From NCBI RefSeq assembly GCF_011022235.1, contig NZ_JAAIYP010000039.1, positions 248,001-312,000 of the forward strand: DNA of 64,000 nt. The letters run 5' to 3'. Below the pieces are notes generated by a model that was not told the DNA's origin, did no database searches, and saw only the letters and a program-made list of their open reading frames with translations. The DNA comes from Magnetospirillum aberrantis SpK (GTDB lineage Bacteria; Pseudomonadota; Alphaproteobacteria; Rhodospirillales; Magnetospirillaceae). Each line of letters starts with the position of its first letter. The first letter of the stretch is position 1. Of the stretch, positions 1 to 64,000 are shown piece by piece. The position numbers and the translations under genes are program-made.

Positions 1-455
1 AGCACGATCACCCACAGCCCCGGCAACAGACTCCATTGCAGGGCCCGCATGTAGGCACCGGCGGCATGAGCCAGATCGGGTTCCTGTCCCAACAACAGCA
101 AAAGCGGTTCGGCATGCCACAGCAGAACCCAGCACGGCACCACATAGGCCACCGCCAGCCACAAGCCCTGACGGGTCAGCCGCCGGCATTCCCGTACGCT
201 GTGGCGGGCACGTCCCAATGTCTGCGCCAAAAGCGGGGACGTGGCCAGCGTCAGGCCCATGCCGGGAATGAAGAAGGCGAAGAACAGGTTGGTTCCCAAG
301 GCGCCGGCCGCAAGCTCGTGCGGCCCAAGCCACCCCATCATCAAGGTGTCGGTGGTGCCAATGGCGATCTGGGCCAAATTGGTCAAAATCAGCGGCCAGC
401 CAAGCGACAGCATCGCCATCGCCTCGGCCCGCCAAGGTATGAGACGTGCGGACAT
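1..455 (-). CDS. MATE family efflux protein, N-terminal part (cut by window start)
   Basis: The minus strand reads open from an ATG at 455 to the window edge, giving about 151 residues. The protein begins MSARLIPWRAEAMAMLSLGW and continues with the MATE hallmark of an early helix (PLILTNLAQIAIGTTDTLMM) followed by GWLGPHELAAGALG. Further hydrophobic stretches then come around FFAFFIPGMGLTLA and GLWLAVAYVVPCWVLLW. MATE proteins are cation-coupled multidrug exporters of about 450 residues with 12 helices, so roughly the first third is present. No strong Shine-Dalgarno is seen before the ATG, so the start could shift slightly. The substrate cannot be read from the sequence. Confidence 0.85.
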   Translation of the reverse strand, partial: MSARLIPWRAEAMAMLSLGWPLILTNLAQIAIGTTDTLMMGWLGPHELAAGALGTNLFFAFFIPGMGLTLATSPLLAQTLGRARHSVRECRRLTRQGLWLAVAYVVPCWVLLWHAEPLLLLLGQEPDLAHAAGAYMRALQWSLLPGLWVIV

Positions 456-572
456 CTGGGGCTTATACACTTATGACAACCCGCCTTCCACCAATGGTCC
501 ATGGACTTGACCCGTCCACCTGTCGTACCACTATGGGCGGTATTATGGATTCGCAGGCTAAGGGTATCAGGT

Positions 573-1016
573 ATGAGCAGCAACGGCGCGATCGTCATCT
601 TGATGGCTGACGACGACCCGGCCGACGTCCGGCTGACCCAAAAAGCGCTTGAGGAATGTCACCTCAAGAACGATTTCCGCAACGTGTCGGACGGCCAGGA
701 ATTGCTGGACTACCTGAACCGCCGCGGGCGTTTCGCCGACCCTGCCTCCTCGCCCCGGCCCGGCTTGATCCTGCTGGACCTCAACATGCCCGGCATGGAC
801 GGCCGCACCGCGCTCAGCCACATCAAGGCCGATCCCGACCTGCGCCGTATCCCGGTGGTCATCCTGACCACCAGCAAGGCCGAGGAAGACATCGCCCGCT
901 CCTACGACCTGGGCGCCAATTCCTTCGTCAGCAAGCCGGTGACCTTCGACGGGCTGGTCGACGTGGTGCGCACCCTCGACACCTATTGGTTCCAACTGGT
1001 GGCGTTGCCGCGTTAG
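573..1016 (+). CDS. single-domain response regulator (Rcp1-like)
   Basis: A 147-residue stand-alone receiver. Acidic pocket residues lie in MADDDPAD near the N terminus, the phosphoacceptor is Asp69 in LILLDLNMPGMDG, the conserved Thr in VVILTTSKAEED, and the Lys in FVSKPVTFDG. The pattern (inserted LNRRGRFADPA stretch before the acceptor, then LDLNMPGMDG) is that of the Rcp1 group, which usually pairs with phytochrome or hybrid kinases and has no output domain. The ATG at 573 is preferred over an upstream ATG at 501 because the receiver fold begins right after it. No kinase gene is adjacent. Confidence 0.85.
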   Translation: MSSNGAIVILMADDDPADVRLTQKALEECHLKNDFRNVSDGQELLDYLNRRGRFADPASSPRPGLILLDLNMPGMDGRTALSHIKADPDLRRIPVVILTTSKAEEDIARSYDLGANSFVSKPVTFDGLVDVVRTLDTYWFQLVALPR

Positions 1017-1133
1017 GCCACGGCCTCATCGAGCGCCCGAGTGGTAGGCCGATGACGCGCCAGATCGCCGATGCATCACTCACCTGAGCAGGCCGTATGT
1101 GCATGCCCGTTACGCCAGGGATGAGACCCGCCT

Positions 1134-1892
1134 CTAGTTCACGCCCTTTTCCGCGCCATGACGCAGCTTGATGCCCTCGATCAGTTCCCGGTTGGCGGCC
1201 ATCCATTCGTCGAATTGGGCCACCATTTCGGGATGGTTGAGGCTGGACAGCCGATAGAAATCGCGGGAATGGGGAAGCGCCGGGTCGAACACCAGCGCGC
1301 CAGGAGCCTTCAACTCGCCCTCAAGGGTATGGTAGGCCACGGCGACCGAAGCGTAGGCGCCATCCATCCGCCCCATCATCACCTGGCGCAACAACAGGTC
1401 GATCCGCGGGTTTTCCTTGACCACCAATTGCCCGGAACGAATCCGGTCGAGCCACGCGAACGGGGTGAAGCCGGAAACGGTCCCCAACGTGCGAACCGCA
1501 TCGGCCCCCCCGCCAAAGCGATCGGGCAACACCATCACCCCGTCCACATAGGCGATCACCGGTTGTGAATAGCGAACCGGCTGGCCCTGCTTGACGTCGC
1601 CAGCCCATTGGGGGTTGTCGGGAAACTTAAGGTCGATGCCACCGGACAGAAGCTCCGCGTACAGCCGCTTGATGGGTAGCGGCCGGAACGTCAGGGTGTA
1701 ACCATGGGCCTGAGCGAACGCATCCAGGATGTCGCGGGCCGCCCCGACATATTCACCATCACGCACAGCGTAGCTGGGGAAATAGTCCAGTTCCTCGACC
1801 CCGACCACGAAGGTACGCGGCTTCGCCAGCGCCGCCGACGTCGCCACGCCCCCCATGACCAACGCGATCAAGACCGTCCGCATCAAAACCAT
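1134..1892 (-). CDS. periplasmic substrate-binding protein (SBP_bac_3-like)
   Basis: About 252 residues. The N terminus MVLMRTVLIALVMGGVATSA with ALA before KPRTFVV is a Sec signal peptide. The mature part begins RTFVVGVEELDYFPSYAVRD and continues with GAARDILDAFAQAHGYTLTF, the pattern of family 3 solute-binding domains that bind amino acids or other small molecules. No ABC permease or ATPase lies nearby, so it may act as a sensor-type or orphan binding protein. Several ATGs cluster at the start (1883, 1892, 1898). The one at 1892 has a GGGGA six bases upstream. Confidence 0.75.
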   Translation of the reverse strand: MVLMRTVLIALVMGGVATSAALAKPRTFVVGVEELDYFPSYAVRDGEYVGAARDILDAFAQAHGYTLTFRPLPIKRLYAELLSGGIDLKFPDNPQWAGDVKQGQPVRYSQPVIAYVDGVMVLPDRFGGGADAVRTLGTVSGFTPFAWLDRIRSGQLVVKENPRIDLLLRQVMMGRMDGAYASVAVAYHTLEGELKAPGALVFDPALPHSRDFYRLSSLNHPEMVAQFDEWMAANRELIEGIKLRHGAEKGVN

Positions 1893-1952
1893 TCGCATTC
1901 CCCAAACGCATGCCCGGCACATGCTCACACCATTCTGGACCTGGCGCAACAC

Positions 1953-2281
1953 ACACCCGTCAAGAATGATAGGCCATGCTTAGAAACAACCACACGATTA
2001 CGACCATTAATTGGTGCGACATCATATGAAGAACAACGGTAAGACACACGCCTAGAAACAAAAAAATATTCGGCAAATCCTTTCCGACACATGACTATCA
2101 AACAAGTCCGCACCGAGGAGTCTAGAAAGCCCCCTCTGTCAGTCATGGCTGCCGCCCATTCATATATGCAACGCGCATGTATGAACCTGGAATTATTATA
2201 GAATAATTTCGACAAAACGGGAGCGTCAGAGCCCTGCGTTTCAACACCGGGTCTCATGCACCAACGCCAGAGCTTGACCGC
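1953..2281. other. 330-base intergenic stretch, AT-richer, no gene recognised
   Basis: This stretch between the binding protein and the phosphatase is visibly richer in A and T than its surroundings (around 2030-2060 and 2160-2215). A reading frame on the minus strand here has no recognisable protein features and is judged non-coding. It must hold the promoter of the minus-strand binding-protein gene. I see no tRNA or clear terminator in it. Confidence 0.5.
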
Positions 2282-2872
2282 TCAGCCGCAGGAAATCCGC
2301 TCGATGTGACCGGGACGCAACCGGAAGATGGCGTCTTGCGGCGATTCTCCCGCCGACAGGGCTTGGTCGGGATCGATCCCCATGTGCAGCCCGCGCAACA
2401 CGCGGCCGGCGACACCGTGGCTGACCACCACCATCTTTTCAGCGTTGCCGCGTTCCGACAGCCAAGAGCCCAGGCGTTGAGCGAAATGTTCGTAGCTCTC
2501 GCCACCGGGACAGCGGAAAAACCATGACCGGGTTCCCTCTCCGTTCAGATCCTCGGCCGGCATTTCCGATTTAAGCCGCCCCATCCAATGCCCGGTCGAG
2601 ATTTCCTTGATCCGCCCCTCGCTTTCCAAGGCGGCAAAATCCATCCCCGCCACCTCGGACAGGATCGAGGCGGTTTGCAGGCAACGCGGCAACGGGCTGG
2701 ACACCAGCCGCCAATTGGCCAAGTCGTCGCCCAGCATGGCCTTGATGGTCCGGCCATAGGCCTTGGCCTGTTCGATACCCCTGAGTGTCAGGGGCGAATC
2801 GCCATGGCCCTGGATGCGTTTCTGGCGGTTCCATTGGGTTTCGCCGTGACGCAGCAAAATGATGTCGAACAT
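2282..2872 (-). CDS. histidine phosphatase family protein (phosphoglycerate-mutase-like)
   Basis: A 196-residue protein opening MFDIILLRHGETQWNR, the RHG catalytic motif of the histidine phosphatase superfamily (phosphohistidine intermediate). The second catalytic His lies in MVVVSHGVAGRVLRGL, and the substrate-pocket Arg/Glu lie in SSPLPRCLQTASIL and EISTGHWMG. Length and motifs fit GpmB/CobC-type small-molecule phosphatases; the substrate is not determinable. The start at 2872 places the RHG motif at residues 8-10 as usual. It lies downstream of pheT on the same strand, separated by a GC-rich inverted repeat, and may be read through from that operon. Confidence 0.85.
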   Translation of the reverse strand: MFDIILLRHGETQWNRQKRIQGHGDSPLTLRGIEQAKAYGRTIKAMLGDDLANWRLVSSPLPRCLQTASILSEVAGMDFAALESEGRIKEISTGHWMGRLKSEMPAEDLNGEGTRSWFFRCPGGESYEHFAQRLGSWLSERGNAEKMVVVSHGVAGRVLRGLHMGIDPDQALSAGESPQDAIFRLRPGHIERISCG

Positions 2873-2896
2873 GGATAGGGAACTCCCCCTCCCCGG

Positions 2897-2923
2897 CCCC
2901 CTCCCGGTCAAGCCGGAAGGGGG
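2897..2923. repeat. GC-rich inverted repeat between pheT and the phosphatase gene
   Basis: CCCCCT-C-CCGG and CCGG-A-AGGGGG form a hairpin with a five-base loop. There is no T-run on the minus strand after it, so it looks more like an intergenic REP-type or processing hairpin than a full intrinsic terminator. Confidence 0.5.
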
Positions 2924-2934
2924 AGGAGTGGAAA

Positions 2935-5331
2935 CTACGACCGCAAGACGCCGCCGGTGGCCTTGACCACCGCGTCCACGATCTTCTTGCCCACCGTTTC
3001 GATCTCCTCGTCGGTGAGGGTCTTCTCGGTGGGTTGAAGGGTGACGGTGACGGCCAGCGACTTCTTGCCCTCGCCGACGTTCGGCCCTTCGTACAGATCG
3101 AACACCGCGACATCGGCGACCAACGCCTTGTCGGCATTCTTGGCGGCACGCGCCACCGCGTCGGCCGACACCGTGGCATCCAGCACGAAGGCGAAGTCGC
3201 GCTCCAGCGGCTGGAACGGCGACAGCTTCAGCGCCGGCTTGGCCTTGGTGGCCTTGGCCTTCTGTGGCGGCAGAGCCTCCAGGAACAGTTCGAACGCCAC
3301 CACCGGCCCCTTGACGTCCAAAGCGGCCAGAGTCGCCGGATGCAACTCACCAAAAGCCGCCACCGGTTTGTTGCCCAGCTTGAGCGTGCCCGAGCGGCCG
3401 GGGTGATACCAGCCGGGACCGCCGGCCGTCACTTGGAACGAATCCGGGTTGCCCCCGGCCGCCGCGATGGCGGCCAGAAGATCGGCCTTGGCGTCGAACA
3501 GATCCACCGGCCGGGTCTTTTCCGACCAATGGCGCGGCACGGCGCGGCCCGAGCGGATGCCGGCGGCCACGGCGCGCTGTTGCCCGGGTTCGGGACCATC
3601 GAATTGCGGCCCGATCTCGAACAGACAGACATCCTTGAAACCACGGTCGGCGTTCCGCCCGGCGGCGGCTACCAGATTGGGCAGCACACTGGGACGCATG
3701 CAGTCCAGATCGGACGAGATCGGATTGGCCAGATGCATTTCCGGCGCACCGCCGCCGAACAGCTTGGCCTGGGCCGAGGGCAGGAACGACCACGTCACCG
3801 TTTCCACCAGACCGCGCGCCGCCAGTTGACGGCGCACCCATGACGCCCGCCGCTGGCCCGGCGTCAACAGCGGCTTGGGCATGCTGGGGCGCGGCAGCGG
3901 CACCGACGGCAACTGGTCGTAGCCGTTGATGCGGATGACCTCTTCCACCAGATCGTGCTCGGCGCCGATATCGCCGCGCCACGACGGCGGCACCACCAGC
4001 AAACCGTCCGCATGCTCGGACACCACACAGCCCAGACCGCGCAGGATGTCTTCCTGCTTGGCCTTGCTCACCTTGACACCGCCCAATTCGGCGACGCGCT
4101 CGGGGCGCAGCACCACCGAACTCCGCCAATCCGGCTCCTCACCGGCGACGATCAGTTCGGACGCCTCGCCGCCGCACAATTCCAGGATCATCCGGGTGGC
4201 GATTTCCGCCGCCGGCACGACGAAGGCCGGATCGACGCCGCGTTCGAAACGGAAACGGGCATCCGACAGGACGTCCAGCTTGCGCCCGGTGGTGGCGGTG
4301 CGGATGGGGTCGAAATAGGCGACCTCGAGGAAGACGTCGGTGGTCGTCTCGGTACAGCCGGAATGTTCGCCGCCCATGATGCCGGCGATGGCTTCGGCCC
4401 CGGCCTCGTCGGCGATGACCGTCATCTCGGGCGAAAGAGTGTATTCCTTGCCGTTCAGCGCCAGCAAGGTCTCGCCGTCACGCGCCAGCCGGGCGCGGAT
4501 GTCGCCCTTGACCTTGCCCGCGTCGAACACATGCAGCGGCCGGGCGTGGTCGTAGGTGACGTAGTTGGTGATATCGACCAGGGCCGAAATGGGCCTGAGA
4601 CCGATGGCTGTCAGCCGGTCCTTCAGCCATTGCGGCGATTCGCCGTTCCTGACGCCCTTGATCAGACGCCCGGCGAAATACGGGCAGGCCGAGGCGTTTT
4701 CCGGCGTGAACTCCAGCTTGACGCCGATCGGGCTCTTGAAGCTGCCCGGCACCGGATCGCTGTTCAGCGGCTTGAGGGTGCCCAGGCCCGACGCGGCAAG
4801 ATCGCGCGCCACGCCGCGCACGCCCAGACAATCGGCGCGGTTGGGGGTGATGGAAATCTCGATCATCGGATCGAAGCTCATCACGTCCACCAGACGGGCG
4901 CCGACGGCCAAGCCTTGGTCCAGTTCGGCGATGCCGTCATGGTCCTCGCCCAGCTTCAGTTCGCGCCACGAGCACATCATGCCCTGGCTTTCGACACCAC
5001 GCACCTTGCCCTTCTTCAGGGCTTCGCCGGTGACCGGGATGTAGGTGCCGGGTTGGGCCAGGATCACCTTGATGCCGGCCCGCGCGTTGGGGGCGCCGCA
5101 AACCACCTGGATCGTCGCGGTCCCGGTGTTGACCTTGCACACCCGCAGACGGTCGGCGTCGGGATGCTTTTCGGCCTCCAGGATTTCGGCGACGACAAAG
5201 CCGCCCAGATCCTTGGCCGGGTCCTCGACGCCCTCGACCTCGAGGCCGAGCATGGTCAGCCGCGCCTCGATCTCGGCGAGGGATGCGTCGGTCTCAAGGT
5301 GATCCTTGAGCCACGAGAGAGTGAACTTCAT
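2935..5331 (-). CDS. pheT: phenylalanyl-tRNA synthetase beta subunit
   Basis: A 798-residue protein, the normal bacterial length. It begins [20 protein letters not shown] and has the tRNA-binding OB domain ([21 protein letters not shown]), B3/B4 editing region, B5 domain and a C-terminal anticodon-binding FDX-ACB domain ([16 protein letters not shown]). With PheS it forms the (alpha-beta)2 enzyme charging tRNA-Phe; the beta chain edits mischarged tyrosine. Its ATG overlaps the pheS stop by four bases (ATGA), indicating translational coupling and fixing the start. Last gene of the rpmI-rplT-pheS-pheT block. Confidence 0.98.
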
Positions 5332-6404
5332 CGGGTCAGCCCTCCGGACAGGGTCGGCACGTCAAGCGGCACGAAGCCGTAATGCTTGAGCCAGCGCAAA
5401 TCGGAATCGAAAAAGGTGCGCAGATCGGGAATGCCGTATTTCAGCATCGCCATGCGCTCGACGCCCATGCCGAAGGCGAAGCCCTGGTACTCGTCGGGAT
5501 CCAAGCCGCAGGCGCGCAGCACATTGGGATGCACCATGCCCGAGCCGCCGATTTCCAGCCAGCTGGCGCCCTTGCCGATACGCAGTTCGCCGCCCTCGCG
5601 CGAGCAGCCGATATCCACTTCCGCCGAGGGCTCGGTGAAGGGGAAGAAGCTGGGGCGGAAACGCACCGGAACCTCGTCCACCTCGAAGAAGGTGGTGACG
5701 AATTCCATCAGGGTGCCCTTGAGGTGGCCCATGTGGGTGGTCTTGTCGATGACCAGCCCCTCGATCTGATGGAACATCGGGGTATGGGTCATGTCCGAAT
5801 CGCAGCGATAGGTGCGGCCCGGCGCGATGATGCGGATCGGCGGCTTGTTGGCCAGCATGGTGCGGATCTGCACCGGGCTGGTGTGGGTGCGCAGCAGATG
5901 GCGCGAACCATCGTCCTTCTCGCCGAAATAGAACGTGTCGTGCATCTGGCGGGCGGGGTGCTCGGCCGGGATGTTCAACGCAGTGAAATTATGGAAATCG
6001 TCCTCGATATCCGGGCCTTCCGCCACCTCGAAGCCCATCTGGGCGAAAATGGCGACCATCTCGTCCATCACCTGGGCGATGGGATGGATGCGGCCCTGGC
6101 TTTCGGGGCGCACCGGCAAGGTCACGTCCACCCGTTCGCGCGCCAGCTTCTCCTCCAACGCCTTGGCCTCGAGCGCCGCCTTGGCGGTGGCGATGGCCTC
6201 GGCCACCTGGTCCTTGACGGCGTTGAGCTGGGCACCGGCGGTCTTGCGCTCGTCCGGGCTCATCTTGCCCAACGACGCCATCAGCGCCGACACGCTGCCC
6301 TTCTTGCCCAGGGTCGCCACGCGGGCGGCTTCCAGCGCCTCGAGGCTTTGCGCCTGGGCGACCTGGGCCAGAGCCTCGGCGCGGATGTTATCGAGTTGAT
6401 CCAT
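5328..6404 (-). CDS. pheS: phenylalanyl-tRNA synthetase alpha subunit
   Basis: A 358-residue class II synthetase catalytic chain. The N-terminal coiled coil is followed by motif 1 ([12 protein letters not shown]), motif 2 ([22 protein letters not shown]) and motif 3 ([20 protein letters not shown]). It activates phenylalanine and transfers it to tRNA-Phe together with PheT. The start is a clear ATG in [15 protein letters not shown]. It is preceded by a Rho-independent terminator/attenuator structure in the gap after rplT, so its expression may be set apart from that of the ribosomal protein genes. Confidence 0.98.
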
Positions 6405-6426
6405 GACTTCGATCCCCTATGGACGC

Positions 6427-6455
6427 GAAAAGGGGCCGCCCTGACGGGCGACCCC
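6427..6455 (-). terminator. intrinsic terminator or attenuator between rplT and pheS
   Basis: On the minus strand a GGGG-TC-GCCC stem closes over GTCA to GGGC-GG-CCCC and is followed by TTTT. A second GC hairpin (CCCC-GGCGAC-GGGG) lies just upstream. Its GGCGAC could alternatively pair with GTCGCC in the 5' arm of the terminator, which would give an antiterminator. No phenylalanine-rich leader peptide was found. Confidence 0.65.
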
Positions 6456-6499
6456 TCCACGTAATTTCCCTCTCCCCGTCGCCGGGGATCGGACAAGCC

Positions 6500-6856
6500 T
6501 TACTGGAGGGCCGCCTGGGCCTTCTCAACCAGCGACTTGAAGGCTTCCGGCTCGCGGGCGGCGATGTCCGCCAGGACCTTGCGGTCGAGCGCGATGTTGG
6601 CCTTCTTCAGACCGTCCATAAAGCGGGAATAGGGCATGCCGTACTGACGGGTGCCGGCGTTGATACGCTGGATCCACAGGGCGCGGAAATTGCGCTTCTT
6701 GGCGCGACGGTCGCGATAGGCGTAACGCAGCGCCTTCTCGACCTTCTCGATCGCAACGCGGAAGCACGAGTTGGAACGGCCGCGAAAGCCCTTGGCCAGC
6801 TTCAGAATCTTCTTGTGACGGGCGTGAGTGATAACGCCCCGCTTGACGCGCGCCAT
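6500..6856 (-). CDS. rplT: 50S ribosomal protein L20
   Basis: A 118-residue, very basic protein starting [20 protein letters not shown] and containing the L20 signature [20 protein letters not shown] and [19 protein letters not shown]. It binds 23S rRNA early in 50S assembly. Its ATG shares one base with the stop of rpmI (TAATG), so the two are translationally coupled. In this genome the usual upstream infC is not adjacent. Confidence 0.98.
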
Positions 6857-7062
6857 TACTTAGCTCCGTTCGGCAGGTAGTATTGCTTGACCTTTTCACC
6901 GTCAGCCTTGAACAGGATGAAGGTGCCGCGGGCCTGGCGCTTCATGTCCTGGGGCTTCGCGGAAAGGCAGTGACGCTTGTTGGCCACGTTGCCTTTGACC
7001 TTGCCGGAGGCGGTGAGCTTGAACCGCTTCTTGGCGGCGCTCTTGGTCTTCATCTTGGGCAT
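6856..7062 (-). CDS. rpmI: 50S ribosomal protein L35
   Basis: A 68-residue basic protein, [20 protein letters not shown], with the L35 features [14 protein letters not shown] and a C-terminal extension ending YLPNGAK. First gene of the block. The 220 bases upstream, up to the divergent EAL gene, should carry its promoter. The customary infC neighbour is missing, so the L35-L20 autoregulation known from enterobacteria may be organised differently here. Confidence 0.97.
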
Positions 7063-7285
7063 TTTCGCTTGTCCTTACGGTGCGAGTTTAGCGATTCAGG
7101 CGCGACAAGGCATGCCACTGGCCTTTGGCCGCGCGAGGAAGGGGCGTTTATATCGATTCGCCGCCGCCATTGCAAGCTCCCGCTGCACCGCGCCGGCCTT
7201 GCCGTCGTCACCTGGCGTCACTGGCGTTCCCTGTGCGCTCGTGCGATAGTTTCCTGGGGGAAAAGAGAGGGATTCCACAAAGGGC

Positions 7286-8983
7286 ATGAGCGCCGCCGGC
7301 GACATCAACCGTTCGCGCGACCTGTACGTCGCCTTTGCCTTTGCCGCCGCCGACCTGTTGGTCGAGGTCGAGGAGGACGGCCGCATCGGATTCGCCGTGG
7401 GCGCCGCCATGGCCCTGGCCGGCAAGCCGGCGCGGCTGTTGTCCGGCCTGCCGTTGGCCGAGTTGTTCATCCCCGAGGACGCGGAGCGCATCAGCCGCGC
7501 CCTCATCCGCATCGACCGTGGCGAGCGCGTGCGCCACATGCTGCTGCACACGCCGGGACGGGACGAGACACACCCCAGCAAACCGGTGGCGTTGTCGGGA
7601 TACCGCCACCCCCAGCGCGCCCACGCCCGGCTGATCGCCCTCAGCCACGCCGCCGCGCTGGAAACTCCGGCCGAAGCGCACGACCCCATCACCGGCCTGT
7701 TGGACAAGGACGGTTTCACCGATCTGGCGCGGCGCATGCTCAGCGAATCCTCGGCGGTCGATGCCACCGACGCCTATCAGTTGACCATGCTGGAAGTGCC
7801 GCAGGTCGAAAAGGTCCGGGCCGAGGCCGGCCCCTTGGCCGCCGACGAATTCATGGCCGAACTGGGCGACCGGCTGCGTGCCTGTTCGGTGGGCGGCGAC
7901 GCCGCCGGCGAATTGGGCGACAACAAATACGGCCTGATCCACGCCCCCAACGTCACCGCCGACGCCATCGAAAGCACCATCGGCGAGTTGCTGCACGCCT
8001 TCCTGCCGCCGCCGCCGCATCAGTCGGTGTTCTCGGCCTCCATGACCCTGGACGGTGCCGGGGTGTCGTCGGAAGAGGCGGCCAACGCCCTGATCTACAG
8101 CCTGAACGCCTTTTCCCGCGGCGGCTCCATGACGCTGGACGACCTGACCACCGACCTTCGCCCGCGCCTGTCGGAAACGGTGGCGCAGATGCGCGAGATC
8201 AAGACGGTGATCGACACCGGAGGATTCGAACTGGTGTTCCAGCCGGTGGTCGATCTGTGGACCGGCGTGGTGCACCATTTCGAATGTCTGGTGCGTTTCC
8301 CTGGTCGCGATTCGCCGTTCGAGACCGTGACCTTCGCCGAGAATGTCGGCATGGTCGGAGGCCTTGACCTGGCCATTCTTCGGCGCGCCATCGACTTCAT
8401 GCGCTCGACCATGGGCAAGCACGACGCCTTGCGCTTCGCCGTCAACCTGTCGGGGCGGTCGCTGTCGCATATCGGCACCGCCCGGCAATTGCTGGAAATC
8501 GTGCGCGAAGCCATCGACTTGCGCGGCCGGTTGCTGTTCGAACTGACCGAATCGGCCGAGGTCGAGGACCTGCCGGCGGTCAACGGCGTGCTTCAGATGC
8601 TGCGCCGTCAGGGCTTTCCGGTGTGCCTGGACGATTTCGGCGCCGGCGCCGCCGCCTTCCACTATCTGCGCGCCCTTCAGGTGGACCACGTGAAAATCGA
8701 CGGATCCTATGTGCGCGAGATTTCCGCCAATGGCGAAAGCACACCGTTCCTGCGCGCCATCGCCCAATTGTGCCGTGACCTCAAGGTCGGCACCATCGCC
8801 GAATTCGTCGAGAACACCGAAACCACCAACCTGTTGAAGCTGCTGAAGGTGCGGTTCGGCCAGGGCTACCACTTCGGCAAGCCGATCAGCCCGCGCCCCG
8901 CCGCCGACGTCGCCCTGCGCGGCTGGGCGGTGGACAACATGGAATGGCAAAACGGCTTGTTGATCTGCCGCACGGCGCTGTGA
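7286..8983 (+). CDS. PAS/degenerate GGDEF/EAL domain protein
   Basis: 565 residues. The first 110 look PAS-like, with PARLLSGLPLAELFIPEDAE. Residues about 135-270 resemble a GGDEF fold, but the active-site loop reads GELGDNKYG, so cyclase activity is unlikely. The C-terminal EAL domain (about 310-550) keeps the metal-binding Glu in FECLVRFPG (EAL read as ECL), LTESAEV, DDFGAGAAAF and the catalytic Lys in VDHVKIDGSYV. This suggests a cyclic-di-GMP phosphodiesterase or binder, probably cytoplasmic as no membrane helix is seen. It is transcribed divergently from rpmI. Confidence 0.85.
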   Translation: MSAAGDINRSRDLYVAFAFAAADLLVEVEEDGRIGFAVGAAMALAGKPARLLSGLPLAELFIPEDAERISRALIRIDRGERVRHMLLHTPGRDETHPSKPVALSGYRHPQRAHARLIALSHAAALETPAEAHDPITGLLDKDGFTDLARRMLSESSAVDATDAYQLTMLEVPQVEKVRAEAGPLAADEFMAELGDRLRACSVGGDAAGELGDNKYGLIHAPNVTADAIESTIGELLHAFLPPPPHQSVFSASMTLDGAGVSSEEAANALIYSLNAFSRGGSMTLDDLTTDLRPRLSETVAQMREIKTVIDTGGFELVFQPVVDLWTGVVHHFECLVRFPGRDSPFETVTFAENVGMVGGLDLAILRRAIDFMRSTMGKHDALRFAVNLSGRSLSHIGTARQLLEIVREAIDLRGRLLFELTESAEVEDLPAVNGVLQMLRRQGFPVCLDDFGAGAAAFHYLRALQVDHVKIDGSYVREISANGESTPFLRAIAQLCRDLKVGTIAEFVENTETTNLLKLLKVRFGQGYHFGKPISPRPAADVALRGWAVDNMEWQNGLLICRTAL

Positions 8984-9022
8984 CCCTGGTTTTGACGCCG
9001 GCTTTCCGCTAAAGCTTGCCCC

Positions 9023-9937
9023 ATGAACAGCGCACCCACCCTGGACGGCGACATTCCCGTCGGCAACTGGATCGACCGCCATGTGCCGGCGGTTCTTCGC
9101 CCCTATTTGCGGCTGATGCGTCTGGACCGCCCCATCGGCACCTGGCTGTTGCTGTTCCCATGCTGGTGGAGCATCGCCCTGGCCGGCGACGGCCAACCCG
9201 ACTGGCTGTTGATGGGCCTGTTCGCGGTGGGCGCGGTGGTGATGCGCGGCGCCGGCTGCACCATCAACGACATCGCCGACCACAAGTTCGACGCTCAGGT
9301 GGAACGCACCCGTGGCCGCCCGATCCCGTCGGGCGCCGTCACCCTGAAACAGGCCTGGGCCTTCCTGGTGGCGCAATTGCTGGTCGGCCTCGCCATCCTG
9401 GTGACGCTGCCCCCCGTCGCCATCGCCTTGGGGGTGGGGTCGCTGGCCCTGGTGTTCCCCTATCCGCTGATGAAGCGCATCACCTGGTGGCCGCAGGCCT
9501 GGCTGGGCCTGACCTTCAACTGGGGGGCGCTGATGGGTTGGGCGGCGGTGACCGGCGACATGGCGTTGCCACCACTGTTGTTCTATGCCGCCGGCATCCT
9601 GTGGACGCTGGGCTACGACACCATCTATGCCCACCAGGACAAGGAAGACGACGCGCTGATCGGCGTCAAGTCCACCGCGCTCAGGCTGGCCGCCGCCACG
9701 CCGCGCTGGGTGGTCGGCTTCTATGCCGGAACGCTGGTTCTGATGGCCGCCGCCGGCTGGGCCGCCGATCTTGGCCTCGCGTTTTATCCGCTGCTGGGGG
9801 TGGCCGGGTTGCAACTGGCGTGGCAGGTGGCGACCGGCGACATCGACGATTCCGCCGATTGCCTGGAAAAGTTCAAGTCGAACCGCTGGTTCGGCTGGTT
9901 GGTCCTGGGGGCCATCCTGGCCGGCAAGGTGGCGTAA
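9023..9937 (+). CDS. ubiA: 4-hydroxybenzoate polyprenyltransferase
   Basis: A 304-residue membrane protein with about eight hydrophobic segments. Both Asp-rich motifs of UbiA prenyltransferases are present: NDIADHKFDAQVERTRGRP and DTIYAHQDKEDDALIGVKST. It attaches the polyprenyl chain to 4-hydroxybenzoate in ubiquinone synthesis, in the inner membrane. Other family members (menaquinone, heme O) lack this exact pair of motif contexts, so the UbiA assignment is firm. A methyltransferase of unrelated type follows 34 bases downstream. Confidence 0.95.
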   Translation: MNSAPTLDGDIPVGNWIDRHVPAVLRPYLRLMRLDRPIGTWLLLFPCWWSIALAGDGQPDWLLMGLFAVGAVVMRGAGCTINDIADHKFDAQVERTRGRPIPSGAVTLKQAWAFLVAQLLVGLAILVTLPPVAIALGVGSLALVFPYPLMKRITWWPQAWLGLTFNWGALMGWAAVTGDMALPPLLFYAAGILWTLGYDTIYAHQDKEDDALIGVKSTALRLAAATPRWVVGFYAGTLVLMAAAGWAADLGLAFYPLLGVAGLQLAWQVATGDIDDSADCLEKFKSNRWFGWLVLGAILAGKVA

Positions 9938-9971
9938 TCCTTTTCCCTTTTCCCGTCGGAGTTTTGCGGCC

Positions 9972-10649
9972 ATGCTGGACATCGAACGGCTGAGAGTCCT
10001 CATGACCCAAGACCCCCGCGCCTTCATCCGCGACGTGACCGAGGTGTCGCAACCGCCGGCCTGTCCCGAGATCGACCTGTGGCTGGCGACCGAGGTGACG
10101 CCGCTGTGGGAAGCCACCGAGGCGGCGTTGCTGCGCGTCAACCTGCCCCCGCCCTATTGGGCGTTCTGTTGGGCCGGCGGCCAGGCGCTGACCCGCTATG
10201 TCCTGGACAATCCCGAACTGGTGCGCGGCAAACGGGTCCTGGATTTCGCCGCCGGATCGGGCGCGTCGGCCATCGCCGCCGCCTTGGGCGGCGCCGTCCA
10301 GGTTCTGGCCGCCGACATCGACCCCTTGGCCTGCGCCGTCATCCCCATGAACGCCGAGTTGAACGGTGTGGTGGTGGACGTGGCGGACGGCGACATCGTC
10401 GGCCAGGAATGCCGCTGGGACGTGGTGGTGGCCGGCGACGTCTGTTACGAACGCCCCATGACCGACCACATCCTGCCTTGGCTGCGCTCCCTGGCCGCCG
10501 CCGGGGCGGTGGTGCTGATGGCCGATCCCGGCCGGGCCTACCTGCCCAAGACGGGATTGCGGGAACTGGCGCGCACGACCGTACGCACCAGCCTGGAACT
10601 GGAAGACCGCGACGCCCGCGAGGTGGTGGTCTACCGCATCGAAGGATAA
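9972..10649 (+). CDS. class I SAM methyltransferase, ETFB-lysine methyltransferase-like
   Basis: 225 residues. The N-terminal half carries the family pattern PPPYWAFCWAGGQALTRYVL just before SAM-binding motif I (VLDFAAGSGASAIAAA). An acidic VLAADIDPLA and a VVVAGDVCYERPM post-motif follow. This layout matches the METTL20/ETFBKMT and nicotinamide N-methyltransferase-like group; a bacterial ETF-beta lysine methyltransferase is the best guess. The start at 9972 follows ubiA closely, so co-transcription is likely. The exact substrate is inference. Confidence 0.8.
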   Translation: MLDIERLRVLMTQDPRAFIRDVTEVSQPPACPEIDLWLATEVTPLWEATEAALLRVNLPPPYWAFCWAGGQALTRYVLDNPELVRGKRVLDFAAGSGASAIAAALGGAVQVLAADIDPLACAVIPMNAELNGVVVDVADGDIVGQECRWDVVVAGDVCYERPMTDHILPWLRSLAAAGAVVLMADPGRAYLPKTGLRELARTTVRTSLELEDRDAREVVVYRIEG

Positions 10650-10673
10650 AAAGAAGGCGCTCAGGCCTTCTTC
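10648..10673 (-). terminator. intrinsic terminator of yjdM
   Basis: On the minus strand AAGAAGGC pairs with GCCTTCTT over a short loop and runs into TTTTTATCC. The hairpin overlaps the last codons and stop of the gene it ends. Confidence 0.75.
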
Positions 10674-10996
10674 ACGTATTCCGACTTCAGGTTCATGGCG
10701 CCGATGCCATCGATCTTGCAGGCGATGTCGTGACCATCGACCGCGTCCGCCACCAAGCGGATGTTCTTGACCTTGGTGCCACCCTTGACCACCAGCGACG
10801 AGCCCTTGACCTTGAGGTCCTTGATCACCGTGACCGAATCGCCGTCGGCCAGCACGTTGCCGTTGGCATCCTTGATCACGCCTTCGTCAGCGGCCTCGGC
10901 GGCGGTTTCGGGGTTCCATTCATGGGCGCATTCCGGGCAGACCCACAGGTTGCCGTCTTCGTAAACGTGCTCGGAATCGCATTTGGGGCACTTCAT
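10661..10996 (-). CDS. yjdM: PhnA-type zinc-ribbon protein (YjdM family)
   Basis: A 111-residue protein starting [20 protein letters not shown] with a four-cysteine zinc ribbon (CPKC...CPEC) and the C-terminal PhnA domain ([33 protein letters not shown]). Members are annotated as alkylphosphonate utilisation protein PhnA, but the gene normally stands alone, as here, and a role in phosphonate metabolism is not established. It converges with the upstream methyltransferase gene. Confidence 0.93.
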
Positions 10997-11124
10997 CGAA
11001 TGATCCTTTGGTGATCGGAATAAAGAGCCCGAATACTAAACCGGCACCCTCTCCTTGAACAACTCCGCTTGGTCGCGCCCCTCCACCTTGTGCTAGGCTG
11101 CGCCTTCAGCAAAGAGAGGGCGCG

Positions 11125-11898
11125 ATGACGCGGATTGTGGTCGAACAGATCGCGGTGCTGTCGGACAATTACGTCTACCTGCTGCACGAACCGGAAAGCG
11201 GCGCCACGGCTGCCGTCGATCCGGCGGTGGCCGAGCCGGTGCTGGCCGAACTGGCGCGCCGACAGTGGCGGTTGACCCACATCCTCAACACCCACCACCA
11301 CGGCGACCACACCGGCGGCAACCTGGAACTCAAGCACGCCACCGGGGCGCAGGTGGTCGGCGCCCGCCGCGACGCCCAGCGCATTCCCGGCATCGACGTC
11401 GAAGTCCGCGAAGGCGACACCTTCCTGTTGGGGCACGCGGCGGCCATGGTGTTCGAGACGCCGGGCCACACCACCGGCCATATCGCCTTTTGGTTTCCCG
11501 ACAGCCACGCGCTGTTTTGCGGCGACACCTTGTTTTCCCTGGGCTGCGGCCGCCTGTTCGAGGGCACGGCCGAACAGATGTGGGACTCGTTGCGCAAACT
11601 GCGCGACCTGCCGGACGACACCCGCATCTATTGCGCCCACGAATACACCGCCGCCAACGGACGGTTCGCCCGGTTGGTGGAGCGCGGCAATGCCGCCCTG
11701 CTGACCCGTGTCGAACAGGTCGCCCGGCTGCGCGGAGCCGAGCTTCCCACCGTGCCTTCCCTGATGGCCGACGAACGCGCCGCCAACCCGTTCCTGCGCG
11801 CCGACGAAGCCAGCGTCGCCCGTGCCGTCGGCATGGAGCCGGGAACCGACCCGGCCCGCGTGTTCGCCGAACTCAGGCGGCGCAAGGACGTGTTCTGA
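11125..11898 (+). CDS. gloB: hydroxyacylglutathione hydrolase (glyoxalase II)
   Basis: A 257-residue metallo-beta-lactamase-fold enzyme with the binuclear metal motif THHHGDHTGG, later metal ligands in ETPGHTTGHIAF and CGDTLFSLGCGRLFEGT, and the glutathione-binding C terminus (YCAHEYTAANGRFA, NPFLRAD). It hydrolyses S-lactoylglutathione to lactate and glutathione in methylglyoxal detoxification. The length equals the family standard and the start ATG follows GAGAGGGCGCG. Confidence 0.96.
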   Translation: MTRIVVEQIAVLSDNYVYLLHEPESGATAAVDPAVAEPVLAELARRQWRLTHILNTHHHGDHTGGNLELKHATGAQVVGARRDAQRIPGIDVEVREGDTFLLGHAAAMVFETPGHTTGHIAFWFPDSHALFCGDTLFSLGCGRLFEGTAEQMWDSLRKLRDLPDDTRIYCAHEYTAANGRFARLVERGNAALLTRVEQVARLRGAELPTVPSLMADERAANPFLRADEASVARAVGMEPGTDPARVFAELRRRKDVF

Positions 11899-11907
11899 CC
11901 ACGCCCC

Positions 11908-13008
11908 TTATCCCCGTTCGGGAAACAGCTCGCTCAATCCTTCGGGGCTGGCGGCACAGACGCCGCGTTCGGTGATCAGGCCGGTGACCAGCCGCGCCGG
12001 GGTGACGTCGAAGCCCCAATTGCCGGCGGCGCTGCCATCGGGCACCACCTGGACGGTGACGATGGAACCATCCGCCGCCTTGCCGGTCATATGGGTCTGT
12101 TCGGTGGCGTCGCGTTCCTCGATGGGGATTTCCTTCACACCGTCGGCGACGCTCCAGTCGATGGTCGGGCTGGGCAGCGCCACATAGAACGGCACATTGT
12201 TGTCGGCCGCCGCCAATGCCTTGAGGTAGGTGCCGATCTTGTTGCAGACGTCACCGTTACGGGTGACGCGGTCGGTGCCGACGATGACGCAATCCACCAT
12301 GCCGTGCTGCATCAGGTGGCCGCCGGTGTTGTCGGCGATCACCGTATGCGGCACGCCGTGCCAGTTCAGTTCGCGTGCGGTCAGGCTGGCGCCCTGGTTG
12401 CGCGGCCGGGTTTCGTCCACCCAGACATGAATGGGCATGCCGGCGTCGAACGCCTTGTAGATGGGAGCGATGGCGGTGCCCCAATCGACGGTGGCCAGCC
12501 AGCCGGCATTGCAATGGGTCAGCACGTTCAACCGCTCGGCCCCTTCCGCCCGGCGACGCGCCCAGATGTCGTGCAACAGGTCCAGGCCGTTGTCGCCGAT
12601 GGCCGAGTTGATGGCCACATCCTCGTCGGCGATCTCGGCGGCACGGGCATAGGCGACTTCGGCCCGTTTGTCCTCGGGCACGCCGGCCAGCGCCTTGATC
12701 ATCTCGTCCAACGCCCATTTCAGGTTGATGGCGGTCGGCCGGGTGGCATGCAGGATGTTGTAGGCCACGGTCAAGGCCATGTCGGAAGCGTTGGCCCGCG
12801 CCGTCAACGCCATGCCATAGGCGGCGGTGGCACCGATCAGCGGCGCGCCGCGCACCAGCATGGCCTTGATGGCGTGCGCGGCGTCGGCCAGGGTTTCCAG
12901 ACGCACCGTCACCAATTCGTGCGGCAGACGGGTCTGGTCGATGATCTCGACCCCCTGACCGTCCTCGGCCAGCCAGATGGTCCGGGTGGACTTGCCGTCG
13001 ATCTTCAT
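11908..13008 (-). CDS. mtnA: methylthioribose-1-phosphate isomerase
   Basis: 366 residues with the eIF2B-related fold. Diagnostic segments are [17 protein letters not shown], the catalytic-Cys region [19 protein letters not shown] and the catalytic-Asp region [20 protein letters not shown]. It isomerises 5-methylthioribose-1-phosphate to the ribulose form in methionine salvage. Together with mtnP (next on the same strand, 380 bases upstream) it gives the first two salvage steps from methylthioadenosine. No SAM riboswitch could be recognised in the gap between them. Confidence 0.96.
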
Positions 13009-13199
13009 GGCCTAACCTCGTTGGCTTTCATTTCGTTTGTCTTAAGCAAAGGGATAAGGGGGGACGCCAGCCTTCCGAACGATGCCCCGCACCGTGGAAG
13101 CTATACACCTGCACCTATACCAAGGTCGGAGAAAACGGATTTATCATCATTTCATCAAGAGCGGTCATTGGAACGCTCGCCCACCACGTCGGAAGCATC

Positions 13200-13379
13200 A
13201 TGAGGAACCGCAAAGGAGAGGAGTGCGCCTGGCATTCCGACCCCACGGCCCATAGCAACCTGGATACGCTTCAGACCATCCTCAACTGCGCCTCGGTCCA
13301 AGGGTGCGACCGCTGTGTCAGTTGCAGCGAACAGGCGCTGGAGATGTTCCGCTCCGTCGCCCGCTCCCACCGCGCGTGA
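13200..13379 (+). CDS. small cysteine-containing protein, unknown
   Basis: A 59-residue reading frame fills the gap between mtnA and mtnP, on the opposite strand. It has a GGAAG five bases before its ATG. The product begins MRNRKGEECAWHS and has a four-cysteine cluster (LNCASVQGCDRCVSC) followed by an amphipathic helix (SEQALEMFRSVAR). It resembles no family I recognise. The cysteine spacing could bind a metal. It may be a real small gene or chance. Confidence 0.4.
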   Translation: MRNRKGEECAWHSDPTAHSNLDTLQTILNCASVQGCDRCVSCSEQALEMFRSVARSHRA

Positions 13380-13388
13380 ACGGCCCCC

Positions 13389-14264
<876 letters not shown>

Positions 14265-14303
14265 GCCTGTCGCCCCTGAGTGGAAAAGTTCGACATGGGT
14301 CGT

Positions 14304-14338
14304 AAAACAAAAAGGCCGCCGTCGCAAGGACGGCGGCC
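14304..14338 (-). terminator. intrinsic terminator of the petA-petB-petC operon
   Basis: A perfect 10-base stem, GGCCGCCGTC and GACGGCGGCC, with a five-base loop is followed on the minus strand by TTTTTGTTTTA. It lies 50 bases after the cytochrome c1 stop. Confidence 0.9.
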
Positions 14339-14385
14339 AATCCGACGATCTGTTTCCCGGCGCGGGCCGCCCCGGGAAAGGGCGA

Positions 14386-15153
14386 TCAGTGCACGTTCTT
14401 CCAGATCTGACGCTTGAGGGCGTAGAGCAAGGCGGTGAACACCGCCAGGAAGACCAGAACCTTGAGGCCCATGGACTTACGCACGTCCAGTTCCGGCTCG
14501 GCCGTCCAGTTCAGGAAGGCCGAGATATCCAGCGCCATCTGTTCCGGGGTGGCGGCGGTGCCATCGGAATAGGTGACCAGATCCTCCATCAGCTGCGGCG
14601 GCATGCTGATGTTGTTGCCGGGGAAGTAGACATTGAAGAACTTGCCGTCCGGGACCAAATGGCCTTCCGGGGCTTCGTCCTTGAAGCCCAGCATCAGGCT
14701 GTAGATGTAGTTCGGACCGCCGACACGGGCCTTGGCCATCAGCGACAGGTCGGGCGGCAACGCGCCGCCGTTGGCCGCGGCGGCCGCCTGGTCGTTGGGG
14801 AACGGGCCGATGTACTTGTCCGACGGACGGCCGGCGCGCTTGCTGACGATACCTTCGTCATTGGGCACGTCGTCGATGTCACGCTCGGCAGCGATGGTCT
14901 TGATCTCATCGGCGGTCAGGCCAACCGCCTCGAGATTGCGATAGGCCACCAGACGCAAACCGTGGCAGTTCGAGCAGACCTGATGGAACAGCTCGAAGCC
15001 GCGCTTGAGCTGGGCCTTGTCGTACTGACCGAAGAAGCCGTTGAAGGAGAACTCGGGCTTCATCAGCGGCTCGCCGCCACCGCTGGCCAGAGCCGCGCCG
15101 GAAGCGCCGGTCAGACCGGCGGCGACCAGGGCCGAAAGGATGAGCTTACGCAT
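14386..15153 (-). CDS. petC: cytochrome c1 of the bc1 complex
   Basis: 255 residues. A signal peptide ([20 protein letters not shown]...ALA) is followed by the haem-binding HQVCSNCHGLR, the axial-Met region PGNNISMPPQL and a C-terminal membrane anchor (LVFLAVFTALLYALKRQIW). It passes electrons from the Rieske protein to cytochrome c in the periplasm. The ATG shares a base with the stop of petB (TAATG). It ends the minus-strand operon petA-petB-petC (also called fbcFBC). Confidence 0.97.
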   Translation of the reverse strand: MRKLILSALVAAGLTGASGAALASGGGEPLMKPEFSFNGFFGQYDKAQLKRGFELFHQVCSNCHGLRLVAYRNLEAVGLTADEIKTIAAERDIDDVPNDEGIVSKRAGRPSDKYIGPFPNDQAAAAANGGALPPDLSLMAKARVGGPNYIYSLMLGFKDEAPEGHLVPDGKFFNVYFPGNNISMPPQLMEDLVTYSDGTAATPEQMALDISAFLNWTAEPELDVRKSMGLKVLVFLAVFTALLYALKRQIWKNVH

Positions 15154-16391
15154 TATGCCTTCTCCTTCAGCACGGGGGCCGAGATGCTGGCCGGCAAAGC
15201 CTTGGGCTTCTCGATCTTGCCCAAGAGCGGCATGATGATCAGGAAGTGAGCGAAATAGTAGGCGGTGGCGATCTGGCCGATGGTCACCAGCGGCTCTTCC
15301 GCCGGCTTGCCGCCGACATAGCCCAGCACCACGCAATCCACCAGGAACAGCCAGAAGAACTGGCGGTACCACGGACGGAACTTGGCCGAACGAACCTTGG
15401 ACGTGTCCAGCCAGGGCAGGAAGAACAGGATGATGATGGCCGAGAACATGGCCACGACGCCCTGAAGCTTCGCCGAGATGATCCAGATGTCCTGGGTGAA
15501 GGCGCGCAGGATCGCGTAGAACGGCAGGAAGTACCATTCGGGAACGATGTGCGGCGGGGTCACCATCGGGTTGGCCGGGATGTAGTTGTCCGGCTCGCCG
15601 AAGAAGTTCGGAGCCCAGAACACGAAGGCACAGTAGAACATCAGGAACACGCCGATGCCGAACAGGTCCTTGATCGTGTAATAGGGATGGAACGGGATGG
15701 TGTCGGCCTGGGTCTTGATCTCGACGCCCAGCGGGTTGTTCGACCGCACGGTGTGCAGCGCCCAAACGTGGACGACCACCAGACCGAGAATGACGAACGG
15801 CAGCAGGTAATGCAGCGAGAAGAAGCGGTTGAGGGTCGGGTTGTCGACCGCGAAACCACCCCACAGCAAGGTGACGATCGGATCACCGACGATCGGGAAG
15901 GCCGAGAACAGGTTGGTGATCACGGTGGCGCCCCAGAAGGACATCTGGCCCCAGGGAAGCACGTAGCCCATGAACGCGGTGCCCATCATCGACAGGAAGA
16001 TGATGATGCCGATCCACCACAGAACCTCGCGCGGGCTCTTGTACGAACCGTAATAAAGATTACGGAAGATGTGGATGTACACCAAGATGAAGAACATCGA
16101 GGCGCCGTTCATGTGCAGGTAGCGGATCAGCCACCCGTAATTCACATCGCGCATGATGCGTTCGACCGAGTCGAAGGCCAGCGAGGTGTGGGAGGAATAG
16201 TTCATCACCAGGAAGATACCGGTGAGGATCATCACCACCAGGATGAAGCCGGCCAGCGAACCGAAGTTCCACCAGTAGTTCAGGTTCCGGGGGGTGGGAT
16301 ATTCGATGCCGGAATGATGGAGCATCGAGAAGATGGGAAGCCGCTGGTCCAGCCAGCTCACCACCTTGTTATTGGTCTGAAAACCGCTCAT
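15153..16391 (-). CDS. petB: cytochrome b of the bc1 complex
   Basis: 412 residues with eight membrane helices. The haem-ligating histidines are in [21 protein letters not shown] and in [20 protein letters not shown]. The quinol-oxidation site motif [13 protein letters not shown] (PEWY) is intact. It carries the two b haems and the Qo and Qi sites. Ten bases separate it from the Rieske gene. Confidence 0.98.
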
Positions 16392-16400
16392 GGCCGATCC

Positions 16401-16955
16401 TTACCCGATCCGGATGGTGGTGTCGGTGGTGAACGCATACTTCGGAACCGGCAGGTTCAGGGGCGCGGGCCCCTTGCGGATACGTCCCGAAGTGTCGTAG
16501 TGCGAACCGTGGCAGGGGCAGAACCAGCCGTTGAACTCGCCCTTGGGGTCGGCCGGCTTCTGGCCCAGCGGCACGCAGCCGAGATGGGTGCACACACCGA
16601 TGACCACCAGCCATTCCGGCTTGGTCACACGGTCGGCGTCCTTTTGTGGATCGCGCAGGTGGGCACTGTCGTCCTGGGCGGCCTGGGCGATTTCCGCTTC
16701 CGTGCGGTAGCGCACGAAAACCGGCTTGCCCTGCCAGACGACCGTGACGGCCTGACCTGGTTGGATGGCGGCGAGATCCACATCGGTGGTGGACAGCGCC
16801 AAGGTGTCAGCGGCCGGATTCATGCTGTGCACGAACGGCCACAGAGCGGCGGCGGTCCCGACCGCGCCGACGGCGGTAGTGGCATAAAGCAGGAAATCCC
16901 GCCTAGTCTGCCCGTCCGTCGACGAGGGCTGGGCATGCGTTGCCGAATCAGCCAT
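16401..16955 (-). CDS. petA: Rieske iron-sulfur protein of the bc1 complex
   Basis: 184 residues. A twin-arginine-type anchor (RRDFLLYATTAVGAVG) is retained as the single membrane helix. The 2Fe-2S ligands lie in CTHLGCVPLG and CPCHGSHYD, spaced as in ubiquinol-cytochrome c reductases. It oxidises quinol and passes electrons to cytochrome c1. First gene of the operon; the promoter should lie in the 160 bases before the divergent trmL. Confidence 0.97.
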   Translation of the reverse strand: MADSATHAQPSSTDGQTRRDFLLYATTAVGAVGTAAALWPFVHSMNPAADTLALSTTDVDLAAIQPGQAVTVVWQGKPVFVRYRTEAEIAQAAQDDSAHLRDPQKDADRVTKPEWLVVIGVCTHLGCVPLGQKPADPKGEFNGWFCPCHGSHYDTSGRIRKGPAPLNLPVPKYAFTTDTTIRIG

Positions 16956-17115
16956 GACATAACCTCTTGTTGGCCCGCGGAAGCGGCCCTATTAACCACA
17001 TTGGCCCGCCTGGATCAACAGGCGAGTCAAGGGCTGTTCAGCTTTCACTAATCCAGCCCCTTGATTTTTCATCAATGGCGCCCCAACGGGCCGGGCGCCG
17101 TGACCTGGAGCAAGA

Positions 17116-17595
17116 ATGGACCGGCCGCGCCTGGCACTTTATCACCCCGACATCCCGCAAAACGCCGGGGCGCTCCTGCGGCTGGGAGCCTGTCTGGATT
17201 TCGGCCTGGACGTGATCGAACCGTGCGGCTTCCTGTGGGACGAAAAACGCATGCGCCGCGCCGGCATGGATTACGTCGCGCTGGTTCAGGTGACGCGCCA
17301 CGTTTCATGGGGCGCGTTCCGCGACGACGCCACCCGTGCGGGCCGGCGGGTGGTGCTGTTGTCCACAAAGGCGTCGGAACGTTTGGACCGCTTTTCCTTT
17401 CGCGCGAACGATATCATCATGGTGGGGCGCGAAAGCGCCGGTGTCCCCGACAATGTGGCCGACGCGGCCGACGCGCGGGTCCGCATTCCGCTGGCGCCGG
17501 CGGCACGCTCGCTCAACGTGGCCATGGCCGCCGCCATGGCCATGTCGGAAGCGTTGCGCCAGTTAGGGGCCTTTCCGCCGGAGGACAGTCCATGA
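17116..17595 (+). CDS. trmL: tRNA (cytidine(34)-2'-O)-methyltransferase
   Basis: A compact 159-residue SPOUT enzyme. It opens with LALYHPDIPQNAGALLRLGA, continues FDLDVIEPCGF-like as FGLDVIEPCGFLWDEKRMRR, and has the knot motifs IMVGRESAGVPDNV and RIPLAPAARSLNVAMAAAMA. TrmL methylates the wobble ribose of tRNA-Leu isoacceptors. The length equals the family norm. The next gene starts inside its stop codon (ATGA). Confidence 0.95.
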   Translation: MDRPRLALYHPDIPQNAGALLRLGACLDFGLDVIEPCGFLWDEKRMRRAGMDYVALVQVTRHVSWGAFRDDATRAGRRVVLLSTKASERLDRFSFRANDIIMVGRESAGVPDNVADAADARVRIPLAPAARSLNVAMAAAMAMSEALRQLGAFPPEDSP

Positions 17596-18296
17596 CCGAG
17601 AGCCCTTTGGACCGCATCTACGCCGCCGAGAAGGCCCAGGCCTATGACCGGCGCATCCGCGACGCCATTCCCGGCTACGAGGCGCTGCACCAACTCTCCT
17701 GCATGGTGATCGCCGAAACCACCGGCGGCCACGGCCGGGTGCTGGTGGCCGGGGCGGGATCGGGCGCCGAGTGCGTGGCCCTGGGCCAGGCTTGCCCGGC
17801 CCTGCATGTGGTCGGCGTCGACCCGGCCGGCGACATGTTGAAACTTGCCGAGCACAAGGTCGCTGAACACTGTCTGACCGAACGGGTCCGGCTCTACCCA
17901 TGCGCGGTATCCGCCCTGCCGACCTTCGAGCCGTTCGACGCGGCCACATTGTTGCTGGTACTGCATTTCCTGGCCGACGACGGCGCCAAGCTGGACCTGC
18001 TTGGCGACATCGCCCGCCACCTCAAGCCCGGCGCGCCCCTGGTGCTGGCCGACCTGTTCGGTCCCGGCTGGGACGATTCCTGGCAATCGCAACTGCGCCT
18101 TTATTGGCGCCACCTGCAAAAAGCCGCCGGCATCGGTGCCGACGCCATCGACAAGGGGTTTTCCCATGTGGACCGCGACATCCACCCCGTCACCGAAGAA
18201 CGGCTCGGGCAATTGCTGGACCAAGCCGGGTTCGAGCCGCCGCGCCCGTTCTTCCGGGCATTGTGCTTCGGCGGCTGGGTGGCACGCCGTCGCTAG
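17592..18296 (+). CDS. class I SAM-dependent methyltransferase (CmoA-like fold)
   Basis: 234 residues. SAM motif I is VLVAGAGSGAECVALG, followed by acidic VVGVDPAGDMLKLAEHKV, and the post-motif AATLLLVLHFLADDGAKL. The N terminus AYDRRIRDAIPGYEALHQLS resembles CmoA/TrmN-like enzymes that open with a DERVARVFPDMVRRS-type stretch. The four-base overlap with trmL suggests coupled translation and perhaps a tRNA or small-molecule substrate, which is inference. Confidence 0.8.
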   Translation: MTESPLDRIYAAEKAQAYDRRIRDAIPGYEALHQLSCMVIAETTGGHGRVLVAGAGSGAECVALGQACPALHVVGVDPAGDMLKLAEHKVAEHCLTERVRLYPCAVSALPTFEPFDAATLLLVLHFLADDGAKLDLLGDIARHLKPGAPLVLADLFGPGWDDSWQSQLRLYWRHLQKAAGIGADAIDKGFSHVDRDIHPVTEERLGQLLDQAGFEPPRPFFRALCFGGWVARRR

Positions 18297-18336
18297 GTTT
18301 GCCACGCTGGTCCTGGCCGGATGGATCGCAACCGCG

Positions 18337-18699
18337 ATGCCGGCCCAGGCCGGAACGCTGGACGCCCCCCAGGCCCAGACGTTGGAAGCACGCCATGAAA
18401 TCGTCCTGGTGGACATCCGTACGCCCATGGAATGGTCGGACACCGGCATCCCGGCCGGCGCCGCCACCATTTCCTGGGGGCGACCCGACTTCGCCGAACG
18501 TCTCCTGGAATTGGCCAAAGGCAACCGGGCAGCCCCCCTGGTGCTGATCTGCCGTACCGGCAACCGTTCGAGCCGGGCGCTGGCCTATCTGGCGGAACAG
18601 GGCTTCACTGCGGTCAGCCACGTCCCCGAGGGCATGGCCGGCAGCGCCGCCGGTCCTGGCTGGCTGGCCCGCGGCCTGCCGACCAGCCAATGGCCCTGA
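18337..18699 (+). CDS. rhodanese-like sulfurtransferase, probably exported
   Basis: A single rhodanese domain of about 110 residues with EIVLVDIRTPMEWSDTGIPAG, GRPDFAERLLELA and the active-site loop LICRTGNRSSRALAYL, where Cys is the sulfur acceptor. The only in-frame ATG (18337) cuts a hydrophobic stretch (ATLVLAGWIATAMPAQA) that looks like a signal peptide. The true start may therefore be a rare codon upstream, such as CTG near 18307. It follows the methyltransferase stop directly. Confidence 0.7.
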   Translation: MPAQAGTLDAPQAQTLEARHEIVLVDIRTPMEWSDTGIPAGAATISWGRPDFAERLLELAKGNRAAPLVLICRTGNRSSRALAYLAEQGFTAVSHVPEGMAGSAAGPGWLARGLPTSQWP

Positions 18700-18723
18700 C
18701 GCCACCATGGGCGACGGCCATCG

Positions 18724-19461
18724 TCACTCGACCGGCCGCGCCCCCATGTCGGCGAAGATGTCCTCGAGCCGCCGCAACAGCGCGGTGGGATTGGGCGCCT
18801 TGTTGGACACCACGAAATAGGTGTCCAGCCGGGCCAGCGTCTCCACCAGGAACGCCTCGTCCTTTGCCCCCAGAACCTCGGGAGGCACATAGTCGATCAG
18901 ATAGTCGCCATGGCCGCCGCTCAACATGCGGACGGCGGCCTCGCGGCTGTCGGCGTAGGACACTGCCACGCTGTTGGCGGGATCGCGGAAAAAGTCGATC
19001 CAGCCGCCATAGCCGTACCCGCGCAACACCACCACCCGCTTGCCCCGGCTGTTTTCCACCCGCCCCAACGGCGTAGTCCCCGCCCGGCGATAGGCCCGCA
19101 GATCGATCCGCGCCATGGGCAACGCACCATATTGAACCGAGGACAACAGGTCGGGATGACGGATCAGCATGGCAACCTGGACTGACCCGTCGCGCAAGGA
19201 CGCCATCAGCCGGGCACCGGGATAGCAGGTCACCTGATACTCCAGCCCGGCACGCTCCAGGATGACGGAAACCAGTTCGACCGCCCGTCCCGTCGCCCGG
19301 CCGTCGCCCCCGGTATAGGTCAGGGGCGGAAACTCGACGCACCCGACCTTGACCGGTTCGGCTGCGGCCGCCGGCCACGTCAACAGCCCCAGCATCGCCA
19401 CCGCGACAAAGCTGGCCAGCGACCTCCGAAGAACAGCCGTTATCGGGTAAAGACCTGACAT
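18724..19461 (-). CDS. periplasmic substrate-binding protein (SBP_bac_3-like)
   Basis: 245 residues with a signal peptide ending PAAAAEPVKV, then VGCVEFPPLTYTGGDGRATG and AVELVSVILERAGLEYQVTC, the family 3 binding-protein layout. It resembles the protein at 1134-1892 in size and architecture. It is not beside transporter genes. It lies divergent (10 bases apart) from a hybrid histidine kinase, so it might feed a signal to that kinase; this is speculation. Confidence 0.7.
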   Translation of the reverse strand: MSGLYPITAVLRRSLASFVAVAMLGLLTWPAAAAEPVKVGCVEFPPLTYTGGDGRATGRAVELVSVILERAGLEYQVTCYPGARLMASLRDGSVQVAMLIRHPDLLSSVQYGALPMARIDLRAYRRAGTTPLGRVENSRGKRVVVLRGYGYGGWIDFFRDPANSVAVSYADSREAAVRMLSGGHGDYLIDYVPPEVLGAKDEAFLVETLARLDTYFVVSNKAPNPTALLRRLEDIFADMGARPVE

Positions 19462-19569
19462 GCGCCCATTGTGCCGAGCGGAACCGCCGTGCGCAATGGC
19501 TTCTGGCATCCCAGGCGGCTTTGGCCTAACCTTTGGCTGAATTCTCGATCCAGGCGAGGACGACCCAAG

Positions 19570-21789
19570 GTGGCGCTTTGGCATGTCGAGCAGATCACCG
19601 CCCGCTTCCTGATCATCGCCATGTCGGTGTCGGCGGTGCTGGCGGCGTTGGTGTCGGGCGCGGTCGCCTGGCGGCAGTTCGAGGGCGAGCGCCATCGCCT
19701 GTCGTCCGCCATGCAAGATGTCGCCCGTCTGAACGCCATCGCGCTCCAGGAACCCATGTGGTCGATCAACGACCGCGCCACCGCCGCCATCGTCCATTCG
19801 CTGGCCGCCAACCCGTCCCTGTCCTGTGCCGAAGTGACCGATTCCAGGGGCCGGCTGTTGGCCGCCACCGCCGCCGCGGGCTGCGACGCCCCTGTCGACA
19901 GCACCCCGTTCGCCGCCGACGTGGATTACGAAGGCCACCACCTCGGACGATTGACCCTGTGGGTCGACCGAAGCGCACTGACCGCCGCCGCGCGGGCCGA
20001 CGCGCAGTTGACGGCCTTGGTGTTCCTGCTGCTGTCCGCCGCCATGGTGATCAGTTCGGTGTTCGCCCTGCGCGCCACGGTGATGGCGCCGCTGGACCGG
20101 CTGAACCGTGCCATCGCCACCGCCGCCAAGGTCGAGACCAATCCCCGCCCGCGCGACGAACTGGGGCGGGTTGTCACCGCCTATAACGGCCTGTTGGACC
20201 GCATCGACGCCCATAACGCCGAACTCGAGGACGCCCGCACCCAAGCCGTGGCCGCCGCCCAGGCCAAGTCGCGCTTTCTGGCGACCATGAGCCACGAAAT
20301 CCGCACCCCCATGCACGGGGTGCTGGGAACCGTGGAATTGCTGCGCGAAACGCCACTGACCCTGGAACAGCGCAAATACGCCGACGTCATCTGGCAATCG
20401 ACGGAATCGCTTCTGGGCATCATCAACGACATCTTGGACCTGTCACGGATCGAAGCGGGAAAGGTCCGCATCACCCCGGCCCCGACCAACCCGGCGGCCA
20501 TCGTCCGCGAGGTTGCCGGCGCCTTGGACGCCACCGCGCGGGCCAAGGGGCTGCGCCTTGACCTCGTCACCGCGCCCGATCTGCCGGAATGGATTCTGGC
20601 CGACGCGCTCAGACTGCGTCAGGTGGTGATGAACTTGGTCGGCAACGCGGTCAAGTTCACCGAAACCGGCACGGTTTCCGTCAGCTTGGGACGACACGGC
20701 GAACGGCTGGAAATTACCGTCGCCGACACCGGCATCGGCATCGCCACCAGCGAGTTGGCCCGTCTGTTCGAACCGTTCCGTCAGGCCGACACCTCCACCA
20801 CCCGCCGGCACGGCGGCACCGGGCTGGGGTTGTCCATCTCGCGGCAACTGGTCGACTTGATGGGCGGGCGCATCGACGCCACCAGCACCTTGGGCACCGG
20901 CTCCACCTTCCGCGTGCTGCTGCCGCTGATCGAGACGTCAACGCCCACCGCGGCAACGGCACGCCCCCGGCACGATCCAGCCTCGGCCACCATCGACGCC
21001 GGCCGCGTGCTGGCGGCCGAAGACAACCCGGTGAACCAATGGCTGTTACGCTCGCAACTGGAACGGTTGGGTTACGAGGTCGAGATTCATTCCAACGGCG
21101 CCCTGGCGCTTGACGCTTTCCGCAAGGGGACGGAATTCGCCGCCGTGGTCACCGATTACCATATGCCGGTGATGGACGGGCTCGACCTGGCCCGCGCCAT
21201 CCGGGCCACCGAAGCCCCGAACCAGCGCGTTCCCATCATCGGCATGACCGCCGACGCCTTCGCCGACACGGTCGAGGAATGCCTGAAGGCGGGAATGGAC
21301 ACGGTGGTCACCAAACCTGTCTCGCTTCAGGATATGGCGTCCGCGCTGTCCTTGCGTGCCGGCACGACGCGGACCACCAGCCCGTGCCACCCCGGTCCGC
21401 CCCCCTCTTTTACCGAAGCGCCGTTGCTGGATGCCGAAATCCTTGCCGCCGTATGCGGCCCAGATCCGGCCACCCGCGCCGACATGGCGGCTTTGTTCAG
21501 CGCCACCGCCGACGATTTGCGCCGCGCCATCACCGCCAGTTTGGCGGCAGGGGATTCCAGGGAATTGTCCGAGGCCGCCCATTCCCTGGCCTCGGCCGCG
21601 TTGTCGCTGGGCGCGACGCGGCTGGGACTGACGGGACGCGCCCTGGAACAGGCGGCAAAGGCCGAGGATTGGCTGAAAATTCGCCCCCTGGCGGCACGTC
21701 TGGCGGCGCTGGACATAGAAACCCGCGCGGCGCTGAATGCTCCCCTGGACGAAACCGAGGTGTCGGACGGTCTCAGGTCAAACGCTTGA
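19570..21789 (+). CDS. hybrid sensor histidine kinase with receiver and Hpt domains
   Basis: 739 residues from a GTG start (VALWHVEQITARFL). Membrane helices at about 13-34 and 146-168 bracket a periplasmic sensor. A HAMP-like linker leads to the HisKA box with His242 (ATMSHEIRTPMHG), then the ATPase N, G1 and G2 boxes (NLVGNAVKFTE, VADTGIGI, GGTGLGLSISRQLV). The receiver has Asp529 in VVTDYHMPVMDG. A C-terminal Hpt domain has His671 in SEAAHSLASAALSLGATRL. It is a complete intramolecular phosphorelay whose partner regulator is not in the window. An earlier ATG at 19471 would add 33 residues of no domain value. Confidence 0.88.
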   Translation: MALWHVEQITARFLIIAMSVSAVLAALVSGAVAWRQFEGERHRLSSAMQDVARLNAIALQEPMWSINDRATAAIVHSLAANPSLSCAEVTDSRGRLLAATAAAGCDAPVDSTPFAADVDYEGHHLGRLTLWVDRSALTAAARADAQLTALVFLLLSAAMVISSVFALRATVMAPLDRLNRAIATAAKVETNPRPRDELGRVVTAYNGLLDRIDAHNAELEDARTQAVAAAQAKSRFLATMSHEIRTPMHGVLGTVELLRETPLTLEQRKYADVIWQSTESLLGIINDILDLSRIEAGKVRITPAPTNPAAIVREVAGALDATARAKGLRLDLVTAPDLPEWILADALRLRQVVMNLVGNAVKFTETGTVSVSLGRHGERLEITVADTGIGIATSELARLFEPFRQADTSTTRRHGGTGLGLSISRQLVDLMGGRIDATSTLGTGSTFRVLLPLIETSTPTAATARPRHDPASATIDAGRVLAAEDNPVNQWLLRSQLERLGYEVEIHSNGALALDAFRKGTEFAAVVTDYHMPVMDGLDLARAIRATEAPNQRVPIIGMTADAFADTVEECLKAGMDTVVTKPVSLQDMASALSLRAGTTRTTSPCHPGPPPSFTEAPLLDAEILAAVCGPDPATRADMAALFSATADDLRRAITASLAAGDSRELSEAAHSLASAALSLGATRLGLTGRALEQAAKAEDWLKIRPLAARLAALDIETRAALNAPLDETEVSDGLRSNA

Positions 21790-21994
21790 TGACGAAGGTG
21801 TAGGTTCCGCCCTCGTCGGCCCATTCCACCAATTCGTTGCCGGTCTGGCGGCAAAAGACGTCCATGTCCCTGACCGCACCGGGATCGGTGGCGACCACCT
21901 TGAGCAGCCCGCCTTGCGCAACATTCTTCAACGCCTTCTTGGTGCGCAGGATGGGCAGCGGGCACGCCAGCCCGGTAACATCCAGAATGTCCAT
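21773..21994 (-). CDS. tusA: TusA/SirA-family sulfurtransferase
   Basis: A 73-residue protein starting MDILDVTGLACPLPILRTKK. The CPLP motif carries the sulfur-relay Cys, and ends LVEWADEGGTYTFVIKR. TusA-type proteins carry persulfide sulfur for tRNA thiolation or other sulfur transfers. The 3' end overlaps the convergent kinase gene by 17 bases. A TusA paralogue with another role cannot be excluded. Confidence 0.88.
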   Translation of the reverse strand: MDILDVTGLACPLPILRTKKALKNVAQGGLLKVVATDPGAVRDMDVFCRQTGNELVEWADEGGTYTFVIKRLT

Positions 21995-22001
21995 GACGGT
22001 C

Positions 22002-22502
22002 CTATTCGTGCTCGGCCTCGGGGCCGGCGTCGACGTCGATCGGCACGCCCGGCTGAAGCTTCGAGGTGCGGATGGCCAGCGAGCTTTTGACGTGGCTGAT
22101 GTTGGGCGCCGCCGTCAGCTTGGTGGTGAGGAAACGCTGATAGTCGTCCCAGTCGTGGGCGACGATCTTCAACAGGAAGTCGGTTTCGCCCGCCAGCATG
22201 TGGCATTCGCGAACCTCGGGCCACCCCTGTACAAGTTCTTCGAAGGACCGCAAATCCGCCTCGGCCTGACTGTTGAGGCCGACATGGGCGAAGACCGTGA
22301 CGTTGAAGGCCAGGGCGTGCGGCTCGATCTCGGCGTGGTAGCCCTTGATGTAACCGGCCTCCTCGAGCGCGCGGACACGGCGCAGGCAGGGCGGCGCGGA
22401 AATGCCGGCACGGCGGGCCAGTTCCACGTTGGTCATGCGACCGTCGGCTTGCAGATCCGCCAGGATTCGGCGGTCGATGCGGTCGAGCTTGACCCGTTGC
22501 AT
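22002..22502 (-). CDS. Lrp/AsnC-family transcriptional regulator
   Basis: 166 residues. The winged helix-turn-helix (LDRIDRRILADLQADGRMTN, VELARRAGISAPPCLRRVRA) is followed by the RAM ligand-binding domain (VRECHMLAGETDFLLKIVAHD). It regulates amino-acid genes in response to an amino-acid ligand. It lies seven bases from the tusA-like gene and could be co-transcribed with it. The target is not evident. Confidence 0.93.
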   Translation of the reverse strand: MQRVKLDRIDRRILADLQADGRMTNVELARRAGISAPPCLRRVRALEEAGYIKGYHAEIEPHALAFNVTVFAHVGLNSQAEADLRSFEELVQGWPEVRECHMLAGETDFLLKIVAHDWDDYQRFLTTKLTAAPNISHVKSSLAIRTSKLQPGVPIDVDAGPEAEHE

Positions 22503-22761
22503 ATTTAAGGAACTCCAACCGGAACGCGTTTCACGAAATTATATTACCGCGCTCGGTTCGCCCCGCCAAGCGCCTGTTTGTATCGGAAGCACGCATGCCC
22601 CCTCTGCGCCCGCGCCCGATCGCACGAACCAAGGAATTCACGGCTCCCTGTGTCCGCCGCGCCACACGGCCAAGACCCTATGGCGCGGGCCGTGCGCCTG
22701 CGCTACCGTCGATTTTTTATCCAATCTAAAACGATAACGGGACGGCGGGACACAGGCTGGC

Positions 22762-23922
22762 ATGGCGTTGGATTTCCAGACCCTGGTGGTCGCGGTAAGC
22801 TTGGCGGCGGCCTTCTGCGCCTCGGCCCGCATCTTACTGTGGCGCATGCATCCCGACGTTCCCGGCCTGGGACATTGGGGCTGGGCGGGCATCTTGTCGG
22901 CGATCGCCCTGGCGCTTTACAGCCAAATGCACGGCCTGCCCCGATGGTGGATGCTGCCGCTCCCCCCATTGCTGGCCTCGACGGCGCTGATGGTGGCCTG
23001 GGACGGCTTCCGCCGTTTCTTTGGCCGTAGCCCCCTGCCCCGTGCCACCTGGGTGGTCTTGGCGGCGGTTGTAGCCCTTCCCCCCTACGCAGCCTCGGCT
23101 CTGGACTGGACTTCCGGGCGGATTCTCACCAATTCGGCCAGCATCGGCGTGCTGGCGACGCTGATCGCCCGCGAATTGTGGCGCCCAAGTCCGTGGAGCG
23201 GGCTTGCCACCCGCGTCACCGCCTATACCTACGCCGCCACCGCCCTGTTCATGGTGTTACGCATCGCCGCCGCCTTGCGGGGGCCGGAAGTCGACTTCAA
23301 CGGCCCCTTTCCGTCGCTGAGCCTGCTGTGGTGGCTGGCCAACTCGGTGGCGGTGGCCCTGGGCATGGCGTTGATGACCGGCGAACGCCTGCAATGGGAC
23401 CTGGACCGCCAAGCCAGCCAGGACCCGCTGACCGGCACCTTGAACCGCCGGGCCTTCACCGCCTTGGCCACGCGCGAAGTGGCGCGGTCGCGCCGTACCG
23501 GCCGACCGTTGTCGTTGCTGGCCATGGACCTGGATCACTTCAAGCGCATCAATGACCAGTTCGGCCACGCCGTCGGCGACGAAACGCTGTGCCGGTTCGT
23601 CGCGGTCGCCATCGGCCAGTTGCGGGGCAACGACATCCTGTGCCGGTTCGGCGGCGAGGAATTCGTCGCCCTGTTGCCGGAAACCGGCACCGAGGCGGCA
23701 TGGGTCGTCGGCGAACGGCTGCGTCTGGCGCTGACGGCCGCCGACGCCATCGCTGCGGGGCCGCCGCTGACCGTCAGCATGGGCATCGCCGAACTTCAGC
23801 CGACCGACACCATGGAGGACACCCTGAAGCGGGCCGACGCCGCCCTGTATCAGGCCAAGGCCAATGGCCGCAACCGATGCGTCATGGCGGAGCCGTCGGC
23901 CACCGCTGTTGCTGTTCATTGA
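22762..23922 (+). CDS. membrane-bound diguanylate cyclase
   Basis: 386 residues. The N-terminal half has about six hydrophobic segments (for example VVAVSLAAAFCASARILLW and ATWVVLAAVVALPPYAASAL). The C-terminal GGDEF domain is intact: DPLTGTLNRRAF, DLDHFKRINDQFGHAVGDE and the active-site loop FGGEEFVALL. It makes cyclic di-GMP at the inner membrane. No RxxD inhibitory site is obvious before the loop. Confidence 0.92.
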   Translation: MALDFQTLVVAVSLAAAFCASARILLWRMHPDVPGLGHWGWAGILSAIALALYSQMHGLPRWWMLPLPPLLASTALMVAWDGFRRFFGRSPLPRATWVVLAAVVALPPYAASALDWTSGRILTNSASIGVLATLIARELWRPSPWSGLATRVTAYTYAATALFMVLRIAAALRGPEVDFNGPFPSLSLLWWLANSVAVALGMALMTGERLQWDLDRQASQDPLTGTLNRRAFTALATREVARSRRTGRPLSLLAMDLDHFKRINDQFGHAVGDETLCRFVAVAIGQLRGNDILCRFGGEEFVALLPETGTEAAWVVGERLRLALTAADAIAAGPPLTVSMGIAELQPTDTMEDTLKRADAALYQAKANGRNRCVMAEPSATAVAVH

Positions 23923-24016
23923 AGCCTGGAATCATTCCACCTTGCCCGCCACCGGCGAGGGGACTAGATTGCCATCCATGTTCCACCCCTTTCCTTAATA
24001 TAAGGGAGCCCCAAGG

Positions 24017-24637
24017 ATGACCGACGCGATCAACCCCGTGAGCCTGGTGACCCAAGCCGCCCCGGACTTCACCGCCCCGGCGGTGATGCCGGACAACGAG
24101 ATCAACCCGGCTTTCAACCTGAAGTCCTATCTGGCCGGCTCCTATGGCCTGGTGTTCTTCTATCCTCTGGACTTCACCTTCGTGTGCCCGTCCGAGATCC
24201 TGGCCCACGACCACCGCCTCAAGGCCTTTGCGGAAAAGGGCGTCAAGGTCGTCGCCGTGTCGGTTGACAGCCACTTCACCCATCTGGCGTGGAAGAACAC
24301 CCCGGTCGAGAAGGGTGGCCTGGGCAACGTTCAGTTCCCCATGGTGGCCGACCTGACCAAGGACATCGCCAAGTCGTTCGGCGTGCTGCTGCCGGGCGGC
24401 GTCGCCCTGCGCGGTTCGTTCCTGATCGACAAGGCCGGCACCGTTCAGGTTGCCCACGTCAACAACCTGCCGCTGGGCCGCAACGTCGACGAGATGCTGC
24501 GTCTGGTCGACGCCTTGCAGTTCACCGAAGAACATGGCGAGGTGTGTCCCGCCGGCTGGCAAAAGGGCAAGTCCGGCATGCAGGCCAGCCCCGAGGGCGT
24601 GGCCAAGTATCTGGCCGAGAACGCCAAGGACCTGTAA
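24017..24637 (+). CDS. peroxiredoxin (AhpC/typical 2-Cys type)
   Basis: 206 residues with the peroxidatic Cys in DFTFVCPSEILAHD, the resolving Cys in GEVCPAGWQKGK, and VPMV-type helix residues. It reduces hydrogen peroxide and organic peroxides. The gene precedes trxB on the same strand, matching a thioredoxin-dependent reductant supply. A terminator separates the two, so they may be independently transcribed. A clear AAGGA lies before the ATG. Confidence 0.95.
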   Translation: MTDAINPVSLVTQAAPDFTAPAVMPDNEINPAFNLKSYLAGSYGLVFFYPLDFTFVCPSEILAHDHRLKAFAEKGVKVVAVSVDSHFTHLAWKNTPVEKGGLGNVQFPMVADLTKDIAKSFGVLLPGGVALRGSFLIDKAGTVQVAHVNNLPLGRNVDEMLRLVDALQFTEEHGEVCPAGWQKGKSGMQASPEGVAKYLAENAKDL

Positions 24638-24660
24638 GCCTCGGGCCACGGCCTGAAACC

Positions 24661-24697
24661 AAGGGGCGCAGAGGCAACTCCGCGCCCCTTGCCTTTT
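24661..24697 (+). terminator. intrinsic terminator after peroxiredoxin
   Basis: GGGGCGC-A-GAG and CTC-C-GCGCCCC close over GCAA and are followed by TTGCCTTTTTATT. Confidence 0.85.
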
Positions 24698-24803
24698 TAT
24701 TAGTTGATCCTAATATAATAACATCTTCAGCCGTTTCGAGCGACGCTTGCGCAAGGACGGCACCGAACCTATTTTGTCACAACCTTTTTGCCGGGGGATC
24801 GCC

Positions 24804-25754
24804 ATGGCCACCCACCACACCAAAGTCCTCATCCTCGGGTCCGGCCCGGCCGGCTGCACCGCCGCCATCTACGCCGCCCGTGCCAATCTGTCGCCGCTTC
24901 TGGTCGCCGGCCTCCAGCCGGGTGGCCAGCTGACCATCACCACCGACGTCGAGAACTTCCCCGGCTTCGCCGAGGCGGTGCAGGGTCCGTGGCTGATGGA
25001 ACAGATGCAAGAGCAGGCCGAGCATGTGGGCACCCAGTTCCTGTACGACACCATCACCGAGGTGGACCTGTCCAAGCGGCCATTCGTCGCCAAGGGCGAT
25101 TCGGGCGATACCTATGTTGGCGAAACCCTGGTGATCTGCACCGGCGCCACCGCGCGCTGGCTGGGCATCGAGTCGGAAAAGAAGTTCCAGGGCTTTGGCG
25201 TTTCCGCCTGCGCCACCTGTGACGGCTTCTTCTTCCGGGGCAAGGAAGTGGTGGTGGTCGGCGGCGGCAATTCCGCGGTCGAGGAAGCCATCTACCTTGC
25301 CGGCATCGCCAGCAAGGTGACCCTGGTGCACCGCCGCGATTCCCTTCGCGCCGAAAAGATCGCCCAGGACCGCCTGTTGGCCAACCCCAAGGTAAGCGTG
25401 TGCTGGGACAGCGTCATCGATGAAATCGTCGGCGACAGCAACCCGCCCGGCGTCACCGGCGTTCGCCTGAAGAACGTGAAGACCGGCGAAGTGTCCACCG
25501 TGTCGTGCGACGGCGTATTCATCGCCATCGGCCACAGCCCCAACACCGAGTTGTTCAAGGGTGCGGTCACCATCGACGACGAAGGCTACATCGTCACCAC
25601 GCCCGGTTCGACCGCCACCAACATTCCCGGCGTTTTCGCCGCCGGCGACGTCCAGGACAAGACCTACCGCCAGGCGGTGACCGCGGCCGGCACCGGCTGC
25701 ATGGCGGCGCTCGAAGCGGAACGTTTCCTCGCCATCCATGGACATACGCCGTAA
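24804..25754 (+). CDS. trxB: thioredoxin reductase
   Basis: 316 residues, normal length. The FAD-binding GSGPAGCTAAIYAARA is at the N terminus, the redox disulfide is SACATCDGFF, the NADPH-binding GGGNSAVEEAIYLA follows, and GVFAAGDVQDKTYRQAVTAA closes the FAD site. It reduces thioredoxin, which supports the peroxiredoxin encoded upstream. The ATG at 24804 follows GGGGGATCGCC. Confidence 0.97.
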   Translation: MATHHTKVLILGSGPAGCTAAIYAARANLSPLLVAGLQPGGQLTITTDVENFPGFAEAVQGPWLMEQMQEQAEHVGTQFLYDTITEVDLSKRPFVAKGDSGDTYVGETLVICTGATARWLGIESEKKFQGFGVSACATCDGFFFRGKEVVVVGGGNSAVEEAIYLAGIASKVTLVHRRDSLRAEKIAQDRLLANPKVSVCWDSVIDEIVGDSNPPGVTGVRLKNVKTGEVSTVSCDGVFIAIGHSPNTELFKGAVTIDDEGYIVTTPGSTATNIPGVFAAGDVQDKTYRQAVTAAGTGCMAALEAERFLAIHGHTP

Positions 25755-25850
25755 GTTGCGGCACAGTAACAGCCGCAGAACAATACCGGCCCGGCGTCTT
25801 TGCAAGACGCCGGAGTCGGATCAAGGGGGGAAAGGAGCCCTTTTCGGGAC

Positions 25851-26744
25851 ATGGATTGGGACAAGCTCAGGGTGTTTCACGCCGTTGCCGAGGCGGGGAG
25901 CTTCACCCACGCCGGCGAGGTGCTCAACCTGAGCCAATCGGCAGTCAGCCGCCAGATCAGCGCATTAGAGGAAAGCCTCAACCTGCCTTTGTTCCATCGG
26001 CACGCCCGTGGCCTGATCCTCACCGAACAGGGTGAATTGCTCTACAAGACGGCGCGCGAGATCTTCTCCAAGCTCGCCATGACCGAGGCATTGCTGACCG
26101 AAAGCCGGGAACGCCCGCAAGGTCCGCTCAAGATCACCACCACCGTCGCCTTCGGTTCCCTGTGGCTGACGCCGCGCATCAAGGATTTCCTCGACCTCTA
26201 TCCCGAGATCGACGTGACCATGGTGCTGTATGACGGCGAACTGGATCTGGCCATGCGTGAAGCCGACGTGGCCATCCGCATGATGCCGCCGCGCCAGCCC
26301 GACCTGATCCAGCGCCACCTGCTGACCATGCATTACAACGTCTACGCGGCGCCGGAATACATCAAGCGCTATGGCCTGCCCAAGACGCCCGAGGATTTGG
26401 ACAACCACCATATCGTGGTCTACGGCGACGACGCCCGCGTCTCGCCGCCGGTGGCCAACGTCAACTGGCTTCTGGAAGCCGGGTCCAGCCCGTCGCGGCC
26501 GCGCAAGCCGGTGCTCGAGGTCAACAACATCTACGGCATCTACCGCGCGGTGAAATCCGGCCTGGGCGTCGCCGCCCTGCCCGATTACATGACCACCGAA
26601 GCAGACAATCTGGTGCACGTGCTGCCCGAACTGAAGGGACCTAAGCTCGACACCTATTTCGTCTATCCAGAGGAACTGCGCCACTCCAAGCGCATCACGG
26701 TGTTCCGCGACTTCCTGCTGCATAAAATTCAAGAATCTCTCTAA
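25851..26744 (+). CDS. LysR-family transcriptional regulator
   Basis: 297 residues. The winged helix MDWDKLRVFHAVAEAGSFTH with LSQSAVSRQISALEESLN is followed by a type 2 periplasmic-binding effector domain (KITTTVAFGSLWLTPRIKDFLD). The start at 25851 gives the standard LysR N terminus. The sequence layout (CbbR/GcvA-like 'GPLKITTT') does not reveal the effector. It is the last chromosomal gene before the integrated element. Confidence 0.93.
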   Translation: MDWDKLRVFHAVAEAGSFTHAGEVLNLSQSAVSRQISALEESLNLPLFHRHARGLILTEQGELLYKTAREIFSKLAMTEALLTESRERPQGPLKITTTVAFGSLWLTPRIKDFLDLYPEIDVTMVLYDGELDLAMREADVAIRMMPPRQPDLIQRHLLTMHYNVYAAPEYIKRYGLPKTPEDLDNHHIVVYGDDARVSPPVANVNWLLEAGSSPSRPRKPVLEVNNIYGIYRAVKSGLGVAALPDYMTTEADNLVHVLPELKGPKLDTYFVYPEELRHSKRITVFRDFLLHKIQESL

Positions 26745-27029
26745 TATATCCTGAGCGCGGCAAGCAAATCCCCTCTCCAGGGGGCACGCTTATCCCCCAG
26801 AACGGCACGAAACCGCCACAGACACTTGGTTTGAGCGGCGACGCCTTCGTTTACAATTTTGTTATGCACGCACCGCATGCCAAGCCCGCGCTTTTTCACA
26901 TGGTTGCGGAAGGCTTCCTGCCGTACATAGATCGCGTGAGGTCGTTTTCGCGACCGCGAAATGTTCTGGCAAGGTCCGCCTTGCCACCCCCAGGATACGT
27001 TCCTGGGTTTTTGGGGTCTTGTGACCCTA

Positions 27030-27065
27030 CGTCTCCTAGACGTGAAGCCTCCCTGTTTGACTTAG
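27030..27065 (+). repeat. attL: 36-bp direct repeat
   Basis: Identical over 36 bases to 40373-40408 and in the same orientation. It starts with the dyad CGTCT-CCT-AGACG and ends in TTGACTTAG right at the foot of a terminator stem. Together with the integrase gene beside the other copy, this marks the ends of the integrated element. Confidence 0.92.
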
Positions 27066-27095
27066 CCCCGTGGGAAACCACGGGGCTTTCTTTTT
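27066..27095 (+). terminator. element-borne terminator restoring the RNA gene
   Basis: A perfect eight-base stem CCCCGTGG/CCACGGGG with a GAAA loop followed by CTTTCTTTTT. It starts at the first base after attL and differs in sequence from the host terminator left beyond attR, so it was brought in by the element. Confidence 0.88.
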
Positions 27096-27146
27096 CAAGG
27101 GGTTAGCGGGCGCGATTACGGGAGCCGTCCGATTGCCCACGGGCGC

Positions 27147-27170
27147 CATGGGCAATCTGTGGGCAAAATT
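27147..27170 (+). repeat. integrase arm-type repeat, left end
   Basis: CATGGGCAATCTGTGGGCAA followed by AATT contains two TGGGCAA units in tandem, and an inverted copy (TTGCCCA) lies just before at 27133. The same tandem pair occurs at 40201-40223 near the other end, about 100-170 bases from the core repeat on each side, as expected of integrase arm sites. Confidence 0.65.
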
Positions 27171-27275
27171 TTGCAGATATGCTGCTGCGCGCGGCACCCA
27201 CCCCAGGTTCAGGCGGGTATTGGTCGATGCCTCCCCCGCTGGCGGAGCCGCTACCGCTCGGAGAGGGGGCGCCCC

Positions 27276-28091
27276 CTAGTAGAGCGTGGCGTTGGGGCTG
27301 CGAATGACAATCGGGTCCGGCCGCCCCAAGGAACCAGCCGCGTAATCGGGATGCACCCAACCTGCCCCCGACGACGTACCGGCCTCCCAGCCGCCGAGCG
27401 AAGACGGCGCCCATTCCGCCCCGGCGGGCGGAGCACCGATATTGGCGGGCGGCGCACCAGTGCCGAAGAGGCCCCCGGCGTTTGCGATCCCAAGCCCCAT
27501 GCCGGCGAGAGACAACCCCATACCCAAGGGGCTGAACCCGGAGCCGCCCGCGCGAGAGGCCGCCTGATATTCGAGTGGGAAGACGCCCGACGACCCCTTG
27601 GAGAAATTCCCCCACATGCCCACGTTGCCGCCGCCCTGGTTGAGCATCTCGGCGTTGCTGAACGTGCGGTCCCCGAAGCCTTGCAGCTTGGCCTTGGCCG
27701 AGAGCTGCTGGCGGGTCTGCGACAGGGCCTCGGAAAGCGTCTTGGCGTTGGCGTCCTGGATCACCTTCGGAGCGTCAGACGACGCTCCCAGGCTCGCCAT
27801 CTCGGCGTTGTAGTCCCGGCTTCCAGGCACCACGGCATCGTAGGCCGCCTGCCGCTCGGCGGTCTTCTTGTCGGTGAGTTCGTCCTGGGCGGGGCGGTCC
27901 ATCTGGTCAAGTTCACCCTGCCAGATGTTGAGCGCCTCGTCCTGGTAGCGCCGCTGGCGCGCGGCCTCCGCCTCGGACGCCGCTGACATGGCGGCGTCCG
28001 ACTTCTTGCGCGCCGCGTTCTGTGCCCGGTTCTGTTCCAGGGCACCGGCAACGGACATAACCGCAGCGGCGGCGGAGATCGCGTCACACAT
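27276..28091 (-). CDS. virion-associated-like phage protein, unknown function
   Basis: 271 residues from the ATG at 28091, chosen because GGAGG stands six bases before it. It starts MCDAISAAAAVMSVAGALEQ with an Ala-rich helix, then a charged helical stretch (ARRKK, EAEAARQRRYQDEALNIWQG) and a Gly/Ala-rich tail (GMGLSLAGMGLGIANAGGLF). This layout is typical of small internal virion or ejection proteins in podovirus-type phages, but I recognise no specific family. It follows the next gene by ten bases and forms a unit with it. Confidence 0.6.
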   Translation of the reverse strand: MCDAISAAAAVMSVAGALEQNRAQNAARKKSDAAMSAASEAEAARQRRYQDEALNIWQGELDQMDRPAQDELTDKKTAERQAAYDAVVPGSRDYNAEMASLGASSDAPKVIQDANAKTLSEALSQTRQQLSAKAKLQGFGDRTFSNAEMLNQGGGNVGMWGNFSKGSSGVFPLEYQAASRAGGSGFSPLGMGLSLAGMGLGIANAGGLFGTGAPPANIGAPPAGAEWAPSSLGGWEAGTSSGAGWVHPDYAAGSLGRPDPIVIRSPNATLY

Positions 28092-28101
28092 GGTCGCCTC
28101 C

Positions 28102-28743
28102 TTACGGACTGTTGATGACCTTGGAGCTACCGGCGGCCGAGGTGCTGGGACTGCCAAACAGCCCGGTTTGCTTCAAGCGGTCGAGGACGCCGCTGCCATC
28201 CGGGTAGACAGGCAGTCCGCCGTATTTGAGGCTGCCGGCGATGTTGGAAAACAACTGCCCCAAGGGCGAGAACGTCGGTTTCATGGACAAGGCGGATGCG
28301 CTCGACGCGGCGGCCGACGCGGCAGCGGTCGGATCGGCCGTGCTTTGGAGCTGCGCCACGAGGTTCGACCGCTCGTTGGAAACGGACGTGCGCGCCTGTT
28401 TTTCCTGATTGATCCCTTCGTCCGCGATGGCCGCGCGGTTCAGGTCGTATTCCTTCTGGAGATCGGCTTGTTTCGAGCCGGCGATGGTGCTGTCCTGGAT
28501 GCCGTTCCGCGCCAGCGCGTAGGCAAGGCTTTCCTGAGCCTTCTTGTACTGGTCTTCGACCTGGGGCGCAGCGAAGTCCGTGTAGCTCTGGCGAATGGAA
28601 CCGAAGTACGGATCGTCGAACTTCGAGAACGCCGTGTCGATCTTGCCCATACCCTCACGGATACGAGCCTGCCGGGCCTCCTCGGCGGCACGGGCCGCAC
28701 CAGCGCCGCCGTCTCCGCCTCCACCACCACCTCCTCCACACAT
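28102..28743 (-). CDS. virion-associated-like phage protein with poly-Gly N terminus
   Basis: 213 residues. It begins MCGGGGGGGGDGG and becomes a charged helical protein (AARAAEEARQARIREGMGKI, FDDPYFGSIRQSYTDFAAPQ) with an Ala/Ser-rich hinge (PTAAASAAASSASALS). MCGGG-type starts are often seen in phage structural clusters. GGAGG precedes the ATG. Probably translated with the downstream gene at 28091. Function not known. Confidence 0.6.
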   Translation of the reverse strand: MCGGGGGGGGDGGAGAARAAEEARQARIREGMGKIDTAFSKFDDPYFGSIRQSYTDFAAPQVEDQYKKAQESLAYALARNGIQDSTIAGSKQADLQKEYDLNRAAIADEGINQEKQARTSVSNERSNLVAQLQSTADPTAAASAAASSASALSMKPTFSPLGQLFSNIAGSLKYGGLPVYPDGSGVLDRLKQTGLFGSPSTSAAGSSKVINSP

Positions 28744-28837
28744 GGCACATCCTCCTAATCGCTGCTGCCGGCAGGATATGAAGCCGCCCGGCTACGCGAA
28801 ATTGTTTCCAACCCAGCCCCCACCATCAGGGAACGGA

Positions 28838-29428
28838 TCAGGCCGCTCTGGCTGGCCTGATCGCCTCGGGCAGCAACGCCACCACACCGGCCGGCACGCC
28901 CGAATACGCCCCCAGGCGTTCACCGGGGCGGCCATCGAACCACGCAGTGATGTCGGCCGCGTGGGTCGTCGCCGCTCGCTGGTCCAGCCACTCCACCCAG
29001 CCGTCCGCCGGGGCGCCGGCCTGTTCGCCGCACCAGTCGTCGGCAACGTCGTGAAGGCGCGCCTCGTGGCGCACCAGCCGCGAGGCCAAGCGGCGCGGAA
29101 GCCGCTCGCCGTAGGCCAGGGCGCGGAACCCCTCCAGCACGTCGAGAATGGCGGCCTCAATGGCGTCATGGTCCTCGCCGGCCGGCAGGGCGCAGACCAC
29201 ATCAACGGCGCGGTTCAACCATGCCGCAGCATCGGTGAAGCCCGGAGCCGGGTAGGGATGCGGCTTCTCTTTCGCCCGATCCAAAAGGATATAGATGACC
29301 TTGTGCAGCGTATGGGCGATGCCGTCCAAATAAAGACCGCCTTCGATGGCGGGTGAGAGCGCGTCAAGCGTGTCGTGGATGTGGGGCGGATTTCCGCTGA
29401 TCTTGTGTGCGCGCAGATACTCCGACAT
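28838..29428 (-). CDS. hypothetical protein of the element
   Basis: 196 residues, MSEYLRAHKISGNPPHIHDT, with a conserved-looking helical middle (YLDGIAHTLHKVIYILLDRA) and an acidic C-terminal half (WCGEQAGAPADGWVEWLDQR). No family recognised. It has its own promoter with a perfect TATAAT 36 bases upstream of the ATG. The neighbours downstream on the same strand are the two virion-like genes, so it may head that transcript. Confidence 0.6.
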   Translation of the reverse strand: MSEYLRAHKISGNPPHIHDTLDALSPAIEGGLYLDGIAHTLHKVIYILLDRAKEKPHPYPAPGFTDAAAWLNRAVDVVCALPAGEDHDAIEAAILDVLEGFRALAYGERLPRRLASRLVRHEARLHDVADDWCGEQAGAPADGWVEWLDQRAATTHAADITAWFDGRPGERLGAYSGVPAGVVALLPEAIRPARAA

Positions 29429-29463
29429 GGAAGCCTCGCGGATAGTTGGTAGAACGCGAGGAT

Positions 29464-29492
29464 ATTATAGCTCACACCAAGCGGTGTTGACA
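29464..29492 (-). promoter_or_regulatory. promoter and palindromic operator before the 29428 gene
   Basis: On the minus strand the -10 is TATAAT (29469-29464), and a palindrome ACACC-GCTT-GGTGT (29474-29487) fills the spacer next to a TGTCAA that may serve as -35. The dyad placement between the promoter elements suggests a repressor site. Confidence 0.6.
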
Positions 29493-29572
29493 CAATATCT
29501 ATGCAGGGCCAGAGCTTTGGCGACGATATGTTGCGCTGAGGCAACACGGCGCGGGCGGCGGAGATGGTCGGT

Positions 29573-29652
29573 GGCCTGCCCCCGCGAGTTGGTGGAAAAC
29601 TCCTATGGATAGTTACTATAGGAGAATTCCACCAACTCGCTGAGGGCAGGCC
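29573..29652. repeat. 80-bp palindromic element, copy 1
   Basis: The core (29584-29640) has arms GCGAGTTGGTGGAA and TTCCACCAACTCGC continued by CTCCTAT/ATAGGAG with an AA/AA mismatch, around an 11-base loop. An outer pair GGCCTGCCC/GGGCAGGCC extends it. A near-identical core recurs at 35124-35180. No T-run, so not a plain terminator. It lies in the 433-base non-coding stretch 29429-29861, which otherwise shows only the promoter at 29464 and G-rich sequence. Confidence 0.85.
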
Positions 29653-29861
29653 AGGGTCCAAGATTTTGCTCGGCGCGGAATTTTTCCGGAGCGCCCGGCA
29701 TTGGGAGAAGTTTGCGCTTCGGGGCAAGCCCAGGGGGTGGGGTGGGGGTGTGAGCGGATGCGCTGCCCCGCGATCCGGAGGGAGCAAGCGGAGGGCGGAC
29801 CGAAGCGGCCCGCCTCCAAGTAATAGCTTGTCGGCCGTGAGGTTTCCGGACGGATAGTCCG

Positions 29862-30014
29862 TTACTGGGGGAGATATCCCTTCTCCCGAAGATGCGCGGC
29901 CAACAGCCGCTCGACATACGCGGCCAGGGTGCGACCATCTTCCTTCGCGGCCTTTTCGGCGGCCTCCTTCACATCGGGCGTCACGCGGACCGATATCGCG
30001 GCATCCTTCCTCAT
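29862..30014 (-). CDS. ribbon-helix-helix DNA-binding protein
   Basis: 50 residues from the ATG at 30014, MRKDAAISVRVTPDVKEAAE with the CopG/RelB-type fold: a beta strand (AAISVRV), then helix KEAAEKAAKEDGRTLAAYVE and a second helix. Such proteins act as antitoxins or small repressors. No toxin gene follows it. It is divergent from the 30118 gene across a region with inverted TGTGTGCAG sites that it might bind. Confidence 0.75.
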   Translation of the reverse strand: MRKDAAISVRVTPDVKEAAEKAAKEDGRTLAAYVERLLAAHLREKGYLPQ

Positions 30015-30034
30015 TGTGTTCTCTCCGCATTCAT

Positions 30035-30098
30035 TGTGTGCAGATAGGCATTGACGGCTGCACTCGTCGTAAGCATACTGCACACATTCGCACACAGC
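30035..30098 (+). promoter_or_regulatory. divergent promoter region with inverted operator sites
   Basis: Plus-strand promoter TTGACG (30051-30056), 17-base spacer, CATACT (30074-30079). Inverted copies TGTGTGCAG (30035-30043) and CTGCACACA (30078-30086) flank it, with a further CGCACACAG at 30090. The spacing suggests a looping or dimer-of-dimers repressor, plausibly the ribbon-helix-helix protein encoded to the left. Confidence 0.6.
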
Positions 30099-30117
30099 GT
30101 CAACCCGGAGCCACGCC

Positions 30118-30450
30118 ATGCTTACCGCCGCCAGGATCAACGCCGAATTCGCCGCCGCCGGTCTGCCCTACGCCTTGGAGAGCTTTCACGGTCCGGCGGG
30201 TCTGTGGGCGGTGGTTTCCACCGTCACGGACGACGCCGTGGCGGAACAATGGGCCTGTGGGGAGGCCGAGGCCGTGACCTGGGCGCGGGCGTGGCTGGAG
30301 AACGTGAAGCGGCGCCCCAAGGCGTCCGTGGTGGTCCTGTCGGACCGGCGGCGCCCGATGCTCCCGGCGGGTTCGATGACGACGCCGAGGGCTACGCTCG
30401 CAGGGTCTACGCATTCTCGCCCCTGCGAGGGAGTAGGCGCCCGACCCTAG
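30118..30450 (+). CDS. small protein with the N-terminal domain of the 31375 regulator
   Basis: 110 residues. The first 65 (LTAARINAEFAAAGLPYALE, then GLWAVVSTVTD and AVTWARAWLENVK) align with the first 60 of the HTH protein at 31375-31932 (VRRLNSQLAAASIPLRLEKY, VWSLTSEATG, AVARARAWLRLNN). It lacks the HTH part, and the tail is low-complexity. The shared domain may mediate dimerisation, so this could be a modulator of the longer protein. The fold is unknown to me. Confidence 0.6.
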   Translation: MLTAARINAEFAAAGLPYALESFHGPAGLWAVVSTVTDDAVAEQWACGEAEAVTWARAWLENVKRRPKASVVVLSDRRRPMLPAGSMTTPRATLAGSTHSRPCEGVGARP

Positions 30451-30510
30451 CACATGGGATCACGCAAGCGAGAGGCCGCCGGGACGGTGGCCCTTTCGCA
30501 TTTTCCGGGG

Positions 30511-30611
30511 TGTACGGAAAACCCCGCGAATTTGCTTCTACCAATGTGGCGCATTCCGTGGGGTTCGCAGGCGCCGGAAAGGGTGTTCGGCAAACGGTTG
30601 GTTTCCGTACA
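30511..30611. repeat. 10-bp inverted pair upstream of the serine recombinase
   Basis: TGTACGGAAA (30511-30520) and TTTCCGTACA (30602-30611) are perfect inverted copies about 80 bases apart. The second ends 49 bases before the recombinase ATG. They could be recombinase half-sites or regulator sites; nothing else is seen in 30451-30659. Confidence 0.45.
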
Positions 30612-30659
30612 GGCATGGCATAGCCTGACGGCCGGCCGGAACCAGTAGAGGAGAACAAC

Positions 30660-31289
30660 ATGACCAAGTGCGCGGTGATGTACCTTCGCGTCTCGACGGA
30701 CGGGCAGACGACCGAGAACCAGCGCCTTGAACTTGAGGCCGTCGCCAACCGGGCAGGTTGGGAAATCGCGGGGGTGTATGAGGATGCCGGGATCAGCGGC
30801 GCCAACGGCCGCGACAAGCGGCCGGCATTCGATCGGCTGTGCAAGGACGCCACCCGCCGCCGCTTCGATGTGGTGATGGCGTGGTCGGTGGACCGGCTCG
30901 GGCGGAGCCTGCAAGACCTTGTGGCCTTCCTGGGGGAACTCCATTCGGTCGGAGTTGACCTGTTCCTCCACCAACAGGGGGTGGATACGACCACGCCGGC
31001 CGGCAAGGCGATGTTCCAAATGCTCGGGGTGTTTGCCGAATTCGAGCGCGCCATGATCCGTGAACGGGTCAACGCCGGCTTGGCGCGGGCGCGGCAGCAA
31101 GGGAAGACACTCGGACGGCCGAAGGTGGCCGACGCGACCGAGGCCGCTATCCGGGCGGCGCTGGCAGCCGGCGGGACTGGCGTCCGAAAAATTGCCGGAC
31201 GGTTCGGCGTAGGCGTCAGCGTGGTTCAGCGCATCCGGGCGGAAATGGCGGAACAGGCCGCATCGTCCGTCCGAAATGGTCCGGAATGA
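30660..31289 (+). CDS. serine recombinase (resolvase/invertase family)
   Basis: 209 residues. The catalytic Ser12 lies in CAVMYLRVSTDGQTTENQRL; conserved Arg residues lie in MAWSVDRLGRSLQDLV and FAEFERAMIRERVNAGLARA. The C-terminal helix-turn-helix is GVRKIAGRFGVGVSVVQRI. Size and domain order are those of small resolvases/invertases (Pin/Tn3 type), not large serine integrases, so it more likely resolves dimers or inverts a segment than integrates the element. AGGAGA precedes the ATG. Confidence 0.93.
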   Translation: MTKCAVMYLRVSTDGQTTENQRLELEAVANRAGWEIAGVYEDAGISGANGRDKRPAFDRLCKDATRRRFDVVMAWSVDRLGRSLQDLVAFLGELHSVGVDLFLHQQGVDTTTPAGKAMFQMLGVFAEFERAMIRERVNAGLARARQQGKTLGRPKVADATEAAIRAALAAGGTGVRKIAGRFGVGVSVVQRIRAEMAEQAASSVRNGPE

Positions 31290-31374
31290 GGACGGGGGAT
31301 ATTCGCCACCCCAAACCCTAGACGGCGTTGATTTCCCCGGCCCAAGATGTGCGCGGAACCATCGGATAACTCGA

Positions 31375-31932
31375 ATGACGACGCCCGTTCGGCGGCTGAA
31401 CAGCCAACTTGCCGCCGCCAGCATCCCGCTCCGACTGGAGAAATACCCCCGTTCCCGCGTGTGGTCGCTCACCTCTGAGGCGACTGGCGACGTAGAGGCC
31501 GTTTTCGCTGCTACCACTCCCGGAAAAGCTGTCGCCAGGGCGAGAGCATGGCTCAGGCTCAATAACTACCGGGTGCCGGACCAGTCCGGAACGCAAGGCA
31601 GCGCCGACGACCTGTTGACCCAAGACGAGGTGGCGGAAATCCTCGGGTGTACCCCCGATACAGTCTACCGCATCCGCCGGGCCGGCAAGCTGCCCTACAT
31701 CCCAGGCCGTCCGGTCAAAATCCTCCGCTTTGACCTGAACGCATACCTCGCCTCGGAAGAGGCTCAGGCGGAAGCCAGGGCCAAGGCCAAGACGGCATCT
31801 ATTGAGGATCATCTGAACCCGCGCCTCATGGGGAAGGTGCTGGCCGCCGGGAAGAAAGGCGCGCAAGACCCGTATTCCCTCGGGCGAACCCTCGCCCTCC
31901 GCGCCCGCGCCACCGGCAAGGGGCCTTGGTGA
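31375..31932 (+). CDS. excisionase-type HTH regulator with novel N-terminal domain
   Basis: 185 residues from the ATG at 31375. The N-terminal 60 residues match the protein at 30118. Residues about 80-130 form a MerR/excisionase-like helix-turn-helix (LLTQDEVAEILGCTPDTVYR, then GKLPYIPGRPVKILRFDLNA). The C terminus is basic. It follows the recombinase by 85 bases on the same strand and could be its directionality or regulatory partner. A start further upstream would add residues with no match to the paralogue. Confidence 0.7.
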   Translation: MTTPVRRLNSQLAAASIPLRLEKYPRSRVWSLTSEATGDVEAVFAATTPGKAVARARAWLRLNNYRVPDQSGTQGSADDLLTQDEVAEILGCTPDTVYRIRRAGKLPYIPGRPVKILRFDLNAYLASEEAQAEARAKAKTASIEDHLNPRLMGKVLAAGKKGAQDPYSLGRTLALRARATGKGPW

Positions 31933-31945
31933 AACCACCCCCTCA

Positions 31946-32035
31946 TTCCCACGGACTGTTGCTGGCGTTCGAACCGGGCGCGCGTCGATGGTTGATGCGT
32001 TCGCTTGGGCGCCGGCTTCTCTCGACCAATTGGCT
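31946..32035 (-). pseudogene. duplicated 3' fragment of the terminase small-subunit gene
   Basis: About 85 bases starting at CTCATTCCCACGG align with 33896-33985, the 3' end of the terminase small-subunit gene, with scattered differences and small gaps. On the minus strand both end in the codons for SPWE and stop. No upstream part of the gene is recognisable, so it is a remnant. Confidence 0.6.
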
Positions 32036-32382
32036 CCTCCGTTCTCCCCTCACGCAAAATTTCTGCCCGGTGGCAGGGATGGGCTTGTGCTCGTTCGCCA
32101 GCACGGAGGCGGAGCGCGGTCGCCCACGAGGACCAATGACCACGTTTTCCCGAATGATCGGCGCCGACTATGCGCGCCAGAAAGGGCGTGGGCGATGATC
32201 CGGGAATGGTGCCGCCTGGAGGGTGGCTGCTTCTCAGCATGGGTGTTGCCAAAGCCCCTCTGTTCCCTGTCGGTAAGGTACTGGGGCGCAAGCCGACGCG
32301 CACCACCCCACCCGGTTCGGCTAGGCGCCTTCGGCAATAATGTGGTGTAAGCTGGTCGAGCATTACTTGCAGGGAGGCGAGA
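32036..32382. other. non-coding stretch, nothing recognised
   Basis: About 350 bases between the terminase remnant and the small membrane protein. Frames here have no start signals or recognisable protein features. It may be decayed phage DNA. Confidence 0.4.
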
Positions 32383-32583
32383 ATGGGCGCCTTATTCCGT
32401 GCCATCGCAACGCGGCATTCGCGGACCGCCGCGTTCGTTGCGGCCATCGGATCGGGAGCGTTCTCCACCGCGACGGCATTCACGCCAACCCGTGCGTTGG
32501 GCAATTTCCCGCCCGTCGATCCTGGGCTAATCGCCCTCGGGGCCGCGCTATTTGCATTGGCGTGGGTGGTCCGGCCTCGATGA
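32383..32583 (+). CDS. small membrane protein, possibly holin-like
   Basis: 66 residues, MGALFRAIATRHSRTAAFVA, with two hydrophobic segments (AAFVAAIGSGAFSTATAF and GLIALGAALFALAWVV) and a basic end. A strong GGAGG lies seven bases before the ATG, like other genes of the element. Two-helix small proteins of this size in phages are often holins, but the evidence is only size, topology and context. It converges with the 33759 gene. Confidence 0.55.
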   Translation: MGALFRAIATRHSRTAAFVAAIGSGAFSTATAFTPTRALGNFPPVDPGLIALGAALFALAWVVRPR

Positions 32584-32598
32584 CCAGACCACCGGCTG

Positions 32599-33759
32599 TC
32601 AGCCGTCGATATCCACCCCAAGCTGTCGGAGGCGTTCGCGCACCTTGGCTGGATCGGCACCGCGCTGGAGAGCTGCTTCCGCTTCGCGGATGATCTGGTC
32701 CCGTTGCGCCCCGCCTGCCCGCGCCTCAGGTGCCGGCAGGTTGCTACCCCGCTTCAATGACGGATCGGGCCGGACGGTGTTGGTCCAAAACGGGTTCCAG
32801 CGCCCTTCGGTATGCGGGTTCGGCCCCATCACCTCCCGCCACGCCTGTTCGGCCGCCGTTCCCGCGTCACGGGATTGCTGATAGAGTTCCCCGGCGCGCG
32901 CCAACACGGCGTTGCGGTCGGCGTTCTCCATCTCATAGCCGTCAGGGACCAGATGGCCGATCAGGGCGTCCATGCCCCGCATGTCGGAGGGGGAAACGTC
33001 AATCGGCCCGCCTGCCCGGCCAGCGGCGGGCGGCTGTCCCTGGATCACCGGGCGCTTGGCAATCTGCGGATCGGCCGGATAGATGTTTTCGCCGGGCGCC
33101 ACGCTCGCCTGTCCGGAGAATACGTTGGCAACACCAAGGGCCTTTTGGCGCTCGGGCGAGAACAGCACCGTCTCGTTCTGTCCGATCTTGGCGTCCGCGT
33201 TGGCGAACTTCCACCGTTCGCGGTCGTCGGTCAGGCTGTGACCGGCCATCGCCGCTTTGTAGTCCAGCCCCGCGTCGTAGCGTCGGTCGGCGCTGTCCAT
33301 GTCCTGACCGCGCCGCTGGGTGGCGTCCGCCCGCGCGAAGCCAAGCGGAGTGTGCCCCCACTGACCACCCGCGCCCGCGATCATGTTGGACATGACCGTC
33401 AGGTCAATATTGTTGGGGTCGCCAGCGGCGTAGCCGGCGCGCATCATCTCCCCGGCGCGATGGGCTTGCTCGGGGTATGCCTGCGCCCAGGCAGTGACGG
33501 CACGTTGGCGCTTGCCGGCGTCGGCAAACAGGTTCGGATCACCAAAAAGGCCGTCCGCCATGGAACGGCGTCGGGCCACGTCCTGGTTCAGCTGCGCTTC
33601 GGATTGGGCTTTGCCGGCGGCGGCGCTGTAGTAGCCCTCTTGGGCCTGCTGGAGCTTGTGCTTGGCCGCAAGTTCGGGATCGCCAAAAAGAGACTTGGCA
33701 AGACCAGAAGCGGCAGAAAGCACGCTCAGATATTCGCTGTTGCCGTCCGGATAAGGCAT
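32599..33759 (-). CDS. virion-associated-like phage protein, unknown function
   Basis: 386 residues, largely helical and polar. It begins MPYPDGNSEYLSVLSAASGL and has Ala/Gln-rich helices (AKHKLQQAQEGYYSAAAGKA), a central region with repeated GLFGDPN-type turns, and a C-terminal helical part (QRDQIIREAEAALQRGADPA). No enzymatic motif. It resembles ejection or internal virion proteins in composition only. AGGAGG precedes the ATG. It lies just downstream of the terminase small subunit gene on the same strand. Confidence 0.6.
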   Translation of the reverse strand: MPYPDGNSEYLSVLSAASGLAKSLFGDPELAAKHKLQQAQEGYYSAAAGKAQSEAQLNQDVARRRSMADGLFGDPNLFADAGKRQRAVTAWAQAYPEQAHRAGEMMRAGYAAGDPNNIDLTVMSNMIAGAGGQWGHTPLGFARADATQRRGQDMDSADRRYDAGLDYKAAMAGHSLTDDRERWKFANADAKIGQNETVLFSPERQKALGVANVFSGQASVAPGENIYPADPQIAKRPVIQGQPPAAGRAGGPIDVSPSDMRGMDALIGHLVPDGYEMENADRNAVLARAGELYQQSRDAGTAAEQAWREVMGPNPHTEGRWNPFWTNTVRPDPSLKRGSNLPAPEARAGGAQRDQIIREAEAALQRGADPAKVRERLRQLGVDIDG

Positions 33760-33897
33760 TGTTGCCTCCTAGTAGATACCTGATGTATATGCCTAATTAT
33801 CACTGCACGACACTGTTTCTATAATGCACCATGGCGACACAAGGTGTCGCGCAGCGCCTCTCCAACGGCACGGTTCTACGTGCTACCGCGTGCAATC

Positions 33898-34416
33898 TCA
33901 TTCCCACGGGCTGGTGTCACTCGAAATCGGAAGCGCGTCGATGGTGATTACGTTCGCCTGAGCGCCAGCCTCACGGCGCAAGTCCTCGACCACGGCCAGG
34001 GCGTTTTCGAGGCGCTGGCGCTGATCCATGGCGAACCGCTCCAATTCCTCGACCGTCATTTCGGACAGTCCGCGCGCGCCCTCCTCATCTTCGATTGCCC
34101 GGCCGCGCTCATTGAGGAAGTTGGCCGCCTGCAAGGTTAACTGCGCCCCTTTGAGACGGACGCCACCGGGTTGAGTGGAATCGCGCATGATCTCCTCGAT
34201 CACCGTCAAGGCAGTCGGCACCAGGTCGCCCTCGATGCGAGCCTTGAACCGCGCCCGAAGGGCCGCCTGCACGGATGGGGTTCTCTGGAGCCGATAAGCG
34301 ATCTGCCCCGCGTGAACGGCCGGCTCATAGCCGGCGGCGCGGGCGGCGTCGGTGGGGGTCATGCCGCGCACGACGGCATCAACGAACGCCTGTTGCTTTT
34401 CGGTCAAACTAGACAA
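33898..34416 (-). CDS. terminase small subunit-like DNA-packaging protein
   Basis: 172 residues from a TTG at 34416. Signature: LTEKQQAFVDAVVRGMTPTD followed by AARAAGYEP, the N-terminal HTH of the Terminase_2/TerS group, then an oligomerisation helix and an acidic tail. TerS recognises phage DNA for packaging. The start is set by GGAGAGG six bases upstream; an earlier in-frame TTG at 34479 is really the -35 of the promoter. No large terminase is present, so it may redirect a helper phage's packaging, as TerS does in SaPI satellites. Confidence 0.72.
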   Translation of the reverse strand: MSSLTEKQQAFVDAVVRGMTPTDAARAAGYEPAVHAGQIAYRLQRTPSVQAALRARFKARIEGDLVPTALTVIEEIMRDSTQPGGVRLKGAQLTLQAANFLNERGRAIEDEEGARGLSEMTVEELERFAMDQRQRLENALAVVEDLRREAGAQANVITIDALPISSDTSPWE

Positions 34417-34443
34417 TTCCGGCCTCTCCAACAGGGGTGGAAT

Positions 34444-34479
34444 GCACGGTATTATGATACCGTGCTTAAGAGTAGACAA
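34444..34479 (-). promoter_or_regulatory. promoter with palindromic operator before the terminase gene
   Basis: Minus-strand -35 TTGTCT (34479-34474), 17-base spacer, -10 CATAAT (34456-34451). A perfect palindrome GCACGGTAT-TATG-ATACCGTGC (34444-34465) covers the -10, so a repressor there would block initiation. The transcript would start close to 34444, 28 bases before the TTG start. Confidence 0.72.
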
Positions 34480-34489
34480 GTCTCCCCGC

Positions 34490-34684
34490 TCAATGACGCC
34501 TGATTTCCAAATCGGCCAACCAAGCTATGTGGTTCAATCGCGCCACCACCCCCAGGTCAAACATCAGGGCCTCAAACTCGGGGCGCAGGTCTTCCCTCCC
34601 GTGGTGGTCGATCAACTCCGCCAACAACGCCGCATGGCGTAGCGCACTGCGGACGTACTCCTTGGTGTCGGGATCGGCGTTCAT
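34490..34684 (-). CDS. small hypothetical protein coupled to the helicase
   Basis: 64 residues, MNADPDTKEYVRSALRHAAL, helical and acidic (LAELIDHHGREDLRPEFEAL). Its ATG overlaps the helicase stop by four bases, so it is translationally coupled to the replication genes. No family recognised. Confidence 0.6.
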   Translation of the reverse strand: MNADPDTKEYVRSALRHAALLAELIDHHGREDLRPEFEALMFDLGVVARLNHIAWLADLEIRRH

Positions 34685-37209
34685 GGCGCGGCCCTCCCCG
34701 TGCCGGCGCCTGCGATCAGTCGATTGCACGCCGCGATGAAGGCGGGAACCCCAGCTTCCTGTTGCAGCAGATGGATACCCAGCGCATCGCGCATGGCCTC
34801 GGGCAGCCCTTTGAGCCGTCCTTTGCGCGCCTCCCTCTGGAGCCAGTCGGAGTAGCCGAGAGCGGCGGCAATCTGCTCAAGGGTGAAGGTGGCGGGTTGC
34901 TGTTCCACGGGCGCCGCCTGCGGCTTCGGGGGCGGTACGGGTTGTTCGGCCGGCTTGGCTTCCGGAACCGGCATCGGGATAGGCGCGGCCTCCCAGCGGT
35001 CAAGCTGGCCCAACCACCGTTCAGCGGCGGCGCGGGGGTCTGGATGCTGGCGGGTGTCGATCCACACCGAGGCAGACTGGCGCTCCCCGCCGCGGCGGTA
35101 TTTGAACGCCGCCCACCCCTCCCGCGACTTGGTGGAAAACTCCAATAGAGAGGTACTATAGGAGAATTCCACCAACTCGCCGTTGGCCCATTTGTCCAAG
35201 GTGGCCGCGTCCTCCTGGTGGTGCCGCAACCAGTCCTTGCACGCTTGATGCCCCTTCGCGCCCGGTCCGAACACGTCCGCCAACACGGCAGCCCGTCCGC
35301 GCCCATCCAGGGGAACGACGCCGCGAGCGAACAGTAATCCGGGCGGGCCGGCGATCCGTTGCGCCTCCTCCCACGTCACCACCTCTACCGGCTCGGGGAT
35401 CACCACGTCCGTAAGCAGATAGATGGTCAACGGGTGGTCGGCGCCACGCCGCACGCCGCGCCCCCGGCCGATGGCCTGGAGAATTTCCGCCTCGCAGATG
35501 GAACGGCGCACCATCTCCGCCAATCGGTCGGGATGGTGGTCCACCTCGGCGGACAATCCGGACCCGTCCGCCAACAACCGCCCGCCCGTCCGCGTCGAGT
35601 ACCATTCACCACTCGACAAGCGCGCGACGGGCGTCCCGGTGATGATCTCGGCCAAGTCTTCGACCTCTCCCGGCGATGCCTGCGTGCGCCCGACGATCAC
35701 CAAGGCGGATACGCCCTTGTAGCGATCAAGGCCCCGCATCCCGTTCAGATGCGCGACTGCGAGATTGCCCGGCAGGCGTCCGCTCAGGCGGCCCTTCGCG
35801 CCTTTCTCGGGATCACCCACCAAGGCCAGTTGCCCGATCAGCAGCACGTCCACCCGCTGGCCGTCAGGGAGAACTACGCCGCGCCCGTGATGGGTGGCGG
35901 CCACCACCTCCACGAATTGCGCCACCTTGGCTTGGTTGTTCAGTGCGGTTTTTCGGTGCTTGTCCTCGGGCGGCTTGCTCTCGTCGTCGATCAGCGAGGT
36001 TTGCGAGAACGTCTTGTCCACCACCTGGACGATGCGTTGGTACGGTTTGGCGGCGGTGACGGCGGGGGCGACATTCAGCCGGGGAAGCCATGCGCGCGTA
36101 AGCTCAGGCGTGCCGGTGGCGTCGAGATACACCGTCGCCGCATCCCAGCCGGCGTGGATCGGCTTGCGCCACTTGAGCGCCACGCTCACCGAGGCCCCGT
36201 GCTGGCGCCGCTGGATCGCGGCAGCCGTGGTGCGCCCGTCGAGCAAGTCAGCCGCGATTTCCAGGAGCCGTGTCACCCTGCGGACCCGTCCGGTGGTTTT
36301 CGCCGCGTCCGCCAGGGCCGCCGCGATCTGGTCGGCGGCCATGTCGGGCCGATATAACTTCCTCACCTCCGCATCGCCGGGGTAGCACCGCCGCGCAAGG
36401 TTGAACGCCCGCTGGAGCCGCGATCCCGTAAGACCTGCCGTCCGGAAAGGGCCGTCCGGAACGCGGCCGTTGCTGGCGCTGGTGATTGCGGCCCCCAGGG
36501 CGCCAAAAACCTCGTGAAGTTCTCGCTTCGCCCAGCCCGGCCGGTCCCCATCCGCGTCGGGACGATCCGGCGGGTTCCACAGCTCGGGCGCCAAGTCTTC
36601 AAGAGGGACCGCGTAGGGCTTGGCGCCGAAGCCGCCCAACAAGGCGGTATGGAACGCCTCGTCGATCACCAGCATGTCGAAGGCCGGCTGTTCGGCCTCG
36701 CTGCCGTCCGGCAACGGCACCTTGGGGCGCCGCATCGACATCGGGACCGCTTCGGCCAGCATGTTCACCGGGAACACCACGACGGGAGCGCCGCGCACCT
36801 GTTCCCGCTGGCGGAGATAGCCGCACCCGTCCTCGCCAGCCACGGCGGGGTTGTAGCGGCAGAAGCCGCCCTCGCGCCGCTTGGAGCCGCACAAGCCTTC
36901 CCGGTCGTGGGTCACGCCCAGAACGGCGGCCAGGGCGTCAGCACGGGGGCACATCTTCCCGCCGGGGCACGCCGGGTCTTCCTGTTCGGGGCCACGCCAC
37001 ACAACGGCCAACCGCTCCCCGGCCACCTCGTTGATCCTCGCCACCACCTCGGCCGCGATCTTGTGATTGGCCGTGGCGTAGGCGATCCGTGCGCCTTGGC
37101 GTGCGAGGGTGGGGATCGTATTTACGATCTCGTGGGTCTTGCCCACGCCCACGTCAACCACGATGGCGGTTTGCGGGCTTTCCGGACGAATGACGCTGCC
37201 GGCGGTCAT
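34681..37209 (-). CDS. superfamily 2 helicase with cysteine cluster (XPD/DinG-like layout)
   Basis: 842 residues. Walker A is VVDVGVGKT (residues 17-25), unusually close to the start. Walker B is LVIDEAFH (DEAF, 183-187). Between them lie five Cys (81, 87, 107, 117, 129), placed where XPD/DinG helicases bind an Fe-S cluster. Motif VI is ILQAIGRGRGVRRG. The tail is Pro/Gln-rich and ends in a helical domain. It overlaps the primase gene by four bases, suggesting a replication pair. Residues about 677-695 are encoded by an inserted palindrome. An Fe-S cluster is inferred; zinc is possible. Confidence 0.75.
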   Translation of the reverse strand: MTAGSVIRPESPQTAIVVDVGVGKTHEIVNTIPTLARQGARIAYATANHKIAAEVVARINEVAGERLAVVWRGPEQEDPACPGGKMCPRADALAAVLGVTHDREGLCGSKRREGGFCRYNPAVAGEDGCGYLRQREQVRGAPVVVFPVNMLAEAVPMSMRRPKVPLPDGSEAEQPAFDMLVIDEAFHTALLGGFGAKPYAVPLEDLAPELWNPPDRPDADGDRPGWAKRELHEVFGALGAAITSASNGRVPDGPFRTAGLTGSRLQRAFNLARRCYPGDAEVRKLYRPDMAADQIAAALADAAKTTGRVRRVTRLLEIAADLLDGRTTAAAIQRRQHGASVSVALKWRKPIHAGWDAATVYLDATGTPELTRAWLPRLNVAPAVTAAKPYQRIVQVVDKTFSQTSLIDDESKPPEDKHRKTALNNQAKVAQFVEVVAATHHGRGVVLPDGQRVDVLLIGQLALVGDPEKGAKGRLSGRLPGNLAVAHLNGMRGLDRYKGVSALVIVGRTQASPGEVEDLAEIITGTPVARLSSGEWYSTRTGGRLLADGSGLSAEVDHHPDRLAEMVRRSICEAEILQAIGRGRGVRRGADHPLTIYLLTDVVIPEPVEVVTWEEAQRIAGPPGLLFARGVVPLDGRGRAAVLADVFGPGAKGHQACKDWLRHHQEDAATLDKWANGELVEFSYSTSLLEFSTKSREGWAAFKYRRGGERQSASVWIDTRQHPDPRAAAERWLGQLDRWEAAPIPMPVPEAKPAEQPVPPPKPQAAPVEQQPATFTLEQIAAALGYSDWLQREARKGRLKGLPEAMRDALGIHLLQQEAGVPAFIAACNRLIAGAGTGRAAP
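35124..35180. repeat. 57-bp palindromic element, copy 2, inside the helicase gene
   Basis: Matches 29584-29640 at about 50 of 57 positions, with the same arms (TTGGTGGAA...TTCCACCAA) and an ACTATAGGAGAATT core half. It is read in frame as GELVEFSYSTSLLEFSTKSR. Its length is a multiple of three, so insertion would not break the helicase frame. Confidence 0.85.
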
Positions 37210-38534
37210 GCCCAGACCTCGCTATCGTCCAACTGGACATCGGCCGCGACGAAGTCGTCGCGCGCATCCGTGCGACCGTCTGCGGGCATCCCCGCCGCGA
37301 TCCAAGCCGAACGCCGCGCAAGGAAGTCCTCGACCTCTCCAACAAAACCGGCAATCACATTCCGGACGGTGCCGGCGGCCTCGGCCAGCGTGGCGACGGG
37401 CAAAGCGAAATCGGGCGTGCAGGGCTTGCCGATCCGGCTGGGGCGCCACCCTGTCGATTTCGCCAGCCAATAGATGGTGCCGGCACCCGAACGGATTTCA
37501 GCGTCCCGGATGCCGTCCCATACCCGAAGCGAGGCCGCCGGGTCGCCGCTGGATTTCGGCGCGGACAGCGACCAATCCAGCCAGATTTCCCGCGCTTCGC
37601 CCGTGTCACCCAGCGCGCCCTTGATCGCGTGCGCCATGCCCACCCAATCGGCGCGGGGGAAATCGTCGTTCTTGATGCTGACGAGGGCTGCTTTCAGTTC
37701 GTGCGGGTCTTTGGCGAGGTATTCGGCGCGCGGCCGGCGCGGAGCGTCCCGCTCAGGATTGCCGTGAAGCCGGCTTTTGGACTTCTCCGCCCCACCGTGC
37801 TCGCGGAGGATCGCATCCGCCGCGTCGATCGCCGCCATGAGCTGGTCCGAGCCGATCAGCGGCAAACCCACGGGCTGAATGCCCAGGACGTCGCTCTCGG
37901 GCCAGGAATACGGACGCCCGGTTCCGGGATGAACGCCGAAGAGGACGCTCTGCCGCCCCTTCCCCAACACTTCCAACCGATGGGCCTTCTGGTGGGGATC
38001 ATCACCGGGCATCGCGTAGCCGGTGGTGGCGATTTCGCCCTTGGGCAGAGCGTCACGCACCCGGTAGAAGCGCGTCCGCTTCGGCGGCGCGCCGACACGA
38101 ACGGGCGTGCGCCCCAGCATCCGTACCAACAGGGCGTCGATGGCATCCGCCGCGCCGGCATGGCGAACGTCGTTGTCCAGCGCGACAACGGTGCTGCCGT
38201 CTGACAGTTGGAAGCCCATGGCGCACCCGACGCTATGCGGAGGCCAATCCTCGCACCAATAGGCCACCAGGGACGCGGCGGGGAGGCCGATATCCTGCCA
38301 GCCCCCATAGGTCCACCAACCGGTGTCGGTCCACTTGCCGGGGGCCTTGCCCCGCGCGGCCTGCACTTCGCGGAAGCGCGCCTCGTCGATCTGCTTTCCG
38401 CTCGGCCAAGGTGCCGTCCGGATATGCGCGTCGGGGGGTAGGATGGGTAGAACGGGCCAGCCGTTGGCCTGCAATCGCGGGCCGTATTCCCGCATGAAAT
38501 GCGCGGGCGTATCTGCTATCTTTCGATCCGACAT
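37206..38534 (-). CDS. primase-polymerase with PriCT-type C-terminal domain
   Basis: 442 residues from the ATG at 38534 (GGAGG upstream). The N-terminal half fits the bifunctional primase/polymerase fold: KWTDTGWWTYGGWQDIGLPA, VGCAMGFQLSDGSTVVALDN with acidic residues, and HRLEVLGKGRQSVLFGVHPG. The C-terminal part (HELKAALVSIKNDDFPRADW, MAHAIKGALGDTGEAREIWL) resembles PriCT_2, which joins primase to a helicase. The partner helicase is encoded next, overlapping by four bases. Together they would replicate the element. Confidence 0.8.
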   Translation of the reverse strand: MSDRKIADTPAHFMREYGPRLQANGWPVLPILPPDAHIRTAPWPSGKQIDEARFREVQAARGKAPGKWTDTGWWTYGGWQDIGLPAASLVAYWCEDWPPHSVGCAMGFQLSDGSTVVALDNDVRHAGAADAIDALLVRMLGRTPVRVGAPPKRTRFYRVRDALPKGEIATTGYAMPGDDPHQKAHRLEVLGKGRQSVLFGVHPGTGRPYSWPESDVLGIQPVGLPLIGSDQLMAAIDAADAILREHGGAEKSKSRLHGNPERDAPRRPRAEYLAKDPHELKAALVSIKNDDFPRADWVGMAHAIKGALGDTGEAREIWLDWSLSAPKSSGDPAASLRVWDGIRDAEIRSGAGTIYWLAKSTGWRPSRIGKPCTPDFALPVATLAEAAGTVRNVIAGFVGEVEDFLARRSAWIAAGMPADGRTDARDDFVAADVQLDDSEVWA

Positions 38535-38610
38535 GAAGCCTCCAGCCCGTGAACGCCGGGCGCGGTGGAACGCAAACGGGGTCGCCTTGCCGGGCGGCCC
38601 CGTGGTCGTT

Positions 38611-38841
38611 TCAGGGGGTGGCGTTCTGCGGGCTTCCGGTGGACGGGGCGGCGGCTTCCAGCGAGGCGAGCCAAGTATTGATCGCGCTTTCTCGCCACGC
38701 GATGCGGCCATTCGGGAAGCGGATCGGCGCCGGAAAGTTGCCAGCTTCAATCTGCCTGTGAAGCGCGGACCGGCTGCGGATGATGTTGCGCGCCTTCAAG
38801 TCGGAGAAGTCGAGAAGGCTGTTTTCCTGTTTGGCACTCAT
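38611..38841 (-). CDS. AlpA-family regulator/excisionase
   Basis: 76 residues from the ATG at 38841. The HTH is FSDLKARNIIRSRSALHRQI followed by FPAPIRFPNGRIAWRESAIN, the AlpA pattern (LPxPIRxGxRxxxWxxxE). AlpA activates or acts with the integrase in P4-like elements. It lies between the integrase and the replication genes, the usual place. A TTG frame start further upstream coincides with the probable -35 and is rejected. Confidence 0.85.
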   Translation of the reverse strand: MSAKQENSLLDFSDLKARNIIRSRSALHRQIEAGNFPAPIRFPNGRIAWRESAINTWLASLEAAAPSTGSPQNATP

Positions 38842-38850
38842 GATTGCCTC

Positions 38851-38904
38851 TGCCAGCGGTAAACTCTGGCAACTATTGAGAGGCAATGAGAAACCTAGCG
38901 TCAA
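38851..38904 (-). promoter_or_regulatory. AT-rich promoter and operator of the alpA-replication operon
   Basis: Minus-strand TTGACG (38904-38899) is a probable -35, with CAATAG/TCAATA near 38880 as a weak -10. An inverted repeat TGCCAG/CTGGCA (38851-38871) lies between it and the ATG. The 120 bases from here to the integrase stop are notably AT-rich. Confidence 0.45.
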
Positions 38905-38964
38905 TTACTTTCGTTTTTTGTTTGCAATGCTGTATGCGACAATCTTAATGCAAAAATCTAGCGA

Positions 38965-40191
38965 TCATTCAGGGTTTTTGCGCTTTTCCTCTTCGATAAA
39001 TTTTTCCAAGCTGTATGCGACACTTTCCAGCGCCGAACGCATCGCTTCATCCCGCCGCGACCGCTCATACGTGGCGGTGATGCCCATGCGGCTACGCGGG
39101 CTGTGGTTGAGAACCCGGCTGATAATGGCCTCGTCAGCGCCGGCCTCACCCATCATGCTGGCGGCAGTGCGGCGCAGGTCGTGGATCGTCCAAGGGGCGG
39201 ATAGGGCGGCCTTGGTCTGGAGGTTCTGCGCGGCCCTTCGCCACCCCGCATAGGGTTTGCGGCCGCCTCGGGCAGAGAACACGTACCCCCGGTCCTCCGT
39301 GCCATCGCTGGTGAACCGGGGCAGTTGGTTGAGCATGTCAACCACGGCCTTGGGCAGTGGCAGGCGATGCTCCCGCTTGGCCTTGGTCCGCTCCGCCGGG
39401 ATCGTCCAGTATCCGTTTTCCAAGTCGAACTCGGACCATCTCGCCTGCGTCACCTCTTCCCGACGCTGGCCGGTCAGAAGCAGTAGGCGGACGAGAGGCG
39501 CGACGGGATACCCGACGCCATCCGCCGCCAAGATAACCTTTGCAACCTCATCGCCTGACAGGACGCGCTCACGCGGCTTCTCCGGAACCATCCGCTTGAT
39601 GACTGCGGCGGGGTTCGCTGCAATTTCGCCGGCCTCGACGGCCCAATTGAGAAAGGTCTTCGTCTGCGTTAGGACGCGATTAACCTGGGCGCCGAACCCG
39701 CCATCGCGGAGCTTTTCTAGCAGGACGTACACATGGCGCCGCTCGACCGCGCCAATCGGCATGTCGCCAATCTCTGGCAGGACGTGCAGGTCCAAAAGAC
39801 GCTCCTGCTCGCCAACGGATCGAAGCCCCTTTCGTCGTTGAGCGCGGATGAACCTTTCGGCCGCCACGCGAACCGTTGTTGAAGCGGTCGTGGCCTCAGT
39901 TGTCGTCGCCGCTGCTGCGGGGTCTGTTCCGTTCTTCGCCAATGCCAGCGCGTCCAGGGCTACCCGGCGGGCCGCTTCCAGCGAAATATGATCGGGGGCC
40001 TCGGGACGGTACTCCCCCAAGGCCATGCGGCGGTGCTTGCCGTCGATCCGATACCGGAGCGCCCAAGAGCGCACACCGTTCGCAGTCACGCGAATTTGAA
40101 GCCCGGTCACTGCTGCGTCGGTGACTTCGACGACGCCGGACATGGGGGGCTTGATTGACTGAATGGTGCGGTCGGTCAGTTGGCGCTTCAT
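38965..40191 (-). CDS. tyrosine integrase (P4-like, DUF4102 N terminus)
   Basis: 408 residues from the ATG at 40191, chosen for GGAGG upstream and the typical MKRQLTDRTIQSIKPP N terminus. The DUF4102 domain (LQIRVTANGVRSWALRYRID) is followed by a SAM-like core-binding domain. The catalytic set is Arg in LLTGQRREEV, Lys in ERTKAKREHRL, HDLRR, the His in LNHSPRS and Tyr in TATYERS. It integrates and excises the element at the 36-bp repeat, whose right copy lies 180 bases upstream of the gene. Confidence 0.96.
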   Translation of the reverse strand: MKRQLTDRTIQSIKPPMSGVVEVTDAAVTGLQIRVTANGVRSWALRYRIDGKHRRMALGEYRPEAPDHISLEAARRVALDALALAKNGTDPAAAATTTEATTASTTVRVAAERFIRAQRRKGLRSVGEQERLLDLHVLPEIGDMPIGAVERRHVYVLLEKLRDGGFGAQVNRVLTQTKTFLNWAVEAGEIAANPAAVIKRMVPEKPRERVLSGDEVAKVILAADGVGYPVAPLVRLLLLTGQRREEVTQARWSEFDLENGYWTIPAERTKAKREHRLPLPKAVVDMLNQLPRFTSDGTEDRGYVFSARGGRKPYAGWRRAAQNLQTKAALSAPWTIHDLRRTAASMMGEAGADEAIISRVLNHSPRSRMGITATYERSRRDEAMRSALESVAYSLEKFIEEEKRKNPE

Positions 40192-40200
40192 GGCGCCCTC

Positions 40201-40223
40201 CGTGGGCAATTCATGGGCAAAAT
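40201..40223 (+). repeat. integrase arm-type repeat, right end
   Basis: CGTGGGCAATTCATGGGCAA followed by AAT matches the tandem TGGGCAA pair at 27147-27170. An inverted single copy (TTTGCCCATGG) lies at 40261, and a GACGGC/GCCGTC hairpin at 40226-40243. These sit in the integrase leader, so integrase binding could also repress its own gene. Confidence 0.65.
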
Positions 40224-40372
40224 GACGGCGACTTGCCGTCACCATCCAATCATTGACACCTTTGCCCATGGGGTGCAAGGGTGTGGTTAAGCATGGGAAA
40301 TGCTGGGATATTTTCGGCATCTGGCTTCGCGTCCGAAATGCCTATCGGTGACGGACGGGAGATGGTGCGGGG

Positions 40373-40408
40373 CGTCTCCTAGACGTGAAGCCTCCCTGTT
40401 TGACTTAG
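40373..40408 (+). repeat. attR: 36-bp direct repeat
   Basis: Second copy of the repeat at 27030-27065, same orientation. It is followed directly by the original host terminator, so it marks the true 3' end of the disrupted RNA gene. Confidence 0.92.
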
Positions 40409-40439
40409 GCCCTGGCGTAAGCCGGGGCCTCTTCTTTTC
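40408..40439 (+). terminator. orphaned host terminator of the RNA gene
   Basis: GGCCCTGGC/GCCGGGGCC (one T-G pair) with a GTAA loop, followed by TCTTCTTTT. Before integration it would have followed the 36-bp segment of the small RNA gene. Confidence 0.8.
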
Positions 40440-40576
40440 TGCGGGTTTCAGCGGATTGGCCCGTGTGGCATCGGCGCGCGAACGGCGTTCCATGTGGCAT
40501 AGGTGTGGCAAAACCAACGGCCCGTAGCCGTTCGCGTGTGTCCGTCCGCCAAATGTGCAGAGGCGCATCCAGTTAG

Positions 40577-40942
40577 CTAACTGGACGTGCCACCGTGGCT
40601 ATCCGGCCAGGCCATGGTCGGAGACAACGGCAGCGGTTGGGGAAGAACCGCCATCGCCGTCGGCGCGGACAAGGCCGCGCCCACATGCATCAAGGGCAGA
40701 CACAGGGCGCAGACACGGGTGTCACCGGCTGCCGTCCCTTGCGATTGGCCGTCAAGGTCAAGGACGACCATGCCCGCGGCGGTACACACCACCACGGAAC
40801 CGGCGGAATCAAGCGTGGAGATTTGCCGTGCATTGGCCACCCCCGGCAAGACGCCGGCGGCCACCACGTTGAACAGCAGCAGCAGGGCAAGCCAGCGCAT
40901 CAACGGCACGGTCGAAACCCGCACCGCAGAAATGGCCACCAT
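40577..40942 (-). CDS. small exported protein, DUF2946-like
   Basis: About 121 residues from an ATG at 40942 (an ATG at 40900 is also possible). The N-terminal hydrophobic stretch MRWLALLLLFNVVAAGVLPG with VANA is a signal sequence. The rest has the DUF2946-type pattern VVCTAAGMVVLDLDG and a VCALCLPLMH cysteine pair. Such proteins are often near copper or cytochrome genes, but none is here. Function unknown. Confidence 0.6.
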   Translation of the reverse strand: MVAISAVRVSTVPLMRWLALLLLFNVVAAGVLPGVANARQISTLDSAGSVVVCTAAGMVVLDLDGQSQGTAAGDTRVCALCLPLMHVGAALSAPTAMAVLPQPLPLSPTMAWPDSHGGTSS

Positions 40943-41166
40943 TCCAGCCCGGTTTCTGTTCCTCAGAAACATCAAGGTGCCGTTGCCCAACTCGCCAGGC
41001 CGGCGGCCATTGTGGACGAGCCAACCCATTGAGGCAACGTCGTTCGCCCGTTGAAACGCAGCCCCGTCAGGAAATCCGTCCCAACTTTGCGACCCTTGGC
41101 TCAGGGCGGGGACTATCGGGCCGGCATTTGTTGGATTAGGCTGAATCATCGCAACAGGGAACGACG

Positions 41167-43428
41167 ATGATGAGCGACAAGACCCCCTCCCACGATCCGC
41201 GCATGGCGGCGTTCGTCGATGGCTTGATGTCCAGGATGACGCTTGGGGAAAAGCTGGGCCAACTGAACCTCGTCACCACCAACATCCCGATCGAGCAGGA
41301 GCGCGCCGACGAAATCCGCGCCGGCCGGGTCGGCGGCATGCTGGGCGGGTTGTTTCCATGCAGCTTCGGCGTCAACGGCCCCGCCGGTTTGCGCGCGGTC
41401 CAGGAAATCGCTGTCACCGAGACCCGTCTCGGCATCCCGTTGCTGTTCGGCTATGACGTCATCCACGGCCACCAGACGGTGTTTCCCATCCCGCTGGGCC
41501 TGTCGTGCAGTTGGGACATGCGGCATGTGGAGACCGCGGCGCGTACCGCCGCGCGCGAAGCCAGCGCCAGCGGCGTCAACTGGGTGTTCTCGCCCATGGT
41601 CGACATCGGCCGCGATCCGCGCTGGGGCCGCATCGCCGAGGGTTCGGGCGAAGACCCCTATCTGGGATCGCGCATCGCCGAGGCCATGGTGCACGGCCTT
41701 CAAGGCGACGCCCTGTCCGATCCGCAAAGCGTCATGGCCTGCGTCAAACATTTCGTCGCCTATGGCGCCCCCGAGGGCGGACGCGACTACAACAACGCCG
41801 ACATGAGCCCGCAACGCCTGTACGACGTTTACCTGCCGCCATTCCAGGCGGCGGTGGCGGCGGGTGCCGCGTCGGCCATGATGTCGTTCTCGGCGGTCAA
41901 CGCCATGCCATCGCACGCCGATGCCGACCTGCTGGGAAAATTCCTCGACGGCGTGCTCAAGGTGTCGGATTTCGACGGCATCCCCGAGATGATCGCCCAC
42001 GGCCTGGGGGACGAAACCGGCGCGATCGATGAGGCCGATCCCCTTCAGACCCTGTCCGAACGGGCGCTGCGCGCCGGAGTGCAGATGGACATGATGGGCA
42101 AGGGCTACATCAGCCGCCTGGAAGGTGCGCTGGCCGCCGGCCGCGTGACCATGGAACAGGTGGATGACGCCTGCCGCGCGGTGCTTGAGACCAAGTACAA
42201 GCTGGGCCTGTTCGCCGACCCCTTCGCCCGTTTCGACGAAACCCGCGTGGCCCGCGACCTCAAGACCCCCGAGAACCGTGCCGCCGCCCGCGCGGCGGCC
42301 GCCGATTGCTGTGTGCTGCTGAAGAACGCGGGCGAACTGTTGCCGCTGGCCCGCACCGGCACCGTCGCGGTCATCGGTCCGCTGGCCGACGACCATAAGA
42401 ACATCCTGGGGCCATGGGCATTCCAGGGCGACCCGGCCGAGGCGGTCAGCGTGCTGGACGGCATCCGCGCCCAAGGCGTCGCGGTCACCCACGCCAAGGG
42501 CGCCAACTTCACCGAAGACCGCCGCATGGTCGAGTTGCTGAACTTCGCCGGCACCAAGGTAGAGTTGGACCCGCGTCCCCCAGAAGCCATGGTGGCCGAG
42601 GCGGTGGCGGCCGCCGCCGCCGCCGACGTGGTGGTGGCGGTGCTGGGCGAAGCGGCCGAGATGTCGGGCGAAGCCGCCTCGCGCATGGACATCGGCATCC
42701 CCGAGAATCAGCGCGACCTGTTGAAGGCCCTGGTCGCCACCGGCAAGCCGGTGGTGTTGGTGACCATGAACGGCCGGCCGCTGACCTTGCCGTGGGAGGC
42801 TGAACACGTTCCGGCCATCCTGGTGTCGTGGTTCGGCGGGTCCGAGGCCGGCAACGCCATCGCCGATCTTTTGTTCGGCGAGCGTGCGCCTTGTGGCCGT
42901 CTTACCACCTCGTGGCCACGCCATGTGGGCCAAGTGCCGCTGTCCTATGACCGCGCCACCACCGGACGCCCCGGCAACCCGGCCGAGGATCCGGGGAAGT
43001 ACACCACCCGCTGCTATCTGGACGGGTCGTCCCAACCGCTGTTTCCGTTCGGCTTCGGTCTGGGCACCACCAGCTTCGCCTATGGCCCGGTGGGCGTGGA
43101 CAAGACCGAGCTTGGTCCCGACGATCGCTTGACCGTGTCGGTCAACGTCACCAATACCGGCCGGCGCGCCGGGGCCGAGGTGGTGCAATTGTACCTGACC
43201 GATCCGGTCGCCAGCCAGGTGCGGCCGGGAAAACAATTGCGAGGATTCGAGAAGGTGTGGCTAGAGCCCGGTCAGTCCCGGACGGTATCCTTTGCCTTGA
43301 CCACCCGCGACCTGGAGTTCCACGACGCCCAATTGCGCCGGGTGTGGGAAGCGGGGAAATTCGTCATCGGCGTCGGCCCCAACTCGGCCGAACTGGATTC
43401 CGTCACGGTGCGATGGAACAAGGGCTGA
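41167..43428 (+). CDS. glycoside hydrolase family 3 beta-glucosidase homologue
   Basis: 753 residues without a signal peptide. The GH3 N domain has NLVTTNIPI, LLFGYDVIHGHQTVFPIPLG, FSPMVDIGRDPRWGRIAEGS and VKHFVAYGAPEGGRDYN. The putative nucleophile is Asp268 in KVSDFDGIPE. The C domain (VAVIGPLADDHKNILGPWAF) and fibronectin III-like domain (VSVNVTNTGRRAGAEVVQLY) follow. Compared with BglX-type enzymes, the segment before the nucleophile is about five residues short (LLGKFLDGVLKVSD lacks the usual REEWGF-like piece). It may act on cytoplasmic glucosides. Confidence 0.85.
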   Translation: MMSDKTPSHDPRMAAFVDGLMSRMTLGEKLGQLNLVTTNIPIEQERADEIRAGRVGGMLGGLFPCSFGVNGPAGLRAVQEIAVTETRLGIPLLFGYDVIHGHQTVFPIPLGLSCSWDMRHVETAARTAAREASASGVNWVFSPMVDIGRDPRWGRIAEGSGEDPYLGSRIAEAMVHGLQGDALSDPQSVMACVKHFVAYGAPEGGRDYNNADMSPQRLYDVYLPPFQAAVAAGAASAMMSFSAVNAMPSHADADLLGKFLDGVLKVSDFDGIPEMIAHGLGDETGAIDEADPLQTLSERALRAGVQMDMMGKGYISRLEGALAAGRVTMEQVDDACRAVLETKYKLGLFADPFARFDETRVARDLKTPENRAAARAAAADCCVLLKNAGELLPLARTGTVAVIGPLADDHKNILGPWAFQGDPAEAVSVLDGIRAQGVAVTHAKGANFTEDRRMVELLNFAGTKVELDPRPPEAMVAEAVAAAAAADVVVAVLGEAAEMSGEAASRMDIGIPENQRDLLKALVATGKPVVLVTMNGRPLTLPWEAEHVPAILVSWFGGSEAGNAIADLLFGERAPCGRLTTSWPRHVGQVPLSYDRATTGRPGNPAEDPGKYTTRCYLDGSSQPLFPFGFGLGTTSFAYGPVGVDKTELGPDDRLTVSVNVTNTGRRAGAEVVQLYLTDPVASQVRPGKQLRGFEKVWLEPGQSRTVSFALTTRDLEFHDAQLRRVWEAGKFVIGVGPNSAELDSVTVRWNKG

Positions 43429-43440
43429 GCAATTGGCCAG

Positions 43441-43471
43441 GAAACTGGGGAAACGCTATTTCCCCAGTTTC
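43441..43471. terminator. bidirectional terminator between bglX-like and PotF-like genes
   Basis: A perfect 13-base stem GAAACTGGGGAAA/TTTCCCCAGTTTC with a five-base loop between two convergent genes. It overlaps the last codons of the minus-strand gene. Confidence 0.7.
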
Positions 43472-44490
43472 TCGCGCAGCGCCGTCCACAGGGCTTCCTG
43501 GCGCGACTCGGCGGCGTTGTCGCAATAGGTGAAGAAATCCAGCGACGACGACAGCGGCGTGACGATCTCGGGAGCCGAAGCCAGTTCGGCATCCATGTGT
43601 TGTTCCGACCCGCGCACCATGTTGGCGTAGCCGTTGTAGTTGCTTTCCAGGGCGGCGATCTCGGGGCGCATCATGAACGACAGGAAGCGCAGGGCGTCGA
43701 CCCGGTTAGGCGCCCCCTTCGGCACGACCAGGACGTCGGTCCACACCAACGATCCCTCGCGCGGATAGGCGTAACGCAGGCTGGGTCGCTTTTGCCGGGC
43801 CTTGAGCGCGTCGCCGTTCCACGCCACCCCCAGCGCATACTGGCCCGAGGCCAGTTCGTCGACGATGGTGTCGATGGTCGCGATGGGATAGCGGCGCAGC
43901 ATGGGCACCAGCACTTCCTCGGCCCGGACCATGTGCTCGGGCCGGGTCGAACACCGCGGCAGGTTCAGCCAGACCAGGGCCAGTTGGATCATGTCGTAAC
44001 CGCTGTCGAGCAGCAGAATGCGGCCGGCGATTTCCGGCGGCGGGTCGAACAGCAGTTTCAGGCTGTCGGGGTCACCCTTGTAGACCGTGGTGTCGACGAC
44101 GAAGGCGGTGGTTCCCCAGGCATGGGGCACGGCATATTCGTTGCGCGGATCAAGCGAGCGCGAACGCCACAGATCCTCGACGTTCCAGAAATTGGGCAGA
44201 CGGTCCACCTGCACCCGTTCCAACAGCCGGCGGTCCACCAGTTCACGCAACTGGAAATCGGCCGGCACCGCGATGTCATAGCCGGATGCCCCGGTTTCCA
44301 GCGGCCGCATCAGTTCGGCATAGCCGGTGACGGTATCGACCTGGACCCGGACGCCGGTTTCCTTCTCGAAACGCTCCACCACCTCGGGCGAAAGGTAGGA
44401 CGACCAGGCGAGGACCCTGATCTCGGCGGCCGAGGCGGGAAAGGCGAACGCCGTGACGCATAAAGCGACGGCCCATCCTCGGATGTCCAT
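43456..44490 (-). CDS. PotF/PotD-like periplasmic polyamine-binding protein
   Basis: 344 residues. The signal peptide ends FPASAAEIRV. The mature protein starts IRVLAWSSYLSPEVVERFEK with ETGVRVQVDTV, then YDIAVPADFQLRELVDRRLL and VPHAWGTTAFVVDTTVYKG, the family 1-type binding protein of spermidine/putrescine transporters. No potGHI genes are adjacent. It could serve a transporter elsewhere or a signalling protein. Confidence 0.85.
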   Translation of the reverse strand: MDIRGWAVALCVTAFAFPASAAEIRVLAWSSYLSPEVVERFEKETGVRVQVDTVTGYAELMRPLETGASGYDIAVPADFQLRELVDRRLLERVQVDRLPNFWNVEDLWRSRSLDPRNEYAVPHAWGTTAFVVDTTVYKGDPDSLKLLFDPPPEIAGRILLLDSGYDMIQLALVWLNLPRCSTRPEHMVRAEEVLVPMLRRYPIATIDTIVDELASGQYALGVAWNGDALKARQKRPSLRYAYPREGSLVWTDVLVVPKGAPNRVDALRFLSFMMRPEIAALESNYNGYANMVRGSEQHMDAELASAPEIVTPLSSSLDFFTYCDNAAESRQEALWTALREKLGK

Positions 44491-44617
44491 GCCCCCTCCC
44501 TGTGTTTTCCCCGTCTCACCTCGGACTGTATCTTACCTCAGGATGCGCCCGCCGTCACAATCTCGCCACCACTTGCACCTAAACCCGCCATCGGAAGCGT
44601 GTTAAACCTCGGCCACC

Positions 44618-45901
44618 ATGGAAGTCCACAACACCCAACTTACCGCCGCCGCCCTGGTCGCCCTGGTCGCCTTGCTGTGCGGCGTGGTCATGACCCGCTT
44701 CCGGCAACCGGCCATCGTCGGCTACATCCTGGCCGGCGTGGTGCTGGGACCGGGCGGTTTCGCGCTGGTGTCCAACCGCGACGCCATCGGCACCCTGGCA
44801 GAGTTCGGGGTGCTGATGCTGCTGTTCGTGATCGGCGTCGAACTGGATTTGCGCCGCTTTGTCCAGGGATGGCGGGTGGCGCTGTTCACCACCGTCATCC
44901 AGATCGCCGGGTCGGTGGGCACAGCACTTTTGCTGCGTCAGTTCCTGGGCTGGAGTTTCGGCCTGTCCATGGTGCTGGGGTTCGCCGTGGCGGTGTCGTC
45001 CACCGCCGTGGTGATCAAGATGCTGGAAAGCGCCGGCCAGTTGGACAAGCCGGTCGGGCGCACCATCATCGGCATCCTGATCGCCCAGGACATGGCGGTG
45101 GTGCCCATGATGCTGTTCCTGGGGGGACTTGAGCGCAAGGGCATCGTGCCGCTCGACATCATCAAGGTGGTGTTCTCGGTGGTGTTCCTGGTGGTGCTGT
45201 TCTGGTTGCTGCTGCGCCAGAAACTGCGGCTTCCCATCACCGAGCGCCTGGCCCGCTCGCCCGAATTGGGGCCGCTGGCGGCCCTGGCCTGGTGTTTCGG
45301 CGCAGCCACCTTGTCGGGTCTGATGGATTTGTCGCCGGCCTATGGCGCCTTCCTGGCCGGGGTGATGATCGGCAACTCGCCCCAGCGCGAAACCGTGCTG
45401 CGCCATGCGGCACCGGTGCAGGCGGTATTGCTGATGGTGTTCTTCCTGTCCATCGGGTTGCTGCTGGACTTCACCTTCATCTGGAAGAACCTGGGGCACG
45501 TCCTGACCCTGTTGCTGATGGTCACCTTGTTCAAGACCATACTGAACGTCGCGGCCCTGCGCCTGTTGGGCCAGGACTGGCGCAACGCCACCTTCGCCGG
45601 CGTCGCCCTGGCCCAGGTGGGCGAGTTCAGCTTCCTGCTGGCCGAGGTGGGCAAGGCCGGACGCCTGATCACCGCCACCGAGACCCGGCTGGTGGTGGCG
45701 GTGACCGTGCTGTCGCTGGTGTTGTCGCCGTTCTGGCTGTTCACCATGCGCCGGCTGAGCCATGTGGCCGACACCAACCTGCGCGGTCTGTTGGCCGCGC
45801 TTTACGGGCGCGAGGCTTCGGCCGTCGTCGGCGTTCTGGCCAAAAGCCGCCGCAAGATGCTGCCCTTCCACAAAAGCGGAGACAAAGACACCGATGCCTG
45901 A
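44618..45901 (+). CDS. CPA2-family monovalent cation/proton antiporter
   Basis: 427 residues with about 12 membrane helices. It opens [20 protein letters not shown] and continues [34 protein letters not shown] and [15 protein letters not shown], the KefB/KefC core. The usual C-terminal TrkA-N regulatory domain is absent; only a short basic tail follows the last helix. It exchanges K+ or Na+ for protons in the inner membrane. Overlaps the start of rnhB by eight bases. Confidence 0.92.
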
Positions 45902-46499
45902 CCTGTCCCTGGAACGCGGTTTGGCCGGCTTGGTCGCCGGCATCGACGAAGTGGGGCGCGGCCCGTTGGCCGGACCGGTGGTCGCCGCCGCCGTGATCAT
46001 CGACCCCGCCACCCTGCCGGCCCGTCTGGCGGAACAACTGGACGATTCCAAGAAGCTGTCGGCCAAGAAGCGCGAGACGCTGGCCGAACTGGTTCTGGAA
46101 AGTTGTGTCCACGGCTTCGGCGAAGCCAGCGTCGCCGAGATCGACCGTCTCAACATCCTGAAGGCCACCTTCCTGGCCATGCGTCGGGCGCTCGACGCCT
46201 TGGGCCGGCCGGTGGACCACGTCCTGGTGGACGGCAACCAGACACCGCCACTGGGCGTTCCCCTCACCTGCGTCGTCGGTGGCGATGGCTTGTCGCTGTC
46301 CATCGCCGCCGCGTCGGTGATCGCCAAGGTGCGGCGCGACCGCCTGATGGCCGAGCTTGCCCGTCAGTTTCCCGGCTACGGTTGGGAAAAGAACGCCGGC
46401 TACGGGACCGCCGCCCACATGGCGGCACTGCGGGAAAAAGGGCCGACACCGCACCACCGCACCAGCTTCGCCCCCATCGCCCAACTCAACCTGTTGTAG
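45894..46499 (+). CDS. rnhB: ribonuclease HII
   Basis: 201 residues. Catalytic acids lie in [20 protein letters not shown] (Asp-Glu), [12 protein letters not shown] and the [13 protein letters not shown] block; [20 protein letters not shown] is the family signature. It removes ribonucleotides from DNA and RNA primers. The ATG at 45894 lies in the tail of the antiporter gene, suggesting co-transcription. ccrM follows after a 115-base regulatory gap. Confidence 0.97.
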
Positions 46500-46543
46500 G
46501 CCAGCGCCGCGAAAAACCGCGCAATTTGTGTCGGACACGCTCA

Positions 46544-47870
<1,327 letters not shown>

Positions 47871-47973
47871 TGATCGGTGGTGGGATGGCGGCGTTGAAGA
47901 TTGTGCGGGGCGCTGGCGGATTATGTTGGCTGGTGGGGCTGGTGCTCATCGGTTCTTTTGCCGACAGGGCGCG

Positions 47974-48864
47974 ATGAAGATCGCCAAGGATGTTGTGGTC
48001 ACCTTGCGCCAGCGGGTGACGGATTTGGACGGCGCCGTGGTGGATGATGGCGCTGAACCGGTCAGCTATCTCCACGGCGGCTATCATGATATTTTCGACA
48101 GGATCGAGAGTGCGCTGGACGGCAAAAGCGTTGGCGACGAGGTCTCGGTGCGTCTGGAGCCCAAGGAAGCCTTTGGGGAATACGACCCGGAACAGGTTGT
48201 TGTCGCTGGCTTTGACCAGTTCACCAACCCGCCCCAGCCGGGTGAGATGGTCGAACGCGGGGGCGAGCTTTATCGGGTGGTCGAACTCCGCGACGATTCT
48301 GTCGTATTGGACGGCAATCATCCTTTCGCCGGTTTGCACCTGATCTTCCAGGGTGAAGTGCAGGATGTCCGTCCCGCTCGCGCCGAAGAAATAACGCGAA
48401 TAGCAAAGAGCGTTACTGTCGAAATCAGCCGTTTGCGTGCCATCAAGATGGCCACCATCCATCTGTTGGGCGTACCGATTGTCCTGACCATTGTTGCGGG
48501 CACGCTCAGCGAAGCCATGGGGGGAGGACTGCTTCTCTACCTTGCGCTGATGTTCGTTGTTGCCGTGCTGCTCTCTGCGCTGTGGAGCGGCGGGCGTTAT
48601 GTCCGCGAGGCGTTTCGTGGGGGCGAAGTGCTGCGCATTGACGTCAAAGGACTCTATTGGCGGGATTTTGGCTCTCCGGTGACCTGGGAGGAAATCGCCA
48701 AGGTCCAGTTCACGGACGGTATGGGGGAGGATGCCTGGTATTCGGTCGCGCTGACGGACGGCCGTAACTTCAAGCTGGACGCCAGCATCCTGTCAGTCGA
48801 GACCAGCCAGGTTTCATGGTTGCTGGCCCATTACCTGCCAGCCACGAAGCTGAAAGGGATTTAA
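47974..48864 (+). CDS. SlyD-like prolyl isomerase fused to a membrane/PH-like domain
   Basis: 296 residues from the ATG at 47974. Residues 1-155 are an FKBP/SlyD-type domain: TLRQRVTDLDGAVVDDGAEP, DIFDRIESALDGKSVGDEVS, LEPKEAFGEYDPEQ and VVLDGNHPFAGLHLIFQGEV. Residues about 175-220 hold two membrane helices (LLGVPIVLTIVAGTL and LLLYLALMFVVAVLLSALW). The last 75 (GEVLRIDVKGLYWRDFGSPV, VTWEEIAKVQF) look like a bacterial PH-type domain. SlyD normally ends in a His-rich metal tail, absent here. IS remnants lie on both sides, and composition seems less GC-rich. Confidence 0.75.
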   Translation: MKIAKDVVVTLRQRVTDLDGAVVDDGAEPVSYLHGGYHDIFDRIESALDGKSVGDEVSVRLEPKEAFGEYDPEQVVVAGFDQFTNPPQPGEMVERGGELYRVVELRDDSVVLDGNHPFAGLHLIFQGEVQDVRPARAEEITRIAKSVTVEISRLRAIKMATIHLLGVPIVLTIVAGTLSEAMGGGLLLYLALMFVVAVLLSALWSGGRYVREAFRGGEVLRIDVKGLYWRDFGSPVTWEEIAKVQFTDGMGEDAWYSVALTDGRNFKLDASILSVETSQVSWLLAHYLPATKLKGI

Positions 48865-48930
48865 AACAAAAAAGGCCCCATATGAGCCTGTGTGAAAACC
48901 GGATTCACACCGCCCTTTAGCCGAGAGAGA

Positions 48931-48961
48931 ATGCCCGAGGCGTAGGCTTCGGGCATTTTTT
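48931..48961 (+). terminator. intrinsic terminator after the SlyD-fusion gene
   Basis: ATGCCCGA pairs with TCGGGCAT over GGCGTAGGCT and is followed by TTTTT. Confidence 0.85.
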
Positions 48962-48994
48962 CATGGCGGGCTACATCGAAGGGCGGTCGCGGGA

Positions 48995-49132
48995 TCAGCC
49001 GACCCGCAGCACGTAAAGCATGCCGTTGATGGAACGGCGGTTGTCATGGGCGGGGCGACAGCCGCGCCCCCGCTCGGCGGGCAGCAGAACCCCGATGATG
49101 CCCCATTCCTCGTCCGTCAGATCGCCGCGCAT
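48995..49132 (-). pseudogene. remnant of an IS5-family transposase (N terminus)
   Basis: Starts MRGDLTDEEWGIIGVLLPAE and continues RGRGCRPAHDNRRSINGMLY then VLRVG-stop, the standard N terminus of IS5/ISL2-type transposases. The following codons after the stop (SRDRPS) resemble the next conserved part (APWRDLP), so a point change or small deletion killed the frame. The catalytic domain is gone. Confidence 0.85.
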
Positions 49133-49212
49133 GTCACTGGTCTCCGCAAAGACCAGGGTTGAGTCACGTCCTCGCGCGTTTGGGAACCCCCTTTGTCAAC
49201 AGGGCCTCGCTT

Positions 49213-50124
49213 CTACCACCCTTCTTCGGACCGCCGCTGTCCGGCGAAGCGTTCGGCCAGGAAGTCCAGGAACACCCGGACCTTGGCCGACAGGTGGGCT
49301 CGCTGCAAATAGACAGCGTAGATGTCGGAATCGCTGCCCGACCATTCAGGCAGCACCCGCACCAGTTCACCGCTGCGCAGGTACGACGCCACATCCCATT
49401 GCGACCGCAGCACGATACCGTGACCGGACAAGGCCCAGTCCACGGCGATTTCGCCATGGTTGACGGCAAGACGCCCGGCGACCTTGACGCTTTGCTGGGC
49501 GTTGCCCGAGACCAATTGCCAGATGTTGTAGGCGCCGAACGATTCACGGATGACGATGCATTGATGGGCCGCCAGATCGCGCGGTTCCAAGGGTGGCGGA
49601 TGCCGCGCCAAATAGGCCGGCGAGGCACACAAATAGCGACGGTTGGCGGCGATCTTGCGCGTCAGTTGGCCGGTGTCGGTGCCCAGCCCGAAACGGATGC
49701 TGACGTCGACACCTTCCGCCGCCAGATCCTGCGGCTTGTCGGAAAGGTGCAAGATCACCTCGACTTCTGGATAAAGCTGAGCGAAATCGGCCAGCGTCGG
49801 TGCCAGATGACGGCGGCCGAAGCCGAAGCCGGCGTTGACCCGCAACAGCCCGCGCGGCGCGGCGCCCCCCGCCGTCAATTCGCGCTCCAACTGCTCCAAC
49901 TCGTCCAGGATGCGTCGGCCTTCCTCAAGATAGCGCTCGCCCTCGGCGGTCAGGCTTTGCCGACGGGTGGTGCGATTGAGCAGCCGCACCCCCAGACGCG
50001 CCTCGAGCGCGGCCAGACGCCGGCTGACGGCGGGCGCGGTGACCCCAAGATCCTGGGCCGCCGCCGCCAGGGTGGAACGGCGCGTCAAGGCGACGAAAAA
50101 GGCAAGGTCCGAAGTGCTTTCCAT
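49213..50124 (-). CDS. LysR-family transcriptional regulator (AaeR/DsdC-like group)
   Basis: 303 residues. The HTH is FVALTRRSTLAAAAQDLGVT with APAVSRRLAALEARLGVRLL, then NRTTRRQSLTAEGERYLEEG, typical of the large TTRR subgroup; the effector domain begins GLLRVNAGFGFGRRHLAPTL. It is transcribed divergently from the TSUP permease gene 111 bases away, which it probably controls. Confidence 0.93.
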   Translation of the reverse strand: MESTSDLAFFVALTRRSTLAAAAQDLGVTAPAVSRRLAALEARLGVRLLNRTTRRQSLTAEGERYLEEGRRILDELEQLERELTAGGAAPRGLLRVNAGFGFGRRHLAPTLADFAQLYPEVEVILHLSDKPQDLAAEGVDVSIRFGLGTDTGQLTRKIAANRRYLCASPAYLARHPPPLEPRDLAAHQCIVIRESFGAYNIWQLVSGNAQQSVKVAGRLAVNHGEIAVDWALSGHGIVLRSQWDVASYLRSGELVRVLPEWSGSDSDIYAVYLQRAHLSAKVRVFLDFLAERFAGQRRSEEGW

Positions 50125-50235
50125 GGCGACATACTATTGCGTAAAACGCACGAGTAACTGGATCATAGCGGCATTTAACCAGATTCTCGGCAACAATATC
50201 CTGTCATCGAACGACCACTTTCGGCGACACCCGCG

Positions 50236-50985
50236 ATGGACATCCTGTTTCCCTGGCTGGGCGCCCTGGCGCTCGGCGCGATCCTTGGTTTTTTCGGCGG
50301 CGTGTTCGGCATCGGCGGCGGCATCATCGCCATTCCCATCCTGGTGCTGGGATACGGCATGGAACAGGCCACCGCCCAAGGAACGGCGCTGGTGATGATG
50401 GTGCCCAACCTGGTGTTGGCGTGGTGGCGTTATACCCGCCACAATCCCACCGGCCTGAGCGGCGGCACCGTGGCGGTGGCGGCGGTGGCGACCCTGACCA
50501 CCTGGGGCGCCGCCTATCTGGCCCACGACCTGGACCCCGAACTGCTGCGTCTGCTGTTCGCCGGCTTCCTGATGGTTCTTGGCCTGGGACAATGGCCGGC
50601 CAGGACCGAGAACGCGCGGCCCCGCCTGTCGGCGCGATGGATGCCGCTGGTGGGATTGGCCGGCGGCGGCAGCATGGGATTGTTGGGCATCGGCGGCGGT
50701 CTGGTGGCGACGCCGTTCCTGACCGGTCTGTTCGGCCTGGGTCAGCGGGCGGCGCAAAGTATCGCCCTGGCCCTGGTGACGCCCAGCGCCGGCGCCGCCC
50801 TGTGGGGTTATGCCCGCCATCAAAGCGTCGACTGGCCGTTGGGTGCGGCGCTGGCGGCGGGCGGAATCGTCACCGTGTCGGCCGGAGTCGCCCTGGCCCA
50901 CACTTTTTCCGAACGGGCCTTGCGCCGCGCCTTCGGCATCATGCTGGTGGCGACCGGCGCGATTCTGATCGCCAGGGCCCAATAA
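50236..50985 (+). CDS. TSUP family (TauE/SafE) membrane permease
   Basis: 249 residues, about eight helices. The internal duplication is visible: FGGVFGIGGGIIAIPILVLG in the first half and GGGSMGLLGIGGGLVATPFL in the second, the TSUP signature. Family members export or import sulfonates, sulfite or other organic anions. The adjacent divergent LysR gene suggests substrate-induced control. The substrate cannot be told. Confidence 0.92.
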   Translation: MDILFPWLGALALGAILGFFGGVFGIGGGIIAIPILVLGYGMEQATAQGTALVMMVPNLVLAWWRYTRHNPTGLSGGTVAVAAVATLTTWGAAYLAHDLDPELLRLLFAGFLMVLGLGQWPARTENARPRLSARWMPLVGLAGGGSMGLLGIGGGLVATPFLTGLFGLGQRAAQSIALALVTPSAGAALWGYARHQSVDWPLGAALAAGGIVTVSAGVALAHTFSERALRRAFGIMLVATGAILIARAQ

Positions 50986-51399
<414 letters not shown>

Positions 51400-51477
51400 A
51401 AGACCACAAAATACCCGTGGTTGCGGCCGGCGCCGATTTGGGCATGATCCAGGTCATGACCTGACGGCGGTGCCACC

Positions 51478-51792
51478 GTGATCGAAATCCGCGTTCCCAA
51501 GTTCCCCGAATGCGCCGAACCCTGCGGCGCCTGTTTCACCGCCGACGACAAACTGGACGTGTTCGTCGCCGCCGTGCTGGTACGGGCGGGCGACACGGTC
51601 GAGGAAGACGACGTGCTGGCCGAGGTGGAAACCAACAAGACCACCATCGAGGTGACCGCGCCTTGCGCCGGCACCGTGCGCGAAGTCCTGGTCAGGAACG
51701 CCGATTCGGTCACCGAGGACAGCCTGTTGCTGATCCTGGACGATCAGCCCGCCGCCTTGGGGCATGATACGACACCGTCCGCCGCCAGGTAA
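51478..51792 (+). CDS. stand-alone biotinyl/lipoyl-attachment domain protein
   Basis: 104 residues from a GTG. A single lipoyl-type domain: VPKFPECAEPCGACFTADDK, LVRAGDTVEEDDVLAEVETN, then KTTIEVTAPCAGTVREVLVR. The ETNKTTIE turn has the Lys for lipoylation. A three-Cys stretch CAEPCGAC near the start is unusual. No E1, E3 or acyltransferase gene is near. It may be a swinging-arm carrier for an enzyme encoded elsewhere. The 3' end overlaps the convergent lipoprotein gene by 49 bases. Confidence 0.8.
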   Translation: MIEIRVPKFPECAEPCGACFTADDKLDVFVAAVLVRAGDTVEEDDVLAEVETNKTTIEVTAPCAGTVREVLVRNADSVTEDSLLLILDDQPAALGHDTTPSAAR

Positions 51793-52313
51793 TCCAGCAG
51801 GGCGTGGGCGAAATTGTCGCTTTTCTCCGCCGTCGTATAGATCTGCAAGCCATTGCTGCCATGCACATTGATCTCGCTGCCCCAGACGCGGGACATGGCT
51901 TTGCGTTCGAACAACGAGACGGCATAGTTGTTGCCCGCCTCGCCCCGACGGCCACCCATGAACGCCTCGGCGAGACGCGCCCCTTTGTTCGAAGCGTCGC
52001 TCAGGACCAGGATGGCATCCACATCCGCAGTGGTGCTGTTGGCGAATTCCGCCGGGAAACCGTCAAAGGATACCCCGCCCCGCATGACCACCCGCGCCTG
52101 GACGCCACATCGCGCCAACCCGACGGTCACCGCATTGGCAAGCCGCTGGTTGTCCAGCAACGCCGAATCGTACGGCAAGTAATATGCCACCAGCATGGAT
52201 TTCGGCTGAACCCGATAGGACGGGTCCACGAACGTCTCGGACAACGTGGTGGACTTGCAGCCGGCAAGCAGAAAGCCCCCCAAACCCAGCATAACAATGG
52301 CGATGCGACGCAT
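51744..52313 (-). CDS. lipoprotein, unknown function
   Basis: 189 residues with a lipobox (MRRIAIVMLGLGGFLLAGCK), so membrane-anchored. The mature part has a domain beginning MLVAYYLPYDSALLDNQRLA, a predicted alpha/beta sheet alternation, and ends HALLDYLAADGVVSCPK. No known motif, but the arrangement resembles small periplasmic proteins with a nucleotide-binding-like fold. A start at 52325 is possible; the one chosen has AGGT upstream. Confidence 0.75.
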   Translation of the reverse strand: MRRIAIVMLGLGGFLLAGCKSTTLSETFVDPSYRVQPKSMLVAYYLPYDSALLDNQRLANAVTVGLARCGVQARVVMRGGVSFDGFPAEFANSTTADVDAILVLSDASNKGARLAEAFMGGRRGEAGNNYAVSLFERKAMSRVWGSEINVHGSNGLQIYTTAEKSDNFAHALLDYLAADGVVSCPKAAG

Positions 52314-52453
52314 AGGTGACCTCAATCAATAATAGTCGGCACACTGTCGCGACACGGCGACGCGCCTGTCAACGTGACCGGTGGAATGATTGACCTGAAC
52401 GTCCTGCGGGCTTAGGGTTCCGCTCTTTCCCTAATTGTCAGAGTACCCTGATC

Positions 52454-54040
52454 ATGTCCGACCTTTCCGACCTCGCCCGCAACGCCACCGCCTGGCCGTT
52501 CCAGGAAGCCAAGGCCCTGCTGGACGAGCGGTTGAAAGGCAAAACCCCGGACAAGGGCTTCGTGCTGTTCGAAACCGGCTATGGCCCGTCGGGTCTGCCG
52601 CATATCGGCACCTTCGGCGAGGTGGCGCGCACCACCATGGTCCGCAACGCGCTCAAGGTCCTGGCGCCGGAATTGCCGAGCAAGCTGTTCGCCTTTTCCG
52701 ACGACATGGACGGCCTGCGCAAGGTCCCCGACAACATCCCCAACCCCGAGATCGTGCGCCCGCATCTGGGCAAGCCGCTGACCCAGGTGCCCGACCCGTT
52801 CGGCACCCACGACAGCTTCGGCGCCCATAACAACGCCCGTCTGCGCAGCTTTCTCGATACCTTCGGGTTCGAGTACGAGTTCCAGTCGGCGACCGAATGG
52901 TACAAGACCGGCAAGTTCGACGCCGCCAAGCTGCGCATCCTCGAATGCTATGACGAGGTGATCAACGTCATCCTGCCGACGCTGGGCGAGGAACGCCGCG
53001 CCACCTATTCGCCGTTCCTGCCCGTCTGCCCGGAAACCGGCATCGTGTTGCAGGTGCCGGTGGTCGAGAAGGACGTCAAGGCCGGCACCATCGTCTATAG
53101 GCGCGAAGACGGCAAACTGATCGAAACCCCGGTCACCGGCGCCCATTGCAAGATGCAGTGGAAGGCCGATTGGGCGATGCGCTGGTACGCGCTGGGCGTC
53201 GACTACGAAATGAGCGGCAAGGACCTGATCCCGTCGGTGGAGCTGTCGGGCCGCATCTGCCGCATCCTGGGCGGCAAGCCGCCCATGAACTTGACCTACG
53301 AACTGTTCCTTGACGACAAGGGCCAGAAGATCAGCAAGTCCAAGGGCAACGGCTTGGCGGTCGAGGATTGGCTGAAATACGCCCCCGACGCCAGCTTGGC
53401 GCTGTTCATGTACCAAAAGCCCAAGGCGGCCAAGCGGCTGTATTTCGACGTGATCCCGCGCAGCGTCGACGACTACCTGACGTATTTGGGCAAGTTCGAG
53501 ACCGAAGAGGCGGGCAAGCGGCTGGACAACCCGGCCTGGCACATCCACAACGGCCAGCCGCCCAAGGAAGAGGCGCACCTGTCGTTCAGCATCCTGTTGA
53601 ACCTGGCCAGCGTGTGCAACGCCGAGGACAAGGCGGTTCTGTGGGGCTTCATCCAGCGCTATGCGCCGGGTGCCAGCCCCGAGACCGCGCCGATCCTCGA
53701 CAAGCTGGTGGAAGGGGCGATCGCCTATTACGCCGATTTCGTCAAGCCGGCCAAGAAGTACCGCAAGGCCACGCCCGACGAAGCCCACGCCTTCGCCGAC
53801 CTCAGGGCCAAGCTGGAAGCCATGGGCGCCGATTCCTCGGCCGAGGACCTACAGACCGCCGTCTATGAGATCGGCAAGCGCGACGCCTTCCCCGAGCTCA
53901 AGGCGTGGTTCAAGGCCTGTTACGAAGTGCTGCTGGGCCAGGATCAGGGGCCGCGCATGGGCAGCTTCATCAAGCTGTACGGCGTCGCCAACACCGTCGC
54001 CCTGTTGGACAAGGCCATCAACGGCCAGGACATGGCCTGA
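52454..54040 (+). CDS. lysS: class I lysyl-tRNA synthetase
   Basis: 528 residues of the archaeal-type class I enzyme (LysK), common in alphaproteobacteria. The HIGH motif appears as [19 protein letters not shown] and KMSKS as [20 protein letters not shown]; the C-terminal anticodon-binding domain is helical. It charges tRNA-Lys. The start ATG at 52454 begins [20 protein letters not shown] and is followed by a strong bidirectional terminator at the 3' end. Confidence 0.97.
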
Positions 54041-54045
54041 CCGTC

Positions 54046-54078
54046 AAAAAGGCGCCCCCTTGCAAGGGGCGCCTTTTT
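54046..54078. terminator. bidirectional terminator between lysS and the HD-GYP gene
   Basis: A perfect 13-base stem AAAAAGGCGCCCC/GGGGCGCCTTTTT with a seven-base loop, ending in T-runs on both strands, between convergent genes. Confidence 0.92.
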
Positions 54079-54088
54079 CCTTCCGGCG

Positions 54089-55120
54089 TCAGGTCACCAG
54101 CGGCAAATCGTGGTCGTCGCGGAACACCGCGTTACCGTTGTCGTGGATGACCCCCAGACAGGCCTCGACCACCGCCGGGTCATAATGGCTGCCCGACTTG
54201 GACTGGATTTCCTTGAGCGCGGCGTCTAGACCCAGGGACGGGCGATAGGGGCGATGGCTGCTGATGGCCTCGACCACGTCGGCGACCGCCAGGATACGCG
54301 CTTCCAAGATAATGGCATCGCCCCGCAAGCCATCGGGATAACCGCTGCCGTCCAGACGTTCGTGATGTTGGCGGATCATGGTGGACACCGGCCAGGGGAA
54401 GTCGATGCCATCGACGATTTCCGCCCCCACGTCGGGATGCGACTTGATCACGCCGAAAGCGGCGTCCGACAGCTTGCCCGGCCGCGACAGGAAATCCGAC
54501 GGCACGTTGATCTTGCCAAGGTCGTGGATCAGCGCCCCGGTGTGCAACCCTTCAAGCCGGTCGGGATCGAATCCCAGCCGCTCGCCGATGGCGGTGGCCA
54601 GTTGCGCCACCCGGCGCTGATGGCCGGCGGTGTAGGGGTCGCGCATCTCAAGCGTCAACGACACTGCCTTGACCGTCTGCAACAGCACCCGTTTCATGCG
54701 TTCGGCCGATTGCGCCCGCTCGCGCTCGATCGACTTACGTTCGACGGCATAGGCGATGGTGCGGGCGATCAGTTGGCCGTCGCCCTGGCCCTTGACCAGA
54801 TAATCCTGGCAACCGCGCTTGACCGCCGCCATGCCCACCGCCTCGTCCGACAGGCCGGTGAAGACGATGACCGGAAGGTCTGGACCAATACGGCGCATGG
54901 CGTCGATGGTCGCCACGCCGTGCGAATCAGGCAGGGAAAGATCCAGCAACACCGCGTCGGGGGAATTGTCGGCCAACCAGTCCCCGGCCTCGCGCATGTC
55001 CTGTTTCCAGGCGATGTCGAAGCCGCCGACCTCGGCCAGAAGAACCTGAACCAGCCGGGCGTCGCCCGGATTGTCCTCCACCATCAGAACCTTGGTGGGC
55101 GGTGACGAGGCGTCGCGCAT
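54089..55120 (-). CDS. response regulator with HD-GYP output
   Basis: 343 residues. The receiver (KVLMVEDNPGDARLVQVLLA, acceptor Asp in AVLLDLSLPDSHG, Lys in YLVKGQGDGQ) is joined by a coiled coil (ERKSIERERAQSAERMKRVL) to an HD-GYP domain: HQRRVAQLATAIGE, HTGALIHDLGKINVPSDFL, HHERLDGSGYPDGLRGDAI. HD-GYP domains hydrolyse cyclic di-GMP. The GYP reads GSGYPDGL as usual, so it should be active. No kinase partner is adjacent. Confidence 0.94.
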   Translation of the reverse strand: MRDASSPPTKVLMVEDNPGDARLVQVLLAEVGGFDIAWKQDMREAGDWLADNSPDAVLLDLSLPDSHGVATIDAMRRIGPDLPVIVFTGLSDEAVGMAAVKRGCQDYLVKGQGDGQLIARTIAYAVERKSIERERAQSAERMKRVLLQTVKAVSLTLEMRDPYTAGHQRRVAQLATAIGERLGFDPDRLEGLHTGALIHDLGKINVPSDFLSRPGKLSDAAFGVIKSHPDVGAEIVDGIDFPWPVSTMIRQHHERLDGSGYPDGLRGDAIILEARILAVADVVEAISSHRPYRPSLGLDAALKEIQSKSGSHYDPAVVEACLGVIHDNGNAVFRDDHDLPLVT

Positions 55121-55238
55121 GGCAAATCTCCACCCCGGTCTTCGTTATCCGCCAAGGGTAAGCCCGAATAACGCACAACGCCAGCGCAACCACCACCGGA
55201 ACAGTCATGCGGCGACAGGGGTTGCCAAGCACCGGATC

Positions 55239-55685
55239 TCAGCCATCCTTGCCGGCGATGTCCTCGTCCCACAATCGGGGATGTTCGGCGATGAAACGGG
55301 CCATCAACTCGACACATTCGGCCGAGTCCAGCACCGCCACCTCGATCCCGCGCGACCGCAGGAACTCGGCGTTGCCGGCGAAGTTGCGGTCTTCGCCCAC
55401 CACCACCCGGCCGATACCGAACTGAACGATGGTGCCGGCGCACATCATGCATGGGCTCAGGGTGGTATAGAGGGTGACGCGGTCATAGCGCGGCCGGCGA
55501 CCGGCCCTGCGGATGCAATCCATCTCGCCATGCGCCACCGGGTCGCCATCCTGGACGCGCCGGTTGTGGCCGGCAGCCACCACCTGGCCGTCCTCGACCA
55601 TCACCGCGCCGATGGGCAACCCGCCTTCGTCATAGCTTTTTTGCGCCTGTTCAAAGGCCAGATGCATGAAGCCCGCGTCGTCCAT
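55239..55685 (-). CDS. cytosine deaminase, fungal Fcy1-like
   Basis: 148 residues. Zinc ligands are His52 and Glu54 (VAHGEMDC) and Cys79/Cys82 (SPCMMCAG). The overall line (DEGGLPIGAVMVEDGQVVAA, YTTLSPCMMCAGTIVQFGI, VVVGEDRNFAGNAEFLRSRG, LWDEDI) follows yeast cytosine deaminase closely, not the bacterial amidohydrolase CodA. It would convert cytosine to uracil. Start at 55685 has GGGGGAG upstream; an ATG at 55703 overlaps the LysR stop. It is downstream of and coupled to the LysR gene. Confidence 0.85.
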   Translation of the reverse strand: MDDAGFMHLAFEQAQKSYDEGGLPIGAVMVEDGQVVAAGHNRRVQDGDPVAHGEMDCIRRAGRRPRYDRVTLYTTLSPCMMCAGTIVQFGIGRVVVGEDRNFAGNAEFLRSRGIEVAVLDSAECVELMARFIAEHPRLWDEDIAGKDG

Positions 55686-55699
55686 GGCCGTCTCCCCCG

Positions 55700-56548
55700 T
55701 CATTGTTCGCTCAACATCTGTTTGAAGGCCCGCACAGCACCAGTCTCGACCGCGTCCTTGTGCTGAACCAGCCAGGTTTCCACCTGCACCCCGTCGATGG
55801 GCAGGGCGCGGATCTGACCGGCCAGTTGCGGCCGCTCCACCACACTCCGCGGCAACAGGCTGATCCCCATGCCGGCGGCGACACAACCCAGCAAACCATC
55901 CAGGGTGCCGAACTCCATCACCCGGCGCGGCGGATGGCCGGTGCGCCGCATCCACGCCTCGGTGTGGACGCGATAGGCGCAGCCGGCGCGGAACACCAGC
56001 ATGGAATGGGTGTTGGCCTCTTCCACCGAGGAGATGTCCGCCGGCACCGCCAGCACCAGTTCCTCGACAAAAACCGGAGCACCGACCACCCGTTCGTGAA
56101 ACACCGGCCCGCCCAGGAAAGCAAGGTCCACCTGACGGTCGAGCACCGCCTGAAGCTGCAAGTCGGTCGTGCCGGTGGACAGGCACAGCGCCACCTTGGG
56201 ATAACGGCGGTGGTATTCCGTCAGAAGCGGCGGCAACCGGGCGGCGGCGGTGGATTCCATGGCCCCCAGCCGCAACTCGCCGCCTTCGCCGACCATCTCG
56301 CGCACCGCTTCGCGGGCAGCGTCGGTCAGCGCCAGGATGCGTTCGGCGTAATCCAGCAACACGTCCCCGGCCGCCGTCAGGCGCATGCCGCGCGGTTCGC
56401 GCACGAACAAGGCCGCTCCCAGATCGTCCTCGAGCTTGCGCACGCGGGCGGAAACGTTCGACGGAACCGAATGGACCAGTTCCGCCGCCGCCCCCACCGA
56501 ACCGGTGCGGGCCACGGCGCGGAACAGGCGCAGACCGGCGACATCCAT
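55700..56548 (-). CDS. LysR-family transcriptional regulator
   Basis: 282 residues. The HTH (LRLFRAVARTGSVGAAAELV, SNVSARVRKLEDDLGAALFV) and the effector domain (GELRLGAMESTAAARLPPLL) are intact. It reads divergently from the MFS gene and into the cytosine deaminase gene, so it may control both. The ligand is unknown. Confidence 0.93.
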   Translation of the reverse strand: MDVAGLRLFRAVARTGSVGAAAELVHSVPSNVSARVRKLEDDLGAALFVREPRGMRLTAAGDVLLDYAERILALTDAAREAVREMVGEGGELRLGAMESTAAARLPPLLTEYHRRYPKVALCLSTGTTDLQLQAVLDRQVDLAFLGGPVFHERVVGAPVFVEELVLAVPADISSVEEANTHSMLVFRAGCAYRVHTEAWMRRTGHPPRRVMEFGTLDGLLGCVAAGMGISLLPRSVVERPQLAGQIRALPIDGVQVETWLVQHKDAVETGAVRAFKQMLSEQ

Positions 56549-56650
56549 GGCCGCGTTCTCCTATGCAGAACGGTTAGAGCATAATTATTCGCTGGAAGAG
56601 AAGCAAGCCGCCCCCCATCTTGGGAAAAAAGCATAATTGCGGGAGGTAAC

Positions 56651-57883
56651 ATGGCACCCCACAGCGGACGGCTTTTGTTGGGTGGAATGCTGGCCCTGGC
56701 GGTCGCCGTGGGATTGGGCCGCTTCGCCTTTACCCCCATCTTGCCGGTAATGCAGGCCGAATATGGTTTCGATGCCCAAGGCAGCGGTTGGCTGGCGGCC
56801 AGCAACAATGTCGGCTATCTGGTCGGCGCGCTGTGGGCCGGAACGGTACGCGACGATTCCACCCGTCACCGTCTGCTGTTCCTGGGCCTGATCCTGCTGG
56901 TCACCAGTTTGGCGCTGATGCCGGCCACCGCCTCGCCGGCGGTGTGGAACCTGTTGCGGCTGGTCGCCGGTGTGGCTTCGGCCTGGATTTTCGTGCTGGC
57001 GACCGCCCTGGTGATCCCGCTGTTGGCCGCCGCCGGCCACGCCCGCTGGAGCGGCCTGCATTTCGGCGGCGTCGGCGCCGGCATCGTGCTGGCCGGGTTG
57101 GTGGTCGGCTGGACCGTGGACAGCTTTGGCGCCGATGCCGGCTGGCTGGTCACCGCCGCGCTGGGACTGGGCGCGGCGCTGGCGGCATGGCCGATCCTGG
57201 CCGCCGCCCATCCGCACGTCCCGGCAAGCGCCACCGCGCCAACCGCCCGGACCTCCGCTTTCCCCATGAGCCTGTTGGCCGCCGCCTATTTCTGCGAAGG
57301 ACTGGGCTACATCGTCACCGGCACCTTCCTGGTGGCGGTGGTGCGCGCCACCCCCGACATCGCCGACACCGCCAATCTGGCGTGGACGCTGGTCGGGCTG
57401 GCGGCGCTGCCCTCCACCGTCCTGTGGTCGTTCCTGGCGGAACGCCATGGTCATTTAAGAGTGCTGGTGGCCGCCCACCTGATCCAGGCGGCAGGCGTGG
57501 CGTTGCCGGCGCTGTCCAACCATCCGGCGGCGGTGTTGGCCGGCGCCGCGCTGTATGGCGGCACCTTCCTGGGCATCGTCGGCATGAGCCTGGCGTTCGG
57601 GCGCGTGCTCAACCCTTCCGGCGCCGCCCGCGTCATGGGTTTTCTGACGGCGGCATTCGGCATCGGCCAGATCATCGGCCCGGTTCTGGGCGCCCGGCTG
57701 GCCGCCGAGGGCGGCTGGAGCCTGGCGTTGCTGGCCGCCGCCGCAATCGTGATGCTGGGGGCGCCGTTGCTGTTGGCCGGCCATGCCTGGGCCCGGCGTC
57801 GGGCAGTCGGCTATTCGTCGACCACCATCACTTTGCCGAACACACCAAGCGTCTCGATCTCGCCCATCCGGGCCGAGGAATAG
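56651..57883 (+). CDS. MFS transporter (YbfB/YjiJ family)
   Basis: 410 residues, twelve membrane helices. It starts MAPHSGRLLLGGMLALAVAV then GLGRFAFTPILPVMQAEYGF and GWLAASNNVGYLVGALWAG, the UPF0226/YbfB signature. The C-terminal helix ends near 57810, and the last 30 residues run into the opposite-strand DUF4359-like gene, so the tail may be a late readthrough. The substrate is unknown. It is divergent from the LysR gene across 100 bases. Confidence 0.9.
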   Translation: MAPHSGRLLLGGMLALAVAVGLGRFAFTPILPVMQAEYGFDAQGSGWLAASNNVGYLVGALWAGTVRDDSTRHRLLFLGLILLVTSLALMPATASPAVWNLLRLVAGVASAWIFVLATALVIPLLAAAGHARWSGLHFGGVGAGIVLAGLVVGWTVDSFGADAGWLVTAALGLGAALAAWPILAAAHPHVPASATAPTARTSAFPMSLLAAAYFCEGLGYIVTGTFLVAVVRATPDIADTANLAWTLVGLAALPSTVLWSFLAERHGHLRVLVAAHLIQAAGVALPALSNHPAAVLAGAALYGGTFLGIVGMSLAFGRVLNPSGAARVMGFLTAAFGIGQIIGPVLGARLAAEGGWSLALLAAAAIVMLGAPLLLAGHAWARRRAVGYSSTTITLPNTPSVSISPIRAEE

Positions 57884-58080
57884 AGGATGTGGTCCTCGTA
57901 GACCACGCCCATGGTCGCCAGCGAGGCGACGCCGCCGCACAACGCCCGCGCCATGGTGTTGTCGGCGCATTTGGTCTTGACGTGCTGCACCATGGCCCGG
58001 CTGTGGGCAATCTCGTCGGGATTGGTGGCCAAAGCCGCCACCAGCAAGCCGACAACGGCAACGATCATCATCTTCAGCAT
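57811..58080 (-). CDS. small exported protein, DUF4359-like
   Basis: 89 residues, MLKMMIVAVVGLLVAALATN with a single N-terminal hydrophobic helix and then a small alpha/beta-looking domain (NPDEIAHSRAMVQHV, ASLATMGVVYEDHIL). ATNP after the helix recalls DUF4359. The 3' third overlaps the MFS gene by 73 bases on the opposite strand. It may be membrane-anchored or periplasmic. Confidence 0.6.
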   Translation of the reverse strand: MLKMMIVAVVGLLVAALATNPDEIAHSRAMVQHVKTKCADNTMARALCGGVASLATMGVVYEDHILYSSARMGEIETLGVFGKVMVVDE

Positions 58081-58121
58081 AAGAAACCGTCCTTAGTTTG
58101 CGCCCCCCCGGTTTTCGACAG

Positions 58122-58715
58122 CTATTTCTTGGCGCCGATCCGCGGCTCCTCGCCCTTGAGCAGACGAACGATGTTGGTGTGGTGGCGCACGAAACCCAAC
58201 ACAGCCAAACCGGCGGCCATGACCGCCGCCTGCGGCCCGGCCAGGAACCAAGCGTAAACCGGCGACGCCGCCAGCGCCACCAGGGCCGACAGCGAGGAAA
58301 TGCGGAACAGGAAAGCCACCACCAGCCAGGTCAGACAGGCCGCCAGCCCCACCGGCCAGGCGGCGGCGATCAACGTTCCGAAGGTAGTGGCGACCCCCTT
58401 GCCTCCCTTGAACTTCAGCCACACCGGGAAATTGTGCCCCAGCACGGCGGCGAAGCCGGCAACCAGCGGCGCATTGCCACCGCCCAACAGCGCCCAGGCA
58501 AGGCCGACGGCGATGGCCCCCTTGCCGCCATCCAGCAGCAGTGTCGCCAGCGCCAAGCCCTTGCGGCCGGTCCGTAGTACGTTTGTGGCACCGATGTTGC
58601 CCGAGCCGATCTGGCGGATGTCGCCCAATCCGGCCAGACGGGTCAACACCAATCCAAAAGGAATGGAACCGAGCAAATAACCGCCAATCGCGGCAAACGC
58701 CAGATCAAGACTCAT
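58122..58715 (-). CDS. plsY: glycerol-3-phosphate acyltransferase PlsY
   Basis: 197 residues, five membrane helices. The three PlsY motifs are present: YLLGSIPFGLVLTRL with GSGNIGATNVLRTGRKGLAL, the second GHNFPVWLKFKGGKGVATTFG, and the third (FVRHHTNIVRLLKGEEP). It acylates glycerol-3-phosphate from acyl-phosphate in phospholipid synthesis. It overlaps pyrC by four bases (ATGA), so it belongs to the pyrB-pyrC-plsY unit. Confidence 0.96.
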   Translation of the reverse strand: MSLDLAFAAIGGYLLGSIPFGLVLTRLAGLGDIRQIGSGNIGATNVLRTGRKGLALATLLLDGGKGAIAVGLAWALLGGGNAPLVAGFAAVLGHNFPVWLKFKGGKGVATTFGTLIAAAWPVGLAACLTWLVVAFLFRISSLSALVALAASPVYAWFLAGPQAAVMAAGLAVLGFVRHHTNIVRLLKGEEPRIGAKK

Positions 58716-60013
58716 TTCACGAACACCGTCCGGCCGTCGACCACGGTTCGCACGACCATACCCTGGACGGGCCGGCCGTCGAACGGCGAGTTCTTGGACT
58801 TGGAATGGAACAGGGCGGGATCGACCAGCCAGGGCCGTTCGGGATCGAACAGCACCAGATCGGCCGCCGCGCCAACCTTGAGACGCCCTGCGGCCAGCCC
58901 CAGCACCTCGGCCGGTCCCGACGTCAGCAGCTTCAACGCCTGCAACAGCGACAAATGACCGTTGTGCACCAGTTCCAGCGTCACCGGCAAAAGCGTTTCC
59001 AGGCCGACGCCGCCGAATTCGGCCAAGGCGAAGGTCTGACGCTTGGAATCGGCGTCCTGGGGCGCGTGGTCCGAGGCGACGGCGTCGATCACCCCATCCT
59101 TCAACGCCTGCACCACCGCCTGACGGTTGGCGTCGGTCCGCAACGGCGGCGACAGCTTGGCGAATGTGCGATAGTCGCCCACCGCCAGTTCGCTCAGCGC
59201 GAAATAGGGCGGCGCCGTGTCGCAGGTGACCGACAACCCGCGCGCCTTGGCCTTGGCGATGACCTCGATCCCCGCCTTGGTGCTGACGTGGCTGGCGTGA
59301 TAACGCCCGCCGGTCATCTCCACCAGACGCATGTCGCGCTCCAGCATGATGACCTCGGCCTGCTCGGGAATGCCCGAAAGGCCCATGCGGGTGGCGATCT
59401 CGCCGGCGTTCATGACCCCGGTCGCCAAGCTCGGCTCTTCCGGGTGCTGAACGATCAGCGCGCCGAAGGTGGCGGCATAGGACAGCGCCCGGCGCATGAC
59501 CTGGGCGTCGGCGATGGCCTTGGTGCCATCGGTGAAGGCCAACGCCCCGGCTTCGAGCAGGAAGCCCATCTCGGCCAGTTCCCTGCCCTCCAGCCGCTTG
59601 GTGGCGGCAGCGTAGGGATAGACCTTTGCCAAGCCGTTCTTACGGGCACGACGGGCCACGAACTCCACCGTCGCCACTTCGTCGATGACCGGGTCGGTGT
59701 TGGGCAGGCACACCATCGAGGTGACGCCGCCGGCCACCGCCGCCTCACCCGCCGATTTCAAGGTTTCCTTGTGTTCCTCGCCCGGTTCGCGCAATTGCAC
59801 GCGCATGTCCACCAGACCAGGGGCCAGACACAGCCCGCCGCAATCGATCACCTCGATGCCGTCGGGCACGCCGCCCTGAAACAGGCCGGGTCCGAAATCG
59901 GCGATCACTTCGCCCTTGGTCAGCAGTGCGCCCTTGGCGTCAAGACCGGTGGCGGGATCAAGCAGACGGGCGTTGGTATAGGCCACCAAGCCGGATTGGG
60001 TACGATTCGGCAT
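58712..60013 (-). CDS. pyrC: dihydroorotase-like protein, probably non-catalytic (PyrX type)
   Basis: 433 residues of the class I dihydroorotase family. The metal-binding HxH after APGLVDM is replaced by Arg-Val-Gln (DMRVQLREPG), while the downstream HPEE, YHASHVST and SDHAPQDADSK motifs remain. This is the pattern of the PyrX-type partner that stabilises aspartate carbamoyltransferase, as in several proteobacteria, so another dihydroorotase should exist elsewhere. It follows pyrB with a one-base overlap. Confidence 0.9.
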   Translation of the reverse strand: MPNRTQSGLVAYTNARLLDPATGLDAKGALLTKGEVIADFGPGLFQGGVPDGIEVIDCGGLCLAPGLVDMRVQLREPGEEHKETLKSAGEAAVAGGVTSMVCLPNTDPVIDEVATVEFVARRARKNGLAKVYPYAAATKRLEGRELAEMGFLLEAGALAFTDGTKAIADAQVMRRALSYAATFGALIVQHPEEPSLATGVMNAGEIATRMGLSGIPEQAEVIMLERDMRLVEMTGGRYHASHVSTKAGIEVIAKAKARGLSVTCDTAPPYFALSELAVGDYRTFAKLSPPLRTDANRQAVVQALKDGVIDAVASDHAPQDADSKRQTFALAEFGGVGLETLLPVTLELVHNGHLSLLQALKLLTSGPAEVLGLAAGRLKVGAAADLVLFDPERPWLVDPALFHSKSKNSPFDGRPVQGMVVRTVVDGRTVFVK

Positions 60014-60963
60014 CACTGAACGCCCCTGTTGGCGAGGTTGCGGGTCAACAGGTCGAGACAGGCCATGCGTACCGCCACGCCCATTTCCACCTGTTCGCGG
60101 ATCAGGGAGCGTTCGACGTCGTCGGCCACGTCGGAATCGATCTCGACGCCCCGGTTCATGGGACCGGGATGCATGATCACCGCGTCGGGCTTGGCCCGCG
60201 ACAGCTTGTCGCGATCCAGGCCGAAGAAATGGAAATACTCACGGATCGACGGAATGAACCGGCCGTTCATGCGTTCGTTCTGGATGCGCAGCATCATCAC
60301 CACATCGACGTCATCCAATCCCTTGCGCATGTCGTGGAACACCTCGACCCCCAGCCGCGTCACCTCGGACGGCATCAGCGTCCGCGGGCCGATCAGCCGC
60401 ACCCGCGCGCCCATGGCGTTCAACAGGTGGATGTTGGAACGCGCCACCCGCGAATGCAGCACGTCGCCGCAGATGGCCACCGTCAAGCCTTCGATCCGCC
60501 CCTTGCGGCGGCGGATGGTCAGCGCGTCCAGCAACGCCTGGGTCGGGTGTTCATGGCTGCCGTCGCCGCCGTTGATGACGGCGCAGTTGACCTTTTCCGA
60601 CAACAACTTGACCGCGCCCGAATCGGGATGACGCACCACCAGCACATCAAGGTGCATGGCGTTCAACGTCATGGCGGTGTCGATCAACGTCTCGCCCTTG
60701 GCCACCGAACTGGCCGAGGTCTGCATGTTGATGACGTCGGCCCCCAGCCGCTTTCCCGCCAGTTCGAAACTGGTGCGGGTGCGTGTCGAGTTCTCGAAGA
60801 ACAGGTTGACGACCGTACGGCCGAGCAACAGGTTCTTGCGCTTGTCGTCGGAACGGTTCTGGGCGACGTAGCCGTCGGCCAGATCCAGGATGGTGGTAAT
60901 CTCCAGCGGCCCCAAACCCTGGATGCCGAGGAGATGGCGGTGCGTGAAGCGCGGTTCGATCAT
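60013..60963 (-). CDS. pyrB: aspartate carbamoyltransferase catalytic subunit
   Basis: 316 residues. Carbamoyl-phosphate binding is [20 protein letters not shown], and the aspartate side is [17 protein letters not shown], with [11 protein letters not shown] and [13 protein letters not shown]. It makes carbamoyl-aspartate in pyrimidine synthesis, probably in complex with the PyrX-type protein encoded next. The start at 60963 fits the family N terminus [13 protein letters not shown]-like sequence. Confidence 0.96.
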
Positions 60964-61149
60964 GGTGGCCGAACTATAGGGCGGCCTTTTGCCCCCCGCA
61001 AGCGGCAGCCGCATGTGCCCCTAGAGGATTCCCTTGATGACCGGGCGCCCAAGAGGCCCTATGATGCCATCCAACCTAGGTAGGGATAATCCTCGCCAAC
61101 GGTATTGGTTTGATAGATACGCGCTTCGATAGAGAGAAACGGCGGAACC

Positions 61150-62115
61150 TTGGCGCAGTCCTTCGAAAATGTTCGTCTGCTTATTGCCGACCAAAGCCCG
61201 ATGGTGCGCACAGGATTGCGTGGTGCGCTGTTTTCTATTGGCTTCAGGAATATAACAGAAACCGGAAGTTTTATTAAACTTCACGATTTGATCGAACAAG
61301 ATGCAATCGACCTGCTGATCTCCTCGAGCGAGTTGGAAGGCAACGATACCGGCTTTCTGGTGTCGGAGATGCGCAACCAGCGCCTGGGCCCCAATCCCTT
61401 CCTGGTGGTCATCGCGCTGCTGGCCAACGCCGAACCCGATTACGTGAAGAAAGTCATCGATTCCGGGGCCGACGACTTGCTGCTGACCCCGATCCAGCCT
61501 GACCAGTTGATCTTGCGCATCGAAAAGCTGATCCGTTCGCGCAAGCCGTTCGTGGTGACCCACGACTATACCGGCCCCGATCGCCGCACCAAGGCGCGCG
61601 CCTTCGAAACCCATTCCGCCCCCATGGTGGAGGTTCCCAACCCGCTGAAATTCCGGGCCGAGGCCACCAACCTGGACGGAACCCGGCTGAACCGTAGCGT
61701 GGCGGAAACCGCCATCACCATGAACCGCATCAAGATCGAACGCTACGCGGTGCAGATCGATTGGCTGGTGACACACATCCACGCCACCATCCGCGACGGC
61801 GTCACCACGGATCCGGCAACGCTGGCGCCTTACACCGGCAAACTCAGCGCGGTCGCGGAAGACATGCTTCGCCGTATGCGCGGCACCGCCTCGGAAAGTT
61901 TCAGCCCTCCGGTGGAAGACCTGCTCAACACCGCCCGCCGACTGGAAATCGACCCGGTGATGGTGCCGTTCGCCGAACTGGAACGGCTGACCACGTTGTC
62001 ACGCACCATCGGCCGCTCGCTGGGCAGTCCGGCCCCGTCGTTCCGCACCACGCCTTGCGCGCCGGCACCGGTCTGCGCACCGTTGCCGCCGCCCAGCCGA
62101 GCCCGCAGCGCCTGA
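61150..62115 (+). CDS. degenerate-receiver protein
   Basis: 321 residues from a TTG. The N-terminal 125 residues fold like a receiver (VRLLIADQSPMVRTGLRGAL, SGADDLLLTPIQPDQLILRI), but the phosphoacceptor region reads DLLISSSELEGND, with Ser in place of Asp, so phosphorylation is unlikely. The rest (about 130-300) is helical and polar with no known domain; the C terminus is Pro/Ala-rich. It follows pyrB divergently. A later ATG at 61201 would cut the receiver. Confidence 0.7.
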   Translation: MAQSFENVRLLIADQSPMVRTGLRGALFSIGFRNITETGSFIKLHDLIEQDAIDLLISSSELEGNDTGFLVSEMRNQRLGPNPFLVVIALLANAEPDYVKKVIDSGADDLLLTPIQPDQLILRIEKLIRSRKPFVVTHDYTGPDRRTKARAFETHSAPMVEVPNPLKFRAEATNLDGTRLNRSVAETAITMNRIKIERYAVQIDWLVTHIHATIRDGVTTDPATLAPYTGKLSAVAEDMLRRMRGTASESFSPPVEDLLNTARRLEIDPVMVPFAELERLTTLSRTIGRSLGSPAPSFRTTPCAPAPVCAPLPPPSRARSA

Positions 62116-62142
62116 TTTTCCCTTTTCCGCAGAAAGGCTGAC

Positions 62143-62171
62143 GGCGGATCAGTCCACCGCCGCCTTTTTTG
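62143..62171 (+). terminator. weak intrinsic terminator for the receiver gene
   Basis: GGCGG pairs with CCGCC over a nine-base loop, followed by GCCTTTTTT. It lies within the 3' codons of topA on the other strand. Confidence 0.5.
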
Positions 62172-64000
62172 CCGCGGGCTTCTTCGCTGCGGTTTTCTTG
62201 GCCGGGGCTTTCTTGGTGGCCGGCTTCTTGGGTGTTTCGCCTTCCGCCTTCTTGGCCGGGGCTTTCTTCGCCGGAGCCTTCTTGGCCGCTGCCTTGCGCG
62301 CCGGCTTGGCCGGGGCCTTGGCCGCCTTGGCGTCGATCAGACTGATCGCCTCTTCCAGCGTCACCGTATTGGGGTCGGCATCCTTGGGCAGGGTGGCGTG
62401 GATGCCGTCCGACGACACATAGGGGCCATAACGCCCCTCGTGCACGGTTACCGGCTTTCCCGCGCGCTCGCCCAGGGTGCGCAAGGGCTCGGCGCCTTTC
62501 TTGACGCGAGCCTGGGCCAACAGCTCGACCGCACGGTTCATGCCGATGCTGAGCACGTCGTCATCCTTGCCCAACGACTTGAAACCGCCGTCATGCTTGA
62601 GGTAGGGACCGAAACGGCCGACACCGGCCTCGATCTTCTTTTGGGTTTCCGGGTGGATTCCCACCTCGCGCGGCAATTCCAGCAGCTTGACGGCGATCTC
62701 CAGCGTGACGTCGGCCGGGGCAAGCCCCTTATACAGCGATACCCGCTTGGGCTTGGCTCCCTCGCCCAGTTGTACGTACCAGCCATAGGGCCCCTTGCGC
62801 AGGGTCACCATCTCGCCGCCAGTGGGATGAGCACCCAATTCCTTGGGGCCCTCGGCGCCGTCCGCCGGCGCGTCGCCACCTTCGCCGGCCATGCCCAAGG
62901 GCCGGGTGAAGCGGCATTCGGGATAGTTGGAACAGCCGATGAAGGCGCCGAACTTGCCCAGCTTCAGCGACAGCCGGCCGGCATTGCAGGTGGGGCACAG
63001 CCGGGGATCGTGCCCGGAACCGTCGTCGGGAAAGAAGTGGGCGCCCAGCTCGGCATCCAACGCCTCGATCACGTCCGAGATGCGCAATTCCTTGGTGCCC
63101 TCGACCGAGGCCGAGAACGCCTTCCAGAAATCCTCGAGCACCTTGCGCCAGTCGATGCGCCCGCCCGAAATGTCGTCGAGCTGGTTTTCCAGGTCGGCGG
63201 TGAAATTGTATTCGACGTAGCGTCCGAAGAACTGCTCGAGAAACGCCGTGACCAGACGGCCACGGTCTTCGGGAATGAAGCGGCGTTGGTCGAGACGCAC
63301 GTAATTGCGTTCCTGCAACACCGACAGGATCGAGGCATAGGTGGATGGCCGGCCAATGCCCAGTTCTTCCATGCGCTTGACCAGACTGGCTTCGGAATAA
63401 CGCGGCGGCGGCTGGGTGAAATGCTGTTCGGGACGCACGCCCTGGCGGGCCATGTCGTCACCTTCGGCCACGTCGGGCAACAGCCGCTCGGCCTCGTCGT
63501 CGGCGGCACCGTGCGCCGGCGCGTCGTCGCGGTCTTCACGATAGACCTTGAGGAAACCGTCGAACACCACCACCGAACCGGTGGCGCGCAAGGTGACGGC
63601 GCGGTCATCGGAGGTGATGTCCACCGCCACCTGATCCAGTTCGGCCGCCGCCATCTGGCTGGCCACCGTGCGCTTCCAGATCAGCTCGTAAAGGCGCAGT
63701 TGGTCGCGGTCCAGATAGCGCGCCACCTGATCGGGGCGGCGGAACATGTCGGTGGGGCGGATGCACTCGTGCGCTTCCTGGGCGTTCTTGGCCTTGGTCT
63801 TGTAAAGACGCGGCGCGTCGGGAACGTACCCCTTGCCGAAATCCTTGCCGATCAGATCGCGGGCGGCGGCAATGGCCTCGGCGGCCATCTGCACGCCGTC
63901 GGTACGCATGTAGGTGATCAGACCCACCGTCTCGCCGCCGATGTCGACGCCTTCGTACAGGCGTTGGGCCAATTGCATGGTCTGCTTGGCCGACATATGC
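62149..64000 (-). CDS. topA: DNA topoisomerase I, C-terminal part (cut by window end)
   Basis: The last 617 residues of type IA topoisomerase. The active-site Tyr is in [12 protein letters not shown], followed by the toroid and HPTE-like [19 protein letters not shown]. One Cys4 zinc motif ([20 protein letters not shown] with [10 protein letters not shown]) and three C-terminal repeat domains ([31 protein letters not shown]) lead to a histone-like tail rich in AAKK/PAKK. The reading frame is open past the window edge; the ATG at 63996 is internal. It relaxes negative supercoils. Confidence 0.97.

What the first reader, a model, noticed from the sequence alone, without database searches (positions are those of the whole stretch)
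27030..40408. Compact satellite-like element with TerS, primase-polymerase and helicase but no capsid genes
The 13.4-kb element has integrase, AlpA, primase-polymerase, helicase, a terminase small subunit, a serine recombinase and three virion-like proteins, yet no large terminase, portal, capsid or tail. In SaPI/PICI-type satellites a TerS redirects the helper phage's packaging machine. Here a TerS travels with possible ejection-type proteins, a combination that would be a new satellite design in an alphaproteobacterium.
Basis: partly seen in the sequence, partly recalled or inferred. Interest (0 to 1): 0.8.

Follow-up and report, generated by a model that had tools for sequence, protein, structure and literature searches.

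The report
Podophage-parasite island with own injection proteins
A 13-kb mobile DNA island in an alphaproteobacterium looks like a parasite of viruses: it has its own replication genes and appears to borrow a helper virus's shell, while carrying its own packaging adaptor and three proteins related to those near a virus's DNA-injection genes.

Summary
The island is bounded by a perfect 36-bp repeat (27030-27065, 40373-40408) in a conserved small-RNA-like locus. It encodes integrase, AlpA, PrimPol, a helicase-like protein, TerS and three virion-type proteins; no TerL, portal or capsid was recognised. TerS, v213, v293 and v386 are relatives of similar length (38-67% over aligned parts) of genes in one podophage-type prophage (G042), in another order. 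The backbone has a different origin: the helicase recurs in other genomes, in five of them within repeat-bounded 8-18 kb islands. Two of these carry a TerS of another Pfam family downstream of the helicase. A PICI-like satellite with captured phage late genes fits best; a plain deleted prophage is unlikely. EcCIMP1, an E. coli PICI, is a precedent but lacks a recognisable terminase gene. No helper of this phage type was found in the host genome, no second island with this gene set was found, and mobility is untested. New point: a stem-loop inside the helicase gene exceeds all synonymous-codon shuffles in 13 of 21 helicase genes tested (window included), against 0 of 21 control genes, and resembles the pRN1 stem-loop. 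The window holds a second copy. It is a candidate replication origin.

The parts
27030..27065 (+). attL: 36-nt core inside an sRNA-like locus; a terminator-like site follows at 27064-27087
   Evidence: perfect repeat; weak matches to suhB/mmgR, SorX and SorY below gathering scores; consensus terminator match
27276..28091 (-). v293 (271 aa from MCDAIS): phage internal/ejection-module protein (role inferred)
   Evidence: 67% over 201 aa to the G042 prophage gene; weak profile hit to PDB 9vvp Gp27, E=0.0032
28102..28743 (-). v213: phage protein encoded shortly before the putative injection protein in RHph_N65
   Evidence: 58% over 190 aa to G042; 45% to RHph_N65; 48 viral loci
28838..29428 (-). 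orf196, unknown; possibly first gene of the v213-v293 operon
   Evidence: promoter-like consensus match upstream at 29493-29464; no family above a curated cut-off
29584..29640 (.). stem-loop copy A (intergenic)
   Evidence: 57-nt hairpin, similar to copy B; an 18-nt arm motif matches with up to 2 mismatches only within the element
29862..30140 (-). small protein with weak NikA-like match
   Evidence: PF21983 23.9 bits, below cut-off 27
30660..31289 (+). serine recombinase (resolvase/invertase type)
   Evidence: PF00239, E=3e-47
31276..31932 (+). HTH_17 excisionase-like DNA-binding protein
   Evidence: PF12728, phrog_66
31942..32019 (-). relic of a second TerS 3' end
   Evidence: 75% over 79 bp to the TerS end
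32599..33759 (-). v386: phage ejection-module protein (role inferred)
   Evidence: 38% over 216 aa to G042; same position as N65 'putative injection protein', which it matches only at E=0.001
33898..34479 (-). TerS, Terminase_2 family
   Evidence: PF03592 36.3 bits; 42% to the prophage TerS
34681..37209 (-). helicase-like replication protein
   Evidence: 842 aa; matches in 14 of 297 order genomes and, by profile, 14 of 385 class genomes, own genome counted in both
35124..35180 (.). stem-loop copy B, inside the helicase gene
   Evidence: exceeds all 200 synonymous-codon shuffles
37206..38750 (-). PrimPol-PriCT_2 primase-polymerase (true start probably inside this ORF)
   Evidence: PF09250, PF08707
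38611..38904 (-). AlpA
   Evidence: PF05930 over cut-off
38965..40320 (-). tyrosine integrase
   Evidence: PF00589, PF13356, PF22022
40373..40408 (+). attR: second copy of the 36-nt core, followed by a terminator-like site

Best explanation
The element is a PICI-like phage satellite adapted to phages of the RHph_N65/G042 type (podophages by gene content, an inference). Shown: a repeat-bounded 13.4-kb island in an sRNA-like locus, with a satellite-type backbone (Int, AlpA, PrimPol, helicase-like protein) and four open genes related to one phage type, among them TerS. Inferred: a helper infects, AlpA and Int excise the island, and PrimPol and helicase replicate it, starting at the stem-loop(s). 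The island's TerS joins the helper's TerL and directs packaging of island DNA into helper capsids. v213, v293 and v386 are built into those virions in place of, or beside, the helper's own proteins and tune DNA delivery or handicap the helper. The helper supplies TerL, portal, capsid, tail, the large ejection protein and lysis.
For: The four phage-type genes match one prophage and have similar lengths: TerS 193/184 aa, v213 213/216, v293 271/265, v386 386/389, window/G042. No convincing relic of other head genes was seen. The helicase has no match at E<=1e-4 in any of 52 phage loci, many of them partial, but lies in repeat-bounded islands in G038 (8.4 kb, same sRNA-like site), G039 (13.0 kb), G040 (14.3 kb), G007 (17.5 kb) and G174 (8.2 kb). 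In G039 and G040 a TerS of another family (PF05119) lies about 0.9 and 1.3 kb downstream of the helicase part; no capsid gene or TerL was recognised in the G039 ORF list. The layout matches the zones described for Gram-negative PICIs. EcCIMP1 is a mobilised PICI with DNA-transfer-like genes downstream of its primase.
Against: No other island with this TerS plus v-gene set was found: v213 in 3 of 297 order genomes (own, G042, and a weak partial match in G098); two genome-contig scans found nothing (narrow patterns, weak negatives). The host has no capsid gene of this phage type and no Terminase_6N TerL. Of 21 other helicase-bearing loci, 19 show no hit to the TerS queries used (two TerS families only, several loci cut by contig ends), so the backbone alone does not prove a satellite life. 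The TerS relic and the rearranged order show recombination. The ejection role of the v-proteins rests on position and one phage annotation; Foldseek found no significant solved structure for v213.
Confidence: 0.6

Rival explanations
1. Mosaic relic: an integrative PrimPol-helicase element recombined with a decaying prophage, and TerS and the v-genes are leftovers without function.
For: Rearranged order and a TerS 3' relic; the gene set is a singleton in the samples searched; related helicase loci without a TerS hit are the majority, 19 of 21; no resident helper of this type.
Against: All four genes are open and of similar length to the phage genes, and v213, v293 and v386 align from their first residues; no convincing relic of other head genes; in G039 and G040 a different TerS also lies downstream of the helicase part.
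Confidence: 0.25
2. Satellite, but the v-proteins act as anti-helper interference: they mis-assemble into helper virions and spoil DNA injection instead of serving the island's own particles.
For: The 1888-aa virion protein of the prophage has no match in the window, so the set could not form a full apparatus alone; tail-assembly interference systems in prophages and PICIs are described (PMC11364771, title and start of abstract only).
Against: No direct evidence; three genes kept at phage length fit replacement as well.
Confidence: 0.2
3. Not phage-dependent: an integrative mobilizable element that uses other transfer routes, with the phage genes as passenger cargo.
For: Weak NikA-like hit in a 92-aa ORF, below cut-off; other helicase-bearing loci carry varied cargo.
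Against: No relaxase family appeared among the element proteins scanned with Pfam; TerS is a packaging protein with no use outside phage packaging that I know of.
Confidence: 0.08

Closest known systems
EcCIMP1, E. coli PICI helped by phage vB_EcoP_Kapi1 (PMC11773190, passages read)
   Same: Int, AlpA, primase/helicase backbone; genes downstream of the primase similar to DNA transfer proteins and to helper genes; second AlpA-like gene in the opposite orientation; earlier asserted to be a defective prophage
   Different: no recognisable terminase gene; other primase (not compared here) and other host; its transfer is shown experimentally, here it is not. That Kapi1 is a podophage is inferred from its name
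Gram-negative PICIs with captured late genes (PMC10111431, passages)
   Same: 10-20 kb, Int/AlpA zone, replication zone, late zone taken from the helper, most genes on one strand
   Different: captured genes there are most often the capsid; here TerS and ejection-module genes, no capsid
SaPI-type satellites with own TerS (PMC10690885 introduction, passages)
   Same: own TerS, which in some SaPIs redirects helper packaging
   Different: no capsid-size or phage-TerS-inhibitor gene recognised here; such genes were not searched for by sequence
capsid-forming PICIs (PMC10690885 introduction, passages)
   Same: phage morphogenesis genes on an island
   Different: they encode MCP, protease, portal, connectors, TerS and TerL; here only TerS of that list
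pRN1 replicon, PrimPol-helicase with a stem-loop (PMC4234260, abstract, section 14 and part 1 of section 18)
   Same: PrimPol plus helicase; stem-loop conserved in structure, not in sequence, by the replication gene
   Different: pRN1 stem-loop lies downstream of the gene and its helicase is SF3; here it lies inside the helicase coding region and the helicase looks SF1/2-like by eye
Rhizobium phage RHph_N65 and the G042 prophage
   Same: relatives of v213 and v293, of v386 (weak in N65) and, in G042, of TerS
   Different: full head modules; no match to the element's helicase

Membership tests
Gram-negative PICI | 10-20 kb island between att repeats | tested here: met
   13,379 bp from the first to the last base of two perfect 36-nt repeats
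Gram-negative PICI | int, alpA and primase genes | tested here: met
   but the primase is a PrimPol with a separate helicase-like protein
Gram-negative PICI | late zone with helper-derived genes after the replication zone | tested here: met
   TerS, v386, v213, v293 after the helicase, related to one phage type; that this phage type is the helper is inferred
Gram-negative PICI | origin of replication downstream of the primase | tested here: inconclusive
   stem-loop inside the helicase gene and a second copy downstream; function not testable here
Gram-negative PICI | helper-induced excision and transfer | not testable with these tools
   needs a helper phage
Gram-negative PICI | sequence kinship with reference PICIs | not tested
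   no PICI reference set was searched
SaPI-type satellite | own TerS | tested here: met
   PF03592 over cut-off
SaPI-type satellite | capsid-size and TerS-interference genes | tested here: inconclusive
   none recognised by Pfam or PHROGs; several ORFs unknown
capsid-forming PICI | MCP, portal, protease, TerL | tested here: not met
   none recognised in the element
intact prophage of the N65/G042 type | TerL, portal, MCP | tested here: not met
   no convincing match in the element; capsid of this type not found in the whole genome
pRN1-type PrimPol replicon | PrimPol with helicase and a structure-conserved stem-loop at the replication gene | tested here: met
   but the stem-loop is inside the gene, not after it
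pRN1-type PrimPol replicon | SF3 helicase and C-terminal winged helix | tested here: inconclusive
   no Pfam match to the helicase; motifs look SF1/2-like by eye

The most novel reading that the evidence does not exclude
A satellite lineage of PrimPol-helicase islands swaps its packaging module between unrelated phage types: Terminase_2 TerS with podophage ejection proteins here, P27-type TerS in G039, P27 TerS with portal and protease in G040. It replicates from a stem-loop origin hidden inside the coding sequence of its own helicase. The window's element would then retarget both packaging and DNA injection of a podophage, with a second origin-like stem-loop 5.5 kb from the first.
Probability: 0.35. 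Interest if true: 0.75.

Novelty: new variant of a known kind. Interest (0 to 1): 0.55.

Why it matters
If right, satellites can take over not only a podophage's packaging but also parts of its injection apparatus, which bears on how they reach new cells or limit their helper. The gene-embedded stem-loop gives a concrete, testable candidate origin for a replicon type found in 14 of 385 sampled genomes of the class (own genome included; taken to be Alphaproteobacteria), and a handle for finding more of these islands.

Tried and rejected
Tried without result: v213 and helicase single-protein scans of viral contigs; v293 in genome contigs and viral contigs and v213 in genome contigs, where the tool used only two short peptide patterns each, so these negatives are weak; v293 and v386 in the phage collection; PDB profile search for v213, nothing significant, and Foldseek of the v213 model (pLDDT 84.9) against PDB, none at E<=0.001; Foldseek against BFVD gave four matches at E<=0.001, all uncharacterised phage proteins; the v293 model has mean pLDDT 56.7 and was not used; PADLOC, run on 8 of the element's proteins, hit only the HTH protein, weakly; the helicase alignment was too divergent for a viral scan.

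Considered and rejected: a palindrome family spread through the genome (an 18-nt arm motif matches with up to 2 mismatches only in the element; 16 of 20 matches lie outside it, all with 3 mismatches); plain deleted prophage (gene order, separate origin of the backbone); capsid-forming PICI (no head genes). The stem-loop as a mere by-product of the protein sequence is unlikely, because shuffles that keep the protein lose it.

Results against the stem-loop reading: 8 of 21 helicase genes did not pass (G047, G035b, G600, G580, G648, G672; G043 with 3 of 200 shuffles reaching it; G538, where a hairpin lies 354 nt downstream instead). The two sets had 200 and 100 shuffles, the 21 control genes 60 each; the controls were picked by hand. 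The helicase loci of G248, G218, G096 and G235 and of G674, G298 and G346 were not tested. The search allows only symmetric mismatches and loops of 4-15 nt. The hairpins were chosen for pairing, so their 10-12 outer pairs are no independent test; what adds information is that the arms are unlike each other (mean identity 0.27 over the outer 12 nt, 14 hairpins, copy A left out). No formal covariation test was made; a MAFFT alignment of 7 hairpins was not in one register and was not used.
Full report
Boundaries and site. The element lies between two perfect 36-nt repeats, 27030-27065 and 40373-40408, and spans 13,379 bp with them. The repeat belongs to a conserved sRNA-like sequence with weak matches, below gathering scores, to suhB/mmgR, SorX and SorY. 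A 21-nt core motif (up to 2 mismatches) occurs in 34 of 61 genomes searched, and in all 12 other genomes of the genus, as a single copy in 11 of them. The window's upstream flank (LysR gene) matched all eight loci tested, from seven of these genomes, at 86-90%; the downstream flank matched none of them, so an empty site was shown on one side only. Terminator-like sites follow both copies, although such consensus matches are no more frequent in the element than in shuffles. The site is a hotspot: the core is doubled in G020 (13,303 apart), G043 (8,322) and, with three mismatches on one side, in G038 (8.4 kb), each time around an integrase-bearing element.

Genes. On the minus strand: integrase, AlpA, PrimPol-PriCT_2, an 842-aa helicase-like protein, TerS, v386; then, after a plus-strand resolvase and HTH_17 gene, orf196, v213 and v293. 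A promoter-like consensus match lies upstream of orf196.

Relatives of the phage genes. v213 matches Rhizobium phage RHph_N65 (45%) and a Microcystis phage (34%). In N65 its homologue precedes a small protein and a 'putative injection protein'. G042, a genome of the same family, holds a prophage of this type: TerS, TerL (PF03237), portal and major head protein, then v213, v293 and v386 homologues and a 1888-aa protein with a virion-structural PHROG match. That these are podophages is inferred from gene content; the taxonomy lines of the two named phage records say only Caudoviricetes. The window's proteins match G042's at 42% (TerS), 58% (v213), 67% (v293) and 38% (v386, first 216 residues). 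Of 48 viral loci with v213, 38 also hold TerL, portal or capsid; the other 10 have less than 4 kb upstream. In the window the order is TerS-v386-...-v213-v293, in the prophage TerS-...-TerL-portal-...-v213-v293-v386. A six-frame search against 52 phage loci gave no convincing relic of other head genes; two short pieces at E=0.001 and 0.006 were taken as chance.

Origin of the backbone. The helicase matches none of those phage loci, many of which are partial. It is found in 14 of 297 genomes of the order and, by profile at E<=1e-10, in 14 of 385 of the class, own genome included in both. Repeat pairs delimit islands in five of these genomes: G038 8.4 kb, G039 13.0 kb, G040 14.3 kb, G007 17.5 kb, G174 8.2 kb; no long repeat pair was found around the helicase in G047, G043, G115 or the two G035 loci. 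Of seven class loci tested, G491 shows a tRNA-like repeat pair 10.9 kb apart. G039 has integrase, AlpA, fused PrimPol-helicase and a P27-family TerS (PF05119), with no capsid gene or TerL recognised in its ORF list (ORFs of 130 aa or more). G040 has a helicase relative, P27 TerS, a phage portal and a head protease, and no TerL recognised in its list. G174 carries a DUF5681 protein after the helicase and G043 a relative of it. Of 21 helicase loci searched with four TerS queries from two families, only G039 and G040, the sources of two of these queries, matched.

Helper. The host genome has no capsid protein of this phage type (1 of 55 family genomes has it, G042) and no Terminase_6N TerL. It has one other prophage-like site on C34 with TerL_ATPase and Phage_portal matches. 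A helper of the matching type would have to come from outside.

Stem-loop. The element holds a 57-nt hairpin twice: 35124-35180 inside the helicase gene and 29584-29640 in an intergenic region. An 18-nt arm motif matches with up to 2 mismatches only inside the element. Similar hairpins lie in the 3' part of the helicase gene in relatives. Against shuffles that keep the protein and codon usage, 8 of 11 genes (window included) exceed all 200 shuffles and 5 of 10 further genes exceed all 100; 0 of 21 control genes exceed 60. Eight of the 21 helicase genes do not pass; one of these, G538, has a hairpin downstream of the gene. The outer arms share only 27% identity on average over 12 nt (14 hairpins). 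In the window protein the hairpin falls in the poorly aligned stretch between the QAIGRGRG motif and the C-terminal conserved part. This parallels pRN1, whose PrimPol-helicase gene is followed by a stem-loop conserved in structure and required for replication; the authors saw a stem-loop also next to a PriCT_2-type replication gene of Bordetella phage BIP-1 (PMC4234260, abstract, section 14 and part 1 of section 18). I infer an origin of replication; a packaging site is not excluded.

Comparison with the literature. Gram-negative PICIs have Int/AlpA, replication and late zones and capture helper late genes (PMC10111431, passages). EcCIMP1 is a PICI moved by vB_EcoP_Kapi1; genes downstream of its primase resemble DNA transfer proteins, and it lacks identifiable terminase genes (PMC11773190, passages). 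One search found no paper, search 92 one review (PMC6893505, listing and start of abstract seen only), search 101 only the EcCIMP1 paper; subscription papers are mostly not held. The element is best filed as a PICI-like satellite of a new variant; membership of PICIs by descent was not tested.

Noticed in passing
window 29584-29640 and 35124-35180; relatives in L023, L024, L026, L027, L028, L029, L030, L156, L168, L169, L170, L173: A stem-loop of similar shape but different sequence inside the coding region of the satellite-type helicase; candidate replication origin.
   Followed up: partly
window 27024-27101 and 40367-40444: A conserved mmgR/SorX/SorY-like sRNA locus serves as integration site for several different small elements (G000, G020, G043, G038); the terminators after the two copies differ in some of them.
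   Followed up: partly
window 31942-32019: 79-bp relic of a second TerS 3' end, a trace of recombination.
   Followed up: yes
G000:C34 about 310683-313509 (L176, L177): A separate prophage-like site in the host with TerL_ATPase and Phage_portal matches.
   Followed up: no
L026 14477-15073 and L121 10108-10755: A DUF5681 protein (G174) and its relative (G043) follow the helicase, near where TerS lies in others; a possible packaging role is untested.
   Followed up: no
L029 372-14680: A related 14.3-kb island in G040 carries P27 TerS, phage portal and head protease, with no TerL recognised.
   Followed up: partly
L030 12254-13756: The related G007 island carries a protein matching a PHROG of tail proteins with lysin activity.
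   Followed up: no
L121 4070-5310: The integrase next to the G043 helicase appears split into two ORFs.
   Followed up: no
L026 3315-3936 and 10576-11201: 626-bp duplicated primase-region stretch, suggesting two similar islands in tandem in G174.
   Followed up: no
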